Source of the DNA: Hyphomicrobiales bacterium
GTDB taxonomy: Bacteria; Pseudomonadota; Alphaproteobacteria; Rhizobiales; Methyloligellaceae
Reading direction: 5' to 3'
DNA: 64,000 nucleotides
Assembly: GCA_021775595.1 (NCBI GenBank)
Contig: JAJFHN010000072.1
Span: forward strand, 1 to 64,000
Below, in pieces: positions 1 through 64,000 of this stretch (positions are counted from its first letter, which is position 1; each line of letters begins with the position of its first letter). Below the pieces are notes generated by a model. That model had not been told where the DNA came from. It made no database searches and was given only the letters and a program-made list of their open reading frames with translations. The translations under genes were made by a program, and so were the position numbers.

Positions 1-2
1 TG

Positions 3-695
3 ATCACGGCCGCCCTGTTCATCGTGGCGTCGATCGCGTTTTACCGGATTTGGTTTAACGTCTACGGGCTGACGGCTGGCCTCGACGCCACGTCAGTCGA
101 ATACAATACCTATTGGTGGAACCTGTTGATCATCCAGATGCCGGTGATTTTCGCGGCGAACTTCGCCTGCTGGTTCTATCTGATCGCCACCCGCGTGCGC
201 GATATGGCGTCGATGCCGCCGGCGGTTGAGCTGAAGAACCTGTTCTATATGGCTCTGTGGCTCTTCGCATACACGCTTGCCGTGGCGCCTGTTGGCGTTT
301 TCACCGAGACTGACGCCGCCTGGCATCAGACGGTGATGCGCGATTCCGCATTTGGACCGACCCACATCATTCTGTTCTACGGAATGATCCCGATCTATCT
401 GTTCTTCGGCATCGGCAGCTTCATCTACGCCATGACCCGTGTGCCGATCTTCGCACGCGGCATTTCGTTCATGCATGTTCTGGCCGTGGTCGGACCGTTC
501 CTCATTCTCGTCAACGTTGGCTTCAACGAGTGGGGCCATGCCTTCTGGCTGACGGAAGAGATCTTCTCGCATCCGCTCCATTGGGGCTTTGTTGTCCTGG
601 GCGTTACGGCGTTCGCGCTTGCCGGCGTCGCAGCTCAGATGACGATGCGCTTTGCTGAGCTCTTCCCGGTCGTCTTCAAAAACGAAGACGCGTAG
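3..695 (+). CDS. pmoC: Copper membrane monooxygenase subunit C (PmoC/AmoC family), 5' end outside window
   Basis: This is the membrane subunit that carries the likely catalytic copper sites of particulate methane/ammonia/hydrocarbon monooxygenases. About 230 residues are visible. The reading frame is open to the window edge, so the N-terminus is missing and the GTG at 24 is not the start. Several hydrophobic helices are visible. The CuC ligand pattern D-x3-H-x12-H is present (codons at 312, 324 and 363). The second conserved set, N-x3-H-x13-H, is also present (codons at 525, 537 and 579), matching the CuD ligands known from PmoC structures. An active enzyme is therefore plausible. It is the first visible gene of a C-A-B cluster, the order of pmo, amo and hmo operons. 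The sequence does not settle the substrate. Confidence 0.95.
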   Translation: MTAALFIVASIAFYRIWFNVYGLTAGLDATSVEYNTYWWNLLIIQMPVIFAANFACWFYLIATRVRDMASMPPAVELKNLFYMALWLFAYTLAVAPVGVFTETDAAWHQTVMRDSAFGPTHIILFYGMIPIYLFFGIGSFIYAMTRVPIFARGISFMHVLAVVGPFLILVNVGFNEWGHAFWLTEEIFSHPLHWGFVVLGVTAFALAGVAAQMTMRFAELFPVVFKNEDA

Positions 696-713
696 AGCTG
701 ATAATGATTGCGC

Positions 714-749
714 GGCGGCCTGGATTTTGTGATCTGGGCCGCCGTTTTT
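714..749 (+). terminator. Intrinsic terminator between pmoC and pmoA
   Basis: The inverted repeat GGCGGCC (714-720) / GGCCGCC (737-743) forms a 7-bp GC stem and is followed by a run of five T (745-749). It lies 19 bp after the pmoC stop and about 165 bp before pmoA. It could make pmoC more abundant than pmoAB, or separate the two transcription units. Confidence 0.75.
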
Positions 750-801
750 GCGACTGCATCTGTCGGCTGGCTGGCTCTGGACTAGTGCGTGCGGAGTTGG
801 A

Positions 802-829
802 TTGGCGGATGGTCGAACTTTAGTATAAT
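802..829 (+). promoter_or_regulatory. Candidate sigma-70 promoter for pmoAB
   Basis: TTGGCG (802-807) and a perfect TATAAT (824-829) are 16 bp apart, downstream of the pmoC terminator and 84 bp before the pmoA start. The pmoA start at 914 has a clear ribosome-binding site, GGAGGGG at 900-906. Read from sequence only; the -35 match is partial. Confidence 0.5.
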
Positions 830-913
830 CTGGGTAACGGAAACGTTCAGCAACAGGTCAGGTGTTCATGGCAGGCAACAGCCGCAGACCATGAGGGCTG
901 GAGGGGTTGAGAA

Positions 914-1699
914 ATGTTCAATAACAAGGAAGTTCTCGAATACGCGGGCTTTGGCAAGATGGCCAGTCGCTACTCCATGTATTGGGATCTTATCGTCGTC
1001 ACTGCGATCATTCTGCTTTTTGGCAGCGTGATCCCCCTGTCGGTTATGCTGATGGTCGGTGATTGGGACTTCTTCATTGATTGGCGCGACCGCCAGTTCT
1101 GGCCGCTCGTGTTCCCGATCGTCACTATTTGGTACAGCGCGGCGCTTGCCGGCATTTTTTGGGAGAATTTCCGTTTGCCAATTGGCGCTACAGTTGGCGC
1201 CGTTCTGCTGTTGCTGCCGGTCTGGCTCTCGCGCTGGGGAACATGGCATCTATTCAATAACTACCCCATGAGCATGGTCACGCCGACGCAAGTCATTTCT
1301 GGTGCGCTGATCCTGGATGGCTGCATGCTGGTATTCCGGCATTACGTGTTCACCGCCATCGTTGGCGGCTTCCTGTACGGATTTACCTTCTACTTCGCTA
1401 ATTTCGGACCGATGGCCGGTTTTTTCCAGCCCGTCGAACACCAGGGCGCCATCGCCCCGGTTGCCGATATGGTCGGTTACGCATTCCCGCGTTCGGCGAC
1501 GCCTGAATACATCCGTATCGTGGAACGAAGCACGTTGCGCACATTCGGAGACACGACTGTCTTCTACACCGCCTCGTTCGCCGGTTATGTCTGCGTTCTC
1601 ATGTATTTGATCTGGTGGAAAATCGGAAACTGGTTTGCCCAGGCAACGTTCTTCCCCAACGCAAGCTGGATCAAGTCTTCCGTGGGACTCAAAGATTAG
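914..1699 (+). CDS. pmoA: Copper membrane monooxygenase subunit A (divergent PmoA/AmoA family)
   Basis: This is the membrane-embedded subunit A of a CuMMO, 261 residues, slightly longer than typical PmoA (about 247-252). Family landmarks are present: WRDRQFWP, the ENFRLP segment, and PEYIRIVERSTLRTFG near the C-terminus, where canonical PmoA reads PEYIRMVERGTLRTFG. There are six to seven hydrophobic segments. Between the landmarks it differs clearly from the methanotroph PmoA I remember, so it is probably one of the non-canonical CuMMO groups (hydrocarbon-type or uncultured-cluster). The gene follows a terminator and a promoter candidate, and pmoB starts 41 bp downstream, so the two are probably co-transcribed. 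Identity as a PmoA family member is firm. The substrate (methane, ammonia or short alkane) cannot be read from the sequence alone. Confidence 0.95.
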   Translation: MFNNKEVLEYAGFGKMASRYSMYWDLIVVTAIILLFGSVIPLSVMLMVGDWDFFIDWRDRQFWPLVFPIVTIWYSAALAGIFWENFRLPIGATVGAVLLLLPVWLSRWGTWHLFNNYPMSMVTPTQVISGALILDGCMLVFRHYVFTAIVGGFLYGFTFYFANFGPMAGFFQPVEHQGAIAPVADMVGYAFPRSATPEYIRIVERSTLRTFGDTTVFYTASFAGYVCVLMYLIWWKIGNWFAQATFFPNASWIKSSVGLKD

Positions 1700-1740
1700 T
1701 CGTCCTGATTTAGTGACTTTGTTTTAGTGGAGAGGCAGAA

Positions 1741-3054
1741 ATGACCGGTTTCCGCAAACTAACCGTGCTGGGGCTCGCCGTGCTGGCGGGATTCCTGGCG
1801 ATTACCATCGATACCAAGCCAGCGCTTTCCCATGGTGAGCGCACCCAAGAGCCCTTCTTCCGCATGCGCTCCATGCAGTGGTACGACGTCACCTGGTCGA
1901 AGACCTCGGTCGGCGTCAACGAAGAATGGGAGATGACGGCCAAAGTCTATTTGATGAAGGATTGGCCGGAAACGATCAACAAGCCGGATTTGGTCTATGT
2001 GTCATTGTTGGCGCCAGGGCCGGTCTTTGCGCGAACCGAGAGTTCGCTCAACGGCATCCCGGCCCGCCAGTCCTTCAGGGACCTGAAGCTCGGCACAGTT
2101 TATGACTACCAGATGAAACTGGTTGGCCGAGTTCCTGGCCGTTGGCACGTTCATCCCGAAATTGCCGTTGCCGGCTCGGGACCGTTGGTTGGGCCAGGCG
2201 AATGGGTCGAGGTAACGGGCTCGGCAAGCGATTTCGCGTTTCCGATTGAAACCATGACCGGTGAAAAAATCGCGAATTTGGAGACCTACGGCGTTCTCAA
2301 CATCGGTATGTGGCACCTCATCTGGCTTGCCATCGCGGCCGGTTGGTTGCTCTTTTGGCTGTTGCGGCCGCTCTTGATCCCTCGCTTTCTTGCTCTGCAA
2401 GGAGGCCGCGAGGATCTGCTCGTCAGGCGTACTGACGTGGTTGCTGGCGCGATGCTCGTGGTTGTGTCGCTCACATTGATCTTCACCTCCTATTATCTGG
2501 GCGTCTCGAAGTATCCCAACAGGGTTCCGTTGCAGATCACGGTCAACGAGATCGAAAAAGACATCGAACAGCCGCCAGATGACCTCGACATCACCATGAA
2601 GCGGACGACGTATGACGTGCCGGGCCGTGCATTGCGCATGATTTTTGAGGCAACCAATACCGGTAGCTCACCGCTTACGCTCGGTGAATTCTCAACGTCA
2701 TCACTTCGATTTGTCGATAAGAAGGTGCCGCAGGCCATGGCCCGTGTTGCTCCCGATTATCCCAGGGAATGGGTACCGGAAGGCGGGTTGCAGGTCAGCA
2801 ACAATGCGCCGCTGCAGCCGGGTGAGACGCGCACTTACACCGTCGAGGCCATTGACGTGGCCTGGGAGCTTGAGCGTCTGACGAGCTTCTTGACGGACGT
2901 GGACGCGCGCTTCGGCGGTCTGCTGTTCTTCTACGAACCCGATGGTAGGCGGCACCTGACGGAAATTTCGGGACCGATACTTCCGGTCTTCACTGCAGGT
3001 GACATGGTCTCCCAAAATGAAACAGGTGCGCAGGTCGCAGCTGTCAGTCAATAA
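1741..3054 (+). CDS. pmoB: Copper membrane monooxygenase subunit B (PmoB/AmoB family)
   Basis: This subunit has two periplasmic cupredoxin domains joined by two transmembrane helices. A signal peptide (residues 1-30) should be cleaved before His31, giving the mature start HGERTQ; in Methylococcus PmoB the mature protein also begins at a copper-binding His. The other CuB ligands are His136 and His138 in the motif GRWHVHP. Helices lie near residues 185-215 and 235-260, and the second cupredoxin domain follows. The Methylococcus monocopper-site His48 is Gln47 here (MQWYD), so that site should be absent, as in many other CuMMOs. Ribosome-binding site GGAGAGG is just upstream. A paralogue without the helices is encoded at 5734. 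Confidence 0.95.
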   Translation: MTGFRKLTVLGLAVLAGFLAITIDTKPALSHGERTQEPFFRMRSMQWYDVTWSKTSVGVNEEWEMTAKVYLMKDWPETINKPDLVYVSLLAPGPVFARTESSLNGIPARQSFRDLKLGTVYDYQMKLVGRVPGRWHVHPEIAVAGSGPLVGPGEWVEVTGSASDFAFPIETMTGEKIANLETYGVLNIGMWHLIWLAIAAGWLLFWLLRPLLIPRFLALQGGREDLLVRRTDVVAGAMLVVVSLTLIFTSYYLGVSKYPNRVPLQITVNEIEKDIEQPPDDLDITMKRTTYDVPGRALRMIFEATNTGSSPLTLGEFSTSSLRFVDKKVPQAMARVAPDYPREWVPEGGLQVSNNAPLQPGETRTYTVEAIDVAWELERLTSFLTDVDARFGGLLFFYEPDGRRHLTEISGPILPVFTAGDMVSQNETGAQVAAVSQ

Positions 3055-3127
3055 CGAGCAAGTCTTCTCGGCTCCGCGGTGTGCGTCACCGTGGAGCCGT
3101 GAAGACGCCAAGATGGAGTGGGCTCGC

Positions 3128-3733
3128 ATGGGTGCGAGATCGCTGTTCAGCAAGAGTCTGATTTGGGCCATTCCATTGGCCCTTCTTACATTTGCGCCGA
3201 CACCGGCGTTTCCCCATGGCAGCCTGTCCATGGATGATGATATCTGCGTACTTAAAGTCGGTAGATACGTCGTCCATTTCGCCGGCTACCAACCGCTCGA
3301 CAAGAAAGACATGTCGCGGCTCACAGAATTTTGTGAAGATATCCCAGCCGTCGGCAAAACATTTGTTGTGCTGGATCTTGTTGATCCCGAATTACGCAAA
3401 ATGCCGATTGCAGTTCGCGTGGTGCAAGACCTGGGACCGACCAACGAAGAAGCCGGTCCAGTCGTGTTTGAGATGCCCAAGGAGAGCCATCCCACCGGGA
3501 CGTTCTCTTACAACTATACCTTCGATAAGCCCGGCAAATTTGTCGGTGTCATCACCGCCGGCGCCGACACTGACGAAATCACTGCACGATTCCCATTTTC
3601 AGTGGGTCAGCCGAAGAACAACTCTTGGTCATTGGCCTTGTATATAGCCGCGGCAATCGCCGCCGCCATTGGGCTGATCATGGTTGCGCTGAGTTCACAC
3701 AACAAGGTTCTCGATAAGTCCGGACTGCAGTAG
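3128..3733 (+). CDS. Secreted, C-terminally anchored protein with a predicted N-terminal His (fourth gene of the pmo cluster)
   Basis: I do not have a firm family name for this protein. The chosen ATG has GGAGTGG 6 bp upstream; an in-frame ATG at 3113 is possible. Residues 1-29 form a signal peptide ending AFP, so the mature protein may begin at His30-Gly31, like the two PmoB proteins here. The body contains DDICVLKVG, HFAGYQP and EFCEDIP, so two cysteines could form a disulfide. One transmembrane helix (about residues 170-192) and a short tail follow. I recall similar sequences with the HG...D-C-x-(I/L)-K-x-G...HF...YQP pattern as uncharacterised secreted proteins. It is not a canonical PmoD, because the CuA-like motif is absent. 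It starts 74 bp after pmoB on the same strand. A copper-delivery or assembly role is an inference. Confidence 0.8.
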   Translation: MGARSLFSKSLIWAIPLALLTFAPTPAFPHGSLSMDDDICVLKVGRYVVHFAGYQPLDKKDMSRLTEFCEDIPAVGKTFVVLDLVDPELRKMPIAVRVVQDLGPTNEEAGPVVFEMPKESHPTGTFSYNYTFDKPGKFVGVITAGADTDEITARFPFSVGQPKNNSWSLALYIAAAIAAAIGLIMVALSSHNKVLDKSGLQ

Positions 3734-3783
3734 CGGCAGGCTGCGCGACTTTTCCAAGCTGCTACAAACGTGTTGTGGTGGGC

Positions 3784-4209
3784 TTAGGGCGCGCTCGCGA
3801 AATGCTGCGTGATCCCCTCAAAGCCAGCTTTGAAAAGACGCGATACGGCGTCCGCGACGACAAACTTGGGCACACCCTTGGGCTCGAACGTGCCCGTCCA
3901 ACTGATGATACTGCCATCGCCCTCCTGGCTGACGCTGAGCGTGGCGTGGTAGTCGCTCAAGGGCAGGGGGCCGAAGTCGGTCATCGTGTAGCTGTAGCTT
4001 CTGTCGCTGTTTGAATGGGCGTCCATCGATTCGACAATGGTTTCACCATTGCCGAGGGTGAGGCGGCGATATGTGACGCCGTCCTCACTGAAGGTCTCCG
4101 TCGCCGATATGGCTGGGTGCCAGGTGTGCAGGGCGTCGAAGTCGCCGACGAAAGCCCAGACCTCTTCGCATGGTGCAGCGATCTGCAGGGACTCGGTCAC
4201 GACAGCCAT
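3784..4209 (-). CDS. SRPBCC (START/Bet v1-like) family protein
   Basis: This 141-residue protein has the pattern of the polyketide-cyclase/SRPBCC fold: an N-terminal strand, then VWAFVGDFDALHTWHPAI, a central antiparallel sheet (YSYTMTDFGPLPLSDY) and a long C-terminal helix (VSRLFKAGFEGITQHF). There is no signal peptide. Such proteins bind hydrophobic ligands, but the substrate cannot be inferred. It lies 48 bp downstream of the thiolase gene on the same strand, so the two are probably co-transcribed. It converges with the pmo cluster. Confidence 0.8.
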   Translation of the reverse strand: MAVVTESLQIAAPCEEVWAFVGDFDALHTWHPAISATETFSEDGVTYRRLTLGNGETIVESMDAHSNSDRSYSYTMTDFGPLPLSDYHATLSVSQEGDGSIISWTGTFEPKGVPKFVVADAVSRLFKAGFEGITQHFASAP

Positions 4210-4257
4210 TGCGCAGCGCCCCTACAAAATCGCCCAGGAATTGAAAAGCGCGCCGCT

Positions 4258-5457
4258 TTAGTGGAGGCGGGTCACGCCAACCGCCGTTGCTTCTCCGCCG
4301 CCGATGCACAAAGAGGCAACGCCTCGATCGACATCGTTGCGGGCCAATGCGCCAAGCAGCGTAACAATGATCCGTGTGCCCGAAGCGCCGACCGGATGGC
4401 CAAGCGCACAAGCGCCACCATGCACATTGACGATGTCGTGAGAGAGCCCCAAATCGCGAATGGCGGCCATGGCGACTACGGCAAATGCCTCGTTGACTTC
4501 AAACAGATCGACATCACCCGCGCTCCAACCAAGTTGCTCGAACAACCGTTCAATTGCCGAGATCGGCGCCGTTGTGAACCACGCCGGCGCCTGCGCAAAA
4601 CTGGCGCAGCCCTCGATTTTGGCCAACGGCGTAATGCCTTTCGCTTCGGCCGTTTTTTCGCGCATCAGCACCAGGGCCGCGGCGCCATCTGAAATCGAAC
4701 TCGAATTGGCTGGCGTCACCGTGCCGTCCTTGCGGAAGGCCGGCTTGAGCAGCGGAATTTTCTCCGGATCGGCCATATAAGGTTGCTGGTCGCGCTCGAC
4801 CGTGTGTTCGCCCTTTCGTGTCTTGACCGTAACCGGCGTGATTTCCGGGGCAAACGTTCCGTCCTCATTTGCCTCCTTGGCGCGCTTCAGAGATTCGATT
4901 GCATAATCGTCCTGATCCTTGCGCGTGAATTGATAGTGTTGCGCCGTGTCCTCGGCATAAGTTCCCATCAGGCGGCCCTTATCGAAGGCGTCTTCCAAGC
5001 CATCAAGAAACATGTGGTCCTGGACCTCGCCGTGTCCGAGCCGGAGCCCTTGGCGCCCTTTTGGCAGCAGATAAGGCGCATTGGTCATGCTTTCCAAACC
5101 ACCGGCAACAATGATGTCGTCAGGTCTCGCATGCAGCGCGTCATAAGCCATCATCACGGTCTTCATGCCCGAGCCGCACATTTTGTTGACTGTCGAGCAC
5201 GGCACGGAATCGGGCAAGCCGGCGCCGATTGCCGCTTGGCGGGCGGGTGCTTGGCCTTGTCCGGCCATAAGAACGCAGCCCATCAGAACTTCATTGATCG
5301 TATCGGGCGCCAAATTGGCGCGCTCGACTGCTGCCGCGATGGCTGCACTGCCGAGATCGACTGCCGGAACTTGCGAAAAGTCGCCTTGAAAACCGCCGAT
5401 CGGGGTGCGCGCGCCAGAGGCGATCACCACGGCGCCATGGGAATCTGTTTTGCTCAT
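4258..5457 (-). CDS. Acetyl-CoA acetyltransferase / 3-ketoacyl-CoA thiolase
   Basis: This is a thiolase of 399 residues, normal for the family. It cleaves 3-ketoacyl-CoA, or condenses two acetyl-CoA, in the cytoplasm. The nucleophilic Cys94 is in NKMCGSGMK, the catalytic His is in GGACALGHPVG (about residue 350), and the second Cys is in SLCIGGGEA near the C-terminus. The gene leads a minus-strand pair with the SRPBCC gene and diverges from the pmoB-like gene at 5734 across a 276-bp gap that holds a LiuR-like box. With the acyl-CoA synthetase and enoyl-CoA hydratase nearby it supplies three of the activities needed to degrade an acid through acyl-CoA; no 3-hydroxyacyl-CoA or acyl-CoA dehydrogenase is in view. 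Biosynthetic versus degradative use is undecided. Confidence 0.93.
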   Translation of the reverse strand: MSKTDSHGAVVIASGARTPIGGFQGDFSQVPAVDLGSAAIAAAVERANLAPDTINEVLMGCVLMAGQGQAPARQAAIGAGLPDSVPCSTVNKMCGSGMKTVMMAYDALHARPDDIIVAGGLESMTNAPYLLPKGRQGLRLGHGEVQDHMFLDGLEDAFDKGRLMGTYAEDTAQHYQFTRKDQDDYAIESLKRAKEANEDGTFAPEITPVTVKTRKGEHTVERDQQPYMADPEKIPLLKPAFRKDGTVTPANSSSISDGAAALVLMREKTAEAKGITPLAKIEGCASFAQAPAWFTTAPISAIERLFEQLGWSAGDVDLFEVNEAFAVVAMAAIRDLGLSHDIVNVHGGACALGHPVGASGTRIIVTLLGALARNDVDRGVASLCIGGGEATAVGVTRLH

Positions 5458-5584
5458 GTTGCTATCTTACTGTTTCAGTGCCGCTTGCGGGGGTTCCGGC
5501 AATTGGCTAATGGGTGACGAAATTCACTGCGAAACCAGCATACACACCGCAAAAACCGCACTGCGCGCGCTGGATTTCTATAAA

Positions 5585-5600
5585 CTTACGCTTACGTCAA
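5585..5600. promoter_or_regulatory. Candidate MerR-family (LiuR-like) operator between divergent thiolase and pmoB-like genes
   Basis: The 16-mer CTTACGCTTACGTCAA contains two TTACG units 6 bp apart. It resembles the TTTACGTTTACGTAAA-type site I recall for LiuR, the MerR-family regulator of branched-chain acid and acyl-CoA catabolism in Proteobacteria. It lies in the 276-bp gap between the starts of the thiolase gene and the pmoB-like gene. A LiuR-like regulator is encoded at 9284 at the end of the same gene block. I saw no second copy near the other genes of the locus. Confidence 0.45.
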
Positions 5601-5733
5601 ATTATGGCGGGTGTCCATATCTGGAGCGATCCGCTGGATCAACTGAACCGATTGACCATTGGCAAATCCGAGCCAGAGCCGACCCGCGGCGTTGCCCGAA
5701 ATGACTGGTTAGGTCAGACACAAGGAGCAAGAG

Positions 5734-6732
5734 GTGTCTCTGGAACTGGATAGCTGTTCCGCCCGGGCGGGAATAATCGCACTCGCGCTCATGCTGTTGG
5801 TGCCGATCTCCGAGGTTGTGGCGCACGGGGAAAAATTTCAGCAAGCTGATCTGCGCGTACGCTCGATCCAGTGGTACGACACGGAGATCAGCCGTTCGAG
5901 CGCCGAGATCAATGATGCCGTCACATTGAAAGGCAAATTCTACGTTTCGACCAACTGGCCGGACGCATTGTCGAAGTCGCCGCGCGTCTTTTTGCATACT
6001 GGCGCTACCGAGCCGGCGTTGTTGCGGTTGGGCACCAAAATAAACGGCCTACGGCAGGTCGCGCCGGTGAGCCTAGAGCTTGGCGGACACTACGAATATG
6101 AAATGGCATTGAAGGCGCGTGTTCCGGGTCGATCACACATCCACCCAGTACTGCATATCGACGATGCCGGTCCCCTGATCGGTCCAGGTAAATGGATCGA
6201 GGTCGGAGGGAATGCAGCTGACTTCAACTATATCGCCCAAGCATCGAGCACCGCAGGGTTCGTTGTACCGAGCATAAATCCAGCACAGCCGGAGGGTGTC
6301 GTCATAGCCCCGCTTGCCAAGCCGCGCCGAACGGTCGATGCGAAGGTCGAACAGGCAGCCTATGTCACTCCGGCTCGCAGCCTCCGAATGCAGATCAAAG
6401 TCACGAACAACACTAATATGCCGCTGCGTCTTGGCGAAGTCAGCAGCTCTTATGCGAGGTTCATCAATCCGGATGTTTTGGCTAACATTATGCGTGACGA
6501 TCCCGACGAAGCAATTGCGCGCAGCGGATTGATCGTCGAAGGCGGAGAAATCGCGCCAGGAGAGAACAGGACGCTGTATGTGAGGGCCGAAGATCTCATT
6601 TGGGAGGCTGAACGTCTGTCAAAGTTTGGCGAAGACGGCGATGGCCAGTTCGCCGCCCTGATGCATTTTTACGGACCGACCGGTGTTAGGGTGCTGAGCG
6701 AGATCACAGGAACACTGCAGCCAGCCGATTGA
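5734..6732 (+). CDS. Soluble PmoB-like periplasmic dicupredoxin lacking the membrane helices
   Basis: This 332-residue PmoB paralogue starts at GTG with AAGGAG upstream. The signal peptide ends at Ala30, so the mature protein begins His31-Gly-Glu-Lys, as in PmoB. RVRSIQWYD matches RMRSMQWYD of PmoB. GRSHIHP supplies His135 and His137, so all three CuB ligands are kept. GPLIGPGKWIEVGGNAADF closes domain 1. Where PmoB has two helices, this protein has only a hydrophilic Pro-rich linker of about 40 residues (about 188-230). A second cupredoxin domain follows (PARSLRMQIKVTNNT...LRLGEVSSS...HFYGP). The layout resembles the engineered soluble spmoB fragment of Methylococcus PmoB, but occurs here as a natural gene. 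It leads a plus-strand set with the acyl-CoA synthetase (49 bp downstream), enoyl-CoA hydratase and MerR genes. Copper storage, delivery or oxidation are all possible roles. Confidence 0.92.
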   Translation: MSLELDSCSARAGIIALALMLLVPISEVVAHGEKFQQADLRVRSIQWYDTEISRSSAEINDAVTLKGKFYVSTNWPDALSKSPRVFLHTGATEPALLRLGTKINGLRQVAPVSLELGGHYEYEMALKARVPGRSHIHPVLHIDDAGPLIGPGKWIEVGGNAADFNYIAQASSTAGFVVPSINPAQPEGVVIAPLAKPRRTVDAKVEQAAYVTPARSLRMQIKVTNNTNMPLRLGEVSSSYARFINPDVLANIMRDDPDEAIARSGLIVEGGEIAPGENRTLYVRAEDLIWEAERLSKFGEDGDGQFAALMHFYGPTGVRVLSEITGTLQPAD

Positions 6733-6780
6733 TGACGTGCCGCCTGCCTGATGCGGGTCAATGCTAAGTGGAGAAACGCG

Positions 6781-8361
6781 ATGCGCGTTCCATTGTTGTT
6801 GGATGATTTTCTGAAGCGTGCTTCGTCGCTCTATGGCGGAAAAACAGCAATCGTTGATCGCGACAGACGCTTCACTTATCGCGAATTCCACAAGCGAACG
6901 AACCAGCTCTCCAATGCGCTTTGTTCGCTTGGGCTGCAGAAGGGCGACCGGGTTGCGATCTTGTCGCCCAACTCACATTTCTTCGTTGAAAGCCTTTTTG
7001 CGACCTCCCAAGTGGGGCTCATCCTGGTTCCAATAAATTTTCGCCTGACGGCGCAAGAAACGCTTTTCATCCTCCAGCATTCCGGCGCAAAGGCCATCAT
7101 TGCCGACTATGATTTTGTTGGGCTGGTTGACGAAATTCGCGGAGATGCTTCCGCTCTCGAGCACTTCATCGAAGCTCGCTACGATGATGCCCACACCGAG
7201 AATTGGATCAATCTTGATGGTTGGATCGAGACGCATCCCAGCGAGCTTCAGCACCAGATTGAGTGCGACGAAGACGATACCGTTTCAATAAATTACACAT
7301 CCGGCACAACGGCCATGCCGAAAGGTGTCGAGCTGACGCACCGGAATTTTTACATCAATGCCTACAACATGATCGTGCATCTCCAATTGGGTCATGACGA
7401 CGTCGAGTTGTGGACGCTGCCAATGTTCCACTGTAACGGCTGGGGCGCGATCTACGCTTTGGTCGGACTGGGCGCCACGCATGTGGTGTTGCGGCAGGTT
7501 GATGCCAAGGAGATCTTTGAACTGGTCGAACGGGAGGGCGTCACCTTCATGTGCATGGCGCCCATTGTCTTCCGCATGATCATGGGATTTACCGAACGGG
7601 ACCAATACAAGATCGAGCAAGAGGTTCGCATCGTTATGGGTGGCGCGCCGCCACCGGCCTCATTCATCCAAAGTCTTGAAACTGAGCTTGGCTGGAAGTT
7701 CGTTCAGATTTATGGCCTGACCGAGACCGCGCCGCTGCTCACCTATCATGTGCCCGATTTTCAAACAGCGGAGAGCGACTATCAGCGGCGCTCACGTGCC
7801 GGCATTCCGGGCCTTGGCGTTGAGCTGCAATTGCTCGATGACGACGGTCAGGTGGTGCCCAAGGACAACACCAGCGTTGGCGAGATCTGCGCCCGCGGCA
7901 ATATGGTCTTCAAGGGATATTGGCAGCAACCCGAACAGACCGCCGCCGCGATTTACGACGGTTTCTTTCATACCGGCGACCTTGCCGTTTGGGATGATGT
8001 TGGCAACATTCAGATCGTCGATCGAAAAAAGGATGTCATCATTTCGGGTGGCGAAAATATCTCGAGTGTCGATATCGAGGACGTGCTCTACAAACATCCG
8101 GCCGTTGCCGAGTGCGCGGTCATTGGCGTACCACACGAAAAATGGGGTGAAACGCCAAAGGCACTCGTTGTGTTGCATGACGGCGAAGCGGCCAATGAGC
8201 AGGAGCTGATAGCGTTTTGCAGAGATAATCTGGCGAAATTCAAGTGCCCGACGTCAGTGGAGCTCCTGACCGGTTTACCGAGGACGGCGACCGGGAAGTT
8301 GCAGAAATTCAAGCTGCGGGAAGAGTTTTGGCAAGGCCGGAAGCAAAAGGTCGCAAGCTGA
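6781..8361 (+). CDS. Acyl-CoA synthetase (AMP-forming, ANL superfamily)
   Basis: This 526-residue enzyme activates a carboxylic acid to its CoA thioester using ATP. The ATG at 6781 is chosen because AGTGGAG lies 7 bp upstream; an in-frame ATG at 6751 has no such site. The P-loop motif reads YTSGTTAMPKGV, with Ala where Gly is usual. Also visible are the A5-type IYGLTETAPLLTYH, the A7 HTGDLAVWD and the A8 DRKKDVIISGGENISS; the C-terminal catalytic Lys is in PRTATGKLQKF. The family covers short to long fatty acids, and chain length cannot be read from the sequence. Its place directly after the PmoB-like gene suggests it activates an acid formed by oxidation of the CuMMO product. Confidence 0.93.
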   Translation: MRVPLLLDDFLKRASSLYGGKTAIVDRDRRFTYREFHKRTNQLSNALCSLGLQKGDRVAILSPNSHFFVESLFATSQVGLILVPINFRLTAQETLFILQHSGAKAIIADYDFVGLVDEIRGDASALEHFIEARYDDAHTENWINLDGWIETHPSELQHQIECDEDDTVSINYTSGTTAMPKGVELTHRNFYINAYNMIVHLQLGHDDVELWTLPMFHCNGWGAIYALVGLGATHVVLRQVDAKEIFELVEREGVTFMCMAPIVFRMIMGFTERDQYKIEQEVRIVMGGAPPPASFIQSLETELGWKFVQIYGLTETAPLLTYHVPDFQTAESDYQRRSRAGIPGLGVELQLLDDDGQVVPKDNTSVGEICARGNMVFKGYWQQPEQTAAAIYDGFFHTGDLAVWDDVGNIQIVDRKKDVIISGGENISSVDIEDVLYKHPAVAECAVIGVPHEKWGETPKALVVLHDGEAANEQELIAFCRDNLAKFKCPTSVELLTGLPRTATGKLQKFKLREEFWQGRKQKVAS

Positions 8362-8430
8362 CGGTTACGAGCAAGCAGGTTGTGAGCTGCGGGCATAACC
8401 GTTGCGCGAAATTTGAATGGGAGACTATTG

Positions 8431-9246
8431 ATGAGCCAGGCGCAATCGAACCAAGAGTCAGGTCAGTCGGAAATCGTGCTCGAGCGCCGTGGCGCAGTTG
8501 CCATTATCGGATTCGAGCGGCAGGGCGGATACAACTCATTCGACAGCGCGACGCGTCTGGGACTGCTTGAGGCGCTGCTCGATGTTGAAAAGGACGACGC
8601 GATTCGAGCCGTCGTCATCCGCGGCAATGACAAGAGCTTCAATGTCGGCGCCGATCTCAATGAATTCATCCAAGACAATGTCGATGGCAGCGAAATCAAC
8701 CGGCAACTGGAAAACGAATATTTTCCGTCATATCAAGCAATCGGCAGAATGGGTAAGCCGGTCATCGCGGCCGTGTGCGGGCCAGCTGCCGGAATTGGCA
8801 TGTCGCTCGCTCTGCAATGCGACCTGATGGTGATGGCCGACAGCGCATACTTGCTCTCGCCATTTGCAAATCTCTCCTTGTGTCCCGACGGCGGCGCCAA
8901 CTGGCTTCTGCCCACGCGAATGGGCTATCGACGCGCATTCGAGGTGGCGATCGAGTGTCAGAAGCTCTCGGCTGAACGTTGCCTCGAGCTCGGCCTCGTC
9001 AATCGCGTCGTACCAAACGACGAAGTTGTGACAAATGCCATCGAATGGGCCGAGCAGCTTTCGACACGCGCACCGCTTGCCATACAAACGACAAAACGCG
9101 CCATGCGTTCGGCTTCATCCATGAGCTATGACGACATGTTTCACTTGGAAGCGGAGATCCAGAAGTCCAATGTTGACAGCAGCGACTTCAGAGAGGGCTT
9201 GGATGCCTTTCTCAATAAGCGTCAGCCCCAATTTGAGGGAAAATAA
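8431..9246 (+). CDS. Enoyl-CoA hydratase/isomerase (crotonase) family protein
   Basis: This 271-residue crotonase-fold enzyme probably hydrates or isomerises an enoyl-CoA. The ATG at 8431 is preceded by GGGAG. The first oxyanion-hole region is FNVGADLNEF (about residue 75), the second is CGPAAGIGMSLALQCDL (about 115-131), and LSPFANLSLCPDGGANWLLP follows. The catalytic-loop position that is Glu in classical hydratase-1 reads Asp in PDGG, closer to isomerase or CaiD-like members, so the exact reaction is open. It lies about 70 bp after the synthetase gene. Confidence 0.9.
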   Translation: MSQAQSNQESGQSEIVLERRGAVAIIGFERQGGYNSFDSATRLGLLEALLDVEKDDAIRAVVIRGNDKSFNVGADLNEFIQDNVDGSEINRQLENEYFPSYQAIGRMGKPVIAAVCGPAAGIGMSLALQCDLMVMADSAYLLSPFANLSLCPDGGANWLLPTRMGYRRAFEVAIECQKLSAERCLELGLVNRVVPNDEVVTNAIEWAEQLSTRAPLAIQTTKRAMRSASSMSYDDMFHLEAEIQKSNVDSSDFREGLDAFLNKRQPQFEGK

Positions 9247-9283
9247 CCGAACGGGCGTCGACGGAAAATGATGGGGCCAACCA

Positions 9284-9751
9284 GTGGCTGAAATATTCAA
9301 ATTGACGAGCAAGAAGACCTACACGATCGGCGAGCTGGCGCGCGATTTTGACGTCTCCTATCGGACCATTCGCTATTACGAGTCCATCGGATTGCTCTCG
9401 CCCAAGCGCCGTGGCCGCACGCGGATCTATGACGCCTATCAGCGGACCAAGTTGCGCCTGATCCTGAGGGGCAAGCGGATTGGTTTGAGCTTGCGCGAGT
9501 GCGAAAAGCTGCTGCATCTCTACGAGACCGACACAGGCGAGGAAGCTCAACTGCTCTATCTTGTATGGAAGATCGGAGAGCGCAAAACCGAACTCGAGGC
9601 CATGCGCAGGGATATCGACGCCAGTTACGCGGATCTCGATAAGGTCGAGCAGAACGCCAGGGAGCGCCTGAAGGAACTCGAATCTGACGAGACCGCGCAG
9701 ATTGAGCAGCGAGAAATGCCATCTCAAGAAGACGAAGCGCAAGCTGAGTGA
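9284..9751 (+). CDS. MerR-family transcriptional regulator (LiuR-like)
   Basis: This 155-residue regulator has the N-terminal MerR winged helix: YTIGELARDFDVSYRTIRYYESIGLLSPKRRGRTRIY, then a helix from about 55 and a long dimerisation coiled coil (about 90-140). The C-terminus is acidic and has no metal-binding cysteines, which speaks against metal or redox sensing and for the LiuR type that regulates acyl-CoA catabolism. It starts at GTG 38 bp after the enoyl-CoA hydratase and should be the last gene of the block. The candidate box at 5585 is its most likely target. Confidence 0.88.
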   Translation: MAEIFKLTSKKTYTIGELARDFDVSYRTIRYYESIGLLSPKRRGRTRIYDAYQRTKLRLILRGKRIGLSLRECEKLLHLYETDTGEEAQLLYLVWKIGERKTELEAMRRDIDASYADLDKVEQNARERLKELESDETAQIEQREMPSQEDEAQAE

Positions 9752-9877
9752 TCGGCGTGTGCGGCGCAATCATCAATGTCATTTTCTGCAAAGATTGGTT
9801 GTTGAACCAAACAACTCGTTGAAGCAGCTTCCGTATCTCGCCCGCGACACATCAAGCAATATATCTTTGAACCGATC

Positions 9878-9901
9878 GCGATGGAGGCACCAGCCCATCG
9901 C
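9878..9901. repeat. Inverted repeat in the 328-bp gap after merR
   Basis: GCGATGG (9878-9884) and CCATCGC (9895-9901) form a 7-bp stem with a 10-bp loop. No T run follows on either strand, so it is not an obvious terminator. A smaller TTGGTT/AACCAA hairpin lies at 9795-9810. I see no gene between 9752 and 10079. Confidence 0.35.
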
Positions 9902-9998
9902 AGCGGTTTGGAATTCAAGACCGGCGGCACCTCGCCTGTAGGGCGCGTGCAGTGGACCTGATCACCCGGTAAAACACGGTGTTGCGAACAATTCCTAA

Positions 9999-10048
9999 TT
10001 GCAATTGTTGCAAATCGTTCCTATAATCATTGTTAGTCGATAATGATT
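9999..10048 (+). promoter_or_regulatory. Fur/Mur-like inverted repeats upstream of the metal permease
   Basis: Two symmetric elements sit directly before the permease gene. TTGCAA-TTG-TTGCAA lies at 9999-10013. AATCATT (10025-10031) and AATGATT (10042-10048) form a second inverted repeat; its right half reads GATAATGATT, close to a half of the classic Fur box (GATAATGATAATCATTATC). Metal-responsive control fits the permease call. Which Fur-family member binds cannot be told. Confidence 0.45.
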
Positions 10049-10079
10049 TTTCGCAGCAATGCGCGGCTGAGGCAGCCTA

Positions 10080-11288
10080 ATGACCGAACTCGTATTCAAT
10101 ACCGGCCGGCGAGCGATCGCATGGGCAGAGCTTAGGTTGCCCACAAATGCGTGGCGCTTGTTCCTGCTTTTGGTCATCGCGACGATCGCATCGGTTTCGC
10201 CTGAATTGCGGCAAATAGTGCTTTCGGCGATCGCCGATGCCTATCTGCAGGTCACGGTATTCGTGGCCGCGACGCTCGCCCTCGTCTACGTTTTTGAGAG
10301 CGCCTTCAGCTTCAATCTCGGCCGCACGATGGCCAGAGCCCGTTATTTTCAAGCCCCGATAGCTTCGTTCCTTGGTGCGTTGCCTGGATGCGGCGGCGCC
10401 ATCATCGTCGTGACGCAATATACCAAGGGTCTCGTATCGTTTGGCTCGGTGGTCGCGGTTCTGATCGCCACAATGGGTGATGCGGCTTTTTTGCTGATCG
10501 CGCGAGAGCCCACGACGGGCCTGGCCATGATGGCGGCTGGCTTCACCATCGGTACGGTCTCAGGCTGGCTGATTGACGCAATTCACGGCAGCGATTTCAT
10601 GCGCGCCGATGAGGGGTTGAGCCGACCTATTGGGCCAATGAAAAACGGCGTGTTGCCGCGCATCGAGCCAAGCGCGATTTGGCGATTGGCGAATTCCACT
10701 TGGATATATCTCGCCGCACCCGGCGTGGTTCTGGGCTTGTTGTTCGCCCTGCAGATCGACACCGATTATTTGTTCGGTCCGTTGTCGGCAATGGAGCCAA
10801 CGCTGTGGTTTGGCGCGTTGGCGGGCATCATGTGTTTGGTCATGTGGGCCTCGTCGAAGAGAGATAAAGAGGGTTATGTCGGACAGCACGATTACGACGC
10901 TTCTGCTCTGTCCATTTCTCAACGGGTCATCAAGGACACAAATTTTGTCACGACCTGGGTCGTGGTTGGCTTTTTGACTTATGAATTGGCTGTCCATGCC
11001 ACAGGTTCGGGAATTGAAAACTGGCTCCATGTGTGGGCGCCGCTTGTTCCGCTCGTCGCCATCCTTGTCGGTTTTATTCCTGGATGCGGACCACAGATTG
11101 TCATTACGACTTTGTATCTCTCAGGCGCCATTCCTCTTTCGGCGCAATTTGGCAACGCGATAGCCAATGACGGCGATGCGCTGTTCCCAGCCCTGGCGTT
11201 GGCCCCCAAAGCTGCGATCTTGGCGACGCTTTATTCGGCGATTCCCGCGCTCATCGTAGCGTACGGCTATTTTGTGCTATTTGAATAG
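10080..11288 (+). CDS. Putative 10-TM heavy-metal (manganese/arsenic-type) permease, ArsP_2-like
   Basis: This 402-residue polytopic inner-membrane protein has about ten hydrophobic segments. Two repeated signature loops are visible: LGALPGCGGAIIV (about residue 100) and FIPGCGPQIVI (about 333), with DGDALFP near the end. Paired PGCG motifs match the ArsP_2 group of putative 10-TM heavy-metal exporters, annotated in many genomes as putative manganese transporters. ATG at 10080 has a GAGG ribosome-binding site about 8 bp upstream. The substrate is unknown. Nearby metal-dependent genes (the CuMMO) make a metal role interesting, but the Fur-like sites point to iron or manganese rather than copper. 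Confidence 0.8.
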   Translation: MTELVFNTGRRAIAWAELRLPTNAWRLFLLLVIATIASVSPELRQIVLSAIADAYLQVTVFVAATLALVYVFESAFSFNLGRTMARARYFQAPIASFLGALPGCGGAIIVVTQYTKGLVSFGSVVAVLIATMGDAAFLLIAREPTTGLAMMAAGFTIGTVSGWLIDAIHGSDFMRADEGLSRPIGPMKNGVLPRIEPSAIWRLANSTWIYLAAPGVVLGLLFALQIDTDYLFGPLSAMEPTLWFGALAGIMCLVMWASSKRDKEGYVGQHDYDASALSISQRVIKDTNFVTTWVVVGFLTYELAVHATGSGIENWLHVWAPLVPLVAILVGFIPGCGPQIVITTLYLSGAIPLSAQFGNAIANDGDALFPALALAPKAAILATLYSAIPALIVAYGYFVLFE

Positions 11289-11321
11289 TCGCACAGCCAA
11301 TAGCCGGAGCGCGGTTCATCA

Positions 11322-12044
11322 ATGATCCGGATTGCCATAGCGATAGCTTTGCTTATCGCTGCAATTTTGTTGGGCAGCATTTTGTTTCCAACCGATCGCG
11401 AGCGGCCCGCAAATCCTCTGGTCGTTGGAGCTGATTCACGTTCTGCGACGATCATGGATTTCTCAAGTGATTTGCAACTCGATCCACCGCAAGAGGGATG
11501 GTTCCATCGCACCTTTGTGATGCGAACGCCGATGCAGATCGATTTGGTGAGCAAGAATGGCGTGCCTGCGCTGCGTTGCGAGACGGATGCCAGCGGGTCA
11601 ATTTTTGGCCGCTACACCGACATCGATATTCGCAAGCTGCCAAAATTGAAGTGGTCTTGGATGGTCGAGAAGCCGATCTCCACTGCGATCAATGAGCAGT
11701 TCATCGCAGGCGACGATCATCCGGTCAGGCTTTTTCTGCGTTTCGCCGACAGCGAGGGCCAAGACCACACCACGGAAATCATTTGGAGCAGCGGGAGCTT
11801 CAAGCCTGGAGACTACAAATTCATCATGGGATTTCCCCATTACGTGGCCCAGAGCGGGTACGGCGATATCGGTAGATGGATTGAGGAAGAGGTCGATCTG
11901 GTCGAATTGTATGAGAAGATCTCAAGCCGCAGCGATGATGCGCGGCTCACGATTGCTGCGATTTTTTGCGACACCGATGACACCTTCGCAAGCAGCATCG
12001 CCTATCTGAGTTCGATCAAATTGGAGAGCGCCAACCGGCAATAG
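11322..12044 (+). CDS. DUF3047 family periplasmic protein
   Basis: This 240-residue protein has an N-terminal signal or anchor helix (residues 1-23). Motifs seen in DUF3047 proteins follow: LRCETDASGS, LKWSWMVEKP, GDDHPVRLFLRF, IIWSSGSFKPGDY and IAAIFCDTDDT. The function of the family is not known; the predicted fold is a carbohydrate-binding-like beta sandwich. It begins 33 bp after the metal permease on the same strand and may be co-transcribed. Confidence 0.8.
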   Translation: MIRIAIAIALLIAAILLGSILFPTDRERPANPLVVGADSRSATIMDFSSDLQLDPPQEGWFHRTFVMRTPMQIDLVSKNGVPALRCETDASGSIFGRYTDIDIRKLPKLKWSWMVEKPISTAINEQFIAGDDHPVRLFLRFADSEGQDHTTEIIWSSGSFKPGDYKFIMGFPHYVAQSGYGDIGRWIEEEVDLVELYEKISSRSDDARLTIAAIFCDTDDTFASSIAYLSSIKLESANRQ

Positions 12045-12063
12045 ATTGGCTTCGCGACGCCAA

Positions 12064-12507
12064 TCAGGTGGTCTTATTGGCAGCGGACTTGCCGTCGAGT
12101 TCGGAGAAATAGATCGTCATGCGGCGATCATAACTCATGGGCGGCGGCGGCTCCTCTCCCAACACAAGAACATCATCGTCATTCATGTTCTCGACACAGC
12201 TGGAGAGAAACGATCCAGCGGTTGCAAATTCGGATTCGGTATCTTTCAGCGACAACACCGCACCCATTGTCTTGCGGTCGCGCCACATGACACGACCACT
12301 GAGCGGTTCCTCAAATCCAACCGGTGTCAGATGAAATTCGTCGGGAATTTCGTGAACGCGACTCGCGACCAATTGACAGCCGTGTTCGCTCACGTCGCGG
12401 ATGATGCAGCGCATCTGAAACGTTTCGTCCAGGTTCGAGATGAATGCCGGAATATGGGCTTTGCGCCGTGGCTCAACGCGCTTGTCGCTGCTGCTTGTTT
12501 TGGTCAT
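12064..12507 (-). CDS. PilZ-domain protein
   Basis: This cytoplasmic protein of 147 residues contains a PilZ domain. The c-di-GMP-binding signature is present: RVEPRRK near the N-terminus (RxxxR) and DVSEHGCQL about 30 residues later ((D/N)xSxxG). The ATG at 12507 has an AGGTG motif upstream, and an in-frame GTG at 12516 is the alternative. The last 50 residues form a variable tail. It converges with the DUF3047 gene. The downstream target is unknown. Confidence 0.85.
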   Translation of the reverse strand: MTKTSSSDKRVEPRRKAHIPAFISNLDETFQMRCIIRDVSEHGCQLVASRVHEIPDEFHLTPVGFEEPLSGRVMWRDRKTMGAVLSLKDTESEFATAGSFLSSCVENMNDDDVLVLGEEPPPPMSYDRRMTIYFSELDGKSAANKTT

Positions 12508-12712
12508 TGGCCGCACCTATGGCTCCAGCGGAAAATTTAGCGAATTAAGATGAATGAACCGCTAACGTGCACGCCACTCAATGCGCGGGTACGAAGCAGC
12601 TGAGCAGCTCCATGAGCCAGTCCCAATTTCTGGGGCGGCATGCGTTTTCTTTTTGCAGACATATCCACGGCGCACTTGGGTAAGCGACGGCCATGCATTA
12701 TGTATGGCTGCT

Positions 12713-13804
12713 ATGACTCGAGCAGTTTCGAAACCGCGCGCTTCTAAGGCGCAGCAGAATAGAAAATTCACGCCAGATAGCCGGTTTGCGCCGAAAGGCC
12801 ATCCGAAATTGGCCAAGGGCAAGGTGGGCGTGTTGCTGATCAATCTCGGCACGCCCAACGCAACCGATCCGGCGTCGGTGCGCCGCTATCTAGGAGAATT
12901 CTTGTGGGATCCGCGCGTCATTGAATGGCCACGCGCGCTTTGGTGGCCTGTTCTTCATGGCGTCGTGTTGAGACGTCGTCCGAAGCGCTCTGGCGAAGCC
13001 TACGACAAGATTTGGAACCGGGAACTCGATGAATCTCCGCTGCGGACATTCACACGCGCGCAAGCCGACAAACTCGAACGTGCACTGGCAAAGCACGGGC
13101 CCGCTCTCGTGGTTGATTGGGCAATGCGCTATGGCGATCCCTCGATCCCATCGCGTCTTGAAGCGATGATGGCGGCAGGTTGCGAACGCATCTTGGTATT
13201 CCCGCTCTACCCGCAATACAGCGCCACCACGTCCGCCAGCGTGAGCGATCAGGTGTTCGATACCCTAAAGAGCTGGCGGTGGCAGCCAGCTTTACGTGTT
13301 GTGCCGCCCTACTACGACGAACAAATCTACATTTCAGCACTCGCCAGCTCGGTGAAAACCTCACTCGGCGCGCTCGATTGGAAACCGCAGGTGGTGCTGA
13401 CCTCCTATCACGGCATTCCGCAATCCTACTTCGAGAAGGGCGATCCTTATCATTGCCATTGCCAGAAAACGACGCGGCTGCTGCGCCAAGAGCTCGGTTG
13501 GAGCGAAAAGAAGTTGCGTCTGACGTTTCAATCGCGCTTCGGGCCCGAGGAATGGTTGCAGCCCTATACGGAGGACACCGTTCGTGAATTGGCTCAATCG
13601 GGTATCAAGCGCATCGCAATCCTCTCTCCGGGATTCGCCAGTGATTGCCTCGAAACGCTCGAGGAGATTGCGATGGGTGTCGGCGAAACGTTTTCGGAGA
13701 ACGGCGGCGAGAAGTTTCACTTTATTCCTTGTTTGAACGATTCCCCTCCAGGCATGGCCGTCATACGATCCTTGGTGGAGCGCGAACTGTCCGGCTGGAT
13801 CTGA
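12713..13804 (+). CDS. hemH: Ferrochelatase
   Basis: This enzyme inserts Fe(II) into protoporphyrin IX, the last step of heme synthesis. Family landmarks include GVLLINLGTPNATDPASVRRYL, the substrate-lip region VDWAMRYGDPSIP, LFPLYPQYSATTSASV, the catalytic His in VVLTSYHGIPQSYFEKGDPY, and ILSPGFASDCLETLEEI with the conserved Glu. Starting at 12713 gives 363 residues with a basic N-terminal extension of about 35 residues; 12704 is also possible, and the longer frame upstream looks non-coding. No strong ribosome-binding site is visible. Confidence 0.95.
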   Translation: MTRAVSKPRASKAQQNRKFTPDSRFAPKGHPKLAKGKVGVLLINLGTPNATDPASVRRYLGEFLWDPRVIEWPRALWWPVLHGVVLRRRPKRSGEAYDKIWNRELDESPLRTFTRAQADKLERALAKHGPALVVDWAMRYGDPSIPSRLEAMMAAGCERILVFPLYPQYSATTSASVSDQVFDTLKSWRWQPALRVVPPYYDEQIYISALASSVKTSLGALDWKPQVVLTSYHGIPQSYFEKGDPYHCHCQKTTRLLRQELGWSEKKLRLTFQSRFGPEEWLQPYTEDTVRELAQSGIKRIAILSPGFASDCLETLEEIAMGVGETFSENGGEKFHFIPCLNDSPPGMAVIRSLVERELSGWI

Positions 13805-13939
13805 TCAAACCGCTGACAGAGGCCGAGTTGGGCGCAGTTTGAGCGCAAATTTACCAAATCCGGCGCGCATTACTTCAATGTGAACGCGAAAATACCCATA
13901 TAATTGAAAGCTCCCGCCCCCAAGGAGATTACCAGCGCT

Positions 13940-14962
13940 ATGCTCGGATTTGACATTTTCGTCTTCGTAATCTTAGCCCTCGGCATCCTGACCTTGATTG
14001 CCGGCGTCAAGATTGTTCCCCAAGGATTCAACTATACGATCGAGCGCTTCGGCCGCTATACGCGCGCGCTCACGCCGGGGCTTGGGATCATCGTGCCCTT
14101 CATCGATCGCATCGGGCGGAAGATTAACATGATGGAGCAGGTGTTAAATGTGCCCAGCCAAGAGGTGATCACCAAGGACAACGCCATGGTCCAGGTGGAT
14201 GGCGTGACGTTTTTCCAGGTGCTCGACGCCGCCCAGGCGAGCTATGAGGTCAACAATCTCGAGAACGCAATTTTGAACCTAACCATGACCAACATTCGTA
14301 CCGTCATGGGCTCGATGGATTTGGACGAGCTGCTGTCGCAGCGCGACGAAATAAATCATCGTTTGCTGACCGTTGTCGACGCCGCCGCCAATCCCTGGGG
14401 CGTGAAGATGACGCGCATTGAGATCAAAGACATCAATCCTCCGAAAGACTTGGTCGAGGCCATGGGGCGGCAGATGAAGGCCGAGCGCGACAAGCGCGCC
14501 GAGATTTTGATCGCAGAAGGCCAGCGGCAGTCTGAAATTCTCAAGGCCGAGGGCGAAAAGCAGGGACAAATTCTGTCTGCTGAGGGCCGGCGCGAAGCCG
14601 CCTTCCGCGACGCTGAAGCCCGTGAGCGCGAGGCCGAGGCCGAGGCCAAGGCCACGCAAATGGTCAGTGACGCGATCTCGGAAGGAAATGTCCAAGCGAT
14701 CAACTACTTCGTTGCCAACAAGTATGTCGATGCCCTCAAATCGCTGGCCTCCGCCGACAATCAGAAAGTGCTGATGCTGCCGCTCGATGCCGCGTCGGTC
14801 ATCGGTGCGGTGGGTGGCCTGGCGGAGATCACGCGCGAGGCGTTTGGTCCAGGCGACAGCAATTCCAAGAAGGCACCCAGCAAGTCATCTCGCCAGTCCG
14901 GCGCCCGCGGTGCCGCCCAAACCGGCCGCACCAGCAGCGGCGGTTCGGTTCCGAGCGTTTAG
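13940..14962 (+). CDS. qmcA: SPFH/stomatin-like membrane protein (QmcA/paraslipin type)
   Basis: This 340-residue inner-membrane scaffold protein has one N-terminal helix (about 5-25), an SPFH domain beginning [18 protein letters not shown], and a long charged coiled coil ([29 protein letters not shown]). The C-terminal tail is low in complexity (Ser/Gly/Ala-rich). AAGGAG precedes the ATG at 13940, which is why it is preferred over the TTG at 13904. An NfeD protein follows 15 bp later, the standard partner for such stomatins in membrane-quality or microdomain functions. Confidence 0.93.
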
Positions 14963-14977
14963 CGAGCGCTGAAGGCT

Positions 14978-15439
14978 ATGGGACCAATTGCATCGACAAT
15001 TGTCGAACTTGGCGGCTGGAGCTGGCTGATCCTTGGCGGCATCTTCCTGCTGCTCGAACTGGCCGTTCCAGGCGTATTCTTTATTTGGTTCGGCGCGGCC
15101 GCTGCGATTGTCGGCGCCGTTGCCTTGACGACCGGGTTGGCTTGGCAATGGCAGATGATGATGTTCGTCATCTTGTCGATTGCGGCAGCATTTGCAGCCC
15201 GAAATTTCATGCGCAACCACTCGACTGAGAGCGACCGGCCTCTGCTGAACAAGCGCGCACTGCAGCACGTAGGCCGCGCCTATGTTCTCGACCAAGCGAT
15301 TGAGAACGGTCATGGCAAGGTGCGTATCGGCGACACCGTATGGCTCGTAGAAGGTGAAGATCTGCCCAAAGGCAAGAGGGTCACCGTGACCGGTGCCGAC
15401 GGCGCGACGCTGCTCGTCGAGCCGGCAAAGAGCAGTTGA
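14978..15439 (+). CDS. NfeD family membrane protein
   Basis: This 153-residue NfeD protein (short form) has three close hydrophobic segments (about 14-35, 37-58 and 62-78) followed by a soluble OB-fold domain (about 88-150) with the typical VRIGDTVWLVEGEDLPKGKRVTVTGADGATLLVEP. It is coupled to the SPFH gene just upstream and should act as its partner. No protease domain is present, unlike long NfeD proteins. Confidence 0.93.
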   Translation: MGPIASTIVELGGWSWLILGGIFLLLELAVPGVFFIWFGAAAAIVGAVALTTGLAWQWQMMMFVILSIAAAFAARNFMRNHSTESDRPLLNKRALQHVGRAYVLDQAIENGHGKVRIGDTVWLVEGEDLPKGKRVTVTGADGATLLVEPAKSS

Positions 15440-15466
15440 TCTCTTTGGGCGACCGATCCGGCCAGT

Positions 15467-16318
15467 TTATGGATGGATATCGATGGGAAGCGGCGGTGCT
15501 TCCTGCATGATCAAGATCGATATGCGCCTGTTGGATGCGAGAAACGGGTCTTCCGGAAAGAGCGGTTCAGCATCAGCGCGTCCGGTTATCGAGTGGAAGC
15601 GATCATGCGGCACGCCCATGGCGGAGAACACGTGGCGGGCGGCTTTTGCCCGATCTGCCGAGAGATCCCAAAGCGTATAACCAGGCTTGTCGTATAGGCG
15701 CGAGGCATCCGTGTGCCCCGTGATCGAAATGCGATTGGGCAATTTTTTCAGCACAGGCGCCATTTTTTCTAGAATGGCGCGCGTGCGCGCATAGGGCTCC
15801 GATGAGCCCGACGGAAACATCGAGCGCCCTTCCTGATCAACCAGCTGGATGTGCAGCCCTTGCGGCGATTCCTCGACGATCAAGCTGTCGGAGATTTCGT
15901 GGATCTCGGGTAGCTCGCGCCAAGCTTGCCGCAATGATGCGGCTGCGACCGCGAACTGCCGCGGGCGCTCAATATCAGTTCTTTCGATATTGTGCGTATT
16001 GGCCTCTGGACCTTGTTTGCGGTTCTGATCATGCCGCTCGTTCGAAAAATCGGAATCGGCGTCGCGTTTGATCGGTGATACGGCGCGCACGAAATCGCGT
16101 ACCGGTGAGCCCTCGCGCTCGATCATACCGGCTTTGCGGGCAACGTATTTGATGCCGAATGCCTCGCGCATCGAACCGGCGACAACCTGGAGTTTTTGTT
16201 TGTCCTGGATCGAAAACGAAATGAGCAACACGAAGAAGCAGACCAGGATCGACATCAGGTCCGCAAATGTCACAATCCATTCCGGTGGCCCGGTCGGCGC
16301 TTGCTGTTTTTTTGCCAT
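15467..16318 (-). CDS. motB: MotB-type stator protein with OmpA-like peptidoglycan-binding domain
   Basis: This 283-residue protein has a single N-terminal helix carrying the conserved ion-binding Asp in WIVTFADLMSILVCFFVLL (about residue 20). A charged periplasmic linker (about 70-140) and an OmpA/MotB domain (about 165-275) follow, with ISITGHTDASR and SADRAKAARHVF. It forms the stator with the MotA-type protein encoded just upstream and anchors it to peptidoglycan. No other flagellar gene is in the window, so it could power a flagellum encoded elsewhere or another ion-driven machine. Confidence 0.9.
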   Translation of the reverse strand: MAKKQQAPTGPPEWIVTFADLMSILVCFFVLLISFSIQDKQKLQVVAGSMREAFGIKYVARKAGMIEREGSPVRDFVRAVSPIKRDADSDFSNERHDQNRKQGPEANTHNIERTDIERPRQFAVAAASLRQAWRELPEIHEISDSLIVEESPQGLHIQLVDQEGRSMFPSGSSEPYARTRAILEKMAPVLKKLPNRISITGHTDASRLYDKPGYTLWDLSADRAKAARHVFSAMGVPHDRFHSITGRADAEPLFPEDPFLASNRRISILIMQEAPPLPIDIHP

Positions 16319-16355
16319 AACTGCTGTCCTACATGCCCGTTGAGATTACCGCGCC

Positions 16356-17135
16356 TTAAGCGGGGACCGCTTCCGGGTCTTCGGGCCGCCCACGGTGTTT
16401 TTCGGGCAGATAGGCCTCAAGCATTTCGCGGATCAGGTTCGGATTCTTGCCAGCGTGCAACTGCAGGACCCCATCGATCGCGAGGGTCTGGCTGACTTCC
16501 TCGATTTTCATTTTCGTCGAAAGCTTGTCGGCGATGGGCAGGGCGATGAGGTTGGCTACAACGGCGCCATAAAGCGTCGTCAAGAGAGCAACGGCCATGG
16601 AAGGGCCGATCGTCGATGGATCGTCCATGGTGCTCAACATCTGCACCAGACCCACCAGTGTTCCGATCATGCCGAAGGCGGGAGCCGCATCGCCGATGGC
16701 TTTGTAAATGCGCTGGCCCTCATCGAGGCGCTCGAGGTTCTGATCCCGCTCGCGCTCAAGCGCTTCGCTGATCAGTTTCTCGTCGTAACCGTCTGCGACG
16801 TATTGGGCACCCTTCTTCAGGAAGTCGTCTTCGATCTCTGCCTTTTCCAAACCCAAGGGACCATCCTTGCGCACGACCGCTGCTAAATCGGCGATGATCT
16901 CGATCATTTCCTTCGCGTTCGTATGCTTGTGAGTGAAGGCGACCTTGCCGCCAAGAATCAAGGCGCTGAAGACATTGGCGAGCGGAAAACGGATCACCGT
17001 GGCGGCAAATGCGCCGCCTATGACGATCAGGACGGATGGAACGTTGACAAAACTGCCCACATCTCCGCCGATAACAATTGCGACCGCTACGACTGTAGAA
17101 CCGGCCAGAATTCCGGCGATTGTTGCAATATCCAT
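16356..17135 (-). CDS. motA: MotA/PomA-type stator ion-channel protein
   Basis: This 259-residue protein has four membrane helices: two near the N-terminus (IAGILAGSTVVAVAIVIGG and the PSVLIVIGGAF region) and two near the C-terminus (APAFGMIGTLVGLVQML and AVALLTTLYGAVVANLIALPIADKL). The large cytoplasmic loop between them (about 70-150) carries charged residues that contact the rotor in flagellar MotA. The short length and the GMIGTLVGL motif fit the MotP/PomA branch. It lies 37 bp upstream of the MotB gene, forming a two-gene operon. Confidence 0.92.
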   Translation of the reverse strand: MDIATIAGILAGSTVVAVAIVIGGDVGSFVNVPSVLIVIGGAFAATVIRFPLANVFSALILGGKVAFTHKHTNAKEMIEIIADLAAVVRKDGPLGLEKAEIEDDFLKKGAQYVADGYDEKLISEALERERDQNLERLDEGQRIYKAIGDAAPAFGMIGTLVGLVQMLSTMDDPSTIGPSMAVALLTTLYGAVVANLIALPIADKLSTKMKIEEVSQTLAIDGVLQLHAGKNPNLIREMLEAYLPEKHRGRPEDPEAVPA

Positions 17136-17437
17136 TGTGTGCCCCGAACGCGTTACAAAAGATCGGATTTGGATCCGAATTTCCCCAATGTTTGAACCAA
17201 GTGTAGGGCGCGATCAGCTAAATAATCCCTAAGCCGCCAGGTCTGGCGTCGGGAACTGGCAGATTGCAATTGCAGGCCGCCGGAGGGGCTGATGAATCAA
17301 ATTCGAGCAAAAAACTGACGCATTGCTTGATGAATGCGCGCCAGCATGCTTATCGAAGCGTTAATCCGAAATTTGGCGGTGCGCCGGAAGCGTCAAGAAT
17401 TAACGGGCGCTTTACCATGCCGGTAAATGCCGCTCAT
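17136..17437. other. 302-bp gap between motA and glpD; two short inverted repeats
   Basis: No gene is recognised here. TCGGAT-TTGG-ATCCGA (17163-17178) lies just upstream of motA and could be an operator. TTTACC (17411-17416) and GGTAAA (17422-17427) flank 5 bp close to the glpD stop, without a T run. Confidence 0.4.
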
Positions 17438-18934
17438 TCAATTGCCGAACCAGCCAGCGATTTTCTTGTGTTGGGCTGGCGTCAATTCGATGAACAGTTT
17501 TGTGCGACGATTAAGAAAATCGTCCGCACTGCGCGCGTCTTCCATCGTTCGCGCATGGATCAATTCTGCCTCTGAAATACCCGGAGCAATTTCTCTGAGC
17601 AGACTGGGATTTGCTTCGATTGCCGAATAGAGCTGCTCGGTCTGATCACCATAAGTGAAGACCCAGCGACGGCGCGTCACCTCGGTCAGTGTATCGGGGC
17701 CCGCAGCAGCCAGGTCAAGCAGCTCCTCGCGATTGAAGCGGCCGCCAAATAAGGGCGCATCCCGCGTCCAGTCCGGCGCAATTTGTGCCCCCAGCCGGGC
17801 AAGCTGCGTCATGACGTGTTCCGCCAGAATTCGGTGGGTCGTCAGTTTGCCGCCGTAGACGCTGATAAAGCCGCCTGTGCCCTGGGCACGATGGCTGTAG
17901 CTGGCGCTGCGCGACACTTTGCTTGGATTGTCGTCGCCATCGTCCACCAACGCGCGCACGCCCGACCAGTTGGAGATCACCTGGGACGCGTCAGCTGGGC
18001 CGCCGGGATGTTCGAAATAGCGGTTGTAAATTTCGAGCAGATAGTCGCGCTCTTCATCGCTGCAAACCGCCGTCGAAGCATCGCCATGGTGCGGTGCATC
18101 CGTTGTGCCGATCACCAGATACCGGTTGTTGAGCCAGGGCAGCGTGAACACCACGCGCCCATCGCTGTTTTGCAGCGTGTAGGCCGACTGCTGGCCGGAC
18201 AAAGGCATGGCCAGCACGATATGGCTGCCGCGGACCAGACGCATCGCGCGCTCGGGCGGCGGCGCGTCGCACAATCGATTGACGCTGTTGACCCAAGGAC
18301 CAGCCGCATTGACCACGAACAGCGCATCGACCGTGCGCCGGGCACCATTTTCGCTGAAGGCGACGCGATAGCCGTCCTTGAGACCGGCGATGCTGCTAAC
18401 GTCGCGGTAATTGCCAATATCAGCACCGCGCTGGCGGGCGTCGAGCAACAGCGCCAGGACCAGGCGGGAATCGTCGGTTTGACAGTCGTAATAGTGCAGA
18501 ACCGATTTCAGGCCGTGTTTGCGCAACAAGGGCAATTTGGCGATTCGCGCGGCGCTGAGCCGGCCGCTGGGACCGATGTTCTTCCGCCAAGCCAACGCGT
18601 CATAGAGTTTCAGCCCGAGATAGACCAACCAGGCCGGCCGGCGTTGATGGGCCGTGACGGGAATCATAAATTCCAGAGGTCTGACCAGGTGCGGCGCAGT
18701 TCGCGATAGCTGATGGCGCTCTACCAAAGAATGGCGCACAAGCCCGAATTCATAGCTCTCCAGATAGCGCAAACCGCCATGGATGAGCTTGGAGGAGGCT
18801 GATGACGTGGCGGTGGCGTAGTCGCCGCGTTCAGCCAACATGACGCGCAGACCGCGTCCGGCTGCATCGCGCGCGATGGCCGCACCATTGATGCCGCCGC
18901 CAATTATGAAAAGATCAACTGATGATGATGCCAC
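17438..18934 (-). CDS. glpD: FAD-dependent glycerol-3-phosphate dehydrogenase
   Basis: This 498-residue enzyme oxidises sn-glycerol 3-phosphate to dihydroxyacetone phosphate and passes electrons to quinone at the inner membrane. The N-terminal FAD-binding motif is LFIIGGGINGAAIARDAAGRG. SSKLIHGGLRYLE (about 47-59), NAAGPWVN (about 210) and GGKLTTHRI with the SYSHRAQ region (about 370) match the family, and a C-terminal DAO_C-type domain follows. Length is normal. No glp regulator or glycerol kinase is adjacent. Confidence 0.95.
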   Translation of the reverse strand: MASSSVDLFIIGGGINGAAIARDAAGRGLRVMLAERGDYATATSSASSKLIHGGLRYLESYEFGLVRHSLVERHQLSRTAPHLVRPLEFMIPVTAHQRRPAWLVYLGLKLYDALAWRKNIGPSGRLSAARIAKLPLLRKHGLKSVLHYYDCQTDDSRLVLALLLDARQRGADIGNYRDVSSIAGLKDGYRVAFSENGARRTVDALFVVNAAGPWVNSVNRLCDAPPPERAMRLVRGSHIVLAMPLSGQQSAYTLQNSDGRVVFTLPWLNNRYLVIGTTDAPHHGDASTAVCSDEERDYLLEIYNRYFEHPGGPADASQVISNWSGVRALVDDGDDNPSKVSRSASYSHRAQGTGGFISVYGGKLTTHRILAEHVMTQLARLGAQIAPDWTRDAPLFGGRFNREELLDLAAAGPDTLTEVTRRRWVFTYGDQTEQLYSAIEANPSLLREIAPGISEAELIHARTMEDARSADDFLNRRTKLFIELTPAQHKKIAGWFGN

Positions 18935-18986
18935 AGGCGGCTACCGACGGCGCGAGGTGGGGTTGTCTAAGGCTTCAGCGATCAGT

Positions 18987-19331
18987 TTAGGGATGCTTGA
19001 CCACCTCTGGAAGCCGAATGCTCGTCGTCGACGCGGTGTGATCGGAGGTGTCGTCTGCGTCCGCATAATCGGAATCGCTGTCTTCGTAATCGGACCCGCT
19101 GTCCTCATAGGCTTCGTCGTCGGAGCCTGTGACCTTGAGCGCAACCTTGCGGGCGCCGTTGTAGGTCCATTTCGCCGCCGTTCCCGCAGCCTTAACCGTT
19201 GTCTTGGTTGCTTTGTAAGTGATGTTCCCCGCGGTCTTCATCACACCGACTGCGCCGCAACCTGTCAGCAGGAGCGCAACAACCAAGATTACAGCGAAGT
19301 GATCCAAGCCAAACAGGCGATGGCGGCGCAT
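18987..19331 (-). CDS. Small acidic lipoprotein of unknown function
   Basis: The preferred ATG gives about 114 residues (a GTG-type extension to 19361 is possible). The N-terminal segment HFAVILVVALLLTGCGAV contains a lipobox (LLTGC), so the protein should be lipid-anchored. A short Lys-rich middle (KTAGNITYKATKTTVKAAG) precedes a strongly acidic Asp/Ser/Tyr-rich tail (residues about 70-95: EDSGSDYEDSDSDY). The middle resembles small NTAK-type lipoproteins sometimes annotated in alphaproteobacteria. No function can be stated. Confidence 0.7.
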   Translation of the reverse strand: MRRHRLFGLDHFAVILVVALLLTGCGAVGVMKTAGNITYKATKTTVKAAGTAAKWTYNGARKVALKVTGSDDEAYEDSGSDYEDSDSDYADADDTSDHTASTTSIRLPEVVKHP

Positions 19332-19423
19332 ACGATCCCCCAACAGCACACAAACGCGCACCAGGGGATAATCATCGCTGCAGTCCTAATTCCGCATTAA
19401 TGACCGCGATTGTGCCGCGCAGA

Positions 19424-20476
19424 TCAGGCCAAGCCGATGCGCAACAGGTCGTGCACATGAACGATACCGACCGGTTTTCCATCTTCGACGACAAACAGCG
19501 CGGTGATGCTTGAGCTGTTGATGACTTCGAGTGCCGCACTCGCCAGCGTATCGGGCGTTACGGACTTGGGAACCGCCGTCATGATGTCGCCGGTCGAAGC
19601 TTGCAACAATTGCGGGCCCATGTTTCGCCTCAGATCACCATCTGTGATGATGCCGACAAGCGCACCGTCGTCGCCAGTGACGCCGAGGCACCCGAAGCTT
19701 TTTTCGGTCATGGTGACAAGCGCGTCGCCCATCGATGCGGTCTGGTCTGCGAGCGGCAACCGGTCGGCTGTGTGCATGACATCGCTTACGAATTTCAGGT
19801 TTGCACCCAACTGACCGCCAGGGTGAAGCACCTTGAAATCCTTGGCGGTAAAGCCGTGACTTTCCAACAGTGCAATGGCCAGACAATCACCAAGCGCCAA
19901 CTGCATGATGGTGGATGTCGTTGGCGCCAGGCCATGCGGGCAGGCTTCCTTGGCTCGCGGCAGCGCGAGCGTAACTTCCGATGCATTTGCGAGGGTGCTG
20001 TCGCCGCGCGATGTCACCGCGATCAGCGGCACGCGAAAACGGCGCGAATAATCGATCAGGCTGGTGAGTTCGATTGTCTCACCCGACCAAGAGAACGCCA
20101 AAATCGCATCTTCACTGGTGATCATGCCAAGGTCGCCATGGCTGGCTTCGCTTGGATGCACAAACATGGCGGGCGTGCCCGTGGAGGCGAGCGTGGCGGC
20201 GACCTTTTGACCAACATGACCGCTCTTGCCCATTCCGGTGACAATGACGCGGCCGTTGATATCGGCAAGCACGCCGATGGCTTCGGCGAAAGTGCCGGCC
20301 AAACTATCGCCCAGTGTTTCGGCCAGGGCCGACAGGCCATGCGATTCCAGATCGAGCGTCCGCTTAGCGGACGCGATCGCATGCCGGATCTTGTTGGGGT
20401 CTTGGCTCGTCACAGTCTTCAATTTAACCGAACTCACGATACGAGCATCCTGCTTGGGCTCCAGCGCCTGTTTCAA
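19424..20476 (-). CDS. kdsD: D-arabinose 5-phosphate isomerase (KpsF/KdsD)
   Basis: This enzyme interconverts ribulose 5-phosphate and arabinose 5-phosphate, the first step toward Kdo for lipopolysaccharide. An N-terminal SIS domain (about 50-190: VIVTGMGKSGHVGQKVAATLASTGTPA, PSEASHGDLGMI, FSWSGET) is followed by two CBS domains (about 220-350: FGCLGVTGDDGALVGIITDGDLRR). The open frame begins at TTG (20476) and gives 350 residues, some 20 more than E. coli KdsD; an in-frame GTG about 12 codons in is another start. Confidence 0.93.
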   Translation of the reverse strand: MKQALEPKQDARIVSSVKLKTVTSQDPNKIRHAIASAKRTLDLESHGLSALAETLGDSLAGTFAEAIGVLADINGRVIVTGMGKSGHVGQKVAATLASTGTPAMFVHPSEASHGDLGMITSEDAILAFSWSGETIELTSLIDYSRRFRVPLIAVTSRGDSTLANASEVTLALPRAKEACPHGLAPTTSTIMQLALGDCLAIALLESHGFTAKDFKVLHPGGQLGANLKFVSDVMHTADRLPLADQTASMGDALVTMTEKSFGCLGVTGDDGALVGIITDGDLRRNMGPQLLQASTGDIMTAVPKSVTPDTLASAALEVINSSSITALFVVEDGKPVGIVHVHDLLRIGLA

Positions 20477-20486
20477 ATGATTTGAA
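20472..20486. repeat. Perfect 15-bp palindrome between kdsD and the outer-membrane protein gene
   Basis: TTCAAAT-G-ATTTGAA spans the 5' end of kdsD as annotated. It could be an operator for the divergent pair, and would favour a kdsD start downstream of 20476. No matching regulator is seen here. Confidence 0.4.
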
Positions 20487-20657
20487 GACAGTTACGCGAA
20501 AAATACCATGGGATTTGCTGCGAAAACTGCGTTTCAGCCCGATCATGGTAAACGGCTCTTTAACCCTAGTCACCCTAGGCTTGCGCGATCACTCGTATTG
20601 CGTTCCCGAACATCCAGGGCAATTGCCCGCCGTTTCCAGCTGCCGAGGTGGCTTCCG

Positions 20658-22133
20658 TTGGCCATTCGTCCACGCGTGTCGCAAATTCTTGGGGTGATAA
20701 TCCTGGCATTGGCTGGTCTTGCCATTGTCCTGCCAGCACCCGTGCTCGCTCAAGATTCCGCTGAAGATATTCTGCTGAATGCGGACCGCGATCGACGCGA
20801 TGACTTGGATGGGGAAGAGAACGAGGACGGTGACGAACGTGATCGCCGCTCCAGCGCCGACGAAAACATTGGTCTAGCGGGGCGCGGATTGGATGCGGAA
20901 ATTGAGCTAAACGATCGCGCCACCGATCTTGATGCCGACTCGCTGCTAGAAAACGAGCTAGCCGACAGCGAATTCAACAGGCTAAATCAAGCAGAGATCG
21001 ACCCTTACGACCCTCTTGGTATTCGACTTGGAAGTTTTTTGTTTTTCCCCCAATTTGAATCTGATCGGCGGCACTCGGACAATGTCTTTGAATCGTCCAC
21101 GATCAAGCGCTCGGATTGGTCGACGCGTCTGACGCCGTCCTTCGAGTTGCGATCCGACTGGTCACGTCACGAGCTTGCCGGCGGGTTCGAATACGAAAAG
21201 GTCATTTACGACGATTTTTCTTCGGAAGACGAAGAGAACAACGCCGCCACATTGAGCGGCCGCATTGATATTGGCCGGCGGTCCAGCCTGGAGGCCGAAA
21301 CCTCTTACGAAAGCCAGACCGAGAGCCGCGGCGATATCAACGTCCCCAACAATGCCGCCCAACGCCCGACCGAAATTACCAAGGATGCCGCGCTGCAAGC
21401 AAACCACGTCTTCAACCGCTTGAGTGTGACATTGCGCGGCCAGCTTACCGAAGAGGAATTCGGCGACGTATCGCTGATCGACGGTGGCACATTCGACAAC
21501 GCCGCGCGCGACAATACCGAGCGCGAACTGACGGGGCGTCTGACCTACGAACTCATCCCCGGCGTCGCAATCTTCGCCGAGGGTAGCGGAAATGAAATCG
21601 AACTGGCGCGCGCAAATGCCAATGGATTGAAACTGGATTCCAATGGTTGGGCGGCGCTTGGCGGCTTCTCACTCGATTTTGGTGGCATTGTCATCGGCGA
21701 TATCGCTGCGGGGTTTGCGCAGCAAACACCCGACAACGGGACTTTGAAGGGCGTCGAAGGCGCTATTCTCGCGGCAAATGTGATTTGGGCGATGAGCCCC
21801 CTAACCAACATCAACTTCAACGCGGCATTCAATATCGAGACCACGACGCTGGCCAATTCAATCGGCTCGTTGGTTCAGACGGTTGGCGTCGAGGTCGAGC
21901 ATGCGTTTAGAACCAACATGGTTCTGACAGCGGGTGTCGCTTACGAGATGGAAGATTTCGCCAGCGCAAATCTAGAGGAAAAAACGCTCGAAGTAGCCGT
22001 CGAGGGAGAATACAGATTGAACCGCATGGTCGGCCTGGTCGCCGGTTATGAGTTCACCGATTTTTCGAGCACAAGCAATTCAAATGACTATCAGGCAAAT
22101 CTGTTTCTGTTGGGTCTTCGCTTGCGCCGCTGA
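20658..22133 (+). CDS. Outer-membrane beta-barrel protein (BBP2-type)
   Basis: I prefer the TTG at 20658: GAGGTGG lies 6 bp upstream, and it begins directly with a good signal peptide ending APVLAQ. The open frame extends to 20508, but those 50 extra residues are basic and unlike a leader. After the signal peptide comes a very acidic, Asp/Arg-rich segment (about 35-110). The barrel domain follows, with alternating strands such as SDWSTRLTPSFELRSDW and RIDIGRRSSLEAETSYESQTE, ending with the family's NLFLLGLRLRR. Such barrels resemble those of polysaccharide-export or surface systems. Its neighbours kdsD, galU and galE deal with envelope sugars. The function is unknown. Confidence 0.8.
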   Translation: MAIRPRVSQILGVIILALAGLAIVLPAPVLAQDSAEDILLNADRDRRDDLDGEENEDGDERDRRSSADENIGLAGRGLDAEIELNDRATDLDADSLLENELADSEFNRLNQAEIDPYDPLGIRLGSFLFFPQFESDRRHSDNVFESSTIKRSDWSTRLTPSFELRSDWSRHELAGGFEYEKVIYDDFSSEDEENNAATLSGRIDIGRRSSLEAETSYESQTESRGDINVPNNAAQRPTEITKDAALQANHVFNRLSVTLRGQLTEEEFGDVSLIDGGTFDNAARDNTERELTGRLTYELIPGVAIFAEGSGNEIELARANANGLKLDSNGWAALGGFSLDFGGIVIGDIAAGFAQQTPDNGTLKGVEGAILAANVIWAMSPLTNINFNAAFNIETTTLANSIGSLVQTVGVEVEHAFRTNMVLTAGVAYEMEDFASANLEEKTLEVAVEGEYRLNRMVGLVAGYEFTDFSSTSNSNDYQANLFLLGLRLRR

Positions 22134-22150
22134 TCTGGCTTGTTCGCCCG

Positions 22151-23032
22151 CTACAACAGTTTCTTCAGCTCCTGGACGAAGGTCGCGCCGATGTCCTTGC
22201 GCGCGAGTGCGAAGGCGACATTGGCGGCCAAGAACCCGACCTTCGAGCCGCAGTCGAAGCTGCGGCCCTTATATTTGAGCGCGTGGAATGATTGCGAGGG
22301 CAGCAGCTTCAGCATGGCGTCGGTCAGCTGAATCTCGCCTCCGGCGCCCGTTTCGCCAGCCTGTAGAATGTCGAAGATCTCGGGTTGGAGGATATAGCGA
22401 CCCATGATGATCATGTTGGATGGCGCCGATCCCGAAGCCGGTTTTTCGACCATTCCCTTGACCGGATAGATGTCGTTTTCGCCGGTCTCGACGTCGACGA
22501 CGCCATAATTGTGGAGATCTTCGCTATCGGTTTCCTCAACCGCCAGGACATTGCCGCCATGTTCGGCGTAGACGTCCAAGAGCTGGGCCAAACAGCCGGC
22601 GCCACTTGTCTGCACGAGCACATCGGGCAGCAGCAGAGCGAACGGTTCGTCACCCACCAGATCTCTCGCACACCAAATCGCATGGCCCAATCCAAGGGGT
22701 GATTGCTGACGGGTGAAGCTTGTTTGCCCAGGCTCCGGCAGGTCGCGCGACAACAGCTCCAATTCCATCGTCTTTCCGCGCTCTCGCAGCGCCTCTTCGA
22801 GCTCGACCTGCTTGTCGAAGTGATCCTCGATGATGCTTTTGTTTCGCCCCGTAATGAAGATGAAGTGCTCGATTCCCGCCGCACGCGCTTCATCGACAAC
22901 GTGCTGGATCAATGGCCGATCGACCACGGTTAACATTTCCTTCGGCATGGCTTTGGTCGCAGGCAAAAACCTGGTTCCAAGACCTGCGACAGGAAAAACG
23001 GCTTTGCGAACTGGATTTGGCATTTTTGTCAT
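22151..23032 (-). CDS. galU: UTP-glucose-1-phosphate uridylyltransferase
   Basis: This 293-residue enzyme makes UDP-glucose from UTP and glucose 1-phosphate. The nucleotide-binding signature is [24 protein letters not shown] at residues about 11-33. [31 protein letters not shown] with the LLPDV motif, and VGMVEKP-type sequence (VKGMVEKPA) complete the family pattern. It converges with the barrel gene and diverges from galE; together the two enzymes supply UDP-glucose and UDP-galactose for envelope glycans. Confidence 0.96.
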
Positions 23033-23178
23033 TGAGCGTCGGTGTGCGGACCACCGGCCCGTGAACGGCTGCTGTTGCGCGCCAGCGGTCAGTTAGGCGC
23101 AGGTTACGGTCGCGAAACTTATTCCCCTTACCATGCCGATGTTTCGAAAAGCATATTTTTTGGAATTGGAGCACTGCG

Positions 23179-24198
23179 ATGAGCGTATTGATCACTGGCG
23201 GAGCGGGTTATATCGGCAGCCACATGGCCCTCGATCTTGTTGAGGCAGGCGAAGAAGTCGTCGTGCTCGACAATCTCACCACCGGTTTTGACTGGGCCGT
23301 ACCGCACACAGCCGAGCTCGTGATCGGTAATGCGGACGACCAGCAGCTGCTCGGTGATCTCATCAAAGACAAGAATATCAACGCGATCATTCATTTTGCG
23401 GGATCAATCGTCGTGCCGGAATCGATTGCCGATCCGCTGGGGTATTACGCCAACAACACGGTCACATCGCGCGCGCTGATCGAGAGCGCCGTCGCAGGTG
23501 GCGTAGAGAACTTCATCTTTTCATCCACCGCTGCCGTCTATGGCTTGCCGGACACCAATCCGGTGAAAGAAACCGCCAATCTGGCGCCCATTTCACCCTA
23601 TGGATCGTCGAAAATGATGACCGAAATCATGTTGGCTGACACCGCGATTGCCAACGATTTCCGGTATGTCGCCTTGCGCTACTTCAATGTCGCAGGCGCC
23701 GACCCGGTTGGTCGGAGCGGTCAATCGACGCCTCATGCGACGCATTTGATCAAAGTTGCCTGTCAAACGGCATTGGGCATGCGGCCCCATATCGACGTGT
23801 TCGGGTCAGATTATCCAACGCCTGACGGCACGTGCGTGCGCGACTACATCCATGTCAGTGATCTGGTGCGCGCCCATCGTGACGCGCTGGCCTATTTGCG
23901 CGGTGATGGCGTTTCGCAAGTGTTCAACTGCGGGTATGGCCGTGGATTCTCGGTCCGAGAGGTCATCGCCTCCGTCAAGCGGGTCTCGGGTGTGGATTTC
24001 GACGTGCGCCAGGCCGAAGACCGGCCAGGCGATCCGGCCTCACTCATCGCCGCGGCGGAACGAATTCGAGATGTCTTGTCATGGCAGCCCCAGCTCGATG
24101 ACCTCGATACAATCGTGACCCACGCGCTTGATTGGGAACGCCATCTGCTCGAGCGCAAGACCAAAGCGGTCAAACCGCACGAGATGGCCGACGCCTGA
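23179..24198 (+). CDS. galE: UDP-glucose 4-epimerase
   Basis: This 339-residue short-chain dehydrogenase interconverts UDP-glucose and UDP-galactose. GGAGYIGSHMALDL binds NAD at the N-terminus. The catalytic Ser-Tyr-Lys set is visible: SSTAAVYG (about 117) and the YGSSK motif (ISPYGSSKMMTEI, Tyr about 144 and Lys about 148). RYFNVAGADP and DYIHVSDL are further family landmarks. TTGGAG precedes the ATG. It is divergent from galU. Confidence 0.96.
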   Translation: MSVLITGGAGYIGSHMALDLVEAGEEVVVLDNLTTGFDWAVPHTAELVIGNADDQQLLGDLIKDKNINAIIHFAGSIVVPESIADPLGYYANNTVTSRALIESAVAGGVENFIFSSTAAVYGLPDTNPVKETANLAPISPYGSSKMMTEIMLADTAIANDFRYVALRYFNVAGADPVGRSGQSTPHATHLIKVACQTALGMRPHIDVFGSDYPTPDGTCVRDYIHVSDLVRAHRDALAYLRGDGVSQVFNCGYGRGFSVREVIASVKRVSGVDFDVRQAEDRPGDPASLIAAAERIRDVLSWQPQLDDLDTIVTHALDWERHLLERKTKAVKPHEMADA

Positions 24199-24307
24199 TT
24201 AAACATTCGTCATTTGCCTGAATCGGCTCCAGCGGCTTAACTTGAGGATGGCTCTGGGCTCTGATATTGCCTGCGTCGGTAATTGTGATGCGAGGCGAGG
24301 CGGCGCA

Positions 24308-25672
24308 ATGGCCGTATTGGTCTACAAACACACTGCTGAGCGGCGCCTTTGGCGTCTTGCGCACCCTTGGCGCGTCGCGATTTTGTGCATTTTATCGCTC
24401 GCAGTGATGGGGTCGCCAATTATGGGCATCGGCGCGGCTGATGCGGAAACCCATGCCAAACCCACGGCCAAATACAAGTCACTCGTCGAGGACGGTTACC
24501 AGATGTGGCTTTCGCAGCTGCGCGCGGATGCGGTGGCAAGCGGCGTAACCAACGAGACGTTCAACGCGGCTATGCGTGACGTATCGCCAGATTGGTCATT
24601 GCCTGATTTGGTGCTGCCAAATTTGGGGCCTGATGCACCGGCACCGCCCGTTTCAAAAAAACAGGACAAACAACAAGCCGAATTTGGCCGGCCGTCGAGC
24701 TACATCCCCGAGCGCTCAATGGCGCGGATCGCGAAATTGGGCCGCAAAGAACTCAAATCTTGGGGCGAAACCCTTGAGGCGATTGAGAAGGAATATGGCG
24801 TTCAGAAGAGCGTAATCCTGGCCATTTGGGGCCGTGAGACGGGCTTCGGCCGCGCAAAGATCCCGCATTACACAATTCGTGCCCTAACAACCCAAGCGTT
24901 TCTGGGGCGTCGGAAAGAATTTTTTCGCAAAGAACTGTTGCTGGGACTGCAGATTTTACAGGCCGGTCATATCAGCCGGGAAAAGATGAAAAGCTCTTGG
25001 GCTGGCGCCATGGGGCACACGCAATTCCTGCCGAGCGATTTTCACAAATATGCCATCGATTACGACCGTGACGGCCGGCTCGACATTTGGGGAACGATCC
25101 CCGACGCGCTCGCATCAACAGCCAATTTCTTGAATAAAAACGGCTGGGAGGCCGGCAAGACATGGGGCTACGAGGTGCGGCTGCCAAGGAAATTCGATTG
25201 CACTCTGGCTGGACCCGACAATGCGCGGCCAATTCGCGACTGGCTGGCGCTCGGTCTGAAACGGACCTATGACCGGGAATTCAAGGAAGATCGGCAGAGC
25301 GAACAGGCATTTTTGGTGCTTCCAGCGGGCACCATGGGTCCCGCATTTCTCGCAATCAACAATTTCGCCGTGATCAAGCGCTATAATAAAGCCGATCTGT
25401 ATGCCCTTTATGTCGGTCATCTTGCCGACAGAATTTACAGCGACAGCAAGTTTGAAGGCCGATGGTCGAAAGTGTCGGGATTTGGCCGCAGCGACGTGAA
25501 GCTGCTTCAACAGCGGATTGCGGACAGTGGTATCGATGTGGGCAAAATCGATGGTCTGATTGGGTCCAAGACACGCGCCGCCGTCGGAACGTTTCAGAAG
25601 AAGCTTGGTTTGAAGCCGACATGCTATCCCAGCCGTGCGCTTATGAATCGCATAAAATCAGCATCCAATTAG
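24308..25672 (+). CDS. Lytic murein transglycosylase, MltB type, with C-terminal PG-binding domain (first of tandem pair)
   Basis: This protein cleaves peptidoglycan glycan strands, forming 1,6-anhydro-MurNAc ends, in the periplasm. The chosen ATG gives 454 residues beginning with a signal peptide (residues about 18-48). An SLT_2/MltB catalytic domain follows, with the general acid Glu177 in AIWGRETGFG, SWAGAMGHTQFLPS and ALASTANFLNKNGW. A PG_binding_1 domain ends the protein (about 395-454: GKIDGLIGSKTRAAVGTFQKKLGL). Its neighbour at 25799 has the same layout, so a tandem duplication is likely. Starting at 24242 would add 22 residues before the signal peptide. Confidence 0.93.
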   Translation: MAVLVYKHTAERRLWRLAHPWRVAILCILSLAVMGSPIMGIGAADAETHAKPTAKYKSLVEDGYQMWLSQLRADAVASGVTNETFNAAMRDVSPDWSLPDLVLPNLGPDAPAPPVSKKQDKQQAEFGRPSSYIPERSMARIAKLGRKELKSWGETLEAIEKEYGVQKSVILAIWGRETGFGRAKIPHYTIRALTTQAFLGRRKEFFRKELLLGLQILQAGHISREKMKSSWAGAMGHTQFLPSDFHKYAIDYDRDGRLDIWGTIPDALASTANFLNKNGWEAGKTWGYEVRLPRKFDCTLAGPDNARPIRDWLALGLKRTYDREFKEDRQSEQAFLVLPAGTMGPAFLAINNFAVIKRYNKADLYALYVGHLADRIYSDSKFEGRWSKVSGFGRSDVKLLQQRIADSGIDVGKIDGLIGSKTRAAVGTFQKKLGLKPTCYPSRALMNRIKSASN

Positions 25673-25798
25673 GCGCCGCGGAAAATTGACGGCGAAGTGG
25701 TCAGCGGTGTCTAGGCCAACAAAAAAACGCCTGCTAGATTCGCTCAAATGCGATTCGAAACGACAGCCAAAGCGATGGACCGAAAGCAGAGAGCAAAC

Positions 25799-27055
25799 AT
25801 GACCGAGCAGGTGCATCACGCGACCAGACGCCGACATCGCAGCGTCAGTGTGTTGATCCTGCTTGGGTTGATTGCGGCATGCCTTATCGGCGCGACCGCG
25901 ACGCCGATGGGGCCGGCTCAGGCGGCGGACGCAAAATTCAAAAAATTTGTCGATGGCTTTTGGCCGCGAGCACGCAAAGCCGGCATATCGCGCAAGACCT
26001 ATGTCCGCGCGTTCGAAGGCGTGGAACCCGATCCGGAAGTTTGGAAAAAAGACGCCCATCAGCCGGAATTCGTGATGCCAGCCTCGCAATATATCGCCTT
26101 AGCGGTCTCTGATACGCGCATCGAGACGGGCGCAAAGAAGCTGGTGGAATTGAAAGAATTACTTGATGCAATTGAAAAACGTTACAGCGTCGACCGCCAT
26201 GTCTTGATCGCGATTTGGGGCATGGAAACCAACTATGGAACGTTTCCTGGCGATAAATATGTGATCAGGGCCCTGGCAACGCTGGCCTACAAGGGGCGTC
26301 GCACAAAGTTCGGCCGGCGGCAGCTGATAGCGGCATTGCGAATTCTCGAACGCGGCGACACGACGCCAGAGCGGATGACCGGGTCTTGGGCTGGCGCCAT
26401 GGGACACACGCAGTTTATTCCCACGACATATCTCGGGAATGCCGTCGACTATGACGGCGATGGCAAGCGCGACATCTGGGACACGCTGCCAGACGCCTTG
26501 GCCTCGACGGCGAACTACCTCAAGCGCTCCAAATGGCAAATGGGTCAGACCTGGGGTTATGAGGTTGTGCTGCCCAAGCGCTTCAACACGCGCCAGGCGA
26601 GCTTGCGGACCGTCAAGACGATCGGTCAATGGCGCAAATTGGGGATAAAGCGGGTGCGCGATAAGGAGTTCCCGCGCACGGGAGACCGCGCCTCTCTGGT
26701 CTTGCCGGCAGGTTCAAAAGGCCCGGCCTTTCTCATTGTGCAGAATTTTCGTTCGATTATGCGTTACAACGCCGCGACCAAATATGCGCTGGCGGTTGGG
26801 TATCTCTCTGACAGAATTCGTGGCTATCCTGCCTTCGCGCGCGAGTGGCCGGACGGTGTTCGTCCACTCGACAGCGATCAGCGCCGAGAACTGCAAAAAT
26901 TGCTTCTGGCGCGCGGATTTGCAATCGGTGATATCGATGGCGTGATCGGCTCAAAGACCCGCGAAGCCGTGAGCACGGTACAAAAGGAAAAAGGACTGAA
27001 AGCCGATGGTTTTCCGAGCCTGAAACTGCTTCAGGCCATGCGAAAGGACAGTTAG
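25799..27055 (+). CDS. Lytic murein transglycosylase, MltB type, with C-terminal PG-binding domain (second of tandem pair)
   Basis: This paralogue of the preceding gene has 418 residues from the chosen ATG; in-frame ATGs at 25748 and 25775 lack better ribosome-binding sites. It has a signal peptide (about 14-45), the catalytic Glu143 in AIWGMETNYGTFPG, SWAGAMGHTQFIPTTYLG, and a C-terminal PG_binding_1 domain (IDGVIGSKTREAVSTVQ). Sequence identity to the first copy is high around the active site but lower at both ends, so the duplication is not recent. It stands before two SGNH hydrolases and an MBOAT acyltransferase on the same strand. Confidence 0.93.
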   Translation: MTEQVHHATRRRHRSVSVLILLGLIAACLIGATATPMGPAQAADAKFKKFVDGFWPRARKAGISRKTYVRAFEGVEPDPEVWKKDAHQPEFVMPASQYIALAVSDTRIETGAKKLVELKELLDAIEKRYSVDRHVLIAIWGMETNYGTFPGDKYVIRALATLAYKGRRTKFGRRQLIAALRILERGDTTPERMTGSWAGAMGHTQFIPTTYLGNAVDYDGDGKRDIWDTLPDALASTANYLKRSKWQMGQTWGYEVVLPKRFNTRQASLRTVKTIGQWRKLGIKRVRDKEFPRTGDRASLVLPAGSKGPAFLIVQNFRSIMRYNAATKYALAVGYLSDRIRGYPAFAREWPDGVRPLDSDQRRELQKLLLARGFAIGDIDGVIGSKTREAVSTVQKEKGLKADGFPSLKLLQAMRKDS

Positions 27056-27212
27056 CGGCTGGGGCGTCCAACCGTATTTCCACAACGAAACAGGAATTCA
27101 CGCTTTGGCAAGCATTCTGGGGCACCAATGGGATAAACTATGGTTGGTGATTCCCTTACACGCGCTAAGCTGTGTGCAGATATGGGACGGTAAGTACGAT
27201 TGAGGACACGAC

Positions 27213-28505
27213 ATGGTCGGTATTGCGTATCTCATATCCGGGCGAAAATTTGCCCATAAAATCCAAACATTCGTCGCAAGAACGCTGACGCAACTGGCTG
27301 CAGCGCTCGTATTTTGTGTGCTCGCCTCCAGCTCGGGCAGTGCCCAGGGCCTCAACCAGTTTTCGCGCGGCTACGTCACGCCATTTCCGGAAAACGATCA
27401 ATATAAATTGGCGGTTTTTGGAGATTCGCTGGGCGATGGCATGTGGGCAGGCCTCTATCGGGCATTCAAGCCCGACGCCAATATCGACGTCGTAAAGCAC
27501 TCACGAGTTTCCACCGGATTTGTCCGCGTCGACTATTTCGATTGGAACAACCGCATCAAAGGAATTCTTCAGAGTCAGTCGGTTCATATCGCCGTCATTA
27601 TGGTCGGCGCCAACGATATGCAGCCGATCCGGCGGGATCGCAAGTGGCACAAGGTGGGCACACCGGAATGGCGCGAAATCTATGGCGAACGGGTGGACCG
27701 CTTCATCAAGAGTCTCAAGGGTGCAAAGGCTGCCGTTTATTGGGTCGGACTGCCCATCATGCGGACGGCTCGGCATAACGACAGTATGCAATTCATGAAC
27801 GAGGTCTATCGCGAAAAGGCCTACGTCAACGGCGTTAAGTTCATCGATACGTGGAACGGATTTGCCGATCAGTTTGGCCGATACAGCGCCTTTGGCCCCG
27901 ATTTGAGTGGCCAAACGAAACGGCTGAGAGCGTCCGATGGCGTTCACTTCACAATGAACGGTTACCGCAAACTCGCTCACTTTGTTGAGCGCGCCATACG
28001 CGGCGATCTCAAACTTGCGAAATCCGAGCGCAACATTCCCCTGGCTGGCAACCAGTCGGAGCAGGATCGCGCCATGGGCCGCCGCAAAAAACCGGCAGTG
28101 CCCACTGACGAGAAGCAACGCGAAGTGAAGAAGGCGCCCGAGGCAGATGCCGAAAATGCGCAGAGCGAAACGGTCGTCAATCGCCAGCCGTCGGGCGTGC
28201 CCAACAGGGCTCGTAAAGAGGGTCGCGCCATATCGGGTGTGCAAATCGTGCGCCCCAATATCGTCGATTCCTCCGCCGGCGTTCTTGGATCAAGTTACTC
28301 GCCCCAAGGCGAAACAATCGCGCACGATCTGGACAACGGTCTGACAGCGCTAGCCTCAATATCGCCGTTTAATGATACCAATCTTGGCAACGTTACCCGG
28401 CGCCTGCCGCTATCCCAGCGGCCATATTATCGAGTGTTGATTAAGGGCGAACAACTGAGACCCAAGACTGGCCGCACGGACGATTTCTCCTGGCCAGGAA
28501 GTTGA
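27213..28505 (+). CDS. SGNH hydrolase-type esterase, DUF459-like
   Basis: This 430-residue protein has a signal peptide (about 20-44) and an SGNH domain (about 65-260). Block I is FGDSLGDGMWAG with the nucleophile Ser72, block III is GANDMQ, and block V is SDGVHF with Asp242 and His245. The C-terminal 150 residues are charged and low in complexity. GAGGAC lies upstream of the ATG. Family members remove or transfer acyl groups on glycans and peptidoglycan. Its neighbours (lytic transglycosylases and an MBOAT acyltransferase) suggest the substrate is an O-acyl group on an envelope polymer. Confidence 0.85.
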   Translation: MVGIAYLISGRKFAHKIQTFVARTLTQLAAALVFCVLASSSGSAQGLNQFSRGYVTPFPENDQYKLAVFGDSLGDGMWAGLYRAFKPDANIDVVKHSRVSTGFVRVDYFDWNNRIKGILQSQSVHIAVIMVGANDMQPIRRDRKWHKVGTPEWREIYGERVDRFIKSLKGAKAAVYWVGLPIMRTARHNDSMQFMNEVYREKAYVNGVKFIDTWNGFADQFGRYSAFGPDLSGQTKRLRASDGVHFTMNGYRKLAHFVERAIRGDLKLAKSERNIPLAGNQSEQDRAMGRRKKPAVPTDEKQREVKKAPEADAENAQSETVVNRQPSGVPNRARKEGRAISGVQIVRPNIVDSSAGVLGSSYSPQGETIAHDLDNGLTALASISPFNDTNLGNVTRRLPLSQRPYYRVLIKGEQLRPKTGRTDDFSWPGS

Positions 28506-28533
28506 AGGCCCTTCCCAACTAGGTATCGCGTAA

Positions 28534-30069
28534 ATGCGTTGGGAATATCATGAAAGAGGCTGGCGGACTGCGCCTGGCCAAATTGTCGACACCGGCCGGT
28601 CGGGCGCGGGGTGGTTTGGCATTTTGCTTTTCGCGGCCTTGGTGCTGGGATTCTTCGCTGGCGAAAGGTTTTTGCCGCGCCTCGATGGCGGTGACATTTC
28701 CAATGTCATCATGACCCACGATCAGATTGCACGCTCGCGCAAGGCCGCTAAGTTGAAGGTCGCCATTGCGCCGACGCTGCGTGTGGCGAAGGTCGACGCA
28801 GCGCCAAAGCAGGACGTGGCCAGACAGGCGCCACCTGCATCCAAACGCTCGCCACGGGCCGCCATCGCACTTTCGAATTTCTATGCAGCTCTGCGCAGTC
28901 TGGACGAGGGCGCTCGTAGCGAGCCCGTGACCGTCGTGCATTTGGGTGACAGCCATATCGCGTCCGATCGGTTCAGCGGTGATATTCGCGAGCTGTTGCA
29001 GAAGCGGTTTGGCGATGCGGGCCGAGGTATGATGATGCCCGGGTTCCCGTTTGGCTATTACCGGGCCCGTGGCGTTAAGTTCTCCAAGAGCGCCGGTTGG
29101 ACCGCGCAAAACAGCCTGCATAAGGGCAACGGGCCATATGGTTTGAGCGGCGTTAAGTTGACGACACGCCGGCGCGACGCGCGGCTTTCGCTCACGAGCC
29201 ACGACGGTGCATTCGAATGGGCCGACGTGGCGTTCTTGACCGGGCCCAATCAGGGCAGTGCGGAAATTGCCGTCGACAACACAACCAAGCGCGTTCGGAC
29301 CAAAAGCAGCGAATCCGGTGTTCTGTTTGAACGCATTCCGGTCAAAGGAACCAAGCTCGAAGTGCGTGCTGTTGGCGATGGCGCCATTACGGTCCTGTCG
29401 TGGGCAGTTGGTGCAGGTAGGCCCGGAGTACGCTACGTCAATTTCGGAATTCCAAGCGCGACAGCGGACATCACGCGCAAATGGGACAATTCGTTGGTTG
29501 CGGCCGATCTGGCGCGGCTCGACCCTGAACTCATCGTATTGGGCTATGGCACCAATGAGGGGTTCAATGACGGTCTCGATGACAGAGCCTATGAGCGGCG
29601 TTTTAGACAGCTGATCGATCGATTGCGGCAGATGGCGCCCAAGGCTGATTTTCTTGTCATTGGCCCGCCTGATGGCGCCAGGTTTCCGCGAGCCTTGCGC
29701 GGCCGCTCGAAGAGCGCGTCGCTGGCGGGCAGCGGTTGTCGCGCCCTGGGGGGTGATGAGCGGAGCGGCTACTCGAAACTTATTCGCTCTGGCGACCGGC
29801 GTCTGGCGCGTTGGCATCCGCCACCAAAACTAGATGCCGTAAGGCAAGCGCTCAAGCGAGCGGCTTCGATTAACGGCGCCCATTTTTGGGACTGGTCGAG
29901 CGTCATGGGCGGCCCATGCGGCATCCACAAATGGGTTCAGGCAGACCCCAAATTGGCCGCATCCGATCATGTTCATATTACGGGGGCGGGCTCGCGCCGT
30001 TCCGCTGAGGTTCTCTATACGGAACTCATGGCCGGCTTCACCGCACATAAGATGGTGGCGCAACGATGA
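28534..30069 (+). CDS. Membrane-anchored SGNH/GDSL hydrolase
   Basis: This 511-residue protein has one N-terminal helix (GWFGILLFAALVLGFFAG, about 25-42) and a large periplasmic part. The SGNH features are HLGDSHIASDRFSGD (Ser140), GYGTNEGFND (block III, Asn in GTNE) and SDHVHITGAG (Asp478 and His481). It begins 28 bp after the previous SGNH gene, so translation is probably linked. The long insert between blocks I and III may be a carbohydrate-binding beta domain. In known O-acetylation systems a PatB-like SGNH protein works with an MBOAT protein such as the next gene product. Confidence 0.88.
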   Translation: MRWEYHERGWRTAPGQIVDTGRSGAGWFGILLFAALVLGFFAGERFLPRLDGGDISNVIMTHDQIARSRKAAKLKVAIAPTLRVAKVDAAPKQDVARQAPPASKRSPRAAIALSNFYAALRSLDEGARSEPVTVVHLGDSHIASDRFSGDIRELLQKRFGDAGRGMMMPGFPFGYYRARGVKFSKSAGWTAQNSLHKGNGPYGLSGVKLTTRRRDARLSLTSHDGAFEWADVAFLTGPNQGSAEIAVDNTTKRVRTKSSESGVLFERIPVKGTKLEVRAVGDGAITVLSWAVGAGRPGVRYVNFGIPSATADITRKWDNSLVAADLARLDPELIVLGYGTNEGFNDGLDDRAYERRFRQLIDRLRQMAPKADFLVIGPPDGARFPRALRGRSKSASLAGSGCRALGGDERSGYSKLIRSGDRRLARWHPPPKLDAVRQALKRAASINGAHFWDWSSVMGGPCGIHKWVQADPKLAASDHVHITGAGSRRSAEVLYTELMAGFTAHKMVAQR

Positions 30070-30182
30070 TACCGCGCCAGTCATTTGAAGCGGAGTGCGC
30101 CGACATACATCACATGATGCCGACAAGCCGGGGCTGCGCGGCTGGCAATATGGCATTATGGGTTGAACCTCGCGTGGATTAG

Positions 30183-31664
30183 ATGCTGTTTCCAACCCTC
30201 AATTTCGCGCTTTTCTTCATGGTGGTCTTCGCCATCAGTTGGGAGCTCAAGGATCGCGAGGAGTTCAGGAAGGCGTTTCTGCTTGGCGCCAGCTATTTCT
30301 TTTACGGATATTGGGATTGGCGGTTCACGGCGCTCTTGGCCGGCAGTTCGCTCATTAATTATGCCGCTGGCCGCTTCTTGTCACTGACCGACGACGATCG
30401 ACAGAGACGAATTCTTGTCGCGACGGCTGTCGCCTTGAACCTGTCGATACTCGGCCTGTTTAAATACTATGGCTTCTTTTTGGATTCGCTGGCCGACGTG
30501 CTGCTGGCCATGCGATGGGAGCGCGATCTGCCCTTTATGGAGATTGTGCTACCCGTCGGCATTTCGTTTTTCACGTTCCAGGGTATTTCTTACGTCGTCG
30601 ACGTCTACCGCCGCGACATTCCAGCAGCAGACTCGGCGCTGGACATTTTTCTGTATATTTCTTTTTTCCCGCAATTGGTGGCGGGTCCGATTGTGCGCGC
30701 TGCGCATTTTCTGCCACAGCTCAATCAGAAACCTCAGCTTGAGCGCTCAATGGTCTCGCTCGGCATCGTTCTGATTCTGATCGGTCTCTTCAAGAAGATG
30801 GTGATCGCCAATTATCTAGCGAGCGAGCTGGTCGATACGGTCTTCTTCGACCCATCGGTTCACAGCAGCCCCGACCTGTTACTGGCGCTCTATGGATATG
30901 CGGTTCAGATCTATTGTGATTTTTCGGGATACAGCGACATTGCCATCGGTGTTGCGGCTCTGCTTGGCTATAGGTTCAAGTGGAATTTCAATCAGCCGTA
31001 TCGCGCGGCATCGCTGCGGGAGTTTTGGCACCGTTGGCATATCTCGCTTTCGGAGTGGCTGCGCGATTACCTCTATAAGCCGCTCGGCGGCAGCCGGCAC
31101 GGTGGTCTCAAGACATATCGCAATCTAATGCTGACCATGTTTTTGGGTGGAATTTGGCACGGCGCTGCCTGGACATTTGTGATGTGGGGACTGATCCACG
31201 GATCTGTTTTGGCAGCCGAACGGTTGTTGGCGAGCATACGAAGCGCACCCGCTCCAGCCGTCGCGATCGTGGGCTTCGGCCATGGTGCGACCGGGCAACT
31301 GCTCTCGGCCGGTTCGGCCGGCCAGCATATTTTCAGCAGGGTCGTCCGCATATTCATGACGTTCAACATCGTGTGTTTTGCTTGGATATTTTTCCGCGCG
31401 GAGAACTTCGCGTTTGCCTTGGACTATCTCAACGGATTGATTGATTGGAACGGTGAGGCACAGTTCGCCGGACCATTTCTTGTAGTGCTGATTGGCGCAT
31501 CGCTGGCGTGCCATTTCTTGCCCGAGACAATGGTCGAGCACGTGGCGCGCCGGCTCGAATGGTTGGGGCCAATCGGACTGGGTTTGATTTTAGGATTTGG
31601 CGTGCTTTTGATCGAGGCGGTTGCGCCAGAAGGCGTTGCACCATTCATCTATTTTCAGTTCTAA
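30183..31664 (+). CDS. MBOAT family O-acyltransferase (AlgI/PatA type)
   Basis: This 493-residue polytopic membrane protein has about ten helices and moves acetyl or acyl groups from the cytoplasm to a periplasmic acceptor. It starts MLFPTLNFALFF as typical AlgI-like proteins do. The conserved PQLVAGPIVR motif lies near residue 160. REFWHRWHISLSEWLRDYLY (about 280-299), GGIWHGAAW with His326, and WGLIHG with His339 identify the active-site region. The pair with the SGNH protein just upstream fits the PatA/PatB and AlgI/AlgJ arrangements. The acceptor (peptidoglycan, exopolysaccharide or LPS) cannot be told. Confidence 0.93.
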   Translation: MLFPTLNFALFFMVVFAISWELKDREEFRKAFLLGASYFFYGYWDWRFTALLAGSSLINYAAGRFLSLTDDDRQRRILVATAVALNLSILGLFKYYGFFLDSLADVLLAMRWERDLPFMEIVLPVGISFFTFQGISYVVDVYRRDIPAADSALDIFLYISFFPQLVAGPIVRAAHFLPQLNQKPQLERSMVSLGIVLILIGLFKKMVIANYLASELVDTVFFDPSVHSSPDLLLALYGYAVQIYCDFSGYSDIAIGVAALLGYRFKWNFNQPYRAASLREFWHRWHISLSEWLRDYLYKPLGGSRHGGLKTYRNLMLTMFLGGIWHGAAWTFVMWGLIHGSVLAAERLLASIRSAPAPAVAIVGFGHGATGQLLSAGSAGQHIFSRVVRIFMTFNIVCFAWIFFRAENFAFALDYLNGLIDWNGEAQFAGPFLVVLIGASLACHFLPETMVEHVARRLEWLGPIGLGLILGFGVLLIEAVAPEGVAPFIYFQF

Positions 31665-31685
31665 TGGCGATGCTGGGATAATCGA

Positions 31686-32207
31686 TTGATGTCGTTTGCG
31701 TTGGAGTTTCGAAAAAATCATTTGAGCGGCCGGGCCGCTCCGGTCATTGCGCCGGCCAAACGGCGGCGCGCGCGCTCCAAATCGGCTGACCGGAAGGCGG
31801 TCAACGCCGCCACGTCTATCAGCGGTCGTCAGGTTGCACGCGCTCTGATGATTGCAGGTCTTATCCTGGCGGTCTTTAATTCAAGCGCGTTGGTGCAGTA
31901 CACCCACAGGCTTTCCGACAATGTTTTAGGGCCGGAAATCATCATCGCCTCGGAGAAATGGCACGCTCTGATGGAAACGGGCCGAATGACCGAAATCAGC
32001 CATAGGATACGCACGGCAGTGGCGACAGCGCGGACATCCAGTTGGCATGACATTGGCGAAAATCTCGGGCTCGACGTTCGGCAGATCAGCCAGTCCGGTG
32101 AGCCGAACAGCCAGTCCAACAACGGCATAATCACTTCGGCGCCCCAACGCCCGGACGAGCGTGGCGAACAGCCGCTTCGAAGTTCAATTGCGGATGGATC
32201 CAGCTAG
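31686..32207 (+). CDS. Small membrane-anchored protein of unknown function
   Basis: This is a 173-residue protein not recognised in any family. A very basic N-terminus (about 1-50, AKRRRARSKSADRK) precedes one helix (ARALMIAGLILAVFNSSALV, about 52-72). A periplasmic region of about 100 residues follows. It begins 22 bp after the MBOAT gene and is probably the last gene of that operon, so it may be an accessory factor of the acyltransferase. Confidence 0.65.
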   Translation: MMSFALEFRKNHLSGRAAPVIAPAKRRRARSKSADRKAVNAATSISGRQVARALMIAGLILAVFNSSALVQYTHRLSDNVLGPEIIIASEKWHALMETGRMTEISHRIRTAVATARTSSWHDIGENLGLDVRQISQSGEPNSQSNNGIITSAPQRPDERGEQPLRSSIADGSS

Positions 32208-32246
32208 ACCGATTGAGCTGGCATCGAAATGCCGGTTGCCTGCCGG

Positions 32247-33665
32247 CTAACGCGGCAGGTCGCTGTGACCCATTAGAAATGCGTCAATGGCGTGGGCCGC
32301 CTGTCGGCCCTCGCGGATCGCCCAGACCACCAGCGACTGACCACGCCGCATATCGCCAGCTGTAAAGACTTTTTCCCGCGACGTCAGATATTGGATCTCG
32401 TTGGCTTTAACGTTTCCGCGCTCGTCGAGCTCGACACCAAGATCGGCCAGCAAACCTTCGTGGATTGGATGAAGAAAGCCCATGGCCAGCAGAACCAGGT
32501 CAGCTTTCAGCTCGAACTCCGAGTCATCTATCGGTTTCATGCTGCCGTCGACCTGCACGCATTGCAGTGTTTTTACGCGTCCATCGACGCCTCTGACGCC
32601 TGTGGTCATTACGCTCCAGTCTCGATTTGCCCCTTCGGCCTGGCTGGAAGACGTTCGCATTTTGAGTGGCCAATGCGGCCAGGTCATTTCCTTGTTTTCC
32701 GCTTCGGGCGGGCGCGGCAAGATCTCGAGCTGAGTAACCGACAATGCGCCTTGGCGAAATGACGTTCCGATGCAGTCTGAGCCTGTATCGCCACCGCCGA
32801 TCACTACGACGTGCTTGCCGTCAGCCGTGATCGGTTTGACATCGCCTAACGGCTCGTTGCCGCCCCGCCGGTTTTGCTGGACAAGAAAATCCATGGCGAA
32901 ATGAATGCCGTCTAAGTCGCGGTCTTCAATCGGCAAGTCGCGGGGGTGCTCGGAACCTCCGGCCAGCAGCAAAGCGTCATGGTTCAGGTCCAGCTCTTCG
33001 ATGGAGAGATCCGTGCCGACATCGACGCCGCAATGGAACGTGACGCCTTCCGCTTCCATTTGAGCGACCCGTTGATCGATGATGTGTTTTTCCATCTTGA
33101 AATCTGGAATGCCGTAGCGCAACAGACCGCCCGGCTTGGCATTTCTTTCGTAGACATGCACATCGTGGCCGGCGCGGGCGAGCTGTTGTGCACCTGCCAG
33201 TCCGGCCGGACCCGATCCGATAATGCCAATGCGCTTACCCGTTGTATGGACCGGAGGTTGCGGTCCGACCCAGCCTTGCGACAAGGCTTTATCGGCAATC
33301 GTACATTCGATTGTCTTGATGGTTACAGGCGCATCTTCAAGATTAAGCGTGCAGGCGGCCTCGCATGGCGCGGGACAAATCCGGCCGGTGATTTCGGGAA
33401 AATTGTTGGTCGAATGAAGGTTGCGAGAGGCTTCCTGCCAACTGTCGTTGTAGATGAGATCATTCCAATCGGGGATCTGGTTGTTTACAGGACAGCCCGT
33501 ATGACAATACGGAATTCCGCAGTCCATACACCGCGCGGCCTGTCGGCGAACATTTTCGTCATCCAGTGGAATCACAAATTCGTTGTAGTTACGAACGCGA
33601 TCGGATGCCGGACGATTCTTGCGATCCTGCCGGTCTATTTCCAGAAACCCGGTTACTTTGCCCAT
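32247..33665 (-). CDS. gltD: Glutamate synthase small (beta) subunit
   Basis: This is the NADPH-oxidising flavoprotein subunit of GOGAT, 472 residues when started at the ATG at 33665 ([15 protein letters not shown]). Two Cys-rich clusters are visible near the N-terminus: [14 protein letters not shown] and [12 protein letters not shown]. Dinucleotide-binding motifs [14 protein letters not shown] (FAD) and [11 protein letters not shown] (NADPH) follow. The upstream gltB stop is 4 bp away, so the two are co-transcribed. Together they make glutamate from glutamine and 2-oxoglutarate. Confidence 0.96.
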
Positions 33666-33669
33666 AAAC

Positions 33670-38400
<4,731 letters not shown>

Positions 38401-38769
38401 TGCTGCGCGCCATATTACGGCAGGCAGAGCTTTCGGCACAGCACTTCTGGCCTCTCCGATGACCGCTAGGGTCGAAGAGCGCGTGCTGCGGAATCTAGAG
38501 CGTCCCAGTCCTAGAGCGCCGGCTGCGATTGGTTCGGCCGGCCGATCATGCAATCTGGAACAACGCCGACGTTTCGCCACCCCTCCCAAGACAGCGCCAG
38601 CAGATTCAGGATCGGTCTGAACATCAGCCGAGCCCGAGGCTGCCGGATACGCCCAGCCTAAAGGACAGGATAGCTGTCCTATCCTTGGCCAAAGGTGCCA
38701 GATTTCAGCAATTTAGACAAGAAGTGAGGCGGGATCGGCATGCGTCAGCTGAATCGGAAGCAAATGCAA
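38401..38769. other. 369-bp gap upstream of gltB; overlapping palindromes
   Basis: No gene is recognised. Overlapping inverted repeats AGGACAG/CTGTCCT (38662-38680) and AGGATAG/CTATCCT (38667-38685) could form two alternative hairpins or serve as an operator. The gltB promoter must lie here, but I cannot point to clear -35 and -10 boxes. Confidence 0.4.
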
Positions 38770-38795
38770 GACGGGCGCCCTGAGGGGCGCCCGTC
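38770..38795 (-). terminator. Strong GC-rich hairpin downstream of hsp20
   Basis: GACGGGCGCC (38770-38779) pairs with GGCGCCCGTC (38786-38795) around a short loop. It lies 25 bp beyond the hsp20 stop. The T run after it on the minus strand is short (TTGCATTT), so it may terminate weakly or act as a bidirectional barrier. Confidence 0.55.
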
Positions 38796-38820
38796 AATTC
38801 GCGAGAGTGAGAGGGCGGAC

Positions 38821-39279
38821 CTAAGCCGCGGTCTCGATCACTTTTTGCTGTGCGTCACTGTCACCGATTGTGATCGTGCGCGGCTTCATGGCCTCGGGAA
38901 GCTCACGCTTGAGATCGACATGGAGCAGTCCGTTGACCAGGTCGGCGCCCGTGACCTCGACATGGTCCGCCAGTTGGAAACGCCGCTCAAAGGTTCGCGT
39001 GGCAATTCCACGGTGAAGAAAGGTCTTGTCCTTGTCGTCACCCTTGTTTTCACCACGCACGGTAAGCGCGTTTTCCTTGAGCTCGATGTTGATGTCATCT
39101 TGGCCAAAGCCCGCGACAGCCATCGTAATGCGGTATTCGTGTTCGCCCAGACGCTCGATGTTATAGGGCGGATAGGTGTTCGTCTCGCCGTCGAGCGTCT
39201 TGATCGAATCAAGCATGGACGCCAAATGGTCGAAGCCGATCGTCGAGCGATAGAGGGGAGTAAGATCAAAGGGTCGCAT
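38821..39279 (-). CDS. Small heat-shock protein, Hsp20/IbpA type
   Basis: This 152-residue alpha-crystallin chaperone holds unfolding proteins during heat stress. The ATG at 39279 (MRPFDLTPLYRSTIGFD) has AAGGAGGA upstream and matches the usual IbpA-like start; the frame runs further upstream through the 5' UTR but is not coding. The ACD spans about 38-130 with AGFGQDDINIELKENALTV and GLLHVDLKREL. A sigma-32-type promoter and a three-hairpin ROSE-like leader precede it, so control is both transcriptional and translational. Confidence 0.95.
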   Translation of the reverse strand: MRPFDLTPLYRSTIGFDHLASMLDSIKTLDGETNTYPPYNIERLGEHEYRITMAVAGFGQDDINIELKENALTVRGENKGDDKDKTFLHRGIATRTFERRFQLADHVEVTGADLVNGLLHVDLKRELPEAMKPRTITIGDSDAQQKVIETAA

Positions 39280-39367
39280 CACATATCCTCCTTGGAAGCA
39301 ACATGCGGTTAAGTCCGCCAACTTGGCCGGACAGTTTTCAATTCGTGCACCCATAAGAGGCGTGCAC
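39277..39367 (-). promoter_or_regulatory. ROSE-like RNA thermometer in the hsp20 5' UTR
   Basis: The 88-nt leader contains three hairpins in transcript order: GTGCAC.../...GTGCAC (39345-39367), GTCC-GCC/GGC-GGAC (39313-39332), and the last one masking the ribosome-binding site (39278-39305). In the last, UUGCUUCC pairs with GGAGGAU around the AA loop, with the bulged G and U-U type pairing known from ROSE elements of rhizobial small heat-shock genes. This is a direct structural match by eye; no folding energy was calculated. Confidence 0.7.
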
Positions 39368-39373
39368 ATCCTG

Positions 39374-39403
39374 TATATGGGATTGCTTTTACTCCATTTC
39401 AAG
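39374..39403 (-). promoter_or_regulatory. Sigma-32 (RpoH) promoter of hsp20
   Basis: On the minus strand CTTGAAA (39397-39403) and CCCATATA (39374-39381) are 15 bp apart, close to the RpoH consensus CTTGAAA-N11-16-CCCCATnT. Transcription would begin near 39367, at the first ROSE hairpin. Confidence 0.8.
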
Positions 39404-39567
39404 AGAGATAAGTGATTGAAAAATAATGATAAAATGCGGCGAATGGTGTTAGCTCATACGCGCGACAAAAATGAACCGGGCATGAAGGGTCCCTTGGACC
39501 TGCGTTCAGACGCCAACGGTTAGGCTCCTGGTCATCGACGCGATTTGATGACCGCAAGGAGACCGAC

Positions 39568-40002
39568 ATGAAAACGTTTTTGATCGCTGCAAGCGCTCTG
39601 CTGACTGCCACGGTTGTGACTGCCCCCGCGGCAATGGCGGCGGAGCCGGCCTTTGGCTTCACCATCCAAGGACCAAACAACTATATCGAAATTGGCGCGC
39701 GCGGGAATGGCCGCGGCTACGATGTCTATGACGAGAGAAATTACCGCAAATCCAATCGCCATCGCCGACACTATCGGGGCCGTTATTGCCTCGATCGCAA
39801 ACAAATTCGCCGGCGTCTTCGTCACAATGGTTGGCGTGGTCTGCACGATCTGCGTGTGCGCGATCGGGCGTTCGTAATCAATGCATGGCGCCGGAACGGC
39901 CATGAATACCGATTGCGCATTGATCGGTGTTCCGGCGAAATATTGCGCGCAAAACATATTGGGCGTGACCACGGCGGCCGTGGACGCCGCGGTAGACTCT
40001 AA
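39568..40002 (+). CDS. Secreted basic protein with PepSY-like region
   Basis: This 144-residue protein has a clear signal peptide (MKTFLIAASALLTATVV...AMAA, about 1-25). The mature part is rich in Arg and His. The stretch HNGWRGLHDLRVRDRAFVINAWRRNGHEYRLRIDRCSGEIL resembles a PepSY repeat (residues about 88-128). AAGGAG lies upstream of the ATG. No function is known; such proteins are common singletons in Rhizobiales. Confidence 0.75.
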   Translation: MKTFLIAASALLTATVVTAPAAMAAEPAFGFTIQGPNNYIEIGARGNGRGYDVYDERNYRKSNRHRRHYRGRYCLDRKQIRRRLRHNGWRGLHDLRVRDRAFVINAWRRNGHEYRLRIDRCSGEILRAKHIGRDHGGRGRRGRL

Positions 40003-40032
40003 TAAGCTGACTTCAATTGCAGTCTCGGCGAC

Positions 40033-40066
40033 AAACCGGCTTCGACACATCGTTGGAGCCGGTTTT
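40033..40066 (+). terminator. Intrinsic terminator after the PepSY-like gene
   Basis: AAACCGGCT (40033-40041) pairs with AGCCGGTTT (40057-40065), a 9-bp stem followed by TTTTG. It lies 31 bp after the stop codon of the secreted basic protein gene. Confidence 0.75.
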
Positions 40067-40197
40067 GTATTGGGCAGATTGATTACCTGCAGATTGTAAT
40101 GAAGTGCCATTGACCGTTTCGGGCCAACTGTGAGCTTGATATAACCGTGCCGGTGCGGGGCTTGGCATATCGCGAGCGTTTGGAGGGGTCGGTCCGA

Positions 40198-41148
40198 ATG
40201 GACTTGATAGGCGTGCAGCGGAATCCGGTACCGACGGGTGCCAGAGCAGGGATATTCTCGGGCCATGACGGCCTCCAGCTGCGTTATGCGGTATGGGAAC
40301 CGACCGCCGGCAAGGCGCGGGGAAGCGTCTGTGTTTTCGGCGGACGCGGCGAATTCATCGAGAAATATTTTGAAACCATCGGCGATCTTCGCCGCCGCGG
40401 CTTCTACGTCGCCAGCATGGATTGGCGCGGGCAGGGCGGATCGGCCAGGTTGCTGAAGAATCCGCGTAAAGGACACGTGGATAGCTTCGGCGACTACGAC
40501 CGCGATTTGACAGTCTTCATGAAGGACATTGTTCTCCCCGATTGTCCGCCGCCGTATTTCGCGCTGGCTCATTCCATGGGCGGCAACATTCTTCTTCGCG
40601 CATCGCGCCTGCAGGACTGCTGGTTCAACCGCATAGTCGCAGTCGCTCCGATGCTGCGCCTTAGCGATTTGCCGTTCTCGATGTCGGCGTCGTCGGTCAT
40701 CGTCGAAGCAGCTATGTACTTGGGATTGGGCGACGCCTACGTCCCTCGCGGCAGCGATGCGTCCTGGGAGAGCGAACCCTTTGAAGGAAACGTATTGACC
40801 TCCGATGAGGGCCGATTCATGCGCAACAAGAGTATTCTGGACGCCGCGCCGCAACTGGGCCTGGGTTCGCCAACGATTGGCTGGCTGCACGAAGCCATCA
40901 AATCGATGACACTCATCGACGACATTGATTTTCCGGCCTCAGTTCATGTGCCAACACTGATGTTTGCCGCCGCCAACGACCGTGTGGTTGAGGGCCGCGC
41001 CATTGAGGAATTGGCAGCGCAATTGAAGGCTGGATCGCAAATCGTGATTGACCGCGCGCGGCACGAAATATTGCAAGAGCGCGACGAGCCGCGTGAGCAA
41101 TTTTGGGCAGGCTTCGACGCCTTTATTCCAGGCAGCAGCGGCGGTTGA
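40198..41148 (+). CDS. Alpha/beta hydrolase (monoglyceride-lipase/lysophospholipase type)
   Basis: This 316-residue serine hydrolase has the oxyanion-region motif VFGGRGEFIEKYFETIGDLRRRGFYVASMDWRGQGGS, the nucleophile in ALAHSMGGNI (Ser about 127), and a final His in DRARHEILQERDE. These match the Hydrolase_4 (PldB/monoacylglycerol lipase) family, where HGxGEH is replaced here by GGRGEF. GGAGGGG lies about 9 bp upstream of the chosen ATG. No signal peptide. It probably hydrolyses acyl esters of lipids; the substrate is unknown. Confidence 0.9.
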   Translation: MDLIGVQRNPVPTGARAGIFSGHDGLQLRYAVWEPTAGKARGSVCVFGGRGEFIEKYFETIGDLRRRGFYVASMDWRGQGGSARLLKNPRKGHVDSFGDYDRDLTVFMKDIVLPDCPPPYFALAHSMGGNILLRASRLQDCWFNRIVAVAPMLRLSDLPFSMSASSVIVEAAMYLGLGDAYVPRGSDASWESEPFEGNVLTSDEGRFMRNKSILDAAPQLGLGSPTIGWLHEAIKSMTLIDDIDFPASVHVPTLMFAAANDRVVEGRAIEELAAQLKAGSQIVIDRARHEILQERDEPREQFWAGFDAFIPGSSGG

Positions 41149-41155
41149 ATCAGCA

Positions 41156-41977
41156 CTAATTTTGGCGCGTCAGCATGTCCATGGCGGCAGCGTGCAGTTT
41201 TGTATCGCCGGCGGCAACGATACGACCGCCGCGAGCGGCATCGCCGCCGTCCCACTGACTAACCGTTCCGCCCGCATGCTCGATAATTGGGATGAGCGCA
41301 ACGATGTCGTGGGGATTGAGGCCAGTCTCGACCACCAAGTCGATTTGCCCGGCTGCAAGCAGGCAGTAGGCGTAACAGTCTCCGCCAAACCGGCGCATGC
41401 GGATGCGTTCGCTTAGGGCGTCAAAGCGCTCTCGTTCGAAGCCGGGCTCGAGCAAATCGATGCTTGTCGTCGTCATCACCGCGTCGCTTAAGCCGGAGCA
41501 GCGGCGCGTTTCTAATCGCGTTTCACCGGCAATGCGATTGCGACCGTATGCGCCACGGCCGTCGCTCCAATAACGCTCTCCCGTGAACGGTTGGTTCATG
41601 AGGCCCAATTTGGGCTTTCCGTTTTCCAACAGGCCAATCAGTGTTCCCCATAAAGGAGAACCGGTGACAAAGGATTTTGTGCCGTCTATCGGATCAATCA
41701 CCCAACACTTGGCCGCATCGGCGCCATCAGCGCCGAATTCCTCGCCGATGATGCCGTGGTCGGGGAATGCTTCCGCGATGGCTTCGCGAATGGCTTTCTC
41801 CGCCTTGAGGTCCGCCTCGGTTACTGGATCGAATTGACCGCTTTGCGCTTTATTCTGAACTTCGAAGCGGGCTCGAAAATGGGGAAGGATGGATTGCTCC
41901 GATAAGTCCGCCAATTTATGCGCGAACGCCGACAACCGCTCCAGTTCCGCCGCATTGGAATTATCGGAAGACGACAT
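41156..41977 (-). CDS. hisN: Histidinol-phosphatase of the inositol monophosphatase family
   Basis: This 273-residue enzyme of the IMPase fold has the metal-binding motifs GEEFG (about 78), DPIDGTKSF (about 95-103) and the late HDIVALIPIIEHAGG (about 222), where the canonical WD is HD, as in HisN-type proteins. It probably releases phosphate from histidinol phosphate; an inositol or other sugar-phosphate substrate is the alternative. It converges with the hydrolase gene, and the sRNA candidate at 42168 lies upstream on the other strand. Confidence 0.85.
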   Translation of the reverse strand: MSSSDNSNAAELERLSAFAHKLADLSEQSILPHFRARFEVQNKAQSGQFDPVTEADLKAEKAIREAIAEAFPDHGIIGEEFGADGADAAKCWVIDPIDGTKSFVTGSPLWGTLIGLLENGKPKLGLMNQPFTGERYWSDGRGAYGRNRIAGETRLETRRCSGLSDAVMTTTSIDLLEPGFERERFDALSERIRMRRFGGDCYAYCLLAAGQIDLVVETGLNPHDIVALIPIIEHAGGTVSQWDGGDAARGGRIVAAGDTKLHAAAMDMLTRQN

Positions 41978-42167
41978 TGCGCTATTTATATCAAGAAATT
42001 CATATGTTTAAGAAAATGCCGGAGCTCGAGCATGTGCTGAGAGTGTTGCGGTGCGGAATCATTTCACTCTTTGGTTTTGGCCAAATCTGTTGAGTTCGCA
42101 TTGATTATACAGCGAAAAAACTGAATAGCTCTTGAAATTGGTGCGGCGCAATGACATATTATTGCAA

Positions 42168-42258
42168 TGCGGTATCGATGGTTAATCGCTGCCGCTGCCC
42201 TTCTTGGGCGTTTCCTCCCTAGACTTGGGCCGTTCGGTTTCCGGACGGCCCCTTTTCT
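42168..42258 (+). ncRNA. Candidate trans-acting sRNA, MmgR/alpha-r8 (suhB-RNA) type
   Basis: The gap between hisN and the next gene holds a plus-strand terminator that no coding gene needs: GGGCCGTTCGG-ttt-CCGGACGGCCC (42227-42251) followed by TTTTC. Before it is CTTGGGCGTTTCCTCCCTAG, with an unpaired anti-Shine-Dalgarno-like TTTCCTCCC, which I recall as the conserved core of the alpha-r8 (MmgR, earlier suhB) sRNA family of Rhizobiales. Promoter-like TTGAAA (42132-42137) and CATATT (42155-42160) are 17 bp apart, giving a 5' end near 42168 and an RNA of about 90 nt. Its place beside an inositol-phosphatase-family gene fits the old name. Hfq-dependent mRNA repression is expected. Confidence 0.7.
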
Positions 42259-42280
42259 TATTTGAGTGGTGCGAAGCGCT

Positions 42281-43183
42281 TCACTCGGCCGCCCATCTCG
42301 GCACTTGGCCAATCTCGGGCGACATCTCGAAGAGGGCCGAAATCAACGACATCAGGTGGTCGCGCAGCACCGCATAACCCGGCGTAAACTCGAAAGTTGC
42401 CTCGTCGAGATAGAGCGCGCGGTTGATCTCGATTTGCAACGCGTGTGTGCCGCAGTCTGGTCGCCCATAGTGCTCGGTAATATAGCCGCCAGCATAGGGT
42501 TTGTTTTTTTCGACCACATAGCCCATGGCGCGCAATTGCGACAAAACAAAATGCGTCAAGTCTGGACTGCACGACGCGCCGAACCTGTCGCCCAGTACGA
42601 AATCGGGGCGCACACCGTGCGGATCGCTGATCGGATTCGACGGCATCGAGTGGCAATCGATCAAAATCGTATAACCAAAGGCAGACTGACAGCGCGCCAG
42701 CAGAGAGCCGAGCGTGTCGTGGTAGGGCTGGTATAGACGCTTGATCCGGTAGAGCGCCGCGTCGAGCTTCATCGGTTCGCGATAGATTTCTTCCTGATCG
42801 GTGACGACGCGCGCAACGGTTCCCAACCCTCCGATCACCCGCACTGATTGTGAATTGGCGTAGTGCGGCAGAGTGTCCGCGATCAAAACCGGATCGAGTT
42901 CATATGGCTCGCGGTTGACGTCGAGATAGGCGCGCGGGAAATGGGCGTGCATCAGCGGCGCGCCGAGCTCGACAACCGGCATAAACAATTGTTCGACATA
43001 CGCGTCTTCCGACTTGCGCAAAGTCTTGGGATCGAGGCGTGACGCCTTCAGGAACGCTGATGGATAGCTTCTGCCGCTGTGGGGCGAATTAAACACGAAC
43101 GGGGCCGTATGATTTTCGGGTTCAAGCACGCTGAAGGGCGGAGTGAGCTCCGCGTCAATACTCGACTCCTCCTTGCGCGACAT
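42281..43183 (-). CDS. N-formylglutamate amidohydrolase family protein (first copy)
   Basis: This 300-residue protein has FNSPHSGRSYP near the N-terminus, MHAHFPRAYLDVNREPYELDP (about 75-95), TILIDCHSMP (about 170) and QIEINRALYLDE. It should hydrolyse N-formyl-L-glutamate to formate and glutamate, a step of histidine degradation, but family members also act on other N-acyl amino acids. The ATG at 43183 is chosen over the in-frame GTG at 43198. A second, shorter family member is encoded at 58226. Confidence 0.88.
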   Translation of the reverse strand: MSRKEESSIDAELTPPFSVLEPENHTAPFVFNSPHSGRSYPSAFLKASRLDPKTLRKSEDAYVEQLFMPVVELGAPLMHAHFPRAYLDVNREPYELDPVLIADTLPHYANSQSVRVIGGLGTVARVVTDQEEIYREPMKLDAALYRIKRLYQPYHDTLGSLLARCQSAFGYTILIDCHSMPSNPISDPHGVRPDFVLGDRFGASCSPDLTHFVLSQLRAMGYVVEKNKPYAGGYITEHYGRPDCGTHALQIEINRALYLDEATFEFTPGYAVLRDHLMSLISALFEMSPEIGQVPRWAAE

Positions 43184-43448
43184 TGTTTGAAAACCCACAT
43201 TCTGGCGGCCAGAACGGCCGATATCTGGATGGTGATCTGCCCGGCACGCCGAAAGTTTGCCAAGCCAACGTACGGCTGTCCAGCGTCGCGGTGCAAATGG
43301 TCCATACCGGGCCTCCTGGGGCGTTCATGATGATGGGGCTTTTTCGCTGCAAGCCTCGCCGAGGACCTGTTTAATCGGTTTTGTAGGATGTTAAGACTTA
43401 TGGCCGAGATTGGCCTGATAGGTTGAAGGTCGCTGAAGGAGCCGGGGC

Positions 43449-43838
43449 ATGGGTGTGGAAGAACTCGAAAGCGGTGCGCTAAACCGCATTCTCCTCGCCG
43501 AGGACGACGACGATATGCGGCGCTTTCTCGATAAGGCGCTCAAAAAGGCAGGTTATGACGTGATTTCCTTCGGCAATGGCGCCGACGCGTTCGAGCGCCT
43601 CAAGGAAGAGCCCTTTACGTTGTTGTTGACCGATATTGTGATGCCGGAAATGGATGGAATTGAGCTCGCCCGCCGGGCCGCTGAACTCGATCCGGAACTC
43701 AAAATCATGTTCATTACCGGATTTGCAGCCGTGGCGCTCAATCCCGACAATCAGGCGCCCAAAGACGCCAAAGTGCTCTCCAAGCCGTTCCATTTGCGCG
43801 ACTTGGTTCAAGAAGTAGAGCGATTGATCGCGACCTAA
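43449..43838 (+). CDS. cpdR: CpdR-type single-domain response regulator
   Basis: This 129-residue receiver domain has the acidic pocket in AEDDDDM, the phosphoacceptor Asp in LLTDIVMPEMDG (about residue 62) and Lys in LSKPFHLRDL. The C-terminal PKDAKVLSKPFHLRDLV and KIMFITGFAAVAL are nearly word-for-word those of Caulobacter CpdR, which directs ClpXP to degrade CtrA and other cell-cycle factors when unphosphorylated. A CckA-ChpT phosphorelay is expected elsewhere in the genome. GGAG and a GGGGC precede the ATG. Confidence 0.93.
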   Translation: MGVEELESGALNRILLAEDDDDMRRFLDKALKKAGYDVISFGNGADAFERLKEEPFTLLLTDIVMPEMDGIELARRAAELDPELKIMFITGFAAVALNPDNQAPKDAKVLSKPFHLRDLVQEVERLIAT

Positions 43839-43937
43839 ACCGGGCTGGCGATGGGGCGGGGACGCGCTGCTTGCTTCGGTCCATCAATCCCGATATAGCA
43901 TTTTGACCAAATGGCTGCCCATAGAGGGTAACTGCCA

Positions 43938-44012
43938 GGGCGCGTAGCTCAGCGGAAGAGCACTACGGTGACATCGTAGGGGTCGTTGGTTCAATCCCAA
44001 CCGCGCCCACCA
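43938..44012 (+). tRNA. tRNA-Val (anticodon GAC)
   Basis: A 75-nt cloverleaf with an encoded CCA. The 7-bp acceptor stem GGGCGCG/CGCGCCC, D arm GCTC...GAGC, anticodon stem CTACG/CGTAG with loop GTGACAT (anticodon GAC), and T arm GTTGG-TTCAATC-CCAAC are all present. It decodes GUC and GUU. Confidence 0.96.
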
Positions 44013-44059
44013 TCCACCGGGTCATCCAAAAATAATATCTACCTGCGACCCGAGCCGGC

Positions 44060-45439
44060 TCAGCGTCGTGGTGTCGTTGTGGCCGACGTCGATGACAGCT
44101 TTTCTTCGCGCTCAATGTGATTGAGCCAGTACTGCTTCATTTCCTTCAGAGGAATTTCCAGCGCCAATCTTCGCCGTTCGCGCGGGTCGCGCGTGCCGAT
44201 GATCTGACGCTCAATTGCGTCGGTGCGCTTGCGCGCCTCCGAGCGCGCCGCAAATTTCTCGCTCCGACAGGCGTTCCAATCGGCCATCGCACCATCGCTT
44301 GGCTTTGCGCCAAGATCGATGATCTCTTTGACGCAACTCTCAAGATAGCTCAATTCGCGCTGGTGCCGCCGCTCCTCGCGCTCAAGCTGACGCTCGCGTG
44401 CGGCGGCGTTCGGAATTTTCCATATCAAAGCCAATCGCTCGGCGTGATCGCGCTCGGTCTCCAGCATGGCATAGAGTTGCTCGTCACTGGCCTTCCCCAG
44501 CCGGCTCTTGAGCGCGCCTTCGCATTTCTCCGACGATTCCTTGACCTCGGCGCCTGGCGCCTTGCCGAGCTTAGCAAGCTTGGTCAGACAGTCGCTCAAT
44601 CGGCCGGTGAGATGCATGGTGAGCAATTCGGTAAAGCGCGCCTGCTTGGCATTGCGAATGCCTTGCTGCCGCTGGCCTTCGACGATCTGAAGCTCTTCTT
44701 CGCATGCTGAGATCGAGGCTTTGGCCTCTGCCAAGGGCGTTGCCTCGACATTCAAGATCTCTTGCAGGCACGCCTTGTGTTTGCTGCCCGAAATTTCGTC
44801 TTGCGATGGAGCCGTGGTCTCAGACAGAGCCGCCACCGTCTCGACGTCGCCGCTAGCTTCGGCGGTTTGAGCGGTCTCGGTGGACTGAGCAGTCTCGGTT
44901 GCCTCGACGGCGGTATCGGCTTCTGCGACCGCGGTCTCTTCTTCCTCGGCAGGCTCGCTTCTGCCTGCGGTCACATTGCTGCCGCGTAAAAAGGACGACA
45001 GGCGGTTCTGGCGCATGAATCGCGCGCTCGAGGCCGAGACGACCATCGATGTGCCGGATTTTATTTTGACGTTGTGCTTCTGGTCAAAACCATTGGCCGC
45101 GCTGTCATTGCGCAGGGCCGTTTTACTGACGCCCGCCCAGCTCTCGGCTTGCAGGCGGCGTTTGTTGTTTTTCGAGACGTATACGGCCTTGATCAACTCT
45201 CCCGTCTTCGAATTGAAGACGATCATGCCCTTGTCGATGTTGCCGTTTTTCCGAGCCAGACTCCAGCGCACGCCATAGGTTTTGCACTTGGAGTTGGTCA
45301 GACGCTTTTGCAGCGCCTTCAACTGTTGGCCAGCGCCAAACGTACCCGCCTTTTTGCGCCCCAAATCTTTAAAGCACTGTGCGCTGGCACCGGTCGTTGC
45401 CAGGACCAACACAAACGCCGCAACCACAATCGATCTCAT
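44060..45439 (-). CDS. Large secreted protein of unknown function with cysteine-rich helical C-terminal half
   Basis: I do not recognise this 459-residue protein. The chosen ATG (45439) starts directly with a signal peptide ending TTGASAQ; the frame goes 22 codons further. The N-terminal third contains VYVSKNNKRRLQAESWAG. A low-complexity Glu/Thr/Ala linker (about 155-220) follows. The C-terminal half is charged and predicted helical, with recurring single Cys (KACLQEIL, ISACEEEL, LSDCLTKL, SEKCEGAL, YLESCVKEI, WNACRSEKF), perhaps forming disulfides in a helical bundle. The tail is Thr/Ser-rich. It lies near the tRNA and an RND exporter. Confidence 0.75.
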   Translation of the reverse strand: MRSIVVAAFVLVLATTGASAQCFKDLGRKKAGTFGAGQQLKALQKRLTNSKCKTYGVRWSLARKNGNIDKGMIVFNSKTGELIKAVYVSKNNKRRLQAESWAGVSKTALRNDSAANGFDQKHNVKIKSGTSMVVSASSARFMRQNRLSSFLRGSNVTAGRSEPAEEEETAVAEADTAVEATETAQSTETAQTAEASGDVETVAALSETTAPSQDEISGSKHKACLQEILNVEATPLAEAKASISACEEELQIVEGQRQQGIRNAKQARFTELLTMHLTGRLSDCLTKLAKLGKAPGAEVKESSEKCEGALKSRLGKASDEQLYAMLETERDHAERLALIWKIPNAAARERQLEREERRHQRELSYLESCVKEIIDLGAKPSDGAMADWNACRSEKFAARSEARKRTDAIERQIIGTRDPRERRRLALEIPLKEMKQYWLNHIEREEKLSSTSATTTPRR

Positions 45440-45663
45440 AACCAAGTCCGCCACTTTCAACTGTTCACAGCAGCGCGAATGCAGAGCAATCCGCACCAGC
45501 TGCACTTATTCCCAACCCATCAAAACGCGATGTGGTACGCGGGCCTCACCACCCCAAGCAGGGCTCAGTATAATATTTACCAAGCTGGCTTTGTCGAAAC
45601 AAATTTGGTGTTCTGGGCAGCGCGACTTGGGCGAATGGTTAAGCGCGCCACCGCCGAGCGGGC

Positions 45664-47967
45664 CTAGATGCCGCGTTTGTCCTTAAAATCTTGCACAACG
45701 CGCAGAATTGCGGGCAAAAATATCATGCCGCCGACCAGGGCCGTGGCGAGAAGTGTCGCCGAAACATAACCGTACAACCGCACCACCGGCATGGCGCTGA
45801 AAAAGGTCGCCACCGATCCGCTGACCAAAACAATTGTGGCCACCGTCACGACGGGTCCAATCAGTCTGATGGTCTCATCGATGGCCTCAGATGGCGTCAA
45901 ACCCGATTGCTGGCTCAATCGAAAGCGATTTAGAACGTGGATCGTGTTGTCCACGGCGATACCGAATCCAATGGTGAAGGCCACCACACTGGTGAATTGC
46001 AGCCCGACACCCGTCAGATAGAGCCCGGCGCCAGCTACGGCGATGGGTAGCAAATTCGGCAAAATGCTCGCCAAACCGGCCGTCAGCGATTTGAACGCAA
46101 GCCCGATCAAGCCAATGATGACAGCAATGGCGATCAGCAGGCTGAGATTGAGCTGGCCGATCATTTCGGTGCTGGCTCGAGCCGAGACGGGCACGATGCC
46201 GGTGAGTGAGAATGTCACTTCAGGATGTTCGCGCCGCAGGGTATCGAGCTTGCCATTCAGTTTGTTGAGAACTGGCAACAGTTCGGCCGCGTCAAGATCG
46301 GAAAAATTGGCCGAGAGCAATGCTGAGCCCGAATCGGGAGAAAACACCCGGGCCACGGTCGGCGAGCGCGCTTTTTCTAGAAAATCGAAAAAATTCTGAT
46401 CGGTCTTGGTGCCGTCATTGTACCAGGTGGAAATTCCATCAAGCGAACTGATCGAGCGGAACGTCGGATCATCGGCCAGGATCTGATGTGCTTCCTTGAC
46501 CACGCCGAGGGTGCTGGCCGCCTCGAGCTTGGTACCGGCAGGCCATTGCAGCAACAGCTCCAACACGTTCGGGCCGCACAGCTTCTCATCGATTGTTTGA
46601 ATGGCGCGGTAGGCGGGATTGTCGTTTGGCAGGTTGTCGAGGTAGCGGTATCGCGTCTCGTTCAATCCATAGAGCGTGCCGGCCGCCAATGTGACGACCA
46701 AGCCGCCAATTGCAATTGCCGTGGCGTGGTCATGTACCAGGCGCGAGGCCGCGACCGACAACGAATTGATCGTGCGCCTGACCACGTCGTGTTCGTCGGA
46801 TTGGCCATTCGTCTTTCGATTTCGCAGCAAAAAGAATGAAATGGAGGGAACCGTCACCATAATCGCGACATAGGCGATCGCCGTGCCGAGCGCCGCGGTT
46901 AAGCCAAATCCCGTGATGAAGGGGTGGCGAACCAGCGTCAGCGACAGCAGCGCAATTGTGGTGGTGGCCGACGTCAGCGCGCAGGCGGGTCCTACATTCC
47001 TCACCGATTGAGCAATTGCGTCGTGCAGATCCAGGCCAAGATTGAGATTTCGCCTGATGGCAAAGAGCAAATGAAGCCCATCGGAGAATACGAGCACCAT
47101 GACCAGGATCGGCACGATGTTGGTGAGGACGTTCACCTCCTGTCCGATGAGCTGCATGGTGCCAAGCAGCCAAACGACGGCGACCGCGGCCGGCGCCCCG
47201 GCGATCACCACAAATGACAGCTCGCGGAAAAACACCCAACACAGCAACAGGCCGAACGTCATGCCAAGAACGCCGAAGACGCGTTGATCGGTGCTCAGCG
47301 TGTCGATGATTTCGACGCGCATGACGGAGCTGCCGGTGAAGGTCAGGCTGAAGCGCGATAAATCAATATCCTGGTTTGCGAGTTCGCGAATTTCTCCGAT
47401 CAGCTTTTGCAGCTCGGGAACGCTGATATCCTTGTCACTCAACGCCACGATGATCACGGCCAGGTTGCCGTCCCGCGACAACAACTTATCGGACACGACC
47501 GGATGGGCTTGAACGCTGCGTTTCAGCGCGTCGATGTCCTCAATTTCATTGAGATCAAAGGGAAACAGCGGCTCCGGCGTAGCATCGCCCACCGGGGCCT
47601 TTCGGGCAGAAAACATCGAGAGCACATAGCTCACACCCTCCACCAGTCCGAGATCGAGATGGAGATCCCTCAGTTTTTCCAAATTGGCCGGTTGGAACAG
47701 GCCATCGCCTTCGATCACCAAAATGATGTCGCGGTCGCTGCCCGGATATTGCTCGGAAACCTGCTCCAGGACCGTAAAATCAGTGGAGCCGGACCGGAAA
47801 ATCTCACGAATATCGCTCGAGAAATTGAGTTTGGTGGCGCTGAAAGCGAGAAGGGGGGTAATCAACAAAATGATGATCAGCGTGGCGCGGGGAAATTTAA
47901 GAGCCAGCAACCCCAAACGTTCCAAGCCGAACCCGGCGGAGAAGATGCCTGTTTTGCGCTCCGTCAT
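45664..47967 (-). CDS. RND/MMPL superfamily exporter
   Basis: This 767-residue membrane protein has the double-repeat layout of the RND superfamily: one helix plus a periplasmic loop plus five helices, twice. The first loop has FRSGSTDFTVLEQVSEQYPGSDRDIILVIEGD, and the sterol-sensing-like helices follow (about 215-390 and 600-767, with VAFTIGFGIAVDNTIHVLNRFRL). Related hopanoid or lipid transporters (HpnN type) and MMPL proteins have this plan; the cargo is not told. Its start overlaps the threonine aldolase stop by 4 bp (ATGA), so the two are translationally coupled. Confidence 0.88.
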   Translation of the reverse strand: MTERKTGIFSAGFGLERLGLLALKFPRATLIIILLITPLLAFSATKLNFSSDIREIFRSGSTDFTVLEQVSEQYPGSDRDIILVIEGDGLFQPANLEKLRDLHLDLGLVEGVSYVLSMFSARKAPVGDATPEPLFPFDLNEIEDIDALKRSVQAHPVVSDKLLSRDGNLAVIIVALSDKDISVPELQKLIGEIRELANQDIDLSRFSLTFTGSSVMRVEIIDTLSTDQRVFGVLGMTFGLLLCWVFFRELSFVVIAGAPAAVAVVWLLGTMQLIGQEVNVLTNIVPILVMVLVFSDGLHLLFAIRRNLNLGLDLHDAIAQSVRNVGPACALTSATTTIALLSLTLVRHPFITGFGLTAALGTAIAYVAIMVTVPSISFFLLRNRKTNGQSDEHDVVRRTINSLSVAASRLVHDHATAIAIGGLVVTLAAGTLYGLNETRYRYLDNLPNDNPAYRAIQTIDEKLCGPNVLELLLQWPAGTKLEAASTLGVVKEAHQILADDPTFRSISSLDGISTWYNDGTKTDQNFFDFLEKARSPTVARVFSPDSGSALLSANFSDLDAAELLPVLNKLNGKLDTLRREHPEVTFSLTGIVPVSARASTEMIGQLNLSLLIAIAVIIGLIGLAFKSLTAGLASILPNLLPIAVAGAGLYLTGVGLQFTSVVAFTIGFGIAVDNTIHVLNRFRLSQQSGLTPSEAIDETIRLIGPVVTVATIVLVSGSVATFFSAMPVVRLYGYVSATLLATALVGGMIFLPAILRVVQDFKDKRGI

Positions 47968-49016
47968 TTGGCCGTCTCGTCCGCAACCAATTCGGCCAAA
48001 ATACCGGCCGCTTCCAGCACGTCGCCGCGACCGACATCCAGATGCGTTACCGCCCGCAGAGTCGTAGTATCGATTGCGCCGATGCGAACCCCCTTTGCGC
48101 GCAGTTTCTTGCTCATTTCGGGCGCCGATTCCGCTCGCTCTGATACATCAATGAGGACGATGTTCGTCTCAACCGATTTGGCGTCTACGCCAAGACCCTG
48201 AATGCCCGTCAATTTGTCTGCAAACAATTTTGCATTGGCGTGGTCATCTGCCAAGCGATCCACATTATGGTCAAGCGCGAACAAGGCCGCCGCCGCCAAA
48301 ATGCCAGCTTGGCGCATTGCACCGCCCATGCGCTGTTTCCACCGCCAAGCCTCTTCGATGAAGGCGCTGTCGCCAGCAAGAACGGCGCCGACCGGCGCAC
48401 CCAAGCCCTTGCTGAAGTCGATCCAAGCCGCGTCAAACCCATCGCAATATGTCTTGGCATCGACGCCACTGGCGACCACGGCGTTGAGCAGACGAGCACC
48501 GTCCATATGCAGCAGCAGATCGTGGCGCTTGGCGACACTCACGATGTCGGCAATGACGTCGATCGGCCAAATCGTCCCACCGCCAAAATTTGCCGTTTGC
48601 TCGACGGCCACCAGCCGGCTTCGTGGCGCATAACGGCTGATGGGCCGAATTGCGGCTTCCAGCTGCTCGCCAGTAAAAACACCGCGCTGACCGGCAATCA
48701 TGGTTCCGGCAGCGCGCGCGATGACCGATGTGCCCGCGCCCTCGATGGTCAGTATGTGGGCGTTATGATCGGCAATAATCTCATCGCCCGGCCGACACAG
48801 GACGGCAGCGGAAATTTGATTGCACATGGTGCCGGATGGCAGAAACACCGCTGAGGTAAAGCCCAATAGATCGGCGACCCGTTCACACAGCGCATTGACG
48901 GTGGGGTCCTCAAAAAGCTGTTCGTCGCCCACTTCCGCGCGCGTCATAGCCTCCAGCATGCCTGGCGACGGCTTGGTCTTCGTATCGCTGTGGAGATCAA
49001 TGCGCAGGGGCATCAT
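47964..49016 (-). CDS. ltaE: Low-specificity L-threonine aldolase
   Basis: This 350-residue PLP enzyme cleaves threonine or allo-threonine to glycine and acetaldehyde. It starts MMPLRIDLHSDTKTKPSPGM. The PLP-binding Lys is in WIDFSKGLGAPVGAVLAG (about 200), and HMDGARLLNA lies about 30 residues earlier. FEDPTVNALCERVADLLGF is a further landmark. Length is standard. It is divergent from aapJ, with a 17-bp palindrome between the two starts. Confidence 0.92.
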   Translation of the reverse strand: MMPLRIDLHSDTKTKPSPGMLEAMTRAEVGDEQLFEDPTVNALCERVADLLGFTSAVFLPSGTMCNQISAAVLCRPGDEIIADHNAHILTIEGAGTSVIARAAGTMIAGQRGVFTGEQLEAAIRPISRYAPRSRLVAVEQTANFGGGTIWPIDVIADIVSVAKRHDLLLHMDGARLLNAVVASGVDAKTYCDGFDAAWIDFSKGLGAPVGAVLAGDSAFIEEAWRWKQRMGGAMRQAGILAAAALFALDHNVDRLADDHANAKLFADKLTGIQGLGVDAKSVETNIVLIDVSERAESAPEMSKKLRAKGVRIGAIDTTTLRAVTHLDVGRGDVLEAAGILAELVADETAK

Positions 49017-49128
49017 GGCGCGTTTTGTGGCAGTGTGGGCACCCGACCGACAAAATCAGATCAGGTAATCCGCTTTCGCGACCGATCGATTGGATTTCAG
49101 CACAACGCATGATGTTGTCCCATGATGT

Positions 49129-49145
49129 CAAGTGTTTGACACTTG
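49129..49145. promoter_or_regulatory. 17-bp palindrome between ltaE and aapJ (candidate operator)
   Basis: CAAGTGT-TTG-ACACTTG is a perfect 7-bp inverted repeat with a 3-bp centre, 40 bp upstream of the aapJ start and 113 bp from the ltaE start. Size and symmetry suit a homodimeric repressor or activator. No adjacent regulator is present. Confidence 0.5.
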
Positions 49146-49184
49146 TCTTGCCGTCTTCGAACATTGCCCAACGGAGCAAAATTT

Positions 49185-50213
49185 ATGAGTTACAGCAAAT
49201 TTGCGGTCCTTGCCGCATGCGCCTTCGTAATGGTGTGTGGTCTTGCGACATCCTCACAAGCCGCCAAACTCGATCAAATTAAGGCCAGAGGGTTTTTACG
49301 GTGCGGCATCAATGGTCTGCTGCCAGGTTTTTCCACGCCCGACGACCAGGGAAATTTTTCCGGCCTTGACGTTGATTATTGCCGCGCACTCGCGGCTGCC
49401 GTTTTCGGAGATGCTACCAGCGCGAAATTTACCCCCCTGACCGCGAAGGAGCGATTTACGGCACTGCAATCGGGCGAGGTCGACATTCTTTCGCGCAACA
49501 CGACATGGATCTTAAGCCGCGACGCCAGTCAGGGAATCAATTTTATCGGCGTTACCTACTATGACGGCCAAGGCATCATGGTGAAAAAAGAGCTGGGCAT
49601 CGGCTCGGCCAAAGAACTCGACGGCGCCACGATCTGCATCAATCAAGGAACGACGAACGAATTGAACCTCGCTGATTTCTTCCGCGCCAATGGTCAGAAA
49701 TTTACCGCTTTGACATTTGAAAAGCCCGACGAAGTGGTGGCTGCCTATGCCAAGGGGCGCTGCGATGCATACACAAGCGACAAATCTCAGCTGGCAGCTC
49801 AGCGGATAAAGCTTCCCAATCAGGGTGACCACGTGATTTTGCCGGAAGTGCTCTCCAAGGAGCCGCTCGGACCGGCTGTTCAGCATGGCGATGATCAATG
49901 GTTCGACATCGGCAAATGGGTCTATTACGTCCTGCTGAATGCCGAGGAGCTCGGCGTGACATCAAAAAACGTCGATGAAATGCGTGCGAATTCGAAGAAC
50001 GCGGATGTCCAGCGCATGCTGGGCGCCCAGGGCAAACTTGGCGAAATGCTCGGATTACCGGCTGATTTTGGCTATCAGGTTATCAAGCAGGTTGGAAATT
50101 ACGGCGAGATATTCGATCGGAATTTGGGTCCTGACACGCCGATCGGTCTTGAGCGCGGCGTCAACGCTCAATGGAACAAGGGCGGACTGCAATACGCGCC
50201 GCCAATGCGATAA
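49185..50213 (+). CDS. aapJ: General L-amino-acid ABC transporter, substrate-binding protein
   Basis: This 342-residue periplasmic solute-binding protein has a signal peptide ending SSQAAK (about 1-23). SBP_bac_3 landmarks are RGFLRCGINGLLPGFSTPD, GLDVDYCRALAAAVFGD, LQSGEVDILSRNTTWILSRD (a signature of AapJ/BztA) and the C-terminal GLERGVNAQWNKGGLQYAPP. GGAG lies upstream of the ATG. It delivers a broad range of L-amino acids to the AapQM permease encoded next. Confidence 0.95.
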   Translation: MSYSKFAVLAACAFVMVCGLATSSQAAKLDQIKARGFLRCGINGLLPGFSTPDDQGNFSGLDVDYCRALAAAVFGDATSAKFTPLTAKERFTALQSGEVDILSRNTTWILSRDASQGINFIGVTYYDGQGIMVKKELGIGSAKELDGATICINQGTTNELNLADFFRANGQKFTALTFEKPDEVVAAYAKGRCDAYTSDKSQLAAQRIKLPNQGDHVILPEVLSKEPLGPAVQHGDDQWFDIGKWVYYVLLNAEELGVTSKNVDEMRANSKNADVQRMLGAQGKLGEMLGLPADFGYQVIKQVGNYGEIFDRNLGPDTPIGLERGVNAQWNKGGLQYAPPMR

Positions 50214-50243
50214 CGAACGCGCTTTCCAGATGCTGGGATTGGC

Positions 50244-51428
50244 ATGGCCTTAAGCGATGTGACTGCGACGGCGAGATTGGCGTCCCTCTGGCATAACCCT
50301 GCAAAGCGGGCGCTTGTGCTGCAAGTGATGGCGGTCGTTTTTGTGGCCGTGTTCATCTTGTGGATTGCAAACAACGTGCTGGATAATCTGGCGCGCCTCA
50401 ACATTGCCTCGGGATATGGCTTTCTCGACCAGCGTGCCGGTTTTGGCGTTCCAACAAGCTTGATCGAATTCACGCCTGAATCGAGCTATCTGCGCGCCTT
50501 CGCCGTCGGCATCCTCAACACATTGCTGATCTCGATGATGGGCATCGTTGCAGCGACGGTTCTCGGGTTCACCATGGGTGTCGCGCGGCTCTCATCGAAC
50601 TGGCTGATCCGAACGCTGGCCACCGCTTATGTCGAGGGGCTTCGCAACATTCCGCTGCTGCTTCAGATTTTCTTTTGGTATTTCGCGGTGCTCGGCGCGT
50701 TACCACAGCCCCGGCAAGCGCTTTCGATCTCAGACAGCGTTTTTCTAAGCAATCGCGGCTTGGTTATGCCTTTTCCGATTCCCCAAGACGGCTTTTGGCT
50801 GACGCCTCTGGTGCTGATTGCAAGCATTGCGGCGTGGTTCATCTATCGGCGTCGAATGGAAGACCGAGACAGACTGGAGGGGCGAAAGGCACATCCACGA
50901 TGGGTGGGACCGGCGATCGTTGTGTTGCCGGTTTTGACGATCTGGCTGCTGACGGGCGGGCCGCTCACCTGGAGCATACCGCAGTTTCAGGGCTTTCGTT
51001 TTGTCGGTGGATTCACCGTCGTTCCGGAGCTCGTGGCTGTTTGGTTTGCCCTCTCGATTTACACCGGCGCGTTTATTGCCGAGGCGGTACGCGGCGGCAT
51101 TCTAGCTGTTGATCGCGGGCAAACAGATGCCGCGCGAGCCATAGGGTTGACCCGCCGGCAGACGCTTCGACTGGTTGTCATTCCGCAAGCGTTGCGCGTC
51201 ATCACGCCGCCGCTGACGAACCAGTATCTGAATCTGACGAAGAACTCGTCGCTGGGAGCGGCCGTCGGTTATCCCGAATTGATGAATGTCTCTGGGACAA
51301 TCTTGAACCAAACAGGCCAGGCCGTTGAGGTTCTGGCTGTGACCATGGCTGTGTATGGCTCGATATGCCTGATGATTGCGATGGTGATGAACAAATTCAA
51401 TGCGACGGTTGGCATTGCGGAGCGCTGA
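50244..51428 (+). CDS. aapQ: General L-amino-acid ABC transporter permease
   Basis: This 394-residue inner-membrane permease has the BPD_transp_1 domain split by a long insert, as in AapQ/BztB: AVGILNTLLISMMGIVAATVLGF and later YTGAFIAEAVRGGILAVDRGQTDAARAIGLTRRQTLRLVVIPQALRVI (the EAA loop). PLLLQIFFWYFAVLGALP is the typical fourth helix. It starts 30 bp after aapJ and overlaps aapM by one base. Confidence 0.94.
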   Translation: MALSDVTATARLASLWHNPAKRALVLQVMAVVFVAVFILWIANNVLDNLARLNIASGYGFLDQRAGFGVPTSLIEFTPESSYLRAFAVGILNTLLISMMGIVAATVLGFTMGVARLSSNWLIRTLATAYVEGLRNIPLLLQIFFWYFAVLGALPQPRQALSISDSVFLSNRGLVMPFPIPQDGFWLTPLVLIASIAAWFIYRRRMEDRDRLEGRKAHPRWVGPAIVVLPVLTIWLLTGGPLTWSIPQFQGFRFVGGFTVVPELVAVWFALSIYTGAFIAEAVRGGILAVDRGQTDAARAIGLTRRQTLRLVVIPQALRVITPPLTNQYLNLTKNSSLGAAVGYPELMNVSGTILNQTGQAVEVLAVTMAVYGSICLMIAMVMNKFNATVGIAER

Positions 51429-52534
51429 TGATGGGACCCGAGCGCAACAATCAAGCAGGCATCCAGGCCGCAATTCTCAGACCAGTTGCTTGGGCCCGCC
51501 TCAATCTGTTTGGAACGGTGCTCGACAGCGTCCTGACAATAGCGGCGGCCTATATCTCGATTAGCTTGATCGCAGCGGCCTTTCAGTGGGCAATTCTGGA
51601 TGCGACATGGTCTGGTGAAAGCCGCGCCGATTGCGTTTCCGATGGCGCGTGTTGGGTGTTCATCAAGGTGCGTTTTAATCAATTCATGTACGGCTTCTAT
51701 TCGGCTGATGAATATTGGCGGGTGAACCTAGCCGCGCTGTTGGTTGCGGCGTCAGGGGTATGGGTTCTCTGGCCGCGCGCTCCATACAGGGCGTATGCCG
51801 CGCTCTTCGCCATCACCGGGCTGCCGCTGATAGCATATTGGTTGCTGCACGGCGGCGTGTTCGGCCTCTCGGTGGTCGAATCCGCCAAATGGGGCGGTGT
51901 GTTCCTGACCGTCGTAGTGGCGCTGAGCGGCATTGTATTGGCGATATTTTTCGGCGTCCTTTTGGCGCTTGGCCGGAGATCAGAACTGCCGGCCGTCCGT
52001 TGGCTGTCGACGTCCTATATCGAGCTTATCCGCGCGGTGCCGCTGATCACCATCTTGTTCATGGCCTCGGTCATGCTGCCATTGTTTCTCCCCGAAGGCG
52101 TGTCTTTTGCCAAAGTGCTGCGTGCGATGATCGGCTTGGCGTTCTTCTGGGCGGCCTATATGGCCGAGGCGATACGCGGTGGATTGCAGGCGGTGCCGCG
52201 AGGCCAATACGAAGCGGCTAAGTCGATCGGTCTCAGTTATTGGAGATCAATGGTGTTTGTCGTCCTGCCCCAGGCATTGAAGGCCGCACTGCCGGGCATC
52301 ATGAACACCATAATTTCCTTGGTGAAGGATACGACGCTGCTCTTGCTCATCGGCATTTTTGAACTCTTGGGCATCGTTCAGGCCGCCGCCGCAGATCCGC
52401 AATGGTTGGGAAATTATGTCGAAGGCTACGTTTTTGTCGCCGCGATTTTTTTCTTCTTTTGCTTCGGCATGTCTCTCTACAGCCGGCGGTTGGAGCACCG
52501 TATGGGCTCGAGCCAGCAAAATCTTGGCGGTTGA
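51428..52534 (+). CDS. aapM: General L-amino-acid ABC transporter permease
   Basis: The start ATG overlaps the aapQ stop (TGATG), giving a 368-residue permease that pairs with AapQ. N-terminal helices are followed by the permease domain with the EAA loop YMAEAIRGGLQAVPRGQYEAAKSIGLSYWRSMVFVVLPQALKAALP and the last helices. ATPase gene aapP, normally the next gene in Rhizobium-type aapJQMP operons, is not present: the following gene is on the other strand and unrelated. The ATPase must be encoded elsewhere or shared. Confidence 0.94.
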   Translation: MMGPERNNQAGIQAAILRPVAWARLNLFGTVLDSVLTIAAAYISISLIAAAFQWAILDATWSGESRADCVSDGACWVFIKVRFNQFMYGFYSADEYWRVNLAALLVAASGVWVLWPRAPYRAYAALFAITGLPLIAYWLLHGGVFGLSVVESAKWGGVFLTVVVALSGIVLAIFFGVLLALGRRSELPAVRWLSTSYIELIRAVPLITILFMASVMLPLFLPEGVSFAKVLRAMIGLAFFWAAYMAEAIRGGLQAVPRGQYEAAKSIGLSYWRSMVFVVLPQALKAALPGIMNTIISLVKDTTLLLLIGIFELLGIVQAAAADPQWLGNYVEGYVFVAAIFFFFCFGMSLYSRRLEHRMGSSQQNLGG

Positions 52535-52545
52535 TCGCGATTGGA

Positions 52546-53730
52546 TCACGCAGCAAGCGTATGCGGGTGCTCTTCGAATTCGACCAGCGATTGCGGCCTG
52601 GCCGGCTTGTACAGTGCCGACCAAAGGAATGTATTTGTGATTTCGCGCATGGTCTTGCCCGCGGCAAAGCCATTGAGCAGAGCCGGTTTAGCAATCGGCA
52701 AGTCCAACGCGCGTCGGCCAGCGCGGACCAGATTGGGATAGAAGAGACGGAATGCAATCCGCCTGCAGCGGCGCACGTCGGTCCGTATGTGGCGGATGCG
52801 ATTGTCGAAGTGCGCGGCGAGACTATGGGGCGGCAAACCAGCCGCTTCGATATCGACGATCGCTTGGGCGGCCTCTTGTCCCGTTTTAAGCGCGTTGTGC
52901 AAGCCCTCACCCAGCAGAGGTTCGGCAAATCCGCCCGCATCGCCAACTAGCACGACCTGCCCAGATGCCGGTCTATAGCGATCGCCGCCAAAACCAATCG
53001 GGTAACCGACCATATGCTCGATATGCTCGGTTCCCAATCGCTCGCGGCAGTAGCTTCGCAGGCGGGATTTGCTAAGTGAAACGTTAGCATCGCAAGTGTA
53101 GATGCCGACATTGAAATGGTCGCCTTTGGGGAAGAGCCAGCCATATCCATGATCGACCACACCGAAGTATATTTCCGCGTGCGGCGCCGGAATGCCTTGC
53201 GCGTATGGCACGATCCCTTCGAGCGCGAACCCGCGAAAAAATGGCACCTCAGCCGCACAAAGCCGCCGCACAACACCATTGGCGCCGTCGGCGCCGATCA
53301 AATAGCGCGTACGGATTGTTTTGCCGTCGGCAAGTATCCTGACACCGCCCTCGTCGACGGAAATCTCGGAAATTGCTTTTGCGATGCGGAAATCCGCCCC
53401 GATAGATGTTGCTTGCTTGAAATTCAACTGATCGAACGCTTGGCGTACGGCAAAGGTGCAAATTGTCTCTCCATTGGAGAATTGGCTCTCGAAGTCGCCG
53501 TTGCCTGTTCGCAGCCCGATCGTCATGTCGTTGGTCGAGCGCTGCAGAACGGATGCGATGGAATAGGGGAGCAGAGCCAAAGATTTGAGCGTCAAACCGC
53601 CAGCGCATGGTTTTGGCCGGGGAAACGCGGTGCGGTCGACCAGCAGCACATCGAGACCGTGTGTCGCGAGACGGTGTGCAGCCGCCGTGCCGGCCGGTCC
53701 GGCGCCAATGATGACAACGTCGTAGTCCAT
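52546..53730 (-). CDS. Geranylgeranyl-reductase-family FAD-dependent oxidoreductase
   Basis: This 394-residue flavoprotein starts with the FAD-binding motif DVVIIGAGPAGTAAAHRLATHG. The substrate-domain motif PRPKPCAGGLT (about 36-46) and a second FAD motif, VVLVGDAGGFAEPLLGEGLHNALKTG (about 275-300), are those of geranylgeranyl reductase-type proteins that reduce isoprenoid side chains. It lies apart from any photosynthesis or carotenoid gene, so the isoprenoid could be a quinone or lipid chain. It converges with the aap operon. Confidence 0.88.
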   Translation of the reverse strand: MDYDVVIIGAGPAGTAAAHRLATHGLDVLLVDRTAFPRPKPCAGGLTLKSLALLPYSIASVLQRSTNDMTIGLRTGNGDFESQFSNGETICTFAVRQAFDQLNFKQATSIGADFRIAKAISEISVDEGGVRILADGKTIRTRYLIGADGANGVVRRLCAAEVPFFRGFALEGIVPYAQGIPAPHAEIYFGVVDHGYGWLFPKGDHFNVGIYTCDANVSLSKSRLRSYCRERLGTEHIEHMVGYPIGFGGDRYRPASGQVVLVGDAGGFAEPLLGEGLHNALKTGQEAAQAIVDIEAAGLPPHSLAAHFDNRIRHIRTDVRRCRRIAFRLFYPNLVRAGRRALDLPIAKPALLNGFAAGKTMREITNTFLWSALYKPARPQSLVEFEEHPHTLAA

Positions 53731-53763
53731 TGAATGCAGTCTATTCGGTTGCTTGTTGCGCCG

Positions 53764-53806
53764 CTATCGGCGATAGACCGTACCTGCTTTTGAGCATGAT
53801 CATGCT
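53764..53806. repeat. Two palindromes upstream of rpmJ
   Basis: CTATCG-G-CGATAG (53764-53776) and the perfect 14-bp AGCATGATCATGCT (53793-53806) sit just before the promoter candidate of the L36 gene. Either could be an operator for rpmJ or the divergent flavoprotein gene. Confidence 0.45.
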
Positions 53807-53812
53807 GTCGCG

Positions 53813-53842
53813 TTGACAGTACGGGGTCCCCACCCTTATTTT
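53813..53842 (+). promoter_or_regulatory. Candidate rpmJ promoter
   Basis: A perfect TTGACA (53813-53818) is followed 18 bp later by TATTTT (53837-53842). Transcription would start about 55-60 bp before the rpmJ start codon. Confidence 0.5.
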
Positions 53843-53905
53843 GTGTCGCATCGTCCGACCCGCGTCGGCGTTGGCAATTGAAACTTCGTTCGAGGACGAG
53901 TGGCT

Positions 53906-54031
53906 ATGAAAGTCAGAAATTCCATCCGGTCTCTGCGAGGACGCCATCGGGCCAACCGTGTGGTGCGACGTCGTGGGCGCATTTTCGTGATCAACAAAGT
54001 CAACCGACGCTTCAAAGCGAGGCAGGGTTGA
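53906..54031 (+). CDS. rpmJ: 50S ribosomal protein L36, zinc-free (C-minus) form
   Basis: This 41-residue protein has the start [14 protein letters not shown], the middle [13 protein letters not shown] and the end RRFKARQG. These match the alphaproteobacterial bL36 (YkgO type) almost residue for residue. It has no Cys, so it lacks the zinc ribbon ligands of the C-plus form. It is too short for most gene finders and is overlapped by a long false minus-strand frame (53741-54274). ATG at 53906; a weak GAGG motif (53892-53895) lies about 10 bp upstream. Confidence 0.95.
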
Positions 54032-54113
54032 CGCAGGTCGACGGGCGCCGATCCACTTGTCGAGCAGCTCGCGCCAGGTGATTCCAAACGGCCTGTCGTC
54101 TGGCAGGTGTGTC

Positions 54114-54740
54114 ATGACCACAACCCACCCGCTCAAGTTTCTACTGGTCTGTGTGGGCATTGCATTGTGCATGTGCGTTGCACTTGGCATCTGCGGTCCC
54201 GCTCGCGCGGCCGAACCCGCAGCCTCTTCCCAGGGCAAATCACCTGAAGCCGACAAACGCCGCCAGGCGCTCAATGGCCTCTATTTGCAATTGAGCCACG
54301 CCGAAGACGAACAAAGCGCCGCGCTTGTTGTAGCTGCTATTGAAAGTCTCTGGTTAAAGTCCGGCAGCCACACCATCGATGTGTTGATGAGCCGCGCCAT
54401 AGTGCTGGTTCAAGACAAGGAGTACGACATTGCATTGAGGATACTGGACACCGTCGTAGAGATCGAACCCAGCTTTTCGGAGGGCTGGAATCAGCGCGCC
54501 ACCGTGCATTTTCTTCAGCGCAACATGCAGGATTCGTTCAACGATCTGCGCCGCGTTTTGGTGCTGGAGCCCAAGCATTTCAAAGCTGTCAACGGCTTGG
54601 GGTTGGTTCTAGAGGAACTGGGAGACAAGAAAGCAGCGCTCAAGGCTTATCGCCAGGCCCTACAACTCAATCCGTTCTTGGGCGGCACAAAGCGGTCGAT
54701 CAAGGAATTGGAGCGCGATGTGGAGGGGCAGGGGATCTAG
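54114..54740 (+). CDS. Tetratricopeptide-repeat periplasmic protein
   Basis: This 208-residue protein starts at the chosen ATG (54114) with a signal peptide (about 8-36, ending PARAAE). Two to three TPR units follow: VLVQDKEYDIALRILDTVVEIEPSFSEGWNQRA, FLQRNMQDSFNDLRRVLVLEPKHFKAVNGLG, and LEELGDKKAALKAYRQALQLNPF. It probably acts as a protein-binding scaffold. A longer frame from 54057 would put 19 residues before the signal peptide. Confidence 0.85.
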   Translation: MTTTHPLKFLLVCVGIALCMCVALGICGPARAAEPAASSQGKSPEADKRRQALNGLYLQLSHAEDEQSAALVVAAIESLWLKSGSHTIDVLMSRAIVLVQDKEYDIALRILDTVVEIEPSFSEGWNQRATVHFLQRNMQDSFNDLRRVLVLEPKHFKAVNGLGLVLEELGDKKAALKAYRQALQLNPFLGGTKRSIKELERDVEGQGI

Positions 54741-54745
54741 AGAGA

Positions 54746-56179
54746 CTAGTCGTCTGTCTGGTCGTCGCCGACGAACGCAACGCGAAGCAAATTCGTCGCT
54801 CCAGGCGTTCCGAGCGGAACTCCAGCCGATACGATGACACGCTGACCGGGCTGCGCATACCCCTCCTGATAGGCGATGCGACAAGCCTTATCCACCATGT
54901 GATCCAAGTCTTCCGGGTCGCTCGTCAGCACGCAATGCAATCCCCAAACAATCGCCAAGCGGCGTCCTGTCGCGGTGATCGGCGTCAGCGCCAGGATGGG
55001 TTGTGAAGGGCGCTCTCGCGCTGCGCGCAGGCCAGTCGCACCAGACGATGTGTAGCAAACGATCGCCGAGAGATTGAGCGTTGTCGCGATGGTGTGAGCC
55101 GCCGCGGTAATGGCATCGGCGCCGGTCGCTTGGGGTTGGGTTTCTTGAGCGTGAAGGATGGCGCCAAACATATCGTCCTTCTCGACCTCCCGGGCGACGC
55201 GATCCATGGTCGCGACAGTCTCGACCGGGTAATCGCCAATTGCCGATTCGGCGGAGAGCATGATGGCATCGGCGCCATCGAAAACCGCGGTCGCGACGTC
55301 GGACACCTCCGCGCGCGTCGGCACTGGTGCGTTGATCATCGATTCGAGCATTTGCGTGGCTATGACCACTGGCTTGCCCGCATCACGCGCTGCCCGGGTA
55401 ATTTGCTTTTGCAATCCGGGCACCTGTTCGAGCGGCATTTCCACCCCTAGGTCGCCGCGCGCGACCATCAATCCATCGGACAATTCGATAATCCGGTCGA
55501 GCTGAAGGATTGCAGCAGGTTTTTCAATTTTGGCCATGATCGCCGCGCGGCCGCGCGCCAGTTTGCGGGCCTCGGCGACATCTTCGCTGCGTTGTACATA
55601 TGACAGCGCAATCCAATCGACGCCGAGATTGATCGCCGTTTCCAGGTCGTTTCTATCCTGTGAGGTCAACGCACCCACGGGCAGAATTGTATCGGGCAAA
55701 CTGATGCCCTTTCTGCTGCTAAGCGCGCCGGCGACCAGGACTTCGGTTTCAATTGCGTCACGGGTGGCATCGGTCACCCGAAGCCGCAGGCGCCCGTCGT
55801 CGAGAAGCAGGACATGCCCACGCTCGACCGTTTCGAATATCTCGCCATGTGGAAGATGAACGCGTTCCGCCGAGCCGATGCTCGCCTCGCGATCGAGTTG
55901 AAAGTTTGCGCCCTTACGCAAGTCGATCTTGCCGCCCTCGATATCGCCAATGCGCAATTTTGGCCCCTGCAGATCCGTCAAAATGGCGATCGGGCGGCCT
56001 TTTTCGGCTTCGATGCGGCGAATGATCGTGTGTAATTCGGCGAGCTCATCGCCCGTCGTATGGCTCATATTGATGCGAAATACGTCGGCGCCGGCATCGA
56101 ACAGACCCCGGATCACATCCGGTTCGGAAGAGGCTGGGCCAAGAGTGGCAACAATCTTAACCCTGCGATTTCGCCTCAT
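54746..56179 (-). CDS. pyk: Pyruvate kinase
   Basis: This 477-residue enzyme transfers phosphate from phosphoenolpyruvate to ADP in the cytoplasm. It begins MRRNRRVKIVATLGPASSEPDVI, and the active-site region IMAKIEKPAAI, LMVARGDLGVEMP and ATQMLESMINAPVPTRAEVSDVATAVFDGADAIMLSAESAIGDYPVE is complete. The C-terminal domain ends near GATNLLRVAFVG. Its start overlaps the stop of the DUF1036 gene by 4 bp (ATGA), so the two are co-translated. Confidence 0.96.
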   Translation of the reverse strand: MRRNRRVKIVATLGPASSEPDVIRGLFDAGADVFRINMSHTTGDELAELHTIIRRIEAEKGRPIAILTDLQGPKLRIGDIEGGKIDLRKGANFQLDREASIGSAERVHLPHGEIFETVERGHVLLLDDGRLRLRVTDATRDAIETEVLVAGALSSRKGISLPDTILPVGALTSQDRNDLETAINLGVDWIALSYVQRSEDVAEARKLARGRAAIMAKIEKPAAILQLDRIIELSDGLMVARGDLGVEMPLEQVPGLQKQITRAARDAGKPVVIATQMLESMINAPVPTRAEVSDVATAVFDGADAIMLSAESAIGDYPVETVATMDRVAREVEKDDMFGAILHAQETQPQATGADAITAAAHTIATTLNLSAIVCYTSSGATGLRAARERPSQPILALTPITATGRRLAIVWGLHCVLTSDPEDLDHMVDKACRIAYQEGYAQPGQRVIVSAGVPLGTPGATNLLRVAFVGDDQTDD

Positions 56180-56742
56180 TGATCCTTCGCTTCGACGTTT
56201 TTTGTCTCTTCAAGACGAACTGTCCAACTGGACTCCTCGCCGGTGTCGACTTCGAAAAAGCCGGTTCGTTTGAAGCCCCGTTCGGCGCAGTTGTCGATCT
56301 CAGTAATCGTGAACGGCTTGTCGTCCGTGCACATATAGAGTTTTCCGCTCCACTCTCCCGATTGGTCGTAGTCGAGCACATGGAGATAGTAGTAGCGGTT
56401 TATAAGCTTGCCGGTGACAACAGTCTCACATGTATGTGACGCAATGTTCCACCAACCCTCGCTGACCCAGCCCTTTGTCGATTTATAGCCGACTGCCACG
56501 CCGACCCGGCTGGACGTCGTATTGCATAGTTTTAGCCCGCGCGCGCCTCCAAGGCCGCTGGAGCCGGATTGCGGCGCGGCCTTTTCCTGCGGTGAGGTCT
56601 CGGTGTTGCAGCCGGCACTGAGCAATGACGCACTCGAGATAGCCAGTGCTACACAGATCGTGCGCGCCAGCGACAATCTCTCAACGCGCCGATCGCTCGT
56701 AGGCCGCTTATTGGCCGCTGCATGCACCGAATTCAGGTTCAT
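56176..56742 (-). CDS. DUF1036 lipoprotein
   Basis: The ATG at 56742 gives 188 residues; the frame extends upstream to 56838. A lipoprotein signal (about 26-48) ends in LLSAGC. The DUF1036 domain follows: GLKLCNTTSSRVGVAVGYKSTKGWVSEGWWNIASHTCETVV, HVLDYD and MCTDDKPFTITEIDNC. Function unknown. It lies between pyk and the glycerate kinase gene in the same operon, an arrangement I recall from other alphaproteobacteria. Confidence 0.85.
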   Translation of the reverse strand: MNLNSVHAAANKRPTSDRRVERLSLARTICVALAISSASLLSAGCNTETSPQEKAAPQSGSSGLGGARGLKLCNTTSSRVGVAVGYKSTKGWVSEGWWNIASHTCETVVTGKLINRYYYLHVLDYDQSGEWSGKLYMCTDDKPFTITEIDNCAERGFKRTGFFEVDTGEESSWTVRLEETKNVEAKDQ

Positions 56743-56834
56743 TTGTCGTAATCGCTTGGAAAACGAAGGTCTGGTTCCATTTCTAATATTCGGAATGATA
56801 TCAGCCCTCGGCGTTCGTACGATCCTCGTACGAA

Positions 56835-58121
56835 TCAAGGCTCCACCAGAATCGCTCTGAAATCGTTAACATTGGTAAATGTGGGACCCGTGACCAACAG
56901 ATCTCCAATTGCCGCAAAGAAGCCCGATGAATCGTTATTTTCCAGAAATTTTTGTGGGTCAAGACCTCTCTCTCTGGCACGCGAGAGGGTGTGCGGCCCA
57001 ATTATGGCGCCAGCGGGGTCGTCGCTGTCGCCAGACCCACCATCAGTGCCGTCGCTGTCGGCCGCCAGCGCCCAAATGCCTTCAAGTCCATCAAGGGCGC
57101 AGGCCAGCGCTAGCGCAAATTCTTGGTTCGGTCCGCCGCGCCCACTGCCAATCAGAGTTACTGTCGCCTCGCCGCTTGAAAGAAGCACGCATTTGGCGCC
57201 CTGCTTATGGGATTTGCGTGCCAGTGATGCGTGTAACTCGGCCAGGCTGCGTGCTTCGGCTTCAAGGTCTGATCCGATGATTGTTGGAGCGTATCCGCGC
57301 TGCTCGGCCGCCTTGGCGGCTGCTTCCATTGCTTGCGACGGAGACGCCACGATCGTGTAATCCGTTGAGGCGAATATGGGGTCGTCTTTACCGGGCGCGT
57401 CAGACGCGCGGCGCGATAAAGCGGAAACCGCTTCATCGCTCAAGGAGATGCCGTATCTCTTAAGACAGGCAAGCGCCTCGGTCTGCGTCGTGGAATCCGC
57501 CACCGTGGGGCCCGAGCCAATAACGTCCGGTGCATCGCCTGCCACGTCCGAGATCGCCAAGGTGACGAGTTTTGCCGGTGCGATGGCCTTTGCCAGCTGT
57601 CCGCCCTTGATGCGAGACAGGTGTTTGCGGACACAATTGATCTCTCCAATGGACGCGCCAGATCGCAGCAATTGGTCACCAATATGCTGCTTGTCGGCCA
57701 GCGTTACGCCATCGATTGGAGCGGCCCATAGCGCCGAAGCGCCCCCGGAAAGAAGCACGACGACCAGATCGTCATCGCTCGCGTCTCGAGCCAGCTCAAG
57801 CGATCGCTCGGCTGCCATAACGCTGTTGGCGTTGGGTGTGGGGTGCCCAGCCACGATTGCCTCAAATTTTTGACAGGGCAATTGATAGCCTTGACGCGTT
57901 ACGACCAAGCCGCTGAGGCGGTCATCTTCGACGGACACCAAATAGCGCGCCTCGGCCGCTTGCGCCATGGCACCTGCCGCCTTACCGGCTGCAAGCACGA
58001 TCGTTCGCCCACGCGCCGCCGGTTCAGGCAGATGGGGCGGCAGGCAGCGCAATGGATCGGCTGCATCGACAGCCGCGCGAAACAGGTCCATGAGCAACTG
58101 TCGTGGCGCAGTTTGCGTCAT
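56835..58121 (-). CDS. Glycerate 2-kinase (GckA/TtuD, MOFRL family)
   Basis: This 428-residue enzyme phosphorylates D-glycerate to 2-phosphoglycerate. The N-terminal Rossmann-like domain (ILAAGKAAGAMAQAAEARY, GHPTPNANSV, DLVVVLLSGGASALWAAP) and the MOFRL domain (CVLLSSGEATVTLIGSGRGGPNQEFALALA, AADSDGTDGGSGDSDDPAGAII) are complete. In serine-cycle methylotrophs and in tartrate or glyoxylate metabolism this step feeds C3 into the pathway; pyk in the same operon would convert the product further to pyruvate via enolase. Older annotations call the family hydroxypyruvate reductase. Confidence 0.92.
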   Translation of the reverse strand: MTQTAPRQLLMDLFRAAVDAADPLRCLPPHLPEPAARGRTIVLAAGKAAGAMAQAAEARYLVSVEDDRLSGLVVTRQGYQLPCQKFEAIVAGHPTPNANSVMAAERSLELARDASDDDLVVVLLSGGASALWAAPIDGVTLADKQHIGDQLLRSGASIGEINCVRKHLSRIKGGQLAKAIAPAKLVTLAISDVAGDAPDVIGSGPTVADSTTQTEALACLKRYGISLSDEAVSALSRRASDAPGKDDPIFASTDYTIVASPSQAMEAAAKAAEQRGYAPTIIGSDLEAEARSLAELHASLARKSHKQGAKCVLLSSGEATVTLIGSGRGGPNQEFALALACALDGLEGIWALAADSDGTDGGSGDSDDPAGAIIGPHTLSRARERGLDPQKFLENNDSSGFFAAIGDLLVTGPTFTNVNDFRAILVEP

Positions 58122-58225
58122 GACCGGCGGCAGCCTCTCTTGATCGTCGAGCTAGGCGGATTAAGTCCCTTTGGTGCGCATAAGAGCTGTGGCGCCCATT
58201 CGTCGAGCTTATTATATTGCTGCTG

Positions 58226-59080
58226 ATGCTTGACCAAACGGAAGAACTCGAAGGGCAGGATAGCGGGGGCTATCGACCTTACATCCAGCTGCCCGGGGAT
58301 ATCAAAAAGAGCTGTATCATATTGTGCGATCACGCGTGCAACACGTTGCCCGCTGATTATGCTGCACTTGGGCTTTCGCCTGAGCAGCTCTCGCGCCATA
58401 TCGCTTATGATATCGGCGCTGCGGGTGTCACAAGCCGATTGAGCGAGCTCCTGGGCGCGCCCGCCGTGATGGCGAATTTCTCGCGGCTGCTGATCGATCC
58501 CAATCGCGGCCCCGACGACCCAACCCTGATCATGCGAATTTCCGATGGCGCCGTGGTTCCCGGCAACGTTCAGGTGGATGACACCGAAATCGAGCGCCGC
58601 AAATCGGCGTTCTACCAGCCCTATCACGACGCCATTGATGGCCTAATTGACGAGGCGATCGCGGCACAAACAATCCCAATGTTGCTTTCGGTTCATTCCT
58701 TCACAGAGCGCTTCAAAGGTCATGCTCGGCCGTGGCACGCGGCCGTTCTGTGGGACAAGGACGACCGCCTGCCGCGACCTCTAATCGACGCGCTGCGTAG
58801 GGAGCCTGACCTGATCATCGGAGAAAATGAGCCTTATTCCGGTGAACTTAAGGGCGACTGCCTCTATCAGCACGGCACAAAGCGGGGGCTGGCCCACGCG
58901 CTCATTGAGCTGCGCCAGGATCTCATTGCCGAGCCAAGCGGACAGCGCGCATGGGCAGAGCGTCTTGCGGGTGTCTTGACTGGACTCCTCAGTCATCCCA
59001 CCTTGGTCGCCGAGTTCGGAAAGGTCCGCCATTATGGATCGAGAACCGAAAACACATCCCATGATCAAAATGCAGGGTGA
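58226..59080 (+). CDS. N-formylglutamate amidohydrolase family protein (second copy)
   Basis: This 284-residue protein starts MLDQTEELEG; the TTG at 58217 is in frame. Motifs include CDHACNTLPADYAALG, YDIGAAGVTSRLSELL, LLIDPNRGPDDPTLIM, LLSVHSFTERFKG and NEPYSGELKGDCLYQHGTKRGLAHALIELRQDLI. These fit the N-formylglutamate amidohydrolase fold, in the branch often paired with DUF1244. It differs strongly from the copy at 42281, so they are probably not redundant. The following DUF1244 gene starts 4 bp after its stop. Confidence 0.9.
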   Translation: MLDQTEELEGQDSGGYRPYIQLPGDIKKSCIILCDHACNTLPADYAALGLSPEQLSRHIAYDIGAAGVTSRLSELLGAPAVMANFSRLLIDPNRGPDDPTLIMRISDGAVVPGNVQVDDTEIERRKSAFYQPYHDAIDGLIDEAIAAQTIPMLLSVHSFTERFKGHARPWHAAVLWDKDDRLPRPLIDALRREPDLIIGENEPYSGELKGDCLYQHGTKRGLAHALIELRQDLIAEPSGQRAWAERLAGVLTGLLSHPTLVAEFGKVRHYGSRTENTSHDQNAG

Positions 59081-59084
59081 GACA

Positions 59085-59396
59085 ATGGCGAATCTTGATA
59101 CGAAGACCGAAACCGAGCTGCAAGCCGCCGCGTTTCGGAGATTGGTGAAGCACCTTCGCGAGCGCGATGATGTTCAGAACATCGATCTCATGAATCTCGC
59201 CGGATTTTGCCGCAACTGCCTATCCAACTGGTTCCGCGAGGCTGCCGAAGACAAGGGCCTGGAAATGACCAAGGGCAAATCGCGCGAAATAATCTACGGC
59301 ATGCCCTACGATGATTGGAAGGCAGAGAACCAAACCCAAGCTTCTGAAGAGCAGCTTGCTCGCTACGAAGATGTTCGTCCCCGGGATGAGCACTGA
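59085..59396 (+). CDS. DUF1244 family protein
   Basis: This 103-residue cytoplasmic protein has the family's AAAFRRLVKHLRERDDVQNIDLMNLAGFCRNCLSNWFREAAEDKG...IYGMPYDDWKAENQ pattern. Its conserved CRNC motif may bind a metal. Starts at 59070 or 59061 are possible, but 59085 best matches related proteins. It is coupled to the amidohydrolase gene. Function is not established. Confidence 0.9.
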   Translation: MANLDTKTETELQAAAFRRLVKHLRERDDVQNIDLMNLAGFCRNCLSNWFREAAEDKGLEMTKGKSREIIYGMPYDDWKAENQTQASEEQLARYEDVRPRDEH

Positions 59397-59439
59397 GTGC
59401 CTCGCCCGCCTGCCGAAAACGTCACGTTTTTGATGTGGC

Positions 59440-60711
59440 CTATCTCAGCGCCGTACGGAATGGCAAGGGCGTCTCTGCTTGCGCAACCTGACCGCTTGAG
59501 TTTTCTGCAAACAGGTTTCTGACGGCCGGACCCTGAAAATGGGCCGAGATACCCGGCCGGCCAGCAGCCGCGTCATGCGTAAAATCGTAAGACAAGCGGA
59601 CATTGAGCTCCATCATCCAGAAGCCCGTCTGTTCTTGATCGGGATGGACCAGGTCGCCATGGTTCAGCGATGCTAAAACGGATGTGTGCTGATACTCCAA
59701 GAGATCGTCGTGATCCGGGTCGTCCATTGCGCCGCCGCCGCGCTCGTTTTGGTCGTTTTGAGATGGGAGCGTCATGCGCAGGGCCGCGCCGCCTTCAGTT
59801 GAAGAAAGGGCGGCCGTCTGCGCCCTGGCGGGCTGGCGGGCTGGCATCGGTATCGAAGCGGTCACTTCGTTGGACGCTGATGTTCTATTCTTGCCGCCAA
59901 ACGGTAAGGAAAGAGAGCTGGGGCTGAAGCTCGCCAAAATTGGGCCGGGTCTCGGTTTAGATTTGTAAGAGGGATCGTTTGCCCGAACCTTTGCCAGCGC
60001 AACTCTGTAATCTTTTTTTGTGATAGGCCTGCCGTCCTTCGGCACATGCTTTGATTTTCCATCGGGAAACAGCAACGCCAACTCCTGGCGCGGCAGGCGC
60101 GGCCAGTGCCGAACCCGGTCGGTGTCGACGTGTACGAATGGAATTCCCGATGTCGGGTAAAAGCCAACTCCGCCGACTTCGCGGATCAGCGCTGAATTGC
60201 GCAGGTCTTTGACCGATACATCGGGGAAGTGAATATCGGCTGCCTTACCCTGAATGTGCTGGCTCTTGCGCGCTTGTCCGCCGCCTTTGCGCCGCAGCGC
60301 GTTGTTGGTCTTCTTTGATCGGTAGCCGGAGATCAGGTGGATCGGCTTTTTCGATCCGAGCTCGGCGTGAAGCTCCCAGATGAGATCAACAAGCTCGGGC
60401 GCCATTTTGGTTGCTTCGTCGCGGCGCCAGTCCCGCATCATATGATTGATCTGCTCCATGGCCTCCGCAATATTTTGGCCATCGCGCCTATAGGTGATTT
60501 CAAGCCGTTCTTTGGTGTTGACGTTGTAAAAGGCAATAGAGCGCGTGTCGCCGGCAGCTGGCGCGCCTCGCGTAAGGCCCGTCAACACCATGCCTGCCAC
60601 GACTAGCGCGGCCGCAAAGCCGAATAGAAATCGATCCCTTTTCAGGATGATCCCCCGTCCCCGTTGGGCCACACTCGTTGGCGCGGCCGTTTCCCCTAAA
60701 TGCGCAGTCAA
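59440..60711 (-). CDS. DUF882 / YcbK-like peptidase M15 protein
   Basis: This 423-residue protein has an N-terminal helix (FLFGFAAALVVAGMVLTGL, about 28-47), followed by the DUF882 domain (about 55-210). Zn-peptidase-like motifs are HLISGYRSKKTN, SQHIQGKAADIHFPDV and GIPFVHVDTDRVRHWP, which place a His/Asp/His set like that of M15 peptidases. The C-terminal half (about 215-423) is low in complexity and disordered, longer than typical family members. It likely acts on peptidoglycan. Neighbour of the L,D-transpeptidase gene, though separated by a terminator. Confidence 0.88.
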   Translation of the reverse strand: MTAHLGETAAPTSVAQRGRGIILKRDRFLFGFAAALVVAGMVLTGLTRGAPAAGDTRSIAFYNVNTKERLEITYRRDGQNIAEAMEQINHMMRDWRRDEATKMAPELVDLIWELHAELGSKKPIHLISGYRSKKTNNALRRKGGGQARKSQHIQGKAADIHFPDVSVKDLRNSALIREVGGVGFYPTSGIPFVHVDTDRVRHWPRLPRQELALLFPDGKSKHVPKDGRPITKKDYRVALAKVRANDPSYKSKPRPGPILASFSPSSLSLPFGGKNRTSASNEVTASIPMPARQPARAQTAALSSTEGGAALRMTLPSQNDQNERGGGAMDDPDHDDLLEYQHTSVLASLNHGDLVHPDQEQTGFWMMELNVRLSYDFTHDAAAGRPGISAHFQGPAVRNLFAENSSGQVAQAETPLPFRTALR

Positions 60712-60825
60712 TCCAACGCAAAATACTTATGACGCAGATAATACTCGGGTTACGCGGTATCTGCCCCACTAAACCCTCTTAGTGGTAAAGCAATCGTAAC
60801 CGAGATTACGGGCAAAAGATGGCAC

Positions 60826-60853
60826 GAAAAACGGCAGGTCGTGCGACCTGCCG
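60826..60853 (-). terminator. Intrinsic terminator after the L,D-transpeptidase gene
   Basis: CGGCAGGTC-gtgc-GACCTGCCG (60832-60853), a perfect 9-bp stem, is followed on the minus strand by TTTTT (60827-60831). It lies about 25 bp beyond the stop at 60879. Confidence 0.9.
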
Positions 60854-60878
60854 TTGTATCCACAGTAAATTGGATTGC

Positions 60879-62567
60879 CTAGAGTTTGAGCGATGAAGCC
60901 ATGCGCGAATCGTGACTGTATGGATCGCTGTAAACGCGCATCTTGCCGTTATCGTCCACCCATGCCGTGAAGTAGGTGATGTGGACCGGAATCTTGTTCT
61001 TCAATCCGACATGATTGTTGTTGCCGCTAGTAAACGCGCGCCCGACGCTGGCGGCTGACCAGCCCCTGTCGCGCATCAACAGAGCTTCGGCAAGACGACG
61101 TGGATTCTGCACCCTGACGCAGCCATGGCTGTAGGTGCGCTGATCACGCGCGAAGTAGAATTTTTCCTGCGTGTCGTGCAAGTAGACATCGTGCTTGTTG
61201 GGGAACATGAATTTCACATTTCCCAACACATTCAACCCGCCCGGCGGCTGATAGAAGTGATATCGCGTGATGTCGACCTTGTTCCAATTGACGGAACTGG
61301 CGCTGATTTCGCGGCCTTTGTATTTCACGTAGAGGCCGTACATCTTCAAAATTCTGGGCCGGCCGCTGAAATTGAACAACCCACCGCCGCCGCCACTTCT
61401 GAGTGAGGGCAAGAGCTCTTCACGCTTGATCGAGTTCGGCACGTTCCAATAGGGATTGAACACGATGTGATCCATCGGCGCGCTGAAGATCGGCGTTTGG
61501 TAGCGCAGCTTGCCGACGACCGCCCGTTCGGTGAGAACGTTCTTGCCGTTGTGCGACACACGCACCTTGTATTCGGGAACATTGACGCGAACGTGCAATT
61601 TGCCGAGATCCTGTGGCAGCCAGCGCCAGCGCTCCATATTGGCCAAGATCATCTTGACGCGATTGCGCGGAGTGGCGGTCTTAGCCTTGCCGTTCAATGC
61701 CCGCACGGTCGAGGGGCCTACGACCCCATCAGCGCGCAGTCCTTTTTTCTTCTGGAATGCCCTGACGGCCACCTCTAGTGAAGAATCGTAGATCTCCGCG
61801 CTATAGACCGGCTGACCCTCACGCATGGGCACGGACAGCTCGAGGCGTTGCCTCAAGACAGCGACGGATGCATGCCGTTTGCCCGGCTTCAATATCGGGC
61901 CACTGGGGATCACGACGCGTTTTTCTTCGACTTTAACAATCGATTTGCCGCGCGCTTCGGCGAGCTTTTTGCGAAGCGCTTCGAATTGCGGGTGCTTGGG
62001 ATGGAAGCTGAGCAGATATTCTGACGGATCATCGAGCTTCGCGAGATTGCTCATGATCTCGTCAACCTCGGGGACGTCGTCGGTCGGATCGTAATTTTTG
62101 CTGATGCCATGAATTTTCGGACGACCCATCCGTGCATCCCGGGCGTATTTCAGGATGGCTTTGTTCAGCTTGAGTTCGGCATCGGCAAGCCACTGCGCGG
62201 ACGGCATGCTGCGTACGGCCGAAACTGCCGCAGTGGGCACGTCGTAGTCGGCCGGATAGAGTCCGTAGTCATCGGACTCCTGGAGAATTTTAATGGCTTT
62301 GATGGCGCGGGACTTCAATCCAGTGTCATCGACCCAGATCGGCGCGCGGTGATCAGCGAAATACTCGACCAGCGCGCCATGCTCGCGCTTTTCAGACTTG
62401 GACGCATCGCGAACGGTATCAGAGAGCGATTGCTGAACCTCAAAGCCAACCGCGTCGACACGCGTGATCAGCCTTTCAGGCGCACCTGGCTCCACGGCAA
62501 TAGCCTGCGGCGCAGCAGCAATACTGGCCGCCAGCCCCAACGCAAAACACTTGGCAAACCGCATCAT
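60879..62567 (-). CDS. L,D-transpeptidase (YcbB/LdtD type)
   Basis: This 562-residue periplasmic enzyme makes 3-3 crosslinks in peptidoglycan or attaches lipoprotein. A signal peptide (about 1-24) is followed by a helical N-terminal domain (DDYGLYPADYD at about 95), a PG_binding_1 domain (VRAFQKKKGLRADGVVGPSTVRALN, about 270-295) and the YkuD catalytic domain (about 340-500). The nucleophile is Cys483 in YSHGCVRVQNP, with the conserved His in the same motif and HDTQ about 20 residues earlier. A strong terminator follows the gene. Confidence 0.94.
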   Translation of the reverse strand: MMRFAKCFALGLAASIAAAPQAIAVEPGAPERLITRVDAVGFEVQQSLSDTVRDASKSEKREHGALVEYFADHRAPIWVDDTGLKSRAIKAIKILQESDDYGLYPADYDVPTAAVSAVRSMPSAQWLADAELKLNKAILKYARDARMGRPKIHGISKNYDPTDDVPEVDEIMSNLAKLDDPSEYLLSFHPKHPQFEALRKKLAEARGKSIVKVEEKRVVIPSGPILKPGKRHASVAVLRQRLELSVPMREGQPVYSAEIYDSSLEVAVRAFQKKKGLRADGVVGPSTVRALNGKAKTATPRNRVKMILANMERWRWLPQDLGKLHVRVNVPEYKVRVSHNGKNVLTERAVVGKLRYQTPIFSAPMDHIVFNPYWNVPNSIKREELLPSLRSGGGGGLFNFSGRPRILKMYGLYVKYKGREISASSVNWNKVDITRYHFYQPPGGLNVLGNVKFMFPNKHDVYLHDTQEKFYFARDQRTYSHGCVRVQNPRRLAEALLMRDRGWSAASVGRAFTSGNNNHVGLKNKIPVHITYFTAWVDDNGKMRVYSDPYSHDSRMASSLKL

Positions 62568-62749
62568 CGTTTTTCCCTGTATCGCATTTTCGCGTTTACG
62601 AGAGCATGATTCGATTAAAAGCTATCGCTGCCCCACAAATTTGACCAGCAGAATGCGGACAATTTCAGGTCGCGCGCAGCCTTTTTCCGACTAAGTGTTG
62701 CATTCATGCAAACATCTAGGGCGTTTCGGCACAAAATGGCCGCAATTCA

Positions 62750-64000
62750 TCAACTTGCGCGTGCTTCCAAACCGAATTCACGCATTTTCCGATAAAGCGT
62801 TGAGCGGCCTATTCCGAGCTTCTTAGCAATCTCTGTCATCCGACCGCGATAGCGGCCCATTGCCAGCCTGATCATGTCGGCCTCGATGTCGTCGAGGGGG
62901 CGAATATCGCCTCTCTCGTTTAATGCGGCAATGCCGAGTGCATCCCGCCCATCAGCATCAGAGACCGCAACTGTGGGGGGCACGGGCGTCTCGTTGCCAA
63001 GCATGGCCGGACCCTCGAAATGGGGGGTGTCGTCCACGGGTTCTGGCGCGGGAGGCACGTCGGCATCGAAGCCCTCGACATGAGCCGCAATTTGCGGAAA
63101 TGCATTCACATCAAGGGAGGACCCGTCAGCGAGAACAACGGCGCGGAAAGCGGCGTTTTCCAGTTGCCTCACATTGCCGGGCCAGGGATAGCGCTGCAGC
63201 ATGGTGATGGCTGCTGTCTCGATCGAAGAAATGCGTTTGCCCTCTTCACTGGCGAAACGCGCCATGAAGTGGTTGACCAGCTCCGGTATATCGCTGGCGC
63301 GTTCCTTCAGGGGTGGAACCCAAATCGGAAACACGTTCAGACGATAGTACAAATCCTCACGGAATTTGCCTTCCTGAACCAGTTTGATCAGATCCTGATT
63401 TGTCGCGGAAATCAGCCGAATATCAACTTTTACTGGGCGTTTTGCGCCAACTGGGTCGACTTCACCCTCTTGCAGGGCACGAAGCAATTTAACTTGGGAA
63501 TCGAGGGGCAGTTCACCGATTTCATCGAGAAACAGTGTGCCGCCGCTAGCCTCCACGAACTTGCCCGTGCGCTTGTCCACGGCGCCGGTGAAGGAGCCTT
63601 TTTCGTGTCCGAAGAGGATGCTCTCAACCAAGATTTCCGGGATCGCGCCGCAATTGACCGTGATGAAAGGTTTGCCGGCGCGCTCGCTCTCGCCCTGGAT
63701 CGAGCGCGCGACGAGCTCCTTGCCCACACCGCTCTCGCCCTCGATCAGCACCGGAATATTCGATTGCGCTGCGCGGCGCCCAAGCTCGATGACGCGGTCC
63801 ATTGCCGTGCTTTTGGCGATCATATCGGCGAATGTCAGCGCACCCGACGACTTGCGCTTGATACGCGAGATCTCGCCTTCGAGGTGGGTTATGCGCATGG
63901 CGTTCTTCAGCGAGACTTCCAGCCGTTCCGGGCTAACCGGCTTAATGACGAAGTCGTCCGCGCCGGCTTTCATAGCGCCGATCGCCGCATCGATGCTGCC
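62750..64000 (-). CDS. NtrC-family sigma-54-dependent response regulator, N-terminus outside window
   Basis: The frame is open to the window end, so only the last 416 residues are present. It starts in the receiver domain (AGADDFVIKPVSPERL carries the conserved Lys). The AAA+ domain has the Walker A GESGVGKE, the GAFTGA loop as GSFTGA, Walker B GGTLFLDEIGELP, and the arginine finger region. A Pro/Asp-rich linker of about 80 residues follows, and a Fis-type HTH (IAKKLGIGRSTLYRKMREFG) ends the protein. It would activate RpoN promoters after phosphorylation. The partner kinase and targets are not visible. Confidence 0.95.
   Translation of the reverse strand, partial: GSIDAAIGAMKAGADDFVIKPVSPERLEVSLKNAMRITHLEGEISRIKRKSSGALTFADMIAKSTAMDRVIELGRRAAQSNIPVLIEGESGVGKELVARSIQGESERAGKPFITVNCGAIPEILVESILFGHEKGSFTGAVDKRTGKFVEASGGTLFLDEIGELPLDSQVKLLRALQEGEVDPVGAKRPVKVDIRLISATNQDLIKLVQEGKFREDLYYRLNVFPIWVPPLKERASDIPELVNHFMARFASEEGKRISSIETAAITMLQRYPWPGNVRQLENAAFRAVVLADGSSLDVNAFPQIAAHVEGFDADVPPAPEPVDDTPHFEGPAMLGNETPVPPTVAVSDADGRDALGIAALNERGDIRPLDDIEADMIRLAMGRYRGRMTEIAKKLGIGRSTLYRKMREFGLEARAS

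Follow-up and report, generated by a model that had tools for sequence, protein, structure and literature searches.

Do the six genes between positions 24308 and 32207 of the window (the whole analysed stretch of 64,000 nucleotides from a Hyphomicrobiales bacterium, contig JAJFHN010000072.1) form a system for the O-acetylation of peptidoglycan, and do the lytic transglycosylases (LTs) at its start belong to it? A sequence-only reading had placed here tandem MltB-type LTs, two SGNH hydrolases, an MBOAT acyltransferase and a small membrane protein on one strand, and we find all six genes at these positions on the + strand, separated by gaps of 21-157 bp. The conserved locus is flanked by galE (23179..24198, +) and the convergent gltD (32247..33755, -), and the genome contains one MBOAT, one DUF459 gene and one homologue of the second SGNH protein. 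The operon is predicted; a promoter and terminator scan of the locus gave no signal above shuffles. Based on the protein families, the intact catalytic residues, the conservation of the operon, a natural gene fusion and the decay of catalytic residues of PatB, and sometimes of Ape1, where MBOAT is missing, we consider it probable that the locus is a peptidoglycan O-acetylation and de-O-acetylation operon with a split PatB, which lies beside an older pair of LT and DUF459 genes.

The first SGNH protein (27213..28505, +), a PatB-like O-acyltransferase candidate, belongs to DUF459 (family search, E 4e-71) and matches PatB structures in the PDB from Campylobacter (E 2e-29 and 6e-28) and Neisseria (E 6e-21). 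Its model, with a pLDDT of about 97 within the SGNH domain, agrees with the PatB fold at Z 28.8-26.7 (best match: Z 28.8, rmsd 1.7, 206 aligned), and the next family follows at Z 18.6. The chain is composed of an N-terminal signal-like helix, the SGNH domain (residues ~60-265) and a long disordered tail, and it has no N-terminal membrane region of a TM helix and two further helices. The catalytic set is intact, with the triad Ser72, Asp242 and His245, Asn134 in block III and a non-Gly residue in block II (Ser100), which is Ser as in NgPatB, and two beta hairpins of the model (139-146 and 227-237) are in line with a feature described for PatB (PMC12148441). The protein reaches 93.6 bits with the NCBIfam PatB equivalog, whose cut-off is 580 bits. 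Taken together, sequence and fold make the PatB assignment strong, and acetyl transfer is the activity that they predict. The second SGNH protein (28534..30069, +) was recognized as GDSL lipase-like in the family search and retains the catalytic residues Ser140, Asn341, Asp478 and His481; its match to the solved NmApe1 (4k3u, E 1.9e-26, rounded 2e-26) makes a strong sequence-based case for a putative Ape1-like O-acetylpeptidoglycan esterase. The suggestion that a PatB- and an Ape-like SGNH protein stand beside an MBOAT, so that adding and removing enzymes are grouped, is therefore borne out by sequence for both proteins and by fold for the PatB-like one.

The MBOAT protein (30183..31664, +), a putative PatA-like acetyl exporter, has the expected domain, the catalytic His326 and, at its C-terminus, the acyl-shuttle hexapeptide FIYFQF with Tyr490 (31644..31661, +; motif FXYXXF, PMC12148441). 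As FXYXXF also terminates other MBOATs of the order, it is not diagnostic for PatA. In a free tree the protein is located outside the beta/gamma PatA proteins, and known PatA is no closer to it than other MBOATs are; a single clade with beta/gamma PatA was not rejected (p-AU 0.58), in a tree whose DltB outgroup has much too long a branch. The position of PatA Glu7, a residue modelled to touch the TM helix of PatB, is occupied by Asn7, and only 66 of the 93 homologues matched have D/E there. This placement in the tree and the sugar-nucleotide and BBP2_2 genes upstream (BBP2 porin, galU, galE, kdsD) would also fit an MBOAT and SGNH proteins that acetylate an exopolysaccharide or lipopolysaccharide made by these neighbours, with the LTs as bystanders. 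We regard this as unlikely, since solved members of both SGNH families act on peptidoglycan, and since kdsD, BBP2, galU and galE keep the same position in genomes without any MBOAT and are mostly missing from clusters outside Hyphomicrobiales.

For a peptidoglycan O-acetylation operon, the parts could act as follows. The acyl group would pass from the C-terminal Tyr of the MBOAT to Ser72 in the PatB-like protein of the periplasm, and this enzyme would place acetyl onto O-6 of MurNAc. The small protein encoded at 31686 would represent the membrane part of PatB, a separate subunit that keeps the SGNH domain in place on the MBOAT; in the published model it is MBOAT helices 1 and 17 that hold the N-terminus of PatB. 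Acetyl groups would be stripped by the Ape1-like protein, and the two LTs could then cut. We infer that the acyl group is acetyl and that peptidoglycan receives it, and likewise a complex of the MBOAT, the PatB-like and the small protein and any control of the LTs.

Other alphaproteobacterial genomes show the order DUF459, Ape1, MBOAT, small protein again, in 16 clusters with Ape1 missing from one, and so do most of 80 named-record loci. This recurrence excludes a chance grouping, and the members are not scattered in relatives, as had been named as a possible refutation, but the PatB-Ape1-MBOAT-small block stays together there. Both LTs (LT1, 24308..25672, +; LT2, 25748..27055, +) are of the MltB_2/SltB3 type with a PG_binding_1 domain, pass the NCBIfam MltB_2 cut-off of 248 bits (350 and 373 bits, respectively) and contain the catalytic Glu, in AIWGRE and AIWGME; LT1 matches SltB3 (5anz) with E 3e-77. 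In 75 of the 90 order-sample genomes with DUF459, this gene is immediately preceded by an LT of the LT2 kind, which makes LT-DUF459 a core pair of Hyphomicrobiales; MBOAT is missing from 57 of these 90. Because this pair is frequent without MBOAT, and the DUF459 gene mostly stays beside the LT even after loss of its triad, the association is older than the acetylation genes, to which the LTs have no special tie. The idea that the modification and the enzymes it controls are grouped here holds for the acetylation genes, whereas the LTs belong to the older DUF459 pair, and most clusters outside the order are without an adjoining LT.

The state of the DUF459 triad differs between these settings. 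It is intact in MBOAT-linked copies (15/16 in the order sample, 16/16 in the class sample and 71/71 assessable contig copies). Of the remaining copies in the order, 83 could be assessed, 27 of them intact and 56 broken, with 6 more cut or gapped, and the broken genes mostly still adjoin an LT; a triad-broken DUF459 with its LT occurs in Rhodomicrobium, for example. Three genomes (G018, G038, G084) each have both a broken LT-linked and an intact MBOAT-linked copy, and the catalytic residues of Ape1 are sometimes decayed, too, where MBOAT is missing. After correction for kinship, the triad-MBOAT association comprises 4 independent pairs only (median p 0.5), a comparison with no power. The C-terminal peptide GRTDDFSWP (28461..28502, +) is present in the majority of LT-linked homologues, and many of those that have it show a broken triad. 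As the triad is often lost without MBOAT while the gene mostly remains next to the LT, a second role of DUF459 that does not depend on catalysis is probable. One could go further and assume that the DUF459 protein of the window serves the LT only, as in the MBOAT-less relatives, and that the MBOAT in fact works with the Ape1-like protein; DUF459 does follow an LT in most MBOAT-less members of the order, and the window copy carries the tail typical of LT-linked copies. Yet this copy is the sole DUF459 of its genome and has an intact triad, its homologues in an MBOAT-less sister genus (G031, G074) no longer have the Ser and the His, and some MBOAT clusters (e.g. L306) lack Ape1 and keep DUF459, so that we consider such an arrangement quite improbable.

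The small one-TM protein (31686..32207, +, with a TTG start, or ATG at 31689; conserved core 31827-32051) has no match in Pfam or NCBIfam, and 53 members of its family gave 2 stray Pfam matches, one member each. It represents an undescribed family located directly downstream of this kind of MBOAT across Alphaproteobacteria. A profile search found it in this position at 65 of 72 named-record loci; in the order sample it occurs in 10/10 genomes with an at least 50% identical MBOAT, with 1 weak match in the other 91. The class sample gave matches in 22 of 385 genomes, 18 of them with E<1e-6 including the window's own, and 16 of the 17 others at this level have the gene directly after this kind of MBOAT, the last one being at a contig end. 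Among the titles and abstracts listed for alphaproteobacterial O-acetylation genes and for SGNH pseudoenzymes with LTs, none dealt with a small protein linked to PatA or with catalytically dead DUF459.

What the small protein might be is indicated by Roseomonas (L388), in which its domain (E 5.9e-16) is fused in one ORF to the N-terminus of the PatB domain, the position of the membrane region in PatB, and L388 is the sole MBOAT locus with long downstream sequence and nothing resembling a separate small gene. Furthermore, the separate alphaproteobacterial PatBs examined are without the N-terminal TM region of beta/gamma PatBs, and the model of the small protein, a TM helix and two helices with a pLDDT of about 75, agrees with the layout described for the PatB N-terminus. 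Therefore, the PatB membrane domain as a separate subunit is the most likely identity. Less probable, but still a serious candidate, is a protein that independently regulates or chaperones the MBOAT, with the fusion as a chance join of neighbouring functions: a single genome is fused (1 of 205 DUF459 ORFs searched, with no further case among 385 class genomes and none among plasmids), a 3.65 kb piece (G517) has MBOAT and DUF459 and seems to be without the small protein, and homology to beta/gamma PatB N-termini was not obtained beyond the TM. The hhalign match was limited to the TM helix with its exit (probability 24%), and 3 of 100 TM-keeping shuffles scored as high. Foldseek with the model of the small protein, uninformative at a mean pLDDT of 68.5, gave no match at E<=10, and the amphipathicity of the helices of the window protein, helix 1 included, was not above shuffles. 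That the small protein is likely to be a domain detached from PatB had been overlooked in the sequence-only reading. A double statement, namely that the alphaproteobacterial PatB is split into a soluble SGNH enzyme and an unnamed membrane subunit by which this enzyme docks on the MBOAT, and that DUF459 of Hyphomicrobiales without this MBOAT is a widespread LT-adjoining pseudoenzyme acting via its C-terminal GRxDDFxWP and not its active site, has in our view an even chance of being right in both parts.

The O-acetylation pathway itself is already known, and the gene organisation is a new variant of it; new are the small-protein family with its proposed identity as a PatB subunit and the LT-DUF459 core pair with triad loss away from MBOAT. 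If correct, the Gram-negative MBOAT-SGNH acylation worked out in Neisseria and Campylobacter would gain a natural form with three parts. Its docking domain could be deleted or swapped separately, and the in-cell role of the PatB N-terminus would become directly testable in harmless species; culturable carriers of this sort are Methyloligella halotolerans, Parvibaculum indicum and Caulobacter sp. 17J80-11 (loci L352, L363, L380). It would also give a function to a nameless protein family and to DUF459 proteins across Hyphomicrobiales, where LT-adjoining copies without a working active site suggest that the protein acts as a scaffold or regulator.

In common with the PatA/PatB/Ape1 cluster of Neisseria and Campylobacter, the locus has adjacent genes for an MBOAT ending in FXYXXF, an Ape1 esterase and a DUF459 PatB with a Ser-His-Asp triad and non-Gly block II. 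It differs by the order PatB-Ape1-MBOAT-small instead of PatA-PatB-Ape1, by a PatB without the N-terminal membrane region, which is seemingly a separate protein, and by the adjoining LTs and gltD, and the likeness of the MBOAT to PatA is putative orthology. The combination of MBOAT, SGNH and small one-TM protein resembles the three parts of the Dlt system with its microprotein DltX (PMC12148441), but here FXYXXF is on the MBOAT, as in PatA, and a DltC-like gene is not among the six. DltX was rejected as an identity for the small protein, which ends in ...IADGSS without FXYXXF and stands next to an MBOAT with its own. A functional link between an LT and an O-acetylation SGNH protein is also described (PMC7083599) for the LtgA-Ape1 complex of Neisseria meningitidis; there Ape1 is joined to LtgA, whereas here another LT kind lies beside an often triad-broken DUF459 and a complex of the two would be a prediction from gene neighbourhood. 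Alphaproteobacterial versions had been called little studied, which is fair, with the reservation that, according to excerpts of PMC1199599, O-acetylation was reported in 2005 for a few of them (18.5% in Bradyrhizobium japonicum, 1.5-3.4% in Agrobacterium) together with a cluster in Zymomonas mobilis. The latter likewise has ape2 (=PatB) and ape1 upstream of pat and a cell wall hydrolase nearby; its LT genes differ, and these excerpts do not mention a small protein. A plasmid of Sphingomonas sp. R1 has a Zymomonas-like arrangement, and there the small gene is present.

All six genes that the sequence-only reading had assigned to the cluster were found on the same (plus) strand at the positions it had claimed. 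As it proposed, two tandem MltB-type lytic transglycosylases are present (LT1, 24308-25672; LT2, 25748-27055), both of the MltB_2 type with a C-terminal PG_binding_1 domain, and the nearest solved relative of LT1 is the soluble lytic transglycosylase B3. The two SGNH hydrolases could be matched to different solved families: P0003 (27213-28505), a DUF459 protein (family described in PMC9487903), matches PatB, with best PDB matches in Campylobacter jejuni (8gr2, E 2e-29; 8tlb, E 6e-28) and Neisseria gonorrhoeae (7trr and 7tjb, E 6e-21), and P0004 (28534-30069) matches Ape1 of Neisseria (4k3u, "Peptidoglycan O-acetylesterase in action", E 1.9e-26) and Campylobacter (8gkd, E 6e-7). P0005 (30183-31664) is the sole MBOAT in the genome and is directly followed by a small protein with one transmembrane (TM) helix (31686-32207).

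The residues of the PatB active site are matched in P0003 by Ser72, Asp242, His245, Asn134 and Ser100; replacement of the block II Gly by Ser or Asn has been described as a PatB feature (PMC12148441). A model of P0003, built with 49 sequences from the window or from the contig set of the best 80 of 476 Ape1-alignment relatives, reached a pLDDT of ~97 over residues 61-260, and its strands are predicted to form two hairpins (139-146 and 227-237); among solved SGNH proteins, PatB is described as the sole case with two such wing-like hairpins (PMC12148441). VIA-align of the model gave Z values of 28.8-26.7 for PatB and 18.6 for the next family, Ape1. PatA places an acetyl group on the Tyr within a C-terminal FXYXXF peptide, and PatB takes it from there (PMC12148441); P0005 ends in FIYFQF, and its matching residues are His326 and Tyr490. 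The MBOAT tree contains three separate groups and neither shows nor rejects monophyly of PatA.

We read the cluster as a likely working operon for O-acetylation and de-O-acetylation, and because of the families of both SGNH proteins, P0003 and P0004, peptidoglycan is the probable target. Peptidoglycan of Bradyrhizobium japonicum is O-acetylated (18.5%), that of Agrobacterium little, and Zymomonas carries a Pat/Ape cluster (PMC1199599); in the table of Gram-negative peptidoglycan O-acetylation (OAP) clusters of a 2018 review we found no alphaproteobacterium (PMC6174289). A complex and mutual stimulation of LtgA and Ape1 have been reported in Neisseria, which is a precedent for coupling of a lytic transglycosylase to an SGNH protein (PMC7083599).

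Within the 101 sampled genomes of the order, DUF459 is present in 90, a PF03062 MBOAT in 34 and an Ape1 homologue in 15, and 57 of the 90 DUF459 genomes are devoid of MBOAT. The DUF459 loci of all 90 genomes comprise 105 copies including the window; 75 of these, in 75 genomes, have a lytic transglycosylase directly upstream on the same strand, and in 55 the next marker downstream is a convergent gltD (32247-33755, minus strand, in the window). The gene order that looks ancestral is kdsD-BBP2-galU-galE-LT1-LT2-DUF459, with gltD-gltB facing it. In the window and in three genomes of another genus (G006, G094 and G057), the space between DUF459 and gltD is occupied by Ape1, MBOAT and the small gene, although in G057 the block is divided over two contigs; G031 and G074, which belong to the same family as the window, have the same locus without these three genes. 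G039 retains MBOAT, the small gene and a DUF459-Ape1 pair on separate contigs. It is likely that the pair of lytic transglycosylase and DUF459 predates the acetylation genes in this lineage, or is at least separable from them.

The catalytic triad (Ser, Asp, His) of DUF459 is associated with MBOAT linkage. It is kept in 15 of 16 MBOAT-linked copies of the order sample (the exception has Thr for Ser), in 16/16 of the class sample and in all 71 assessable copies among the best 80 of 476 relatives (2 cut), whereas copies elsewhere in the order sample are intact in 27 cases, broken in 56 and cut or gapped in 6, among the gapped being G031 and G074 with Gly for Ser and a deleted His (Fisher p 5e-6). 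On a tree of 133 DUF459 domains, triad state must have changed at least 20 times and linkage at least 10 times. Only 4 independent pairs fall on starred branches; on average the trait follows the same direction in 2.2 of them and the opposite direction in 0.0, and this test has no power. Three genomes (G018, G038, G084) carry both kinds, a broken copy beside the lytic transglycosylase and an intact one beside MBOAT; in G039 the transglycosylase-linked copy is intact. Ape1 behaves alike: its catalytic residues are kept with MBOAT (92 of 95 intact, 2 cut, 1 masked) and sometimes lost without it (n=16: Ser-Asp-His kept in 9, broken in 4, cut in 3). Among the losses are G030 and G073, both similar to the Rhodomicrobium locus L321; two of the 9 triad-keeping copies, G046 and L319, which represent a single locus, have lost the Asn. 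Tandem DUF459 copies with intact triads were seen beside Ape1 and/or MBOAT at L127 and L129 (two in G014, three in G038).

Many DUF459 proteins linked to a lytic transglycosylase, triad-broken ones included, retain a C-terminal peptide like GRADDFSWP; a further role that is non-catalytic and goes with this gene lineage is thereby suggested. In the order sample, the strict pattern occurs in 30 of the 45 broken and 12 of the 21 intact transglycosylase-linked copies without MBOAT, and in 1 of the 11 intact copies that are linked to MBOAT but not to a transglycosylase. In the class sample, where no transglycosylase adjoins, it occurs in 7 of 16. In most transglycosylase-linked proteins this GRxDDFxWP peptide (28461-28502 in the window) ends a long disordered tail.

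The small-protein profile (A1) matched 22 of 385 class genomes, 18 of them, the window included, with E<1e-6; the four weak matches look like chance. Among the 17 other strong genomes, MBOAT is directly upstream of the small gene in 16, and in the remaining one (G486) the gene adjoins gltD at the end of a contig. Cluster conservation, proposed earlier as a check, held: all 16 clusters share the order DUF459 (PatB), Ape1, MBOAT, small gene, with Ape1 absent from one (L306), and gltD comes next in 7. The Ape1 alignment, run against contigs of named genomes, gave 476 relatives; among the best 80, which were kept, are Methyloligella halotolerans, Parvibaculum indicum, P. sedimenti, Tepidicaulis marinus, Reyranella, Vineibacter, Caulobacter sp., Komagataeibacter and Roseomonas. 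An MBOAT is present in 72 of the 80 loci. It ends in FIYFQF in 69; L332 has this motif within a masked read-through, and the other two are cut. By profile, 65 of the 72 have a small gene. As for the other seven, L332 carries it where the sequence is partly masked, L381 and L389 show at that place a short reading frame with one TM helix, which the profile did not score, L327, L384 and L387 stop at a contig edge, and L388 carries a fusion. Plasmid pR1a of Sphingomonas sp. R1 (L416) has the operon with these four genes, its MBOAT ending in FIYYQF, and an adjoining cell wall hydrolase gene; at L411 (G517), with MBOAT and two DUF459 reading frames, no small protein was found within 3.65 kb.

Neither Pfam nor NCBIfam has a family for the small protein, whose core consists of a single TM helix, an invariant Trp and a motif around FNS..LV. 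It occurs in 10 of 10 order-sample genomes with an MBOAT at least 50% identical and as one weak match (E 0.009) in the other 91 (Fisher p 6e-13, with the threshold chosen after the matches were known and kinship uncorrected). The N-terminus of PatB in Neisseria and Campylobacter, a TM helix and two helices, has been modelled against PatA (PMC12148441), and the alphaproteobacterial PatBs examined lack it. One reading frame of Roseomonas genomospecies 6 (L388) contains both the small domain (E 5.9e-16) and the PatB domain; it is the only fusion in 205 DUF459 reading frames searched, and no separate small gene was found at this locus. For the small protein, AlphaFold predicts a TM helix (45-75, break at 64) and helices 81-96 and 100-116, with pLDDT of about 67-83 (ten-residue means over helices) and pTM 0.32. 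Some results speak against a link to PatB. The profile of the small protein aligns with ten beta/gamma PatB N-termini only over the TM helix and the residues where it exits (24% probability), and for a six-sequence subset TM-keeping column shuffles reached the score in 3 of 100 cases. The amphipathicity of helix 1 does not exceed that of shuffles, and the 385 class genomes yielded no second fusion. We consider it likely, not proven, that this protein represents the membrane domain of PatB in detached form.

Elsewhere in the window, 15467-17135 (minus strand) contains MotB/OmpA-like and MotA/ExbB-like genes of the flagellar stator type. Pfam identifies amoC/pmoC, amoA/pmoA and pmoB-type genes of a copper membrane monooxygenase at 24-3054, and reading frames downstream resemble, by eye, thiolase, acyl-CoA synthetase and enoyl-CoA hydratase; the organism is possibly an alkane or methane oxidiser. 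Apart from these pmoCAB genes, a second, shorter PmoB-like protein (5734-6732) matches Monooxygenase_B in two stretches.
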